DNA from: Bacillota bacterium
Lineage (GTDB): Bacteria; Bacillota; Clostridia; Acetivibrionales; JAMNYG01
Direction: 5' to 3'
DNA length: 35,425 nucleotides
NCBI GenBank assembly: GCA_023622945.1
Contig: JAMNYG010000204.1
Location: 1 to 35,425 of the forward strand
Within the stretch, counting starts at the first letter, position 1; every line of letters starts with the position of its first letter. This document shows positions 1 through 35,425 of the stretch, in pieces. Below the pieces are notes generated by a model that made no database searches, was not told the DNA's origin, and saw nothing but the letters and a program-made list of their open reading frames with translations. A program made the translations under genes and the position numbers.

Positions 1-102
1 TCTACAAATGTTTTCAAAATCCTTTTTTTTAGTTAAATTTAGTATCCTGCAATTAATCATCCACTCATCCATTGGAAAAGTAAGCTTTTTCCTGAAATTC
101 AT

Positions 103-833
103 TCAAGGCTCCAGTATCCTGTATATCCTGCTGATAGACATGGTCTTTCCGCTTTTTTCATCTATATCTATGAGAACTGCATTAAACTGGGTGATTCCTG
201 TTGCGATTTCAAATCTGACAGGCATGTGTGTCAGAAATTTTTTTATTATGACCTCCCTGTTTACGCCGATTATACCTTCATAAGGTCCCGTCATACCCAC
301 ATCGGTAATATAACCGGTACCAAAAGGAAGTATTCTTTCGTCAGCGGTCTGGACATGTGTATGAGTTCCCAAAACACAGCTCACCTTGCCGTCAAGAAAC
401 CATGCCAAAGCGCATTTTTCAGACGTTGCTTCCGCATGCATATCCACCACTATCATCCTTGTAAAATCTTTTAAGTATTCAAGCTCTTTTTCGGCAGCTT
501 TGAAGGGACAGTCTATGCTCTCCATGTTATTGTTGAACCTTTTCCCGGAAGCTCCGCAGGATAATTGGCAGGCCTTATTATTCTGGAATCTGATTCTATA
601 AAATTAAGTATTTCCTTTTTGGACCAGGTGTGATTTCCCATGGTAATTACGTCAATGCCTGATTCATACAGTTCATGAGCCACCACGAATGTTATTCCGC
701 TTCCGCCTGCTGCGTTTTCGCAATTTGCTATACACAAATCCACCGACAGCTCACTTTTCAGTTTGGAGATCAATGCCTTGGCAGCACGCCGCCCAGGGTT
801 TCCAACTATATCACCTACAAATAATATTCTCAA
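103..833 (-). pseudogene. ymdB: YmdB-type metallophosphodiesterase, broken by an internal deletion
   Basis: YmdB hydrolyses 2',3'-cyclic nucleotides and normally sits directly after rny, as here. The N-terminal part (TTG start at 833, GGAGG seven bases upstream) contains GDIVGNPGR, NCENAAGGSG and MGNHTW. The C-terminal part contains HAEATSEK, GTHTHVQTAD and ITDVGMTGPYEG. All are signature blocks of the TIGR00282 metallophosphatase family. The two parts are in different frames. The first ends just after PGKGSTI (stop near 513) and the second is readable from about 525. Against the remembered B. subtilis protein (about 264 residues), roughly 18 residues between PGKG and the DDPF-like block are missing, so a 52 or 55 nt out-of-frame deletion fits. 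The metal-binding motifs survive, but no single frame joins them. A sequencing or assembly error is the alternative. Confidence 0.85.
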
Positions 834-954
834 AACATATCCTCCAGTTTCCAAAACGATAATAAACGTCTATCCGGCCAATTATGCCGTTCTTTAATTA
901 TTTTATATGCCTTCAGAATATCAAATAATACAATATCAAATAACTCATAAACAC

Positions 955-978
955 AAAAAGCGTGTTACCACGCTTTTT
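955..978 (-). terminator. Intrinsic terminator after rny
   Basis: A perfect 10-bp stem, AAAAAGCGTG / CACGCTTTTT, with a TTAC loop lies 22 bases past the rny stop. A-run and T-run flank the GC core on opposite sides, so it can act in both directions. It separates rny from ymdB transcription. Confidence 0.85.
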
Positions 979-999
979 GTCATATATTATTATTAATTT

Positions 1000-2565
1000 T
1001 TATTTCGCATATTCGACAGCTCTTGTTTCTCTAAGGACAGTAACTTTTATCTGTCCGGGATATTCAAGTTCACTTTCTATTTTCTTGACAATTTCACGAG
1101 CTTTCAAAACTATATCATCATCTGAAACATCTTCCGGTTTCACCATAATGCGGATTTCTCTTCCGGCTTGTATAGCAAAGGATTTTTCAACTCCGGCAAA
1201 AGAATTTGCTATTTCCTCAAGCTTTTCCAGCCTCTTTATATAGGACTCAAGCGTTTCGCGTCTTGCACCTGGTCTTGCGGCCGATATGGTATCAGCGGCC
1301 TGTACAAGCACTGCGATTATTGACTGAGCTTCCACATCACCATGGTGTGCCAAAATAGCATTTACAACTTCGCTTCCTTCTCTATATTTCTTGGCCAGTT
1401 CAGCACCTATTGTAACATGCGACCCTTCGACCTCATGATCTACTGCTTTTCCTATATCATGCAGCAAACCGGCTCTCTTTGCAAGATTGACATCTACACC
1501 AAGCTCTGCAGCCATTACTCCTGCCAGGAATGCTACTTCTATAGAGTGGTTCAACACATTCTGTCCGTAGCTTGTTCTGAACTTAAGCTTTCCAAGGAGC
1601 CTTATCAGTTCAGGATGGAGATTGTGTACCCCTGTTTCAAAGGCGGCTCTGTCACCTTCCTGCCGGATGATGGTCTCTACCTCTTTCTTGGCCTTTTCAA
1701 CCATTTCCTCGATTCTTGCCGGATGAATTCTTCCGTCGAGGATGAGTTTTTCAAGGGTTATTCTCGCAACCTCTCTTCTTATAGGATCAAACCCTGACAG
1801 TATAACCGCTTCAGGTGTGTCGTCTATGATCAGGTCTATTCCGGTGAGTGTCTCAAGAGTCCTTATATTTCTACCTTCCCGTCCGATGATTCTTCCTTTC
1901 ATCTCATCATTGGGAAGAGGTACTACCGATACCGTCGCCTCAGATACATGATCTGCAGCGCATTTTTGTATTGCCAAGGAAATTATCTCTCTGGCTTTTC
2001 TGTCAGCTTCTTCTCTTGTCTTAGCCTCCAGTTCTTTAATAAGTGCTGCAGCTTCATGCTTGACCTCATTTTCGATGTTTCTGAGGAGATATTCCTTTGC
2101 TTCTTCTGTAGTCAGTCCGGATATCCTTTCCAATTCTTCAACCTGTTTTCTCTGAATTTCAGCTGTTTGCTCCTGCATTAAGTGAATCTCTTTTTCCCAC
2201 TTTGAGAGCATCTCCTCTTTTTGTTCAAGAGATTCAATCTTCTTTTCAAGGCTTTCCTCCTTTTGCAGAAGCCTTCTCTCGGAACGCTGTATTTCATTCC
2301 TTCTTTCCTTGATCTCACGATCAAGCTCTACACGGCTTCTGTGGATCTCTTCCTTGGCTTCAAGAAGTGCTTCCCTTTTTTTGTTTTCTGCTACCTTTTG
2401 TGCATCGTTTATTATTCTTTTTGCTTCCTGCTCGGCACTTCCTATCTCTGCTTCTGCGACTCTTTTTCTGTAATCTATGCCTTTCTTAAATGATATAAAT
2501 GAAGCAGCAACTGCAACTATTATGCCAATTACCAATCCTAAAACGAAATAAATAATAGCACACAC
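1000..2565 (-). CDS. rny: Ribonuclease Y (membrane-anchored endoribonuclease)
   Basis: RNase Y starts bulk mRNA decay in Firmicutes at the inner face of the membrane. The 521 residues show the family order: one N-terminal membrane segment (about residues 3-25), a long charged coiled coil (about 30-200), a KH RNA-binding domain starting near 221 ([15 protein letters not shown]) and an HD phosphohydrolase domain with [12 protein letters not shown] near 363. Length matches the family (about 520). The GTG start at 2565 directly abuts the GAGGAGG Shine-Dalgarno, which is too close; an ATT codon at 2556 (residue 4) has normal spacing, so the exact start is unsettled. A consensus promoter lies upstream at 2680-2708 and a strong terminator follows. 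ymdB is the usual downstream partner. Confidence 0.97.
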
Positions 2566-2679
2566 CTCCTCGATATTCAGTTTTCAATGGTCAGTTTGTC
2601 ATTTATCGATAATCAACAGGTTTTCACAGATAATAAACTCGAAATTACAAATCAAGATCATTATCCATAATATAGATTA

Positions 2680-2708
2680 ATTTTAATCTTTTTTGATTTT
2701 TATGTCAA
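2680..2708 (-). promoter_or_regulatory. Sigma-A promoter of rny
   Basis: On the minus strand, TTGACA (2708-2703) is followed after exactly 17 bases by TAAAAT (2685-2680). This is a near-consensus vegetative promoter. It begins four bases past the ftsK stop, so rny can be transcribed independently of ftsK, with a leader of about 110 nt. Confidence 0.8.
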
Positions 2709-2711
2709 GAA

Positions 2712-5156
2712 TCAATTGTTCTGCGATAACTGCATCTCCTGCAGCTGCTGCTTGGTTATGAGTACCTGCCGGGGTTTGCTTCCTTCAGCACGCCCCACTA
2801 TTCCCCTCTCTTCCATCTGATCTACAATCCTTGCCGCCCGCGCGTAACCTACCTTGAATTTTCTCTGAATGAAGGACACTGAAGCCTGTCCTGCATCCAC
2901 CACCAGTTCTATGGCCTGGGGCAAAAGCTCGTCACATTCATCACTGCTTTCCTGAGGAATTTCCCCTTCACTGTTAATTTTTTCTATTATGCTGTCATCA
3001 TATTCAGCATTTCCCTGATTTTTAATAAATTCCACAACATTTTCTATATCCTTGTCGGTGTGATAAGCTCCCTGCACCCTGATGGGTTTTGGCTTTCCAA
3101 CCGGATAGAACAGCATATCACCCTTGCCCAGAAGCTTTTCAGCTCCCGCCATGTCCAGTATGGTCCTGGAATCCACCTGCGAAGTCACCTTAAATGCAAT
3201 TCTTGAAGGAATGTTTGCTTTGATAACTCCGGTAATAACGTCAACCGAAGGCCTTTGGGTCGCGACAACCAGGTGCATTCCTGCAGCTCTTGCCATCTGG
3301 GCAAGCCTGCAAATGGCATCCTCAACCTCATTCGGAGCTACCATCATCAGGTCGGCCAGCTCATCTATGATGATTACAACCTGAGGCATTTTGTCCTGCT
3401 CTCCGGATTCCTCCATAAGAAGATTGTATCCTTTAATATCCCTTACCCCTTTTTCAGCAAACAATTTGTACCTGTTGACCATTTCCTGCACAGCCCAGTT
3501 CAGCGCTCCTGCAGCCTTTTTGGGATCGGTGACCACCGGTATGAGAAGATGAGGTATACCGTTATATATACCCATTTCAACCACCTTTGGATCTATGAGC
3601 AGCAGCTTCACCTCATCAGGTGTGGCTTTGTACAATAAACTTAAAATAAGGTTATTTATACATACGCTCTTACCTGAACCCGTAGCACCTGCAACAAGCA
3701 AATGAGGCATCTTGGCTATATCCGCCACGACCGTTTCTCCGGTGATATCTTTCCCCAGTGCAAAAGCCAGTTTTGACGTACTCTGGATAAATTCCGGAGA
3801 TTCAATGACCTCTCTCAGCATGACAGGAGTAATCTCTTTATTGGGAACTTCTATTCCCACCGCTGCTTTTCCGGGTATAGGGGCTTCAATCCTGACTCCG
3901 GCAGAAGCAAGGTTCAGGGATATATCATCCGTCAGGTTTACTATTTTGCTTACCTTGACTCCCGGGCTTGGCTGGAGCTCATAACGGGTTATGGTGGGAC
4001 CGCGGCTTATATTAATAACTTTAGCCTCGACTCCGAAACTCAAAAGGGTTTCTTCAAGCTTTTTTGCATCTTCAAGGGCAGCATTTTTTATCCGCTTGAT
4101 ATCCAGGTTGCTTCCGTTTCCCATACTCAGCAGGGAAGTGTCCGGAAACCTGTATATACCGGTCTTCCTGTTATCAATTGATATTTCCTCTTCAACAGCA
4201 TTTTCAGCATTTTGCTCTTTCTGTTTGCTTTTCTTTTCCATAGAATCAACTTCGTCCTTGGAGTTAACTGCATCTTTGGCGCTCTTTTTAATATCCTTCA
4301 TTATAAACCGAACCTTGTCATCATCCTGCTCACTATCCTTTAAAACACCGGCAGGTTCCTTGCCGTCCTCAAGGATATCTTCAGCCAGATCCTTCAGCCC
4401 TCTGCCTTTCCTTGAAGCGCCTCTTCCGGATGCAGCCTCCTTTGCCGACTTGACTTCCATAAAATCTATTACTCCTGCTTCCGAAGCGGGTTCATAAGTC
4501 CGGTCATATTCAATTTCATTGATGCCCAATTCCACATCATTCTTATGCTGTTTTTTCTTTAAGGCTTTCCGCCTTGCCAATCCGGCAAAAAACTCTCTTA
4601 TGCCTTGCAAAATACCTGCTATGGAGAAATTGGTCAGCAAAATTATGACGATTACCGAAAGAGTTGTAAGAATGATTATTGTTCCTAGTACCTGAAAGGT
4701 CATTAAAAAAGGAGTACTTATAAGCCCTCCTATCACCCCTCCTCCTTTCAGGACTTTTCCGTCTTCAAAGAATTTCCTGATGCAACTTAATACACCCAAA
4801 TTGGTAAAATCATTTTCATCATAGAATCCGGTTTGTATTATGGAGGATATCAGCACCACCAGGATGGATGAAAAAAGCATCCTCATTCTGAAAAGCCTTG
4901 TATCCTTCCTGAATATGACAAAAAGACCGTAAATAACGATCATGGGAGGTATTATGAATGCCATAACACCAAAAAGACCGGTAAGCATCTGCCTCATGAA
5001 AACACCGAATAACCCGACTGAGTTTTCAAGGTAAAAGCTGAACAATATTAAAGTTCCAAGGGAAAGTATGAGAATTCCTGCGATCTCCTGGTTATACCTG
5101 ACTACCCGGTTTTCCTTTTTTCTGTGTTTTTTCTTTTGTGTTTTTTTTTCCTTCAC
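2712..5156 (-). CDS. ftsK: DNA translocase FtsK/SpoIIIE
   Basis: Hexameric ATP-driven DNA pump at the division or sporulation septum. From the GTG at 5156 the protein has 814 residues: a Lys-rich N-terminus, hydrophobic segments over about residues 25-185 typical of the four-helix membrane anchor, a charged variable linker (about 200-340), then the motor. The Walker A motif GATGSGKS is at about 490-497, Walker B VVIIIDELADLM near 590, and the DNA-reading gamma winged helix is at the C-terminus (SFIQRKFKVGYARAARIVDQME). The GTG has a GGGGGTGA Shine-Dalgarno six bases upstream. An in-frame longer start at 5222 lacks one. The position next to tepA/ylzJ matches Bacillus spoIIIE. Whether it serves division, sporulation or both cannot be decided here. 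Confidence 0.95.
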   Translation of the reverse strand: MKEKKTQKKKHRKKENRVVRYNQEIAGILILSLGTLILFSFYLENSVGLFGVFMRQMLTGLFGVMAFIIPPMIVIYGLFVIFRKDTRLFRMRMLFSSILVVLISSIIQTGFYDENDFTNLGVLSCIRKFFEDGKVLKGGGVIGGLISTPFLMTFQVLGTIIILTTLSVIVIILLTNFSIAGILQGIREFFAGLARRKALKKKQHKNDVELGINEIEYDRTYEPASEAGVIDFMEVKSAKEAASGRGASRKGRGLKDLAEDILEDGKEPAGVLKDSEQDDDKVRFIMKDIKKSAKDAVNSKDEVDSMEKKSKQKEQNAENAVEEEISIDNRKTGIYRFPDTSLLSMGNGSNLDIKRIKNAALEDAKKLEETLLSFGVEAKVINISRGPTITRYELQPSPGVKVSKIVNLTDDISLNLASAGVRIEAPIPGKAAVGIEVPNKEITPVMLREVIESPEFIQSTSKLAFALGKDITGETVVADIAKMPHLLVAGATGSGKSVCINNLILSLLYKATPDEVKLLLIDPKVVEMGIYNGIPHLLIPVVTDPKKAAGALNWAVQEMVNRYKLFAEKGVRDIKGYNLLMEESGEQDKMPQVVIIIDELADLMMVAPNEVEDAICRLAQMARAAGMHLVVATQRPSVDVITGVIKANIPSRIAFKVTSQVDSRTILDMAGAEKLLGKGDMLFYPVGKPKPIRVQGAYHTDKDIENVVEFIKNQGNAEYDDSIIEKINSEGEIPQESSDECDELLPQAIELVVDAGQASVSFIQRKFKVGYARAARIVDQMEERGIVGRAEGSKPRQVLITKQQLQEMQLSQNN

Positions 5157-5313
5157 TTTTTCACCCCCGGAAAAATAAAAGAACATGTGGCTTCCAAAGC
5201 TTGTACAGCCTAAATATACCATATTTTTATATCCATTGCCATAGTCATTTTGGCATCCCGTTCCAGCAACAATTCCTTTAAACCTGCAACAATACCTTTA
5301 CTATCTTTGGGCT

Positions 5314-5616
5314 CAAATAAAAGATTTAATTTAACTCGTTGTGCTAGCTATTAGGAAATGATATGCTACGGAATAACATTGGAGCAAGCCTTAGAGACTG
5401 TTGGAATTGAGGCATAGCGAAAATGCGTAATTCGCAACACGGATGGTGCGAGCCGGTCACTCTGTGCCACGGATGGCGAATGTGCCGGGTAGCATTTTAG
5501 CTGTGAATCAATTCCTACAGTCTCTTGGTAAAGCGACTGTTATTCCTGCATATCATTTCTGCCGTTATATGCTAACACAACAAGTTAATTTATTACCGTA
5601 CAAATAAAAGGTTTAA
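5314..5616. repeat. 16-bp direct repeats bracketing the palindromic element
   Basis: CAAATAAAAGATTTAA (5314-5329) and CAAATAAAAGGTTTAA (5601-5616) are direct repeats differing at one base. They lie just outside the two ends of the long palindrome (1 base on the left, about 11 on the right). They may be a target duplication or recombination footprint. 16 bp is longer than usual for an IS target duplication. Confidence 0.55.
5330..5589. repeat. 260-nt imperfect palindrome, MITE-like or structured RNA
   Basis: The whole block folds back on itself. The left end TTAACTCGTTGTGCTAGC matches the reverse complement of the right end with two mismatches. Further paired blocks are GAAATGATATGC, GGAATAACA, AGAGACTGTTGGAATTGA (one mismatch) and AAAATGC. 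The centre holds two copies of CACGGATGG, at about 5438 and 5468. There is no open frame of note, so it is noncoding. It occupies most of the spacer between ftsK and the divergent chemoreceptor gene. A non-autonomous transposon (MITE) or a folded RNA both fit; I do not recognise the family. Confidence 0.6.
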
Positions 5617-5760
5617 GGAAGTACCGTACGGCCTGCAGTTTTTTTGTCAATTTTTTTCTTCTATATGCAGGACTTTACAGATTTATGTCAAATAATAGAA
5701 CATTGTACATAATTTTAGTTTTTTTACAAAAGATCTTTGTAATGGAGGATGGTACCCGAC

Positions 5761-7941
5761 ATGATAAAAATCAAAGATTTTAAGTCAAACTTAAAACTTC
5801 CGGATTCATTTCGTAATCCGCTGAAGAATTTAAAGAATCCTAATTTAAACATCAATATAAGAAGTAATGTTCCTATATTCACCAGCATACGCATGAAACT
5901 TATAAGTGCATTCTTACTCATGCTGATTCCCATATCCATTCTCGGCATCGTTTCTTACAACAGATCTTCCAGCGCCATACAGAGCAGCGTACGGGATTCG
6001 GCTGTCCAAACCATACTTCAGGCTACAAAGTACTTTGATTTTGCTTTCAGTGATATAGATAACACTACATTGCAGATAATTTCAAACCCTGCCATGCAGA
6101 ATTTTCTCAATGCTGACGTCACAAAAGATGCCGCAGCCTATACACTGGCTGCCACCGAAGCCAGCAAGCTTATCACCGGCTTTACAGCCGGCAATGATTT
6201 CTTAAACACGGTAACAATAATAAAGCGGGATGGAAGGCACCTTAGCTCTCAATCCTATTCTCTCATCAGGGATGATATGGAGGAACTGAAAAGTGCACCA
6301 TGGCTGATAAAGGCTGAAGAGGATACCAACCTGCACTGGTTCGGAAGGCATCCCGAGCTGGATAAATATCTGGCCTCCCAGACAGGTAAAGATGCCAGTG
6401 CGTATTATAAATTCTTTGCAGTCAGAAAAATCAAAAGCCTGACAGGAGGCCGGGATGCATACGGATACGCCATACTTGACCTGGACGCAAAGCTGATAGA
6501 TTCTGCGGTATCGGAGATAAGCCTGGGAGAAGGCAGTGAAGTTTACCTGATAAGCTCTGACGACTATATCGTTTCCTCCACCGGCGAGGATCAGAATACG
6601 CTTGAACCGGGACAAAGGATAACTGACAGCGACTTTTTCAAAAAAATTAGATCATCAGAAGAAGCCGAAGGCTTTGATGAGGTAAAATATAAAGGCGAGT
6701 CTTACCTGATGGTGTATTCAAAGATCGGAAAAACAGGACTCATACTTTTGGGTCTTATACCAAAAGCTAACCTGCTTGCAGCTTCCAGAATGATTGCATT
6801 TGTCACCCTGGTACTTACAATCATATCAGGTGCTGCAGCCATTGCCATTGGCCTTTATATGGCTTTGAGCATGGGAAGGACAATAAGGCGAATGATAGAT
6901 GCTGCATCCCGCGCTGCAGACGGCGATCTTACCGTCCAGCCCGTTTCAAGGCGTCGTGACGAGCTTGGGATGCTCACAAAGAGCATTAACATAATGATAG
7001 GCAACATGAGGGAAATAATAAGCCATGCCTCAGCAATTGCCGATAAAGTTTCCACTTCTGCTTCCACCATAGCGGCCGCCACCCAGCAGACTACTGCATC
7101 TTCACAGGAAATAGCCAAGGTGATAGAGGAAATATCTCGCGGCGCCTCTGAACAGGCCTCTGAAGCCATGGAAGGATCCAGCAGAATGGAAATGCTTGCT
7201 GAAAAAATAAATGCAGTATCTGAAAGAGCAACTGCCATTCAGACGGTTTCTCAGGATACCATGGCACTTACCCGAAACGGCATTTCTTCAGTCGAAAATC
7301 TGTCCGAAAAAGCACAGCAGACCAATGCCATCACCCAGAAAATACTTTCGGATATGCAACTGCTTGAACAGCATTCCAAGTCCATAGGCAAGATCTTAAA
7401 GGTTATAACCGGTATAGCTGATCAGACCAATCTTCTTGCCTTAAACGCCACCATTGAGGCAGCTCATGCAGGTGAAGCCGGTAAAGGTTTTGCCGTTGTA
7501 GCAAACGAAGTTCGCAAGCTTGCTGAACAATCAATGCAGGCTGCCCGGGATATATCGTCTATAATCACCAATACCCAGAAACAGACTGCACAAACCGTGT
7601 TGCTGGCGCAAACCGCTGAGGAAATCATAAAATCCCAGAATGAAGCGGTTGAAACAACCATTGAAGCTTTCAACAAAATTCATGCATCCATGCTGACGCT
7701 GGTGGATCAGGTTTCGCAGATAATCACCATGATAAAAGATATGGAAGAACACAAGCAGCAAACCATTTCAGCAATTGAGAATATCTCTGCCGTATCTGAA
7801 CAAACTGCTGCATCAACCCAGGAAGTTTCGGCTTCCACCGAAGAGCAGCTGGCAAGCATTGAAGAACTTGCATCATTTGCTCAGGAGCTCAATGAAGCTG
7901 CCATTAAACTTTCAGAGTCAATTAACAGGTTCAAGGTATAA
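5761..7941 (+). CDS. Methyl-accepting chemotaxis protein with periplasmic-type sensor domain
   Basis: Transmembrane chemoreceptor that signals to CheA/CheW. From ATG 5761 (726 residues) the order is: an unusual cytosolic N-terminal stretch of about 46 residues, rich in Asn and Lys; membrane helix 1 (about 47-66); an extracellular dCACHE-like sensor domain (about 67-340); membrane helix 2 (about 343-368); a HAMP linker; and a long helical signalling domain. The hairpin tip is the conserved [20 protein letters not shown] block near residue 555. Many Ala/Glu/Gln/Ser-rich heptads offer methylation sites. GGAGG at 5744-5748 sits 12 bases before ATG 5761 and abuts an in-frame ATG at 5749, so 5761 is preferred. 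It stands alone on the plus strand inside a minus-strand backbone, which suggests insertion. The ligand cannot be told. Confidence 0.93.
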
Positions 7942-7975
7942 TTACTCATCCCAGGGTATAACACACTTGCAAAAT

Positions 7976-8020
7976 CGGGAGAAGAAGAGGATAAACATCT
8001 TTCTTCTCCCGTTCTTTATT
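7976..8020 (+). terminator. Intrinsic terminator of the chemoreceptor gene
   Basis: CGGGAGAAGAA (7976-7986) pairs perfectly with TTCTTCTCCCG (8001-8011). It is followed by the T-rich TTCTTTATT and lies 35 bases past the chemoreceptor stop. Confidence 0.7.
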
Positions 8021-8074
8021 GGTTCTGTGATAACTGTGCATCCCCTGTTATTTCTCCTTCCGCTGTTCACAGTC

Positions 8075-8177
8075 CCTGTTTCTGATTCAATTTACTGTTT
8101 TCCGGTTTGGGTTCCTGTTTCCAGCGTTTGTTTCCGGTCCTATTCCCTGTTTTCAATCTTCTTTTCCGGTTTCAATC
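8075..8177. repeat. Degenerate tandem repeat running out of the ylzJ 3' end
   Basis: Three units begin with CCTGTTT at 8075, 8114 and about 8146, each followed by a TTTCCGGT block. The period is about 32-39 nt. The last unit covers the final codons of ylzJ, so on the minus strand the array reads as decayed duplications of that gene's end. Confidence 0.6.
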
Positions 8178-8389
8178 CTTGCCTCAATATACTGTCCCGG
8201 TTGTAATCTGGGATTGAGGTACGCCCTGGGAGATGTGCTTATTATTCGGTTAATAACATATCGGTTTTCCCCTGCCGGCGTAGCCAGAACTTTTTCTCCC
8301 AGATAGTCCATCTCAATATATCTTTCTATAGTCTTCTCGTTATTGTTTTTAAATACCACTTCCCACGGAACTATGGAATACAGTATCAT
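8153..8389 (-). CDS. ylzJ: YlzJ-like small protein
   Basis: A 78-residue protein beginning [13 protein letters not shown], the typical opening of the YlzJ-like family (MILYT.VP.E.IF), with a conserved central LVxP-like block ([21 protein letters not shown]). Function is unknown in all organisms I know of. Its start overlaps the tepA stop by four bases (ATGA), so translation is coupled, as in the tepA-ylzJ-spoIIIE order of Bacillus. The C-terminal codons lie inside a short tandem repeat. Identification rests on N-terminal similarity plus neighbourhood. Confidence 0.8.
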
Positions 8390-9159
8390 TGAAGTTCACT
8401 CCTTGTTTGCCCGGTGCTTTCATTAATTGCATTTCTTTCCTTTTCTTCCCTTATTAACTCATAAAGCTTTTTCAGGGCATCTTCCAGTCCTCCCACTTCA
8501 TCTATCAAACCGCATTCCACGGCTTCCTGACCGAAGAGCACCGTTCCCACGTCATTGGCCAGTTCCCCGGTTTTAAGCATAAGCTCCCTGAATTTTTCTC
8601 TTGATATGCGTGAATTTTTTGAAACAAACTGCACGACTCTCTCCTGCATTTTGTCAAAGTATTCATAGGTTTGAGGCACTCCTATAACCAAACCGCTCAG
8701 TCTGATAGGATGGATTGTCATTGTCGCTGAAGGCGCTATAAATGAATAATCGGTTGACACGGCCATTGGAACTCCTATGCTGTGGCCTCCTCCCAGCACC
8801 AGAGAAACAGAAGGTTTTTGCATGCTGGCAATCATTTCAGCAATGGCCAGACCGGCTTCCACATCACCTCCTACCGTATTCAGTATCAACAAAAGTCCGT
8901 CAATTTCATCGCTTTCCTCAATTGCTACAAGCTGGGGAATGACATGCTCATATTTTGTGGTTTTGTTTTGAGGAGGCAAAACCATATGTCCCTCAATCTG
9001 GCCGATGACGGTAAGACAGTGAATATTTCCTTTCTTACTTGAAACCGACGTAGTACCCAGCTCTTTTATTTTTTTTAAATTCTCTTTGTTGTTTACCTGT
9101 TCAGCTGCCTGCTTCTCTGTATATGTTTCGTTAAATATATTCCTGTTATTCCCGGTCAA
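8386..9159 (-). CDS. tepA: ClpP-family serine protease TepA
   Basis: A ClpP/crotonase-fold serine protease (257 residues), usually annotated as translocation-enhancing protein TepA; the cellular role is poorly defined. Visible catalytic elements are [17 protein letters not shown] (oxyanion glycines 97-98), the nucleophile Ser127 in [12 protein letters not shown], and His150 in MTIHP. The first 45 residues are polar and variable, as in the family. The start is TTG at 9159 with AAGGAG seven to eight bases upstream; no ATG nearby has a comparable site. Translation is coupled to ylzJ. The position ahead of ftsK is the conserved one. In Bacillus the preceding genes are asd, dapG, dapA and rnjB; here a carbohydrate block lies upstream instead. 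Confidence 0.92.
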
Positions 9160-9241
9160 TTTATCACTCCTTATTTCACGTGTGACTTCTCATTATGTAA
9201 ACTTCCAGATTCTTTCTCTGCAATGACAAGGACCCAATTCC

Positions 9242-9360
9242 TTGCTATATCATGTCAAACATCTTATTTATTGCTATACCAGGCGAAACATCTTATTTCA
9301 TGCCGTATCAAGCAAAAACATCTTATTTCTTACAATGTCGCCTGAAGTTCCATATTTCTT
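9242..9360. repeat. Tandem repeat, 29-30 bp, four degenerate units
   Basis: Units start at 9242, 9271, 9301 and 9331. The shared core is AAACATCTTATTT preceded by a TTGCTATAYCA-like block. The fourth unit is the most diverged. It fills much of the 480-nt spacer between tepA and the broken gene at 9646. Confidence 0.7.
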
Positions 9361-9490
9361 ATTCGGTTACGTGCACATATATTATTTTTTGAAATCGCAA
9401 AATAAATATCCAACAAAAGAACAGTCATGGAAACCAGTTGCTTCGGGTTGACCCCAACCCATGTTTCCAGTAAACTTGCTGTAAAAGCGT

Positions 9491-9550
9491 TGTAAAAGTA
9501 AGTCATGTTAAGACCAATCTTGTTAAGCTGAGTCTTGTAAGAGGGGTTAA
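9491..9550. repeat. Tandem repeat, 15 bp, four degenerate units
   Basis: Units begin TGTAAAAG, TGTTAAG, TGTTAAG and TGTAAGAG at 9491, 9506, 9521 and 9536 (exact 15-nt period). Related CTGTAAAAG stretches continue at about 9480, 9570 and 9604, up to the next gene. Confidence 0.6.
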
Positions 9551-9645
9551 ATATCATAAGAAATGGTTCTGTAAAAGAGGCAGAAGTCTCAAAGAAAATG
9601 TACTGTAAAAGCGGTTAAAATCTCTTGAGAAAGGAAATGGTTCAC

Positions 9646-10781
9646 ATGGAATTTAAAACTGTATGCATTAAAGACTCATCGGTAAATCAATGGATCTATC
9701 CCCTGGAAAACTGTACTTACAGCGCTTCCAGGCTGCTGAAAAGCAGAGGCATGTTTAACGTTCCGGTACTTGATTTTGACCTTTCTGCCCTAAAAGGAAA
9801 AACGGTAAAAAAAGCCTGGCTGTATTTACGTTATAGAACGCATCCCATGAAGAAATATGAAATATCCACCATATCCGCCCCATGGGATGAAGGAGACGGA
9901 GATGGTATGGAAAACCCGGGCATTAGCAGAAGTTTCGGATTTGCCGTGCTGGATGCCAAGGCCCAGTTTTATCTGCCATATAAAATATCTACGTGTTTTT
10001 CAAGCTGAAACTCAATGATGGAACTGAAGAAGGATTTAAGACATCAGAGAAACCCGGAAAAACCGCTTTAAAATTTGAGGAAGGGTATTACCGAAAAATC
10101 CATGACCACAGGATGAATTACAATATAGTTCCATACAGCCAGACAGGTGTTGTTTATGCAGGCTATGTACCTGTATTTTCTGAACAACAAGTATTACTGG
10201 AAGGACCCCAACTTCGTTGAAAACCCTAAAGGCATCGTTGACGGAACTTCCTGGTGGCTTCTTGATGAGCCGTTTTTCAGAGATGACTGGCATGCCCTGA
10301 ACTATTTTGGATCCATATTGAAAGAAGTGCAGGATGAGCTTAATAGCGGATACAATTTTGTTTTCAGAGCCGATCTCTCCTTCTGCTACCTTCAGTTTTA
10401 TTATCTTGACGGCCTTTTGAATATTAACTGCACAAGCGCAGGTGTACCTCCCAAACAGGCAGATTATTTAAGATACAGAAGGGATTATTTCGGTGAAGAA
10501 TGCTGGGTATATTGCGGACTGAACGGCCCTTCTCACTCCAATATGGGCAACAACTATATGACCCCTCTTATGGCTTACCTTGCAGGAGCCACAGGTTATC
10601 TTCCGTGGAATTGTTAAAGTACGACTATGACTCTGAACAGATGGAGGCACTTCTGAAAAACGCTCTAGGCATATCAATTTCCGATGTGGAAGGCGCTGAT
10701 GAGATGGGGCGCGCTCATGCGGATATCGTTTACATGGACAGCGTAAAAATCCGTCAGCTCGCTGAAATGCTGTTGAAGTAA
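9646..10781 (+). pseudogene. Remnant of a large carbohydrate-active protein (DUF4091/GH123-like)
   Basis: Four coding stretches follow one another in shifting frames. MEFKTVCIKDSSVNQWIYPL starts at ATG 9646 behind AAGGAAA. Frame changes follow near 9985, 10175 and 10615, and the last stretch ends MDSVKIRQLAEMLLK at 10781. The third stretch is the most informative: WWLLDEPFFRDDWHALNYFG and YFGEECWVYCGLNG, then LMAYLAGATGYLPWN. This resembles the catalytic part of DUF4091/GH123-type proteins, whose members act on sugars. The intact family is much longer, so segments are also missing. It lies convergent to the esterase gene and belongs by content to the neighbouring carbohydrate block. The family call is tentative; the broken state is clear. 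Confidence 0.7.
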
Positions 10782-10856
10782 ATTAATAGTGCCGGTAAGG
10801 TGCCAGGATGCTAAGATAAAGAAATCTTTTCAAACCGGGAAGGAACTGTTTAAAAA

Positions 10857-10907
10857 GGGACATTTCTCAAACTGCGAAGCAATTCTTCGAAGCAGAGAAG
10901 TGTCCCC
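10857..10907. repeat. REP-like palindrome, copy 1
   Basis: GGGACATTTCTC (10857-10868) pairs with GAGAAGTGTCCC (10895-10906) with one G-T wobble; inside it is a second small stem, CGAAG / CTTCG. It lies between the convergent broken gene and esterase gene, six bases past the esterase stop, and could terminate both. Its reverse complement shares GAAGAATTGCTTCG and TTTGAGAA with the copy near 27635. Confidence 0.7.
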
Positions 10908-10913
10908 GCACCC

Positions 10914-12026
10914 CTACATTTTCAACAGTTTTTCAAGCACCGGCGTCAACGCTTCTGCTATTCTCCAAAAGCCTAGATCGGTCGGATGGGCTCCGTCAAC
11001 CGAGCACTCATGGAAATCATCTCCCAGGAAGTTGGAACCGTCGCAGAAATAAATGTTCATATCACCTTTGTTTCTGAAGCTTTCCACTACTTCCCTTTGC
11101 ATATCCCGCATCCTGAAGTAGTCTTCAACCCATTCTTTGTTTGGCAGATCCAGAGCATAGCGGATTTTTGAGACAACAAGGATTTTTACAGAAGGATGAT
11201 GCTTCCTGTATATTCTGATAAATTCAGGCAACGTTCTGCTCATGCGTTCATAACCGAGAGAATTTGCTTCATAGTCCAAAACCAGACAAGCGGGATTTTC
11301 AATCTCTGAAATTATTTCGGCAAGCTCGGGTTCTCCCTGACCATTTCCGGAAAATCCGAGATTTATGAATTCATAGTTAAACCGCCTGCTTAATATATTC
11401 GTGTATGCCATACCCGGCCTTGAAGCGCATCCGCCCTGGGTAATAGATGTCCCATAGAATATGACCTTCTTGTCGCTGTCATAGGGCGGCGGAGGCAAAA
11501 GCTCTGCATCATCTTCAATGCCTATTTGAAGTTCCTTTACTCCCTGAGAAAGAGGAAAGTTTAAGGTTATGTTTCTCATCTCCCGGTTTTTGTCTTCAGC
11601 CATAAAGCACTGATATTCTTCAGCCCCGGCATCAAACCTGGCAATGCTTCTGAATATCTTTTGTCCCGGTTTTCCGATATAGCAGTCAAAACCGCACTGG
11701 GCAACGGGAGTCATAAGCCTTGCAGGACTGGAAGGCCAGGCAAGCTTTACCTTGATAGCCACTTTTGCACTGTCGGTCATGAAATGTACCTGTCCACCGG
11801 CAGTAGCATTGGCCAGCCTGTCCACTTCATCCCGTATGGGATATTTGGGGTTAACGGGCAGTCTCCTGTAAACCCTGTCACTTTCTATCCAGGCAAAACC
11901 GGCCAGGCGAAAAGGTCTTCCCATGGGAGAATACCACTTGAGACCGCTGTATTTATCATAATCAATATCTTCAAGCTGCATGTTTTTGTCAATTTTCTCT
12001 ATCGAGAGCCCTTTCTCATGACTCAT
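10914..12026 (-). CDS. SGNH/GDSL esterase with GxDLY-type N-terminal domain
   Basis: A probable carbohydrate esterase of 370 residues. The N-terminal half has the beta-sandwich signature of GxDLY-domain proteins (GLKWYSPMGRPFRLAGF, YRRLP). The C-terminal half is an SGNH hydrolase: block I VIFYGTSITQGG with nucleophile Ser near 193, block II NLGFSGNGQGE, block III LVLDYEAN, and block V DGAHPTDLG near 342-350 supplying the Asp/His pair. Such enzymes remove acetyl or similar groups from sugars. No signal peptide is visible, so it should act inside the cell. It follows the GH20 gene by 223 nt and is bracketed by two REP-like palindromes. The Shine-Dalgarno (GGAG) is about 11 bases from the ATG, rather far. 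The substrate is not known. Confidence 0.88.
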   Translation of the reverse strand: MSHEKGLSIEKIDKNMQLEDIDYDKYSGLKWYSPMGRPFRLAGFAWIESDRVYRRLPVNPKYPIRDEVDRLANATAGGQVHFMTDSAKVAIKVKLAWPSSPARLMTPVAQCGFDCYIGKPGQKIFRSIARFDAGAEEYQCFMAEDKNREMRNITLNFPLSQGVKELQIGIEDDAELLPPPPYDSDKKVIFYGTSITQGGCASRPGMAYTNILSRRFNYEFINLGFSGNGQGEPELAEIISEIENPACLVLDYEANSLGYERMSRTLPEFIRIYRKHHPSVKILVVSKIRYALDLPNKEWVEDYFRMRDMQREVVESFRNKGDMNIYFCDGSNFLGDDFHECSVDGAHPTDLGFWRIAEALTPVLEKLLKM

Positions 12027-12048
12027 AGGATGTCTCTCTCCTCTCTGA

Positions 12049-12112
12049 GATGCTGATAAACTACATTAAGATGTTGATATACCTATATCAGGATGCTGAT
12101 ACACTACATTGC
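12049..12112. repeat. Tandem repeat, 21-22 bp, three units
   Basis: GATGCTGATAAACTACATTAA (shown from 12049) recurs as diverged copies at 12070 and 12092, with a partial GATGTTTC at 12113. It lies directly upstream of the esterase Shine-Dalgarno. Confidence 0.65.
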
Positions 12113-12133
12113 GATGTTTCCGGGTGAAAAAGC

Positions 12134-12172
12134 GGGGACACCTCCGATGATATGGGTATGAGAAGTGTCCCC
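12134..12172. repeat. REP-like palindrome, copy 2
   Basis: GGGGACAC (12134-12141) pairs perfectly with GTGTCCCC (12165-12172). The right arm is preceded by GAGAA as in copy 1, and the left arm by AAAAAG as in copy 1. It sits between the GH20 and esterase genes. Confidence 0.6.
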
Positions 12173-12248
12173 TGGTCCTGGTATCGTAAGATATCCCTGC
12201 ACTGCCGTCAGGGAAGTACTCCTGCCTTCAAAGAAGCACTCTTTAACC

Positions 12249-14156
12249 TTATATAAGCTCCACGGCTTTTACGAATATGTTGTAGCCTTCGTCTTTCGAT
12301 TTCTTTACGGATATTCCCCGTATCTTCTTTTCGGGATGAGGGTTCCTGTAAATTGTTTCATAATACGTCACGTCACCAACCCTTAAGGGAAGAGTTGATG
12401 AAGCCACTTCAATGATCAGGTTGTCTATCTTCTCCCAGGATACATCCTTGTTTGAAATATTTCCTCCGTATACTATGGGAAGTTCAGCAGACGAGCCGTC
12501 TTCATACTCAACTACATATTCGCCCAAAGCATATTTGTCATGTTCAATGAATACTCCGTCATAGAACAGCTTGTACTCAATCCTCCTGTCGGTGGTATGG
12601 AGCACTTTAATATATTCACATCCATCCTCAGCAACGTTGGATGACATTGCTCTTTCCAATGCAGCTTTGTGCTTGTAACGGTAGAGTTCTTTCAGGGCTT
12701 CGTCACGAACCTGGTCATGCATATGGTCGTCATAATCATTGTCCCAGAACATACGGGCTGCATACATGACTTCAAACAGCATTCCGTTTCTCTGGAGGTT
12801 CTCTTCCTTCAATGTGCTCCAGTTAGAGATTATTCCGCCTTTTACGCCCCTGCTGATCCTCTTTTTCCAGTTCCTGAACTGGGACCCTGCAAAGTTTCCA
12901 TAGGTCACCTCAAAACCTCTTGCGTGGAAATCTTCTTCAAGCTTCTCATCAACGCCCCAATACCAGTGGAGTATTTTGAGATCCCTGGGAACAAGATCAA
13001 TGGCTTTATATGTTGCAGGCATTATGCCAAGGAATTCGCCGTTTTCATAATCCCATCCCATGTACATTTTCTTTTCGGCTCCCCCCTGGGGACGGCCCTT
13101 GGAGTCATAGGCATTGAGAAGCTTTTCTCCCCAGATCATTGTTTTAATGCCACGTGCCGAGAGGTATTCCATGATCTTTTTGATATCATTTGCAAATATT
13201 TCCTCGGCCTTTTTGCCCTTGCACTTGTCGCAAATAGCGATTGAATAGTATTCATCATGCCCGATATTGATGATTTCGGGCTGGAATACATCAATAACCT
13301 CATCCAGCACATCAAAAAGGACTTCATAGGATTTGGGATTGGAAGGACAGTATGTATCAGGATACGGATCGTCCTGTCTTTCCCTGAGTTCAGGATAGGG
13401 CAGCAACAGGTAATCGCAATGGCTCAGTGAAGGTACCTCAGCTATCACGTTAAGGTGTCTTTCCTTGCAATAATTGACCAGATCCCTCACTTCTTCCTGT
13501 GTAAGGTAGCTGCCCTCACCGTTTTCAACGTGAATTGAATTCTTATACCATTTGAAAGTCCTCTCCTGAATATCTATGGTCTTTCCGGAGTATTCGGACA
13601 TTTCCTTGCAGTATTCAACCCACTTCTCGTTGATCTCGGGGCGTCTCTTGTACTCCATTGCGCCGCCCACTTCAATCATTATGGTGTTGTATTTATAGTA
13701 TGTGATCATGTCAACGAATTCTTTAAAGTACGGTATGTTGCCCCTTCCAGGAAGATATACCTTAACACCTCTTACCGAGCATACGGGATAATCGTATGCA
13801 AACATCCTTTCAATATATTGATCCTCCATCATCTGAAGCAAGGTCATGCAGCCATAAAACAACCCCTTTTCAGTCAACGAATACACCATGATGTCATCCT
13901 GTATGTCTATAACATAGGCTTCATCATCGTCTTTAAATTCCACCGCAAACTCTTCCGACACCTTTTTTCTTATATCACAGGGTACATCCCTGACAAAGGA
14001 AACGCTCTTATATGTTTCTCCATCAGGGCAGCAGCAAGAAACGGCATTTTCCAACGCCTTTTCAATCAGCGGGGAATCGGTGGATATCTTTGTTTCGCAG
14101 CTTAAGTATTTTCCGCCGTCAAGTTTTTTGAAGTATTGGGGTTGCAAGTATGCCAT
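12249..14156 (-). CDS. GH20-family beta-N-acetylhexosaminidase
   Basis: GH20 enzymes remove terminal GlcNAc or GalNAc by substrate-assisted catalysis using an Asp-Glu pair. The 635 residues contain an N-terminal alpha/beta GH20b-like domain, then a TIM barrel beginning near RGVKVYLPGRGNIPYF, with the catalytic pair in IINIGHDEYYS near residue 300. A C-terminal stretch after about 500 looks like a beta-sandwich. Cys-containing CDKCKGKKAEE follows the catalytic loop, as in some GH20 members. The start is ATG 14156, seven bases after GGAGG; an in-frame ATG at 14171 lies upstream of that site. No signal peptide, so probably cytoplasmic. The UroD-like gene lies 190 nt upstream and the esterase follows. 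Confidence 0.85.
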   Translation of the reverse strand: MAYLQPQYFKKLDGGKYLSCETKISTDSPLIEKALENAVSCCCPDGETYKSVSFVRDVPCDIRKKVSEEFAVEFKDDDEAYVIDIQDDIMVYSLTEKGLFYGCMTLLQMMEDQYIERMFAYDYPVCSVRGVKVYLPGRGNIPYFKEFVDMITYYKYNTIMIEVGGAMEYKRRPEINEKWVEYCKEMSEYSGKTIDIQERTFKWYKNSIHVENGEGSYLTQEEVRDLVNYCKERHLNVIAEVPSLSHCDYLLLPYPELRERQDDPYPDTYCPSNPKSYEVLFDVLDEVIDVFQPEIINIGHDEYYSIAICDKCKGKKAEEIFANDIKKIMEYLSARGIKTMIWGEKLLNAYDSKGRPQGGAEKKMYMGWDYENGEFLGIMPATYKAIDLVPRDLKILHWYWGVDEKLEEDFHARGFEVTYGNFAGSQFRNWKKRISRGVKGGIISNWSTLKEENLQRNGMLFEVMYAARMFWDNDYDDHMHDQVRDEALKELYRYKHKAALERAMSSNVAEDGCEYIKVLHTTDRRIEYKLFYDGVFIEHDKYALGEYVVEYEDGSSAELPIVYGGNISNKDVSWEKIDNLIIEVASSTLPLRVGDVTYYETIYRNPHPEKKIRGISVKKSKDEGYNIFVKAVELI

Positions 14157-14191
14157 AAAACATCCTCCCATGTTTATTTATTTTATTGAGT

Positions 14192-14209
14192 CAGTGACCG
14201 AAGTCACTG
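14192..14209 (-). promoter_or_regulatory. UUCG-capped hairpin in the GH20 leader
   Basis: In the minus-strand transcript CAGUGAC-UUCG-GUCACUG forms a perfect 7-bp stem closed by a C(UUCG)G tetraloop. No T-run follows, so it is more likely a stability or processing element between the UroD-like and GH20 cistrons than a terminator. Confidence 0.55.
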
Positions 14210-14232
14210 CTGGATACGTTAAGGTAAACCGT

Positions 14233-14307
14233 AATGTCATACTGGTAATTTTTCTTTAATGTCAGTTTAATACTTATTATTAAATGTCATGCCAGTAATT
14301 TTCTTTT
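14233..14307. repeat. Tandem repeat, 25 bp, three units
   Basis: AATGTCAT/AATGTCAG blocks recur at 14233, 14258 and 14283 with an exact 25-nt period; the first and third share GTAATTTT. A weaker fourth unit begins at 14308 (ACTTCATACC). It lies in the spacer between the UroD-like and GH20 genes. Confidence 0.6.
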
Positions 14308-14349
14308 ACTTCATACCATTAATTTCCTTAACTGTTAATTTTTTTACCG

Positions 14350-15423
14350 TCACACGCGTAATTTTTCCCGCCATTCCAGAAGCTCATAGGCTTCTTTTTC
14401 GTTTTCGCATCTTACGGATAAAACAACTCCCTCAGGCGAAACCCTGTTAAAGAATTCAGGGACTTCTTTTGCCCTGACATCCTGCTGAAGCACCAGCATC
14501 TTCCCCTTTGACTTTATTTTCCTGTACATTTCGGTAAATCTGTCGTCTAGAGCGCTTACAAACGGTTCGGGCACCCACTGGATTGCATCTATACCCCGGA
14601 TATCCAGTATGATATCCAGATGAGGAATTTCTCCCGAACCGTCAAGGTGATATATGCTGTGATCCAGCCGGTCCGCCTGCTTCTGAAGATATGGAGCCAC
14701 AAACTTTTCAAACATTGCGGGAGATATCATGGCCGAAAAATCGCATTGCAAAGGTGCGTGACGTTTGGGGCACCATATTCCCATCCAGGCAGAAGTTCCC
14801 TCAAAATGCCGGGATGTTATTTCGTACAATTCATCATAGGCCTTGAACCAAAGCTCAAGAATCCTATCCTGGGCGTCGTTAACCTTATCGGGGTTATCAA
14901 TCACATCATAAAGCAGGTTCTCCGTACCTCTCAGAGACGCCAGAATGTCCAGGATTCCGCCCAGATCAGTAATACCGACGGCAAACTTCCCTTTACAGTT
15001 CTCTGCAGCAAGCCTGGTGAGTTCCTTTGTGTAAGCCCACCATTTGTTGGTTTCCTCCAATTTAAGATGTTTGAAAACATCGTCCCAGTCCATTGGGTAT
15101 TCAAACCAGATGGTCCCGCCGGTACTGGTAAGATAGCCTGTCAGGTATGCAGCAAGAGAACCGGCTCCCATGTTAATCCACAGATTTGGATAGGCTTCTG
15201 CCATAAACTTACGGGATTTGGCCCACTGTTCAAACAATCTTATATGCGTTTCGGGAGAATGAGCATAATCGACTATTTCCCACCAGCGAAACGCCGGTTT
15301 CTCTTTGCCCTTCCCCTCATCCTGCAAAGGGCAGACAATCTGAAACAGGGGCTTTTTCTGCTCCTTGTTCCACCACTTTTCATACTCTTTTTTTACCCTT
15401 TGAAAGTCGTCGGTATTTATCAT
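14350..15423 (-). CDS. UroD-superfamily protein of unknown function
   Basis: A 357-residue TIM-barrel protein of the uroporphyrinogen decarboxylase superfamily, which also holds zinc-dependent methylcobamide:CoM methyltransferases (MtaA type). Family-like features are WINMGAGSLAAYLTG, the FAVGITDLGG strand, and the C-terminal YHLDGSGEIPHLDIILDIRG region. At the place where methyltransferases carry the zinc motif His-x-Cys, this protein has His-Leu-Asp (near residue 258). No corrinoid protein gene is nearby. A classic UroD or methyltransferase role is therefore not supported. It starts at ATG 15423 behind GGAGGAG, only 24 bases after the 1242-residue gene, so the two are co-transcribed and probably act in the same sugar pathway. 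Confidence 0.78.
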   Translation of the reverse strand: MINTDDFQRVKKEYEKWWNKEQKKPLFQIVCPLQDEGKGKEKPAFRWWEIVDYAHSPETHIRLFEQWAKSRKFMAEAYPNLWINMGAGSLAAYLTGYLTSTGGTIWFEYPMDWDDVFKHLKLEETNKWWAYTKELTRLAAENCKGKFAVGITDLGGILDILASLRGTENLLYDVIDNPDKVNDAQDRILELWFKAYDELYEITSRHFEGTSAWMGIWCPKRHAPLQCDFSAMISPAMFEKFVAPYLQKQADRLDHSIYHLDGSGEIPHLDIILDIRGIDAIQWVPEPFVSALDDRFTEMYRKIKSKGKMLVLQQDVRAKEVPEFFNRVSPEGVVLSVRCENEKEAYELLEWREKLRV

Positions 15424-15446
15424 TTATAACTCCTCCGGCATCAGTT

Positions 15447-18400
15447 TTAAGCTGTTATTTCAAATTCCTTTTCTGCCTTGACTCCCGTGGCTACGTCCTT
15501 GATGACAACCTTCCATATCCCGGTCTTTTCATTGAAAGGAATATGATATTTCCTGGCTGCCTCATTGCTGCAAAGGGCTACGTTTTCAGAATAAAGCCAT
15601 ACATATTCGCCTTCAGGATCATATACATTTATGGCCACAACATTGGTATATTCTCCACGGGGCTTATCGGTCAGTATTCTGAAGCTTACCTCCAGTTCAT
15701 CTCCTGGAGCAACCTTCTCAGGCACATTTACTTCTATTGCCTCCACCCTGTATGGGAGAAGTGAAAACAGGCCGTTGTCACCGTTTGCTATGGCGGTTTT
15801 GATGGTGTCCGTATATCCCAGATACTCCTTATTCCTTATGTCATATACGTGGTATTTTACAGGCAACCTTATGACAATTTCATCCGCCTTAAGCTCGATA
15901 TCTTCGCCTCCGCCTACTACTAGCCCGTCATGTCCGGCCTTCAGTTTACTTTCAAAATCCCTTATTACAGCCATGTATTTTGCGCTGCCGTCGCTGTAGT
16001 AAACGGTTTCATAGCCCTTATCAACGGCTTTGCCGTCAGGCTTCATTATCTCTCCGAATTTCTCTATGCCTGCAAAGTCCAGGATTTTCCCGATGATCAT
16101 CCTGGTGGCATATCCTCCGTTTTCTTCCTTCCTCTGTCTTGGATATCCGGCCAGGCTGAAGTTAAGGTAAATTCCCTTCCCTTTTCCATACGAGTTTACG
16201 ATCACGGCGGAAACCTTTCTTGAGAAGTCCTGAATATATGCAGCTTTTCCGCTAGAAGGCCTTGTGCCCGGCTCAGCAAAATACAGTTCTCCGCTCCCCC
16301 TTACATCAGGCGCATCGAAGCAGTCAAAGTCCTTGTTCTTCATAAACTCACGGTTAGTATAGAAGGGACGGGCTTCGTTTGTATATCTCTTTATTCCCAG
16401 CACATCATCCAGGAAGCCCTGGTCATAAAGCTTGCAGTGTTTATCCATGATTCCTGTCTGGAAGTCTCCTATTATGGTTCCTCCGTTTTCCACAAACCTT
16501 CTTATCTCTTCTGCCTCTTTGGCACTGATTGCTATGGAGTAGGGCAATATAAGCAGTTTGTAATTTTTGCTTATAAGTTCACCGGCCTCTATCTGCTGGG
16601 TAGCCACAAAATCATACTGATATCCCATATCCTCCAGGATGTTTATCCATCCCTGCCGGTTGTCTTTAAAGCGTTCCTCGTCCCTTATGGCATAGCTGCC
16701 GTGAACCGAAGGCATTGAATAGTGTATCGCAATGCCCAGGTTATCCCTTTTTGCGGTATGAAGAAGCAGCTTTCCTATTCCTTCCCTTCTTATCTCAATA
16801 AAGTTTCTTGCCATATCCATGGCACTGTTGCTGTACGTAAAGTCGGGATTCAGGCAGGCCGGCTGCCAGAAGATGCTCATAAGGGTCAATCCGTGATACA
16901 TCCTGCTCCATATCTGGTGGTCAGCATTAACGCCGCTTACTCCATAACCTGTCCAGCCACCCAAAATGGTTCCGGGACGTGCGAAAGACCTGTGATATTC
17001 CAGCTGGTTTCCAACTTCATAAGCTTCAAAATATCCCACATATTCATGGAGCTGATAGTAATCACAGCCTGAATACGGTGTTGAAGCCTGACATCCTGAC
17101 ATCCTGACGACACCATCAGAATCTTCCTGCCTGATATAATCCCTGATTATCCTGTAGGCATTGGCAAAGGTCATTTCCATAAACAGCCTGTGGTCTCCCC
17201 AGGATGCGTATTGCCCGGTTTTCCTTGCTTCTTCGTACGTATATGGCACCACCTCATCCCAGGACTTGAAACTGGTACCCCACACATTGTTCAGTTCATC
17301 CAGGTCTTTGTATTCTTCCTTAAGCCATTCCCTCATGCTTTTCATGCAATGAGGGCAGAAACAAAGGTCCAGTTCATCCGTATAGCAGGTTACAGAACCT
17401 TCATCATTGGCAAAGTACGCTATCGGATTGAACATCTTTTTCTGTGAAACCGTATCTATTATCTTTTTACCGATTTGTGCCCAAAAGTCCGGGTCATTGA
17501 GACAGGGCACCCTGTACAGGTATTTCTTGTCCTTCGTAGCCAGATATTTCTCCTTGCGCTCTACATAACCTGCCCTGTGATACCAGTAAACTCCCAGACC
17601 GCTGGCTCCGCAGGAAGTAACAACCTTTGAATCTCCGGGATATCCGCATGTGATGCCAATACCTCTGAACAATTTGCCCAAAAACTGCATGAAATCGGGT
17701 CTTCCTGCATATAAGGGAGCCATGAACACTTCAAAATCATTTATTTTCCTCACCTGAGGAATAACAATTATCCTTTTTGATTCCGCCTTATGTATGTAAT
17801 GGCCGTCTATGCATACCTCAGCTTCAATTCTGACGCGAAGGGATTTTACATTCTCCACCTGCCAGCAAAAATCAACTGTTGTTTCATGATCCAAATTGTG
17901 TTCTTCCAGATGAATAATTCTGTCAAAATCATCTATCACCTTTATCTTAAGTACTGCACCGCTTCCTTTGGCTGCAACTTCCGCCTTGAGAATTTCTCCG
18001 GGTTTTATGACTTCGGTGGAACATGCAAGCCTCGTGACTTCTGCCGTCAAAGGATAGCTTATGGGAACCGTCCACCAGTCTATAACCTTGTCACCGTCTT
18101 TTAAGAAAACTTCAGCCCTGAAATCTCCTCCAAGCTTCAACCAATCCGGAAGTGAGATCTCCAATGCGTCAGCGGGCTCTTCATACACTGTGTCATCATA
18201 CAGGTTCTTTATCCTGCAATATATCTTGCCGCAGCTGCATCCTTCCACCTCTGCCCTGATATGTCCGTCTGAAATATTAACATCCTTTATGGTGCAGCAA
18301 GGCTCCTTCCTGGCCGCCCATATGACGCTCTTTGCCAGGAGGCTGTAGAAATACTCCAGATAATCAAAATGAAGTGCACTCTCCAGGCCCAATACAGCAC

Positions 18401-19175
18401 TGTCAAAACATGAACCCCTTACAGGAAAGCTATAATCGGGTATTATGTCACCGGGATAATAACCCAATGCCACTACCCTTCCCTTTCCGTATTCCTTAAC
18501 AGCGGCTATGGGCATTCCGGATTCCGACTCGATTATTACCTCTCCCCTGGCTTTGTAAGGATAGTATCCCAATTCATTATAGGGGATCAAATCCGCAGGC
18601 ATGCCGCTTGTAATGTAATGCTTTTTGAAGATCCACCTGTCCTTGCCTAACTTATCGAATTCGATGACAGGATATCCCCCGTCGTTTAAACCTTCTTCAT
18701 ACAATGCTTCAAGCGGCGACAGCTTATCAAGCTCTTCCACTTTTTCCATATCCTTGCCGCTGTATGGATGAATCAATACAAGACCCGCTCCGTTTTCAAC
18801 ACGCTTCAAAATGGCCTGGCGAGTCTTTGGGGTAAAGTATCCCCATCCGTTTATTCCGGGTAACACCAATACGTCGAAATGTTCATCGGAAGTAAGCACA
18901 TTTTCCATGTTTTGATACATCAGATCCTGGTCCCATATGGCTCCCCTTTTGTCATAAAAATCGCCCAGTCCCCATTTGTTCATATCCCATGCCCTGTCAA
19001 TGGTAACGGTCTCATATTCAATATCATTTCTCTGAATGAACTCAACTACTTCTCGTCCATGCCTCACACTGGGCACGAAAAAGACCTTTACTTTGCCGTT
19101 CACATAGGGTTTTGCCCACAGGGGATGCTTTCTCTCTACTTTGGTGGAATAGGTAATATCGTATGTTTTTTTCAT
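15447..19175 (-). CDS. Giant GH42-like protein with GATase-type N-terminal domain
   Basis: A multidomain protein of 1242 residues. About residues 25-280 look like a class-I glutamine-amidotransferase-type fold of the kind found in beta-galactosidase trimerisation domains (VLVLPGINGWGYFT, VALGYYPGD). A beta-sandwich region follows (about 300-470). The central TIM barrel near 490-830 has FANDEGSVTCYTDELDL at about 587, a Cys cluster CFCPHCMKSM, and ELNNVWGTSFKSWDEV, all in GH42 order, with the Glu of NDEG as candidate acid/base. A second trimerisation-type domain follows near 870-960 (LLILPYSIAISAKEAEEI) and then C-terminal beta-rich domains. No signal peptide. The start ATG has GGAGG seven bases upstream. 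It is probably an intracellular glycosidase; the specificity is unknown, and the architecture is larger than ordinary GH42 (about 670 residues). Confidence 0.75.
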   Translation of the reverse strand: MKKTYDITYSTKVERKHPLWAKPYVNGKVKVFFVPSVRHGREVVEFIQRNDIEYETVTIDRAWDMNKWGLGDFYDKRGAIWDQDLMYQNMENVLTSDEHFDVLVLPGINGWGYFTPKTRQAILKRVENGAGLVLIHPYSGKDMEKVEELDKLSPLEALYEEGLNDGGYPVIEFDKLGKDRWIFKKHYITSGMPADLIPYNELGYYPYKARGEVIIESESGMPIAAVKEYGKGRVVALGYYPGDIIPDYSFPVRGSCFDSAVLGLESALHFDYLEYFYSLLAKSVIWAARKEPCCTIKDVNISDGHIRAEVEGCSCGKIYCRIKNLYDDTVYEEPADALEISLPDWLKLGGDFRAEVFLKDGDKVIDWWTVPISYPLTAEVTRLACSTEVIKPGEILKAEVAAKGSGAVLKIKVIDDFDRIIHLEEHNLDHETTVDFCWQVENVKSLRVRIEAEVCIDGHYIHKAESKRIIVIPQVRKINDFEVFMAPLYAGRPDFMQFLGKLFRGIGITCGYPGDSKVVTSCGASGLGVYWYHRAGYVERKEKYLATKDKKYLYRVPCLNDPDFWAQIGKKIIDTVSQKKMFNPIAYFANDEGSVTCYTDELDLCFCPHCMKSMREWLKEEYKDLDELNNVWGTSFKSWDEVVPYTYEEARKTGQYASWGDHRLFMEMTFANAYRIIRDYIRQEDSDGVVRMSGCQASTPYSGCDYYQLHEYVGYFEAYEVGNQLEYHRSFARPGTILGGWTGYGVSGVNADHQIWSRMYHGLTLMSIFWQPACLNPDFTYSNSAMDMARNFIEIRREGIGKLLLHTAKRDNLGIAIHYSMPSVHGSYAIRDEERFKDNRQGWINILEDMGYQYDFVATQQIEAGELISKNYKLLILPYSIAISAKEAEEIRRFVENGGTIIGDFQTGIMDKHCKLYDQGFLDDVLGIKRYTNEARPFYTNREFMKNKDFDCFDAPDVRGSGELYFAEPGTRPSSGKAAYIQDFSRKVSAVIVNSYGKGKGIYLNFSLAGYPRQRKEENGGYATRMIIGKILDFAGIEKFGEIMKPDGKAVDKGYETVYYSDGSAKYMAVIRDFESKLKAGHDGLVVGGGEDIELKADEIVIRLPVKYHVYDIRNKEYLGYTDTIKTAIANGDNGLFSLLPYRVEAIEVNVPEKVAPGDELEVSFRILTDKPRGEYTNVVAINVYDPEGEYVWLYSENVALCSNEAARKYHIPFNEKTGIWKVVIKDVATGVKAEKEFEITA

Positions 19176-19369
19176 AGTTTAACCTCCGATTTGCAAGAAA
19201 TAAGTATTTCCTGGAAGTGAAAGCGCAGGGCTGACAATACTTAATCAGTATATTAATTATATCATGAATTTAACATAAGTCATCATATAATTGCCATGCA
19301 GAATTACACATACAAATTGTGGATTTCCCGTGCAAATGCAGTCAAATTTCAGGTCTTGCATTTCCTGTT

Positions 19370-21667
19370 TTATTTTCTCAACGGATAAATATCCTCAAAC
19401 TCTACCTTGGAGCCTTTGGCGGGTCCGTACCAGACACTGCTTCCAAATGTGGTTATATACAGCATGTCTCTGTTCCAGGGATCTATGACTGGTCTGTGCC
19501 CCCATTTGAAATTGTATCCCTTTAGCCTTTCCCAGGTGCATCCTCTGTCCCCGGAGCGATAAGCCGACCCGTTAAATGTTACGAGATAAAGGACTGACGT
19601 GTCTTTCGGATCTACAGCTACTGCATATGCATGCGCTGATTTGTCAAAAATGTTTTTCCAGGATACTCCGCCGTCTTCGGTCATGTAAACCCCGCCATAG
19701 TTTTCCTTTCCTTCCATGGTCCGTGGCCAACATGCCAGATACATGGTTTTGGGGTTTTTCGGGTCAAAAGCCAGGCTGTTGGGAGCATTAACTCCTTCCG
19801 GCAGAGGCAGTCTTTCCCAGCTTTCTGCGCCGTCCCTGGACAAATAAAGGCTTCCGTCAACCTCTTTTCCGTTTTTCAATCCCCTGACCACCACCAGATA
19901 AAGAAGGCCATCAGGAGTAAGGGTAAGTTCCCAGGCATTGAGATTGCCGGTGATGCCATTGTTTTTCAATTCCCATGTTTTCCCGTCATCAACAGACTTA
20001 AACACCCCTTTTCCTACTGCTGCAACATACAAAGTCCTGTTGCCTGCCGGGCTCTTTGGATCAAGTACTATACTTGTGGGGACCGAGTTTTCGGGCATAC
20101 CCTGGTTTGACTTTTGCCACGAAACCAGGCCGTCTTCTGACCTGCATACACCTCCCACATACTTGTCGAAATCGCCGCGTGCGAACATCTTGGGTCTTGG
20201 AAGGTCATGGCAGTATGACCACACAGACCAGGCTTTCCCCTTTACTTCAGGATCAAACACCATCCAGTAGCATGTGTTTATCCACAGGCGGGGTACTCCG
20301 TTTATGGAATGTCTCCAGCTTCTGCCACCGTCGTGGGATTGATGCATGCCGATGTCGGTGTAAGAAATCACTATATGGTCTTTGTCAAATGGGTCGAAAT
20401 GGACACCGTAACAGGTGGTGACCTCCAATCCGCAACCGGTTGACGTACCGTCCGGATTATCTCTTGAGTAAACTTGTTTCCACAGTTTTCCTCCGTCAGT
20501 TGTACGGGTTGTCATTCCGTAACCGGTATAGTAACAGACATCGGGGTTAGCAGGACAAACCGCCATTCCAAGAGGTGACCCCATCCAGTCGGTATCATAG
20601 CTTCTTTCCTGCCAGCCTCCTATAAGGTTCTCCGGATTCTTATCCCCTATTTTCAGCACCCATTGCCAGGTATTGCCCATATCTATGCTCTTCATTATAC
20701 CCAGGTAGTTCATTTCAGGCATAGGATTGCTGAATATTTCGGGATAGCGCAGAACCGATACATAAACAGTTCCTGCATCTTTCGCTGCTGTGGCAATGCA
20801 TTTAAACTCGCGCCTCTGGCCGTTCCTGGGACCTGCAAAATCAGCAAAAAGCCCCCCGTCCAGTTCAGTCCACGATTTTCCCCTATCTCCGGACCTGAAC
20901 ACACCGCTGAATACTCCGTTATTCTCGTATCTGGCAGGCGTCACCATATAAAACACGTCTGTTCCCGTATCGGGATCAATACCACAATCAGCTGAAATGA
21001 TTTTTTCAACTCCGGAAGGCAGCTCTATTTTCTCTGCCAGGCCGTTATCATCCGTTATGCGGTAAACGGCGGTATCAGTAAATGCGAATATTTCTTTGCC
21101 TTGATTATTGGAACCATTGTTGACATAAAGCTTAAGAAATTCTTTCCCTTCCGGCCTGCAAAGCTCACGCCACTTCTTCCCTCCGTCGTGGGATGAAAAC
21201 AGGAGCAGACCTTCAGACTTTATTCCTATGTAAATATTTGAATTGTTTTCAGGATCTATGGCAATGGTCTCCACAGAACCACCCGGCCAGTTATCCTTTG
21301 AAATGTATTTATGACCAGCATGGTCGCCGACCATAACCTCAAGTTCAACGGCTTCAGGATCCGGGAAAATCAACTTCCACGTCATACCCCGGTCCTGTGA
21401 TCTGTAAAGACCTGTAGAACCCAGGTAGATAACGTTTGGATCAAAGGGATCGAAGGCTGAAGCAAAGGACGTTGATTTCATGTTCAGCTGACGCCAGTTC
21501 TGACCGCCGTCATGCGTAATATACGTGCCTGTCATATCGCAAGCCACAATAGCCGTATCAGGGCTATGAGGGCTTACATTCGGCACAAACATCGCCCCTC
21601 CCCCTCCGGGTCCCAGGTTATACCATCCGTATTTTTCCGCCGGGAATTTTGAATTTTGCGGGATCAT
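19370..21667 (-). CDS. Beta-propeller protein with twelve Asp-box repeats (GH74/sortilin-like)
   Basis: A 765-residue protein made of repeated Asp-box (BNR) motifs of the form S/T-x-D-x-G-x-x-W. Twelve are visible, including THDGGQNW, SQDRGMTW, SHDGGKKW, TTDGGKLW, SHDGGRSW, SVDDGKTW, TEDGGVSW and SGDRGCTW. Spacing suggests two propellers, as in GH74 xyloglucanases and Vps10-like proteins. The N-terminus GWYNLGPGGGGAMF resembles the GH74 opening, though I cannot verify the catalytic Asp residues. Unlike secreted GH74 enzymes it has no signal peptide (MIPQNSKFPAEKYGW), implying a cytosolic role. It is the first gene of the minus-strand block, with TATAAT about 20 bases upstream and GGAG six bases before the ATG. 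The next gene lies 195 nt downstream. Confidence 0.75.
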   Translation of the reverse strand: MIPQNSKFPAEKYGWYNLGPGGGGAMFVPNVSPHSPDTAIVACDMTGTYITHDGGQNWRQLNMKSTSFASAFDPFDPNVIYLGSTGLYRSQDRGMTWKLIFPDPEAVELEVMVGDHAGHKYISKDNWPGGSVETIAIDPENNSNIYIGIKSEGLLLFSSHDGGKKWRELCRPEGKEFLKLYVNNGSNNQGKEIFAFTDTAVYRITDDNGLAEKIELPSGVEKIISADCGIDPDTGTDVFYMVTPARYENNGVFSGVFRSGDRGKSWTELDGGLFADFAGPRNGQRREFKCIATAAKDAGTVYVSVLRYPEIFSNPMPEMNYLGIMKSIDMGNTWQWVLKIGDKNPENLIGGWQERSYDTDWMGSPLGMAVCPANPDVCYYTGYGMTTRTTDGGKLWKQVYSRDNPDGTSTGCGLEVTTCYGVHFDPFDKDHIVISYTDIGMHQSHDGGRSWRHSINGVPRLWINTCYWMVFDPEVKGKAWSVWSYCHDLPRPKMFARGDFDKYVGGVCRSEDGLVSWQKSNQGMPENSVPTSIVLDPKSPAGNRTLYVAAVGKGVFKSVDDGKTWELKNNGITGNLNAWELTLTPDGLLYLVVVRGLKNGKEVDGSLYLSRDGAESWERLPLPEGVNAPNSLAFDPKNPKTMYLACWPRTMEGKENYGGVYMTEDGGVSWKNIFDKSAHAYAVAVDPKDTSVLYLVTFNGSAYRSGDRGCTWERLKGYNFKWGHRPVIDPWNRDMLYITTFGSSVWYGPAKGSKVEFEDIYPLRK

Positions 21668-21689
21668 GGCATACTCCTTTCTTTTTGCT

Positions 21690-21695
21690 ATTATA
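21690..21695 (-). promoter_or_regulatory. Candidate -10 box for the carbohydrate block
   Basis: A perfect TATAAT on the minus strand, about 22 bases ahead of the propeller start codon. The -35 region at 17-bp spacing is only T-rich (TTTTTA), so a weak or activator-dependent promoter is likely. Confidence 0.45.
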
Positions 21696-21711
21696 TTATC
21701 ACATTATTTTG

Positions 21712-21741
21712 ATAAAAAATATATCCATAAAAAATATATCC
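21712..21741. repeat. Perfect 15-bp direct repeat upstream of the propeller promoter
   Basis: ATAAAAAATATATCC occurs twice back to back (21712-21726 and 21727-21741). It begins about 17 bases upstream of the TATAAT box. It could be a regulator site, an UP-like element, or slippage. Confidence 0.6.
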
Positions 21742-21856
21742 CTTGAGATAAATTTTGCCATTAATGGTATGGACCAAATTGACTGTATAAGCATAAAAAT
21801 TCTTCAGTAAAAAGGACAGAAGCTGATCATAATATTTTTTGAAAGGAGGTGGCGCA

Positions 21857-22464
21857 TTGAAGTTCATTAAAAATTTTGTTGCTGCCGCGCTGGTAACATG
21901 TTTAACCGCAACTGCTTCATTTGCCGCTGTTCAACCGTCTGCTCGCCCTGACGGTGACATGGCTCCGCAACAAACCATTGACAGAGGGTTAAAGGAAAAA
22001 AAGGATTTTGACATATTCTCCGGGTTCAAAAAGGAAAGAGACGGACAAAAGGACCCTGTAAAAATCCTTGAGGGCATGAAGAAGAAACTGCAGAAAAAGG
22101 TAAGATCCGGAGAAATAACCAAAGAAAAAGCCGACGAGATAACCAGGAAAATTGATGAAAAGATCAGGGAAATAAGAGAGCTGGACAAACTGCCACTGGA
22201 GGAAAAAAAGGACCGACTGGAAAAAAGTTTAGGGCTTCTGTAGAAGAAAAGGTTAGAAGCGGCAAACTGAAGCCCGAAGAAGCAGAGCGGTTAATAAAGA
22301 AATTCCCTGAAAAACTCAAAGAATGGGATGGCAAAGGCTATCCTATGCTCAAAATCAAACATCCTGAAGTCCTTAAGGAAAAGGATATAGGATGTAAAGA
22401 AGGATGTAAAAGAGAAACAAGCCAGGATAATAAAAAAGAAAAGCATGGTGGCAGTAAAGAATAA
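21857..22464 (+). pseudogene. Secreted YckD-like (DUF2680-type) protein with a frame break
   Basis: A TTG start at 21857 follows GGAGG by seven bases. A signal peptide is clear (KFIKNFVAAALVTCL...ASFAA). The mature part has helical units of the type KVRSGEITKEKADEIT and, after a frame change, KVRSGKLKPEEAERL; such E-K-rich helix pairs occur in YckD-like secreted proteins of unknown function. The first frame stops at TAG 22241. A -1 shift in the six-A run at 22221-22226 joins it to an open frame continuing without interruption to TAA 22464 (about 200 residues in total). The second half clearly repeats the first, so the intact protein was longer. Either a one-base loss in the A-run or ribosomal slippage explains it; the phase does not match the classic A-AAA-AAG rule. 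Confidence 0.65.
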
Positions 22465-22484
22465 CCGGGTACCATACTCCTTTC

Positions 22485-22511
22485 CGGCCATCTTCCTTTG
22501 GGAGGTGGCCG
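22485..22511 (+). terminator. Stem-loop after the YckD-like gene
   Basis: CGGCCATCTTCC pairs imperfectly with GGGAGGTGGCCG around a short TTTG loop, 20 bases past the stop. The following T content is low, so termination is uncertain. Confidence 0.45.
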
Positions 22512-22528
22512 ATAATATTCTGTTATCT

Positions 22529-22596
22529 GAAATGTTGTCCGAAACATGTCACCTGAAACACATCATATGAAACGCGTTATATGAAACACGTTATAT
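22529..22596. repeat. Tandem repeat, 14 bp, about five units
   Basis: GAAACATGTCACCT, GAAACACATCATAT, GAAACGCGTTATAT and GAAACACGTTATAT follow each other exactly from 22541. A shortened unit precedes (22529), and AAACGCGTT follows. It lies between the YckD-like gene and dpaB. Confidence 0.75.
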
Positions 22597-22653
22597 CCAA
22601 ACGCGTTTGTAAGGAAAACCTCTCTCTTTCCGCCATTCACTCTTACAATGCTT

Positions 22654-23232
22654 TTATACCAACACGGGCTGAATTTGTTTTCCTTTAAGTGCCTCCACGA
22701 CAGCCGGCAATATCATATCGAATTTGGCCACCAGAGAATTGCACTTTTTAATTGGATCATCCTGCCCAAAAGGTACAAAGTATATATTCTTTGTATTGAG
22801 CAAAATTCCAAGGTTCTTTGCATTGGCTCCAAGGCCGTCATTTGTCGATATTGCTATGAGAACAGGTTTTTGATTTCTCAAATTTGCCTTTACCGCCATG
22901 GTAACAGGCGTATCGGTTATAGCGTTTGCAATCTTGGCCAATGTATTTCCGGTACAGGGAGCAACCACAATAATGTCAAGAAATCCTCCAGGACCTATGG
23001 GTTCTGCATCTATGATGCTTGAAATTGCTTTTTTCCCGCAAATTCCTTCAATCCTGGTTTTAAAGTTTTGAGCCCTGCCAAAACGGGTGTCATAATTTGC
23101 TGCTGTTTCAGAAAAAATGGGATATATCTCGGCACCTTCAGCCACAAGTTTCTCTATCTGCGGTATCACTTTGTCAAATGTACAAAAGGAACCAGTAAGA
23201 GCAAATCCTATTTTCTTTCCCTCCAAAAGCAT
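22654..23232 (-). CDS. dpaB: Dipicolinate synthase subunit B
   Basis: Partner of DpaA in making dipicolinate, the spore-core chelator, from a lysine-pathway intermediate in the mother cell. The 192 residues have the flavoprotein-like fold of SpoVFB: KIGFALTGSFCTFDKVIPQI at the N-terminus, IVVAPCTGNTLAKIANAITD near 110-130, and AISTNDGLGANAKN. The length matches the family (about 200). The start lies only four bases after the dpaA stop with its own TTGGAGGG downstream context, so the pair is one operon. In Bacillus, asd and lysine-pathway genes follow; here the operon ends with dpaB and a repeat-filled spacer. Confidence 0.95.
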   Translation of the reverse strand: MLLEGKKIGFALTGSFCTFDKVIPQIEKLVAEGAEIYPIFSETAANYDTRFGRAQNFKTRIEGICGKKAISSIIDAEPIGPGGFLDIIVVAPCTGNTLAKIANAITDTPVTMAVKANLRNQKPVLIAISTNDGLGANAKNLGILLNTKNIYFVPFGQDDPIKKCNSLVAKFDMILPAVVEALKGKQIQPVLV

Positions 23233-23235
23233 CTT

Positions 23236-24114
23236 TTATACCCCCAACTCCTCAAGAATATTGTAAACAGTGTCTTTTATGAAATTGGCCGCCGTTACGG
23301 GAGCTACTTTCCCGGGAAGTGACAATGCCCATATGGTCTTCAGACCCATTTCTCTTGCCTTGTCAAAATCCAGACCTCCAGGCTTTGAAGCCAGATCGAT
23401 TATCAGGCATTCACTGTTGACCAGTTTCAGAAGGTCGGCATTTAGTATTAAGCTTGGAATAGTATTGAATATTACATTCATTTCCGGCAGATATTCACCG
23501 AGTGCACTGATAAAGACAGGATGATATCCGTAACTCCTTATCCATGCTATATCTGAAAACTTCCTTGCCTCTACGTAGACATTGGCACCCAATCCTTTTA
23601 ATTTATCAGCCAGAGTCTTTCCTATTCTTCCATAACCTAAGATCAAGGCATTACAACCGTGCAGTGTTATGGGCATTTCCTCCATGGCAAGCTGAATAGC
23701 TCCTTCTGCCGTCGGTATAGCGTTCAGAACGGCCATTTCTTCCCTTTCAAGCAAATCCACAAAATATACATTGCATACCTGTGCAAGATGGGAAAGCTTG
23801 TTGCTGATTCGTCCGGCTATGAAAAGCTGGTTTTTGTTCATTGTCCTGAAAACATCATTCATAAAAATCTTACCGGAATGAAAAGGAGCATTAAGGGTTT
23901 CGTCATCATTTGAACAAGGTATGGGACCGATCACTGCATCAGAATCGTCAATAGCTGTTTTGAGATCCCTGCTGTTGTCTATATGTATCTCAAATCTTGC
24001 ATTGTCAAATCCGAACAGTCTTACCTCGTGTCCATCCTTTTTCAGTGATTCAGCCAGTTTTACGTTCCTTAAATCTCCTCCCAAAATACTGAAGTTCTTT
24101 TTATTCAAATTCAT
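23236..24114 (-). CDS. dpaA: Dipicolinate synthase subunit A
   Basis: NAD(P)-dependent subunit of dipicolinate synthase (SpoVFA), made in the mother cell late in sporulation. It shows an N-terminal FSILGGDLRNVKLAE block typical of the family and a Rossmann motif ALILGYGRIGKTLADKL in the second half, followed by KPGGLDFDKA and the conserved LPGKVAPVTAANF C-terminus. About 293 residues, the usual size. ATG 24114 abuts the GAGGTG Shine-Dalgarno; TTG 24108 has better spacing and may be the true start. A longer in-frame opening to 24213 is not family-like and lacks a ribosome site. A SigK-like promoter lies at 24153-24180. Confidence 0.95.
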   Translation of the reverse strand: MNLNKKNFSILGGDLRNVKLAESLKKDGHEVRLFGFDNARFEIHIDNSRDLKTAIDDSDAVIGPIPCSNDDETLNAPFHSGKIFMNDVFRTMNKNQLFIAGRISNKLSHLAQVCNVYFVDLLEREEMAVLNAIPTAEGAIQLAMEEMPITLHGCNALILGYGRIGKTLADKLKGLGANVYVEARKFSDIAWIRSYGYHPVFISALGEYLPEMNVIFNTIPSLILNADLLKLVNSECLIIDLASKPGGLDFDKAREMGLKTIWALSLPGKVAPVTAANFIKDTVYNILEELGV

Positions 24115-24152
24115 CACCTCAAAAATTGGCAACTGTTTATGGCGACTAGTAA

Positions 24153-24180
24153 TATCATATGAAAGGGGTAATTCTTTAGT
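24153..24180 (-). promoter_or_regulatory. SigK-like promoter of dpaAB
   Basis: On the minus strand CATATGATA (24161-24153) matches the SigK -10 pattern CATANNNTA. An AC dinucleotide at 24180-24179 lies exactly 17 bases upstream, matching the SigK -35. In Bacillus the dpaAB (spoVF) operon is SigK-controlled, which supports the call. Confidence 0.6.
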
Positions 24181-24557
24181 GTTTGTCTGTTTATTCCTTT
24201 TGCTCCGCGGCAAAAGACACCATTGTTATTCTTGAGAATCCGGACGGAAAAGGATTCATAATGGATTTAAAGGATTGGAGTTCAAAAAACAGGTGTGAGA
24301 TATCTCTTAGCAAGGATGATGAGCTGCAGATTCAGGTTGCCCATGAATCCGGGCAGATTGATCTTACAATGGCAGGCAAAAACGGCAGTGAGCCGTACAC
24401 TGGGAACAATCTTAAATCATGTTTGTTCACTGTAAAAGTTTCTGAAACAGACAACTATCAAATATTGATTACAGGCAAAGGTACGACCGAATATTACAAA
24501 TCTTCCATAGCCCGATTTTGGAAACATAAACACGGCTGGGCGAAACTTTTTCTGTAA
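24159..24557 (+). pseudogene. Small unknown secreted-type protein, probably decayed at its start
   Basis: The readable part is 120-odd residues (AAKDTIVILENPDGKGFIMD ... TDNYQILITGKGTTEYYKSS). I do not recognise the family; it looks beta-rich. Upstream in the same frame is ATG 24159 and a short hydrophobic run that would form a signal peptide, but an in-frame TAG at 24177 breaks it. TTG 24183 could start a shorter product that lacks most of the leader, with only a distant GAAAGGGG site. The gene overlaps the divergent dpaA promoter. It is either a dead secreted protein or a small cytosolic protein using TTG. Confidence 0.4.
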
Positions 24558-24621
24558 ATCAGCTTTTTATGATAATTTTCAATAGGGCCTGTAAGCCAGA
24601 TTCTGGCCTGCAAGCCCATGA

Positions 24622-25249
24622 TTATAAATAGCGAAAAGCAAATGCCTTGTATGGAATGGATTTCATTGCGTCCTTCCTCGTTGATTCAAAGATTATATAA
24701 GCTGCCAGCTTGCGAGTGACGATATTATCCGGGAACTTTCCGGGTTTTTGCATATGATGACGTACCAAACACCTATTGCCCCAGGTAATACTAATCAAAA
24801 GCAGGAAATTAACAACCGAATTGAACAGACCTATTGCTGATGCAAAGCTGAAATCTCCGCCCAGCACACCCACTCTGTACACATATGACGAAATAACATC
24901 CGCAACTTCATAGGTTGCAGGATTATACAGAAGAATGATCTTTTCAAACCCTGCGCTCATCATGTTTCCAAACTGCAAAATCAGCATTATGATGATTGTG
25001 GGAGCAATGCCGGGAAGCGTGACATGCAAAACCTGCTGCCATCTTGATGCACCATCTGTTTTTGCAGCCTCATATAGCTGCGGATCAATTGAAGATAATG
25101 CTGCCGGATAAATAATTGAATTCCATCCAAAGTTCTGCCAGATTAATGAGAAAATTATCCCTCCTGATATACTTAAGCAGCCTTGAAAAGGGTACTTGTA
25201 TCTTTGCCGCCGGTCTTGCACCGGATGTATTTATATTCTCAAGCTGCAT
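24622..25249 (-). pseudogene. ABC sugar-transporter permease (LplB type), internally deleted
   Basis: The start ATG 25249, with AAGGGG upstream, gives an LplB-like N-terminus (KIQVPFSRLLKYIRRDNFLI). About 30 codons later the sequence jumps, in another frame, to the C-terminal third: NFGWNSIIYPAALSSIDPQ and the EAA loop YEAAKTDGASRWQQVLHVTL, which contacts the ATPase. About 150 residues with several membrane helices are missing. After NFLLLISI the C-terminus also diverges into non-family sequence, so the partner LplC-type gene has been lost or fused out. It follows the binding-protein gene, the standard order of a carbohydrate uptake (CUT1) operon. No functional importer can be made from it. 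Confidence 0.8.
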
Positions 25250-25272
25250 TTGGTTTCCCCTTTCTTAAGTAT

Positions 25273-25299
25273 GCGGTGTATGCAGAACGCATACACCGC
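25273..25299 (-). promoter_or_regulatory. Intercistronic hairpin between binding protein and permease
   Basis: GCGGTGTATGC and GCATACACCGC form a perfect 11-bp stem with loop AGAAC. It has no T-run. Such hairpins commonly raise binding-protein mRNA over permease mRNA by blocking decay or attenuating transcription. Confidence 0.65.
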
Positions 25300-25319
25300 T
25301 ACCCATTACATTAAATGCA

Positions 25320-26987
25320 TTAATTGGTCATAAGCCTGTCGTACTGAGCCTGTCTTACTTCCAGCACCTCATCTATACCCATTGCCTTCATCTCATTGAG
25401 GAATGCATCCCACTTATCAAGAGGCTCCTGTCCAAGTATGAACTTGGTTACCATTTCATCTCTGTAAGTGGCAATGTCTGTGAGCTTCCTGTTGATTCTT
25501 TCGAATTCTTCATCTGTCGGCATACCGAATTCAGCTCTCGGAATGATGTATGGTTCAACGAGTTTTGTTCTTTCAAGCATTTCCTGATCTGTAATCTTAA
25601 AGAGCTTGATGTACTCTGCCCTGTTTACATTGGGCATGCTGGTCCATGCACCCAGTGACCTTATTGCTTCAACAGGTCCTAATCCATCCGGGTTGTTCAG
25701 AACAAAATCGGTCATCTTTATCTGGCCGTTTTCAACAACATATGAAATGCCTTCCACTCCAAGATGCAGACGTCTGCAATTTTCCGGGTTGTACATAACA
25801 TAATCCAACCATCTGAAAGCTGCTTCAGGATTCTTGCAGTCCTTTGTAATGGATACCGCACCGTATCCGATACCGCTGGTCTCAATATGTCCGTGATATC
25901 CATTGGGACCTTGCGGTAAAGCTGTCATAACCCAGTTGGCGTCAGATACTTCTGCTTCCTTCAGTTTGTTATTCCACATAGGAATAAACTCCTGCCAATC
26001 TATGACAGCTCCGGCGATGTTCCTGATAACTTTAGATACCATCTGGTCCTGATTATTGGTTGCAAATTCCAGATCCAGGAGACCGTCTTTTACGAGCTTG
26101 TTCAGGAACTCAACCATTTCTTTTGCCCTTGGGTCAAACCATTCACATTGGATCTTTCCGTTTTCATCCGGATAGAATCCATTATTGTTTTTCACGTGGA
26201 GTCCCCATGCATTACCCCAGTTGAACAACTGTCTGACTCCGTTGGCATTTGTCATTGGTATCTCGTCAGCCTGTTTATTGCTGTTGGGGTCTTTTTCCTT
26301 AAATGCCTTAAGTACATTGTACCAGTCTTCAACCGTCTTTGGTTCTTCCAGACCCAGCTTATCCAGTCAGTCTTTCCTGATGAGCCATCCATACGGGCCG
26401 GCTGCTATTTCTTCGTCTCTTGCTCCCGACAGGTGGTAAATGTCACCCTCAGGGGTTTTCATAAGTGCAAGAACCATGGGTTTTTCTTCATATATCTTGG
26501 CTGCGTTTTCTCCGTATTTCTCAATCAGTTCATTGAGGCGGATAATAATGCCGTCTTTTCCGTATTTATAAGGATCTACCGGCATGTAGATTATGTCGGG
26601 CAGATTTACTCCGGAGGCCAGTCTTGTCTGCATTGATGTTGAGTACTGGCTGTTGGGAACTACATCCCACTGGATTTTTACACCGGTTATTTTTTCAATT
26701 TCCTGCCAGACCGGGAGGTTCTGTGCCAAACTTGCCGGTGCATATCTGTTGTCTCCGCATGCATAGGATATTGTCAATGAACCGTCAGTTGCTATAGGCA
26801 TAGGATTCTTGGGACCGGTTGAAGTCTCTTCCTGTGTCTGCTCCTGCTGCTGAGTTGTTGTTGGCTGAGAGGTTTCAGTAGTAGTCGGTGTTGTTGTGCT
26901 TGTATTTTATTTCTTACCACCGCATGCGGATAAAATCAGAGACATTACCATTATCAAACAAATGGTTTTCAATACTAATTTTTTCAC
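25320..26987 (-). pseudogene. Sugar-binding lipoprotein of an ABC importer, two nonsense codons
   Basis: Extracellular solute-binding protein of the oligosaccharide type, 555 codons in one frame. GTG 26987 follows AGGAGGGGG. The signal peptide ends in a lipobox (LILSACGG), so the protein would be lipid-anchored. A Thr/Gln-rich linker (TTTETSQPTTTQQQ) leads to the binding domain (SLTISYACGDNRYAPAS, DWQEFIPMWNNKL, GYGAVSITKDCKNPEAAFRW). Two in-frame stops interrupt it: TAA at 26909-26907, four codons after the lipobox Cys, and TGA at 26369-26367, where family logic expects Trp (RKD-W-LDKLGLEE). No frameshift is present, so decay looks recent. The next gene, the permease, is also broken. Confidence 0.85.
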
Positions 26988-27199
26988 CTGATATACCCCC
27001 TCCTATAATTTTCGAATTACTTCACATTAAATGTACTCTCAGCTGCTGTTAAGCTTCCTTGACATGACCTGCAACCCCCCAATGAATAAATGTTTCATCC
27101 CTGCCGCAGATACGAAGAAACTTGCTTGCATCCCAATATTACTTAAAGTAACAAAAAATGGTCAACCGATAAAAAATGCCATGCTGCGTACATTTTTTT

Positions 27200-27574
27200 A
27201 CAACCATTTTTGAAGAAAGCAGAGCATCTCCGATTCCGGACCACATTTTCAATACATACCGTTTCCCATACACCGAGGGATTCTTCGATGGTGCAATCCA
27301 AGTTCTTCCCATCTTCCATGGTCTTCGCCCAATTTTACAAGGCTCGACTTCCCCTTTCAACTCTGTATACCAGAGACCTTTTTTGACGATGCGGCAGAAT
27401 TCACTTTATGTTACGGTCTGCATCTTCGCTCGCCCTGCTGTTTAGGCAGGTACTTTATCCTCCCGCTCAGTACCTCACATTACTGTGACGCACCGGGATT
27501 AGCTAACGGGCTTCCTGGCAATTACTCGTGCCGGACTTTCACCGGCAAGTGTGGTCCAGCTTCGCTGGACGCAC
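27200..27574 (-). mobile_element. 5' fragment of a group II intron
   Basis: On the minus strand the sequence begins GTGCG at 27574, the group II 5' splice-site consensus. A stem TCCAGCGAAGCTGGA follows, then the domain I hallmark GCCGGTGAAAGTCCGGC, then GTTAGCTAATCCCGGTGCGTC, GACCGTAACATAAAGTGAA and further structured sequence. This order resembles group IIC introns such as the Oceanobacillus one. No reverse transcriptase/maturase gene and no domain V/VI are present; the fragment fades out near 27200, so it is dead. It sits directly downstream of the mlpA-side terminator hairpin, the usual target of group IIC introns. The left boundary is approximate. Confidence 0.75.
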
Positions 27575-27603
27575 TAAAACAAAAGGGACACAAAAGTGTC
27601 CCC
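27575..27603 (-). terminator. Terminator hairpin downstream of mlpA, adjoining the intron
   Basis: On the minus strand GGGACAC-TTTT-GTGTCCC forms a perfect 7-bp stem followed by TTTTGTTTTA, and the next base is the first of the intron. The stem shares GGGACAC/GTGTCCC with the REP-like palindromes. Confidence 0.65.
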
Positions 27604-27634
27604 ATACCTTAGTTTTAAAAAATATCCCTTTTCT

Positions 27635-27665
27635 GAAGAATTGCTTTGTTGTTTGAGAACCGTCC
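27635..27665. repeat. REP-like core, copy 3
   Basis: GAAGAATTGCTTTG then TTTGAGAACCGTCC matches the reverse complement of copy 1 (10857-10907) at most positions. With the GGGACAC hairpin at 27585 it forms a partial copy of the same element. Confidence 0.65.
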
Positions 27666-27679
27666 TGGTTACTTAGATT

Positions 27680-27755
27680 TTATATTCCTTTAACCATTCC
27701 TGTTTATGTTTCTTTTCACGTGTCCATGTTTCTTTTTATGTTCCTATGTTTCCTT
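27680..27755. repeat. Tandem repeat, 20-21 bp, running out of the mlpA 3' end
   Basis: Read on the minus strand, three units carry AAAGGAAACATAGG, AAAAGAAACATGG and AAAAGAAACATAAACAGG. The first unit is the last codons of the M16 peptidase, and the others continue past the stop. Confidence 0.65.
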
Positions 27756-28977
27756 TCATAGCCCCAACCAGGGACATGCTCATTCTCTTGCTGTCAAAGA
27801 TTCTGTTTATCGTGTTATGAACGCTTTCCATGTTAACATCTTCAATCTTTTGCAATATCTCTTCGGGAGTATGTATATATCCAAGCAACAGTTCTGACTT
27901 TCCGATGCTGTTCATCCTGCTGCTAGTGCTTTCCAAACCAAGCATATAGCTGCCTTTAAGCTGCTCTTTTGATTTTGCAAGTTCATCATGGTCGATACCC
28001 TTTTTTAAGAGGATATCAATCTCATCAAGAATGAGTTCCAAAACAATGTCAAGATGGTTTGGGTTCATGCCTGCATATATGGTAAACAAACCAGCACGTT
28101 TATATGAAGAGGGGTATGAATATATCGAATAAACAAGGCCGGTCTCTTCGCGGATCTTCTGGAAAAGACGGGAGCTCATACCTCCCCCCAAAATGTTGTT
28201 TACAGCAAGCAGGGAATAAAGATCCTTGTCTCCGTGTTCCATTCCTTCGAAACCAAGACACAGGTGAACTTGCTCAATATCCTTTTCCTTTACTACTTTG
28301 CCGGGGATGAAATTCACTGCGTTATAATCAGTAACGACAGTTCCTTTACGGTTCCAGCCTCCAAAATACCTGGTCAATGTATCTATAAGATGGTTTTCAT
28401 CAAAATTTCCTGCTGCCGATATGATGATATTCTGAGGCGTATACATTTGTTCCATGTATTCTATAATCCTGTCCCTGGTGATGTCCTCCAGGCACTCCTT
28501 GGTGCCAAGAATAGGATATCCCAAAGGATCACCGTTCCATACGGCTTCAGATAAAAGATCATGCACCAGGTCTTCAGGGGAATCTTCATACATGCTGATT
28601 TCCTCAAGTATTACTCTTTTTTCGGTATCAATATCTTTTTTGTCAAACTTGGAGTTAAAAAGCATGTCAGCCAATACATCCACGGCTATATCCATATGCT
28701 CATCAAGAGTTTTTGTATAGAAGCATGTGCACTCCTTGCCTGTAAAAGCGTTTATCTGTCCTCCAAGATTGTCAATACAGGCTGCAATTTCTTTTGCGCT
28801 CCTTTTATTTGTCCCCTTAAACAGCATATGCTCTATAAAGTGGGAAATCCCATTGTTAGTGCTGTTTTCATTTCTGGAGCCGGTACCGACCCATATACCG
28901 ATGGATATGGATCTGACAAACGGAATCCTTTCATAAACCACTCTTATACCATTATCCAAAATGACTTTTTTATACAT
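27736..28977 (-). CDS. mlpA: M16-family zinc peptidase (processing-peptidase-like)
   Basis: A 413-residue single-chain M16B peptidase, the size of mitochondrial-processing-peptidase-like bacterial proteins. The inverted zinc motif HxxEH is at 46-50 (ISHFIEHMLFKGT), with the downstream Glu in EKRVILEEISMYEDSPEDL as third ligand. The second domain contains the R-Y-type motif region NNILGGGMSSRLFQKIREE, diagnostic of the family. It lies after rpsO-pnp exactly as mlpA/ymxG does in Bacillus. ATG 28977 follows GGAGGGAAT. The role is uncharacterised in clostridia; a cytosolic peptidase is inferred since no signal peptide is present. The last codons form the first unit of a tandem repeat. Confidence 0.93.
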   Translation of the reverse strand: MYKKVILDNGIRVVYERIPFVRSISIGIWVGTGSRNENSTNNGISHFIEHMLFKGTNKRSAKEIAACIDNLGGQINAFTGKECTCFYTKTLDEHMDIAVDVLADMLFNSKFDKKDIDTEKRVILEEISMYEDSPEDLVHDLLSEAVWNGDPLGYPILGTKECLEDITRDRIIEYMEQMYTPQNIIISAAGNFDENHLIDTLTRYFGGWNRKGTVVTDYNAVNFIPGKVVKEKDIEQVHLCLGFEGMEHGDKDLYSLLAVNNILGGGMSSRLFQKIREETGLVYSIYSYPSSYKRAGLFTIYAGMNPNHLDIVLELILDEIDILLKKGIDHDELAKSKEQLKGSYMLGLESTSSRMNSIGKSELLLGYIHTPEEILQKIEDVNMESVHNTINRIFDSKRMSMSLVGAMKGNIGT

Positions 28978-29040
28978 ATTCCCTCCGGTATGTAAAAATT
29001 TTATTTACGAATGAATTAATGCTTTCATATCTTTCGTATA

Positions 29041-29120
29041 TTTAATGAGCGTTACTTGTATTATGTTTAATGAATGTTACATAATGCCTGTACTTAATGG
29101 TGTTACTCAATACTTGTATA
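29041..29120. repeat. Tandem repeat, about 25-27 bp, three units
   Basis: TTTAATGAGCGTTACTTGTA (29041), TTTAATGAATGTTACATAAT (29066) and CTTAATGGTGTTACTCAATA (29093) start successive units in the 307-nt spacer between pnp and mlpA. Apart from the pnp terminator, nothing else is seen there. Confidence 0.6.
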
Positions 29121-29219
29121 TAATTAATCTCACTTAATATTTCACCTGCATAACATCGTTATTATATTTTCCAAGCAACTGTTATGATATTTCACCAAAT
29201 TGCCGTATAAATAAACAAT

Positions 29220-29246
29220 GAGCGTAAACCAGACCTGTCTACGCTC
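29220..29246 (-). terminator. Likely terminator of pnp
   Basis: GAGCGTA and TACGCTC form a 7-bp stem 39 bases past the pnp stop, with a 13-nt loop, followed on the minus strand by ATTGTTTATTTA. The T-tract is interrupted, so efficiency is uncertain. Confidence 0.5.
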
Positions 29247-29284
29247 TATCGGTGAAACATATTACTCTCTTTTGGCATTATCCC

Positions 29285-31387
29285 TTATTTTTTCTCCACC
29301 AACGGCAACGCATCTTTTCTTGAAAGGTTGACTCTTCCCTGCTTGTCTATCTCAATAACCTTAACCAGTATTTCATCCCCTACATTGACGACGTCTTCAA
29401 CCTTTTTAACTCTCTTGCTGTCAAGCTTGGATATATGAACCAACCCTTCCTTGCCGGGCAGAAACTCCACAAATGCACCAAAAGGAGTAGTCCTCACAAC
29501 TTTACCCAAATAAACAGTGCCAGGCACCACTTCCCGACCGATACCTTCAATTATCTTGATTGCTCTCATGCCTGCAGCTTCATCGGAAGTGAACACATAA
29601 ACCCTTCCGTTATCTTCAATATCGATTTTAACTCCGGTTTCGGCGATTATCTTGTTTATCATTTTACCGCCGGGGCCGATAACATCTCTGATCTTGTCGG
29701 GATCGATGTTTGTTGTAAATATCCTGGGTGCATATGGTGACAGGTGTTTTCTCACTTCAGGTATTGCTTTCAGTATTATATTGTCAATTATATAAATGCG
29801 GCCTTTTCTGGTAAGTTCAAATGCATCTGCAATAATTTCTTCTGTAAGCCCGTCCACCTTTATGTCCATCTGTATGGCGGTGATGCCTTTTTTGGTTCCC
29901 GCCACCTTAAAGTCCATGTCTCCGTAAAAGTCTTCCACTCCCTGTATATCTATGAAAGTGACATAGTTTTTGGGATTCTCCTCATCGATTACCAATCCCG
30001 CGGAAATTCCGGCAACAGGAGCCTTAATCGGCACACCTCCGTCCATAAGAGCCAGGGTGCTTCCGCATACACTTCCCTGGGAAGTTGAACCGTTGGACAT
30101 CAATACTTCCGATACCAGCCTTATGGCATAAGGGAATTCATCTTCGCCGGGTATTACCGGTTCCAAAGCCCTTTCAGCCAGTGCGCCGTGCCCTATCTCC
30201 CTGCGGCCCGGACCCCTGGCAGGCTTGGCTTCGCCCACGCTGTATCCCGGGAAGTTATAATGATGCATATATCTCTTGGTCTCCTCAAGATCTATTCCGT
30301 CCAGCATCTGGACATCTCCAAGGGCACCAAGCGTAAGAGTTGTAAGTATCTGTGTCTGTCCTCTCTGGAAAAGACCTGAGCCGTGGGTCCTGGGGAGAAT
30401 TCCTACTTCTGCATGCATGGGTCTGATTTCATCAAGCTTTCTCCCGTCAACCCTCTTGCCTTCCTTGATTATATATTCTCTGACCACTTTCCTCTCCAGC
30501 TTATATATAGCTTCCTGAATCATCGCTTCCTGCTCTGGAAAAGCCTCTGCAAGATGCTGCTTGACTTCCTCTGTAAGCTTTGCAACGTTCTCGTCTCTTA
30601 CCTGTTTGTCAACGGCCAGAACGGCTTGTCTCATCTTTTCATATGCAAATTCCTTAACCGCGTTGAAAATTTCTTCAGGTACTTCAAAAGACATATACTC
30701 AAACTTCGGTTTCCCTACTTCCTTAACAATACCCTCTATGAATTCCACGATTTTTTTGATCTCAGCATGTCCGATTCGTATGGCTTCAAGCATCTTTTCC
30801 TCAGTTACTTCATTGGCTCCGGCTTCAATCATGGTTATTTTTTCCCTGGTTCCGGCCAGGGTGACATACATCTGACTCTTTTCCCTTTGGGAGGTGGTCG
30901 GGTTTATTACAACCTCACCATCTACAAGACCAAGAATAACCGCGCCTATTGGTCCGTTAAACGGTATGTCGGAAATGGACAGTGCTGCGGAAGTACCTAT
31001 CATTGCAGCAAGTTCCGGCGAGTTATCCTGGTCAACCGATAATACGGTATTGACTATTACTACATCATTTCTGAGATCTTTTGGGAAAAGAGGCCTGATA
31101 GGCCTGTCTATAACCCTTGCCGTCAGTATTGCTTTCTCAGAAGGTTTTCCTTCCCTCTTTATAAACCCTCCGGGTATTCTCCCTACCGAATACAGTCTTT
31201 CTTCATAATCCACGCTCAAAGGAAAAAAATCTATACCTTCCCTCGGTTCTGCAGATGCAGTTGCAGTGGAAAGCACCACGGTGTCGCCGTATCTAACCAA
31301 GACCGAACCGTTTGCCAGCTGAGCCAACTGTCCTGTTTCCAATGTTAAAGTTCTTCCTGCCAGCTCCATACTGAAAGTTCTTCGCAT
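29285..31387 (-). CDS. pnp: Polynucleotide phosphorylase
   Basis: Phosphorolytic 3'-5' exoribonuclease, a trimer that degrades mRNA using phosphate. The 700 residues follow the standard order: first RNase PH domain, an all-helical linker, the second (catalytic) RNase PH domain with [20 protein letters not shown]-like sequence and [19 protein letters not shown], a KH domain with [15 protein letters not shown], and a C-terminal S1 domain ([20 protein letters not shown]). It follows rpsO, a nearly universal pairing. The GAGGAGG site lies nine bases before ATG 31387. The leader holds a long hairpin at 31411-31498 that could mediate autoregulation. Length and motifs are all ordinary. Confidence 0.98.
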
Positions 31388-31410
31388 CTAAAAATGCCTC
31401 CTCATCTGAA

Positions 31411-31510
31411 TAAACCGCAGACTGTAGCAAGTAGATTCTGCGCCAAAACCTTTTTCAGGCATTTGACGTACAATCTACATTCTACCGCCTGCAGTTTATC
31501 GTTTATTGTA
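31411..31510 (-). promoter_or_regulatory. Long hairpin at the 5' end of the pnp leader, with -10 box
   Basis: The 27-nt arms 31472-31498 and 31411-31437 pair with about six mismatches around a 34-nt loop (arm ends AATCTACATTCTACC / GTAGCAAGTAGATT). TACAAT at 31510-31505 would place a transcript start within a base or two of the hairpin's foot; its -35 is only T-rich. In E. coli a comparable pnp leader hairpin is cut by RNase III and used for autoregulation; the parallel here is inference. Confidence 0.6.
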
Positions 31511-31593
31511 TTATTTCACAAAAAAAATTAAATATAATCATTACGGGATATGCGTTATTTCATAATACGAGAAACCCTGTAACCAACCTGGAT

Positions 31594-31622
31594 TTAAAAA
31601 ATGAGCGGCTTCTCCGCTCACT
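31594..31622 (-). terminator. Intrinsic terminator after rpsO
   Basis: On the minus strand TGAGCGG-AGAAG-CCGCTCA is followed by TTTTTTAAATC, starting four bases past the rpsO stop. Read-through would feed pnp. Confidence 0.85.
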
Positions 31623-31623
31623 T

Positions 31624-31884
31624 TTAATACCTTAGATTAAGTTTTTCAATTATGGCACGGTATCTCTCGATATCCTTTTTCTGAAGGTAATTGAGCAGTC
31701 CTCTTCTCTGACCTACCATTTTGAGCAAGCCTCTTCTCGAATGATGATCCTTTTTATGAATCTTCAAATGCTCATTCAAGTGATTAATTCTTGCAGTCAG
31801 AAGAGCAATCTGCACTTCAGGAGACCCTGTGTCATTCTCATGAAGTTTGTACTTGTTAATAATTTCAGTTTTTGATTCCTTCAT
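31624..31884 (-). CDS. rpsO: Ribosomal protein S15
   Basis: Primary 16S rRNA-binding protein of the small subunit platform. The 86 residues match the family closely: [20 protein letters not shown] near 15-35, [20 protein letters not shown] near 44-63, and [12 protein letters not shown] at the end. ATG 31884 follows AAGGAGG. A consensus sigma-A promoter lies about 110 bases upstream and a terminator directly downstream. The long, GC-rich leader may carry the S15 autoregulatory structure known in other bacteria. Confidence 0.98.
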
Positions 31885-31899
31885 CGTGAAAAATCCTCC

Positions 31900-31960
31900 T
31901 TACCCAGAATCGCCATCAGCCAGGAATCCGGCCGGAGTCCTCCGAAATCCGAGCAGATGG
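31900..31960 (-). promoter_or_regulatory. Candidate S15 autoregulatory leader
   Basis: This GC-rich stretch of the rpsO leader stands out from the AT-rich surroundings. It has self-complementary blocks (CGGA-GGAC-TCCG, CCGGCCGG, and GGATT/AATCC pairings) ending near the Shine-Dalgarno. S15 leaders in several phyla fold to bind S15; membership in a known class cannot be judged by eye. Confidence 0.35.
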
Positions 31961-31994
31961 TTAATTATACACATGTTAATCAGTGCACTAGAGT

Positions 31995-32023
31995 ATTGTA
32001 ACATATAACTAGGAAAATGTAAA
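31995..32023 (-). promoter_or_regulatory. Sigma-A promoter of rpsO
   Basis: TTTACA (32023-32018) and TACAAT (32000-31995) on the minus strand are separated by exactly 17 bases. The predicted leader to ATG 31884 is about 105 nt. Confidence 0.8.
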
Positions 32024-32164
32024 TATCTAGTTTGGAACTTAAGAATATACCATTCTTATTTTGTCGCCAAATCATATATATTATTCCTGTATGATTATAC
32101 AGGTTCGCCCTTTTCTATTATATAACCTGTTTCTTTCCAGGTGTATAAGTTATTACTCTCAAAG

Positions 32165-32215
32165 AATTATACATTATCATTAATTGTACATTATCACGAA
32201 TTATACATCATCATG
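32165..32215. repeat. Tandem repeat, 17 bp, three units
   Basis: AATTATACATTATCATT, AATTGTACATTATCACG and AATTATACATCATCATG follow each other with an exact 17-nt period. They lie in the 480-nt spacer between divergent rpsO and cotJA. The remainder of that spacer is AT-rich, and I found no clear SigE promoter for cotJ. Confidence 0.75.
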
Positions 32216-32367
32216 ATTTCTCAAGTTCACTGTATTCATTCAGGTTTATAAAAGCACATTTTTGTTTTTCATATATGTCTTCCGCATAAAACACCATTCT
32301 TAAGAACAGTTTTAGCCTCATGAACATATTATGTAAATAAAAGTAACCGATGCGGGAGGATTTTATT

Positions 32368-32571
32368 ATGATACAGCCTACGCTTGACATTTGCAATATG
32401 CTATACAATAACCCTGCTTTTTTTACAGGACCAAAACTGGCCCATGCATATGTTCCTTTTCAGCAGCTTGTTTGCGTATATCCCCCTATGAAAGGGCTTG
32501 AAAGGGGTACAATTTTCCCTGAACTGGACAGACCTTTTGGTATTGATCCTGAGTACACAGCCGATGCTTAA
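32368..32571 (+). CDS. cotJA: Spore coat protein CotJA
   Basis: First gene of the cotJABC operon, which builds an inner spore-coat component in the mother cell. The 67-residue protein is Pro/Tyr-rich, with LAHAYVPFQQLVCVYPPMKG and RGTIFPELDRPFG, the hallmark of CotJA. ATG 32368 follows GGGAGGA by eight bases; the upstream in-frame start at 32350 has no site. It precedes cotJB by 15 bases. In Bacillus the operon is SigE-dependent; no confident SigE promoter was read here. Confidence 0.93.
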   Translation: MIQPTLDICNMLYNNPAFFTGPKLAHAYVPFQQLVCVYPPMKGLERGTIFPELDRPFGIDPEYTADA

Positions 32572-32586
32572 TGGAGGTGTTTTGAA

Positions 32587-32844
32587 ATGGATGAAAACCG
32601 TGAAAAATTGTTAAGAGAAGTAATGGCTGCAGATTTTACGCTTATAGATCTGAATCTTTACCTTGATACCCATCCGACAGATCAGAGGGCAATACTCCTT
32701 TTCATTACCAGCGCCCAGAGAGCAAAGATGTTGAGAGACCAGTATGAACGCTTATATGGTCCTCTTACCGTCATGAGTTCAGGAATGGGTTGTCCATGGC
32801 CCTGGATACAGTCACCCTGGCCCTGGGAAAAGACCAGTCTTTAA
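32587..32844 (+). CDS. cotJB: Spore coat protein CotJB
   Basis: An 85-residue coat protein. Features are the conserved acidic N-terminal helix region (LLREVMAADFTLIDLNLYLDTHP), the middle QRAILLFITSAQRAKMLRDQY and the Trp/Pro-rich end CPWPWIQSPWPWEKTSL, which carries a short PWPW duplication. It lies between cotJA and cotJC with short spacers and GGAGG seven bases before the ATG. It is thought to associate with CotJA and CotJC in the coat; no enzymatic role is known. Confidence 0.93.
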   Translation: MDENREKLLREVMAADFTLIDLNLYLDTHPTDQRAILLFITSAQRAKMLRDQYERLYGPLTVMSSGMGCPWPWIQSPWPWEKTSL

Positions 32845-32880
32845 ACAACCACACACTTCAAAGCAAGGAGGTATTATGTA

Positions 32881-33486
32881 ATGTGGATATATGATAAAAA
32901 GCTGGAGTATCCGGTAAAAATAAAAAACTGCAATCCCAAGATGGCTAAATATATCATAACCCAATATGGAGGACCTGATGGAGAACTTGCAGCTTCGCTG
33001 AGATATCTCAGCCAAAGATTCAGCATGCCCACAGAAGAAGCCCGGAGCATTTTAAATGACATCGGCACCGAAGAATTGGCACACCTGGAAATAGTGGGGA
33101 CAATGGTGCACCAGCTTACAAAAGGTGTACCTGCTGACGTGCTTGAGAAAAACGGGCTTGGCGCCTATTACGCAGATCACGATCATGCCATCTATCCCAT
33201 CAGCGCAGCAGGAAACCCATGGACGGCTGAATATATACAGTCAAAGGGCGATCCGATAGCAGATTTATACGAAGACCTGGCTGCTGAACAGAAAGCAAGG
33301 GCCACCTACGAAAATCTCATTAACCTGGCAGATGACCCGGATGTCATTGAACCTTTAAAATTCCTGAGAGCAAGGGAAATAGTCCATTTCCAAAGATTTG
33401 GAGAAGCTCTGAGGATTGTGGAAGATAAGCTGGCACAAAAGAAATTCTTCATTACCAAGCCGGAATTCCTGAAAAAACGGGAGTAA
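32881..33486 (+). CDS. cotJC: Manganese-catalase-type spore coat protein CotJC
   Basis: A ferritin-like four-helix protein of the manganese catalase family, 201 residues. The di-metal ligand motifs are all present: Glu in DGELAASLRYLSQRF (near 38), Glu and His in GTEELAHLEIVGTMVHQL (near 63-67), Glu in AAEQKARATYENL (near 140) and Glu/His in RAREIVHFQRFGEAL (near 167). Peroxide removal in the spore coat is therefore plausible. The start has AAGGAGG eight bases upstream. It is the last gene of cotJABC and is followed by a terminator. Confidence 0.95.
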   Translation: MWIYDKKLEYPVKIKNCNPKMAKYIITQYGGPDGELAASLRYLSQRFSMPTEEARSILNDIGTEELAHLEIVGTMVHQLTKGVPADVLEKNGLGAYYADHDHAIYPISAAGNPWTAEYIQSKGDPIADLYEDLAAEQKARATYENLINLADDPDVIEPLKFLRAREIVHFQRFGEALRIVEDKLAQKKFFITKPEFLKKRE

Positions 33487-33562
33487 AACTGAGAAATTAA
33501 AAAAGTTGCGTATGAAAAAAATCGGCAACAATAGCCTTGCTTCGCTGGGCCAATCTTCTAAA

Positions 33563-33592
33563 AAGGCATCCTTTTGGATGTCTTGGTTTTTT
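33563..33592 (+). terminator. Terminator of cotJABC
   Basis: AAGGCATCC-TTTT-GGATGTCTT forms a 9-bp stem with one G-T pair, then GGTTTTTTAC. It lies about 75 bases past the cotJC stop. Confidence 0.75.
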
Positions 33593-33730
33593 ACATAAAA
33601 CCACCCTGTTTAAAAGTCAACCATGGTTTACGAGTATTTTATCTTTATTTGAAAACAATATTTAACTCCAAAAAAGTCTGCACAATTGAAGTAAAGAAGC
33701 AATAGATAATGGCCAGCGAAGAAAACATTC

Positions 33731-35017
33731 TTAAGCTCCTGCATGATGCATTGCATGTTCTGCGGCATTCTTTAAAGCATTCTCAATAAAATTCTGATAT
33801 TCGGTATATGCCTTTTCCTGAGCGGTTTTTCGTGTTTCATTTATTCTGTCAATATTATCTTTCAGCACCATTAATATTGTATCATCTATAGCCATCTCAT
33901 CAGCCATCTTATCCATTATCCTGATTGCAGAGTCGGTTTCCATGCCTTTTCTGTAAGGTCTGTCCTCCGTCAATGCGGTGAAGATATCTGAAACTGCCAT
34001 TATTCTTGCTCCTATGGAAAGACCCTTGTCTTTTATATGGAACGGATAACCTTCTCCGTTTAAGCGTTCATGGTGAAAGCTGGCATACTCCTTTATATCT
34101 TCAAAACCGCGTATGTTGTCCAGCACCCTGTAAGTGTAATAAGTATGGCTTTTAATCAGGTTATATTCTTCCGCATCGAGCTTTCCGTTCTTTTCAAGTA
34201 TTTCGGTGGGTACTGCAAGTTTCCCCAAATCATGCAGATGTCCGGAAATTTTCAGCTTTCTGCACTCATCTTCGTTTAATCCGAGGCATTTTCCCAGTTC
34301 CTGCGCAACTGCTGCAACTCCGCTTGAGTGGGTGGAAGTAAATCTGCTTCTGAAATCGATAATTTTTTCGAACAGCCCGGCAATCTCCTCTATTTCATCG
34401 AATTCCAAAGTGTCGTGAATCGGTATAAACCTCTTGTGTTCAAAAAACTTGTCATCCTGTATACTCAGCCAGAATGCCTCAATCTTTGAAAGGGATATAA
34501 ACTCCCTCACCAATTCGGGTGAGAACATTCTTTCGGATTGCATCAGAATTTGTTCAACAATTCTTTCTGACTGTCCCAGTATTTCCTTGTTTCTGTCACA
34601 TAAGACATCTATTCTGTCTGACAGATGAAGAATATGGCTTTCAATGGGAATTTTGATGCCAAGAGCCTCATATTCGAAACGCCGGGACCAGTAAACATGA
34701 TGAAAACGTATGCAATGGGCGACTTTGGCCAGAATATTGATGCTTTTTAAGAGTTGATACCCCATTTCACAATGAAGCGAAGGATTCCGGGCTTCAAAAT
34801 GCATGGCTTCAAGTCTTTCTTTCAGGGAAAGTGCTCCGGAATCATGCAACAGACCTGAGATAAAAATATCTTTCTGTTCTTTTCTGGATAATCCTATTTG
34901 ACGAGCAATGCTTACGGCTATCCTGGCCACCCTGGAGTGGTGCCCGGTCAAAACCGGAGATACCAGGTCTATGGCATTTGATAACGCCATAACAAGATCC
35001 GTGAGCGAAATTTTCAT
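33731..35017 (-). CDS. Double-HD protein with HD-GYP domain, probable c-di-GMP phosphodiesterase
   Basis: A 428-residue protein with two HD-type domains. The first has HSRVARI near 27, LLHDSG near 57 and CIRFHH, an HD superfamily fold. The second is HD-GYP: HSSGVAAVAQELG, GHLHDLGKLAVP near 258, and HHERLNGEGYP near 314-324 (the GYP signature), which marks cyclic-di-GMP hydrolases. No membrane segment or receiver domain is seen, so the input is unknown; the first HD domain may be a degenerate sensory copy. AAGGATG lies seven bases before ATG 35017. The neighbouring PHP-type phosphatase gene is about 60 bases upstream on the same strand. Confidence 0.85.
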   Translation of the reverse strand: MKISLTDLVMALSNAIDLVSPVLTGHHSRVARIAVSIARQIGLSRKEQKDIFISGLLHDSGALSLKERLEAMHFEARNPSLHCEMGYQLLKSINILAKVAHCIRFHHVYWSRRFEYEALGIKIPIESHILHLSDRIDVLCDRNKEILGQSERIVEQILMQSERMFSPELVREFISLSKIEAFWLSIQDDKFFEHKRFIPIHDTLEFDEIEEIAGLFEKIIDFRSRFTSTHSSGVAAVAQELGKCLGLNEDECRKLKISGHLHDLGKLAVPTEILEKNGKLDAEEYNLIKSHTYYTYRVLDNIRGFEDIKEYASFHHERLNGEGYPFHIKDKGLSIGARIMAVSDIFTALTEDRPYRKGMETDSAIRIMDKMADEMAIDDTILMVLKDNIDRINETRKTAQEKAYTEYQNFIENALKNAAEHAMHHAGA

Positions 35018-35077
35018 AAGTATGCATCCTTACAAATATATTAAAAAACACAATATATCAGCATATTGCCCAAAAAT

Positions 35078-35425
35078 TTAACTGAAAATATGTGTAATTA
35101 TATCCTTTATGGCAGACATGAAAAAGGATTTGTCCGTCTTTACCATGATCGGTTCAGGAACTTCTATGCTCTCGTTGTTAATCACGGCCATACCGTTTTC
35201 AACAAAAAGTTTTAAGGCAGTATCTTTTCCTTCTCTCTCGGCTACAATCTCAAAGGCTTTTTTCAGCCTGGGAGCCCGTCCACTCATGGTGTGGGCATCC
35301 GAAGCAACAAAATGTACCATCCGGTGCTTTATTAAAGTCAGGGCTGTCTGAAAAACCTTACTGCCATACAAACCTGTCAAACTGGTGGAATTAACTTGTG
35401 CCAGTACTCCCCTTTCGACCAAATC
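35078..35425 (-). CDS. CpsB/YwqE-type tyrosine-protein phosphatase, C-terminal part
   Basis: The last 115 residues of a PHP-domain (Mn-dependent) phosphatase that dephosphorylates bacterial tyrosine kinases of exopolysaccharide synthesis. VHFVASDAHTMSGRAPRLKK carries the metal-binding SDAH motif and the conserved RxPxL. VLAQVNSTSLTGLYG is the preceding family block. The rest, including the start, lies beyond the window's right edge. The C-terminal tail (SFFMSAIKDIITHIFS) is hydrophobic. Co-directional with the HD-GYP gene. Confidence 0.82.
   Translation of the reverse strand, partial: DLVERGVLAQVNSTSLTGLYGSKVFQTALTLIKHRMVHFVASDAHTMSGRAPRLKKAFEIVAEREGKDTALKLFVENGMAVINNESIEVPEPIMVKTDKSFFMSAIKDIITHIFS

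Follow-up and report, generated by a model that had tools for sequence, protein, structure and literature searches.

The window, 35,425 nt in length, is the entire contig (C200) of a metagenome assembly. Its source is a metagenome-assembled genome (MAG; 2.67 Mb, 211 contigs, 86% complete), which is the sole representative of its family in the genome set that we searched. In this window, we found five consecutive genes whose families were named by Pfam, NCBIfam, and PDB comparisons. The features of the locus are as follows:

8386..9159, minus strand: ClpP-like (TepA-type) protease, a flanking housekeeping gene outside the cluster.
10857..10909, minus strand: hairpin followed by TTTTT, downstream of the SGNH gene; a dispersed-repeat copy and possible terminator.
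10914..12026, minus strand: SGNH/GDSL esterase (370 aa) with an N-terminal GxDLY domain; closest solved chain 4lhs (E=6e-46).
12134..12172, minus strand: 12-bp hairpin (about -21 kcal/mol) with a T-rich tail in the gap from GH20 to SGNH; a copy of the same repeat and possible terminator.
12249..14171, minus strand: GH20 protein (about 635-640 aa) by family match; conserved residues R134 and D306-E307.
14350..15423, minus strand: UroD-superfamily-like protein (357 aa) with the motif YHLDG...HLD...QW and a weak Pfam URO-D match.
15447..19175, minus strand: GH42-like protein (1242 aa) with a GH42-like barrel, a GH42M domain, and a ThuA/DUF4350-like N-terminal region.
19256..19283, minus strand: promoter-like site (extended -10, 10/12) upstream of the GH42-like gene.
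19370..21667, minus strand: GH74-like/sortilin-like propeller (765 aa) with a Sortilin-Vps10/BNR match and no signal peptide.
22654..24213, minus strand: dpaA and dpaB, housekeeping genes for dipicolinate synthase that flank the cluster without belonging to it.
24622..25221, minus strand: truncated remnant of an ABC sugar permease, beside the LplA-type pseudogene.
25320..26987, minus strand: pseudogene; LplA-type (DUF3502) sugar-binding lipoprotein interrupted by in-frame stops at 26909 (TAA) and 26369 (TGA).

The transcription order is propeller, GH42-like, UroD-like, GH20, and SGNH, with all open reading frames (ORFs) intact and no other gene in between. The run interrupts a series of housekeeping genes, with dpaAB on one side and the ClpP/TepA-type protease gene on the other, followed further on by ftsK. 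In transcription order, the intergenic gaps are 194, 23, 178, and 222 nt; the UroD-like gene lies 23 nt downstream of the GH42-like gene, and the remaining three gaps are 178-222 nt long. An earlier note on this DNA had described five genes running in one direction, which is confirmed, and two genes only 24 nt apart, for which the close pair stands with a corrected spacing. Several carbohydrate-active enzymes are grouped on one strand, as in a utilization locus of the Gram-positive type, but none of the five genes encodes the dedicated transporter or regulator that such a locus has.

GH74 enzymes have two catalytic Asp residues about 400 residues apart, one per propeller, and GH74 enzymes are the closest solved relatives of the propeller protein. 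In the alignment with 7kn8, its D44 falls on the RTDVGG Asp, and D438 lies within the TDIG/TDMG motif of the second half. Both residues are invariant and stand where the base and the acid of a GH74 enzyme would be; the role of D438 as the putative acid is by motif analogy with GH74. The candidate catalytic residues thus placed look intact. The window genome has four further copies of the propeller, five altogether.

The GH42-like protein shares with GH42 beta-galactosidases the barrel, the trimerization domain, and an acid/base Glu in a DE motif, but differs in having an added ThuA-like N-terminal region, a length of 1242 aa, and no conserved Glu at the nucleophile position. In the GH42 enzyme BiBga42A, the acid/base is E160 and the nucleophile is E318 (PMC10688820). 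D591-E592 is invariant in all five GH42-like proteins compared, and E592 is equivalent by motif to the acid/base, with Asp replacing the Asn that normally precedes it. A conserved Glu is absent from the expected nucleophile strand; the candidate E726 is present in four of the five. The relatives are a paralogue in the window genome itself (contig C62, 55%), two copies in genome G052 (about 32%), and one in genome G439 (31%). An extra GH42-like locus from the scan of genome contigs (98 residues, 30%) was taken as a chance match.

For the GH20 protein, a later Met (MAYLQP...) is a likelier start than the beginning of the ORF. R134, D306, and E307, which correspond to the subsite -1 Arg and the catalytic Asp-Glu pair, are invariant in seven of seven clade members, and the catalytic residues look intact. 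In this family, the counterpart of SpHex Glu444 holds O4 of GlcNAc, and the subsite -1 motif is Trp442-x-Glu444 (PMC8098473). The Trp (W451) is retained in the clade, but the Glu444-equivalent residue is T, T, A, S, K, T, and L in the seven members. The cluster protein therefore resembles GH20 beta-N-acetylhexosaminidases in its conserved Asp-Glu pair, Arg, and Trp, and differs from them in its predicted cytoplasmic location and the clade-wide loss of the O4 contact. Because the clade lacks the Glu that normally contacts GlcNAc, a HexNAc substrate is unsupported. The nearest solved chains, 9fyl and 9fym, are short GH20 catalytic domains. In the SGNH protein, YGTSI at 191-195 supplies the block I Ser (S194) and DGAHPT at 344-349 supplies the Asp-x-x-His of block V (D344/H347), the two elements expected of an SGNH esterase; its catalytic residues, as read from the sequence, look intact as well.

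The UroD-like protein matches Pfam URO-D with E=3e-4, which is under Pfam's curated cut-off. Members of its clade have an invariant His-x-Asp-Gly motif (H259-x-D261 in 15 of 15; HxD, not HxC), in contrast to the His-Cys-Cys site of S-methyltransferases in the UroD superfamily. O-methyltransferases may have Asp or Glu in place of Cys (PMC10418091). H259 and D261 are candidate ligands of a Zn site of this type (His plus Cys, Asp, or Glu), for which no third ligand was found. The clade is similar to the corrinoid methyltransferases of the superfamily (MtaA/MtbA and O-demethylases; PMC10418091) in the weak URO-D match and in the His-x-acid at the Cys-substituting position, but it has no sequence match to solved UroD-superfamily chains; a search of the PDB with the clade profile, at an E threshold of 10, returned nothing beyond one chance match. 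A single-sequence AlphaFold model of the UroD-like protein had a mean pLDDT of 45 and was set aside. By motif scan, a corrinoid protein was found in one of 20 UroD-like clade neighborhoods and none in the window. The UroD-like alignment had no match in the viral contigs scanned, tblastn against plasmids gave short GH42 and UroD matches only, and our literature search found no account of UroD-like proteins in glycan loci. The neighbors of clade members include genes for xylose-isomerase-like, class II aldolase, acetyl-xylan-esterase-like, substrate-binding (SBP), GH3, GH31, GH42, and ROK proteins. Neighborhoods rich in sugar-catabolic families were found across several bacterial families, and this signal is only suggestive because the control, consisting of more distant genes at the same loci, also contains carbohydrate genes.

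None of the five proteins has a signal peptide, as judged from the hydropathy of the first 60 residues and the upstream reading frames, in agreement with the earlier note. The maximum 15-residue Kyte-Doolittle mean in this region is at most 0.71 in all five, compared with 1.83 for a signal-peptide ORF of the same window. Moreover, an in-frame stop lies within 40 codons upstream of each of the five ORFs, so there is no space for a hidden signal peptide. The propeller paralogues at other loci of the genome likewise start without one.

From the hairpins and the long gaps, the cluster is probably transcribed as two or more units, with putative boundaries that separate the propeller gene, the GH42-like and UroD-like pair, the GH20 gene, and the SGNH gene. 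The hairpins, however, belong to a dispersed repeat (26 exact half-sites genome-wide, 0 for a reversed control) and so may not terminate transcription. The totals of the promoter and terminator scan across the region were not above those of shuffled sequence, so single promoter matches carry little weight. Given one direction and no gene between, a single five-gene transcript could also exist. The only Rfam match was a group II intron fragment; none of the riboswitch families matched the cluster. This intron remnant, palindromic repeats, and pseudogenes lie close to the cluster. The closest sugar importer, upstream of dpaAB, consists of the pseudogene lipoprotein and the truncated permease; the window contains no intact sugar importer.

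Recurrence of the five families was searched in about 800 different genomes, with a depth that was unequal among the proteins. The GH42-like search covered 58 genomes of the order, 391 of the class, and 399 of the phylum; the propeller and UroD searches each covered 391 class genomes, which for UroD include only part of the order; the GH20 and SGNH searches covered the 58 order genomes and 45 UroD-positive genomes. Homologues of all five were found only in G052, which belongs to the same order, and they are located on five separate contigs (C19, C1, C12, C39, and C34) of an assembly that is 99% complete in about 40 contigs; its GH20 gene is near a contig end. The paralogues in the window genome are also dispersed (C178/C95/C177/C10, C62, C64/C36, and C116/C70). 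Some of the dispersal could stem from missing contigs in this MAG. Elsewhere, the loci examined combine at most two of the five families. Among 20 UroD neighborhoods, none contains a GH20, SGNH, or propeller gene, and one contains a weak GH42-like neighbor. The GH42-like and propeller families are rare, being present among the 391 class genomes in the window genome and G052 only, and their joint presence in these two may simply reflect common descent.

Two pairs recur, namely, UroD-like with GH20 in G034 and GH42-like with GH20 in G439. G034 is a complete genome from the same order; in it, a GH20 gene whose product is 58% identical to that of the window lies one gene from an HxD UroD-like gene, and this pair was met by walking outward from the GH20 gene. 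It belongs to a one-strand series that encodes an LplABC-type importer (two LplBC-type permeases and a sugar-binding lipoprotein, named from reading the sequences), the two halves of a transketolase, an FGGY kinase, an apiosidase, RpiB, the UroD-like protein, an isomerase-like protein, and GH20. The series resembles the window in that genes of the same GH20 clade and the same HxD UroD clade share a strand within 2 kb of each other and neither product has a signal peptide. It differs in having no relative of the propeller, GH42-like, or SGNH proteins and in possessing an importer and lower-pathway enzymes, both of which the window lacks. In G439, the GH42-like protein has a membrane-anchor-like N-terminus and its gene is about 3 kb from a GH20 gene. 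The product of the latter is less similar to the cluster GH20 than to a different GH20 protein encoded in the window genome. The two recurring pairs therefore indicate a loose carbohydrate-catabolic guild and no fixed five-gene pathway.

We interpret the locus as a lineage-specific cytoplasmic carbohydrate-catabolic cluster, assembled as a loose guild and inserted between dpaAB and tepA/ftsK of a spore-forming clostridial-type bacterium, with a probability of roughly 0.62. The cluster is of an ordinary kind, put together locally, and does not amount to a new five-step pathway that relatives conserve. The missing signal peptides, several catalytic residues, and the two pairs that recur in sugar loci make carbohydrate breakdown inside the cell plausible. 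We infer the substrates, the order of action, the transcript boundaries, and the UroD reaction. The most likely substrates would be small, already imported plant-type oligosaccharides that are trimmed in the cytoplasm. The GH74-like propeller and the GH42-like protein would act on glycosidic bonds, the GH20 protein would take off a terminal residue that need not be HexNAc, and the SGNH enzyme would strip acyl groups. The UroD-like protein may carry out a sugar-modification step, perhaps O-demethylation.

An extended reading, which we regard as tentative and rather doubtful, is that the HxD clade represents a distinct sugar-catabolic family that serves many glycan loci. Its members might be O-demethylases acting on methylated sugars, whether or not a corrinoid protein assists. 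In this cluster, the UroD-like protein would cooperate with the GH74-like propeller in the cytoplasm and with a GH20 enzyme that does not act on HexNAc to degrade a methylated, acetylated plant oligosaccharide.

In the earlier note, the five genes were read as a single co-regulated pathway for the cytoplasmic degradation of an oligosaccharide that is imported, acetylated, and contains HexNAc. The shared strand, the uninterrupted run, the lack of signal peptides, the 23-nt gap, and the intact GH20 Asp-Glu pair and SGNH triad are consistent with this proposal, but we consider it unlikely. The five families never recur together, with at most two at any other locus examined, and the G052 homologues are on five contigs. 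Co-regulation as a single unit is weakened by the hairpins and the three gaps of 178-222 nt. An imported substrate finds no intact importer in the window, where two premature stops break the lipoprotein gene and only part of the permease gene is left, and a HexNAc-containing substrate is weakened by the T/S/A/K/L at the Glu444 position. The acetyl groups have SGNH family membership as their sole support. What stands of the proposed intracellular glycan breakdown is a likely intracellular carbohydrate catabolism, and the conserved HexNAc-specific pathway is unsupported.

Also improbable is a cluster for xyloglucan-type or apiose/pectin-type side chains, in which backbone and galactose would fall to the propeller and GH42-like protein, acetyl groups to SGNH, and O-methyl groups to UroD. 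The GH74 relatives of the propeller point this way, as does the Xanthomonas XyGUL (GH74, GH31, GH35, GH95, and acetylesterase; PMC8245568), which likewise unites a GH74-type propeller with a beta-galactosidase and an acetylesterase. In addition, in G034 an apiosidase, an FGGY kinase, and a two-piece transketolase accompany GH20 and the UroD clade. However, the window has no GH31, GH95, or GH29 gene, and the propeller, of which the genome has five copies, is cytoplasmic. Only one apiosidase-linked locus was found, in G034, and SGNH and GH42-like proteins are absent from that genome. The cluster also differs from the XyGUL in having no outer-membrane transporter, in its UroD and GH20 genes, which are not part of the XyGUL, and in not being conserved across relatives. 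A chance run, with mobile elements and gene gain having placed functionally unlinked genes side by side, would fit the nearby intron remnant, repeats, and pseudogenes and the dispersal of the families elsewhere, but is very improbable with five carbohydrate-type genes consecutive on one strand and two pairs recurring at independent loci.

Because glycosidase gene clusters occur widely, the arrangement of the five genes is not very informative by itself and does not merit promotion to a new utilization locus. The compact gene series of G034 is a better starting point than the window. The value of the locus lies in its component families, among which the HxD UroD-like clade is most worth following. 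This clade, the GH20 clade without the key GlcNAc contact, and the cytoplasmic GH74-like propellers expanded to five copies are clear targets for biochemistry.

A decayed sugar importer, represented by remnants of an LplA-type lipoprotein and a truncated permease, is flanked by an M16 peptidase gene and dpaA, and a group II intron match is located upstream of it:

24622-25221, minus strand, truncated permease
25320-26987, minus strand, remnant of an LplA-type sugar-binding lipoprotein, its reading frame interrupted by two stops (TAA and TGA)
27406-27548, minus strand, Rfam group-II-D1D4-4 match (89.8 bits), probably the leftover of an intron

The palindromic repeat half-site GGGGACACTTCTC has 26 exact copies dispersed over the genome, compared with none for the reversed pattern in the same genome. 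These half-sites are frequently arranged as inverted pairs spaced by ~40 bp, and could represent REP-like elements mobilised by a RAYT-type transposase. Copies in the window are:

10896-10907, minus strand, half-site
12161-12172, minus strand, half-site
27592-27603, minus strand, half-site

Other genes in the window are split or partial:

103-854, YmdB gene, divided between two overlapping frames
9625-10617, plus strand, two ORFs with no Pfam match, convergent with the SGNH gene
32881-33486, manganese catalase ORF, covering its family model only partly

The first and last of these reflect frameshifts or assembly errors, and the ORF pair looks like a single broken gene.

Four additional cytoplasmic GH74-like propeller genes were found in the same genome (contigs C178, C95, C177, and C10; loci L107-L110), some of them close to sugar-metabolism-like genes. 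The C10 copy matches in two pieces and has an internal stop. In G034, a complete genome of the same order, a compact sugar gene series (locus L115, 671-10745; locus L117, 3520-7139) contains an LplABC-type importer, an apiosidase, an FGGY kinase, a two-piece transketolase, RpiB, a UroD-like gene and a GH20 gene. Apart from the latter two, this series resembles apiose catabolism.
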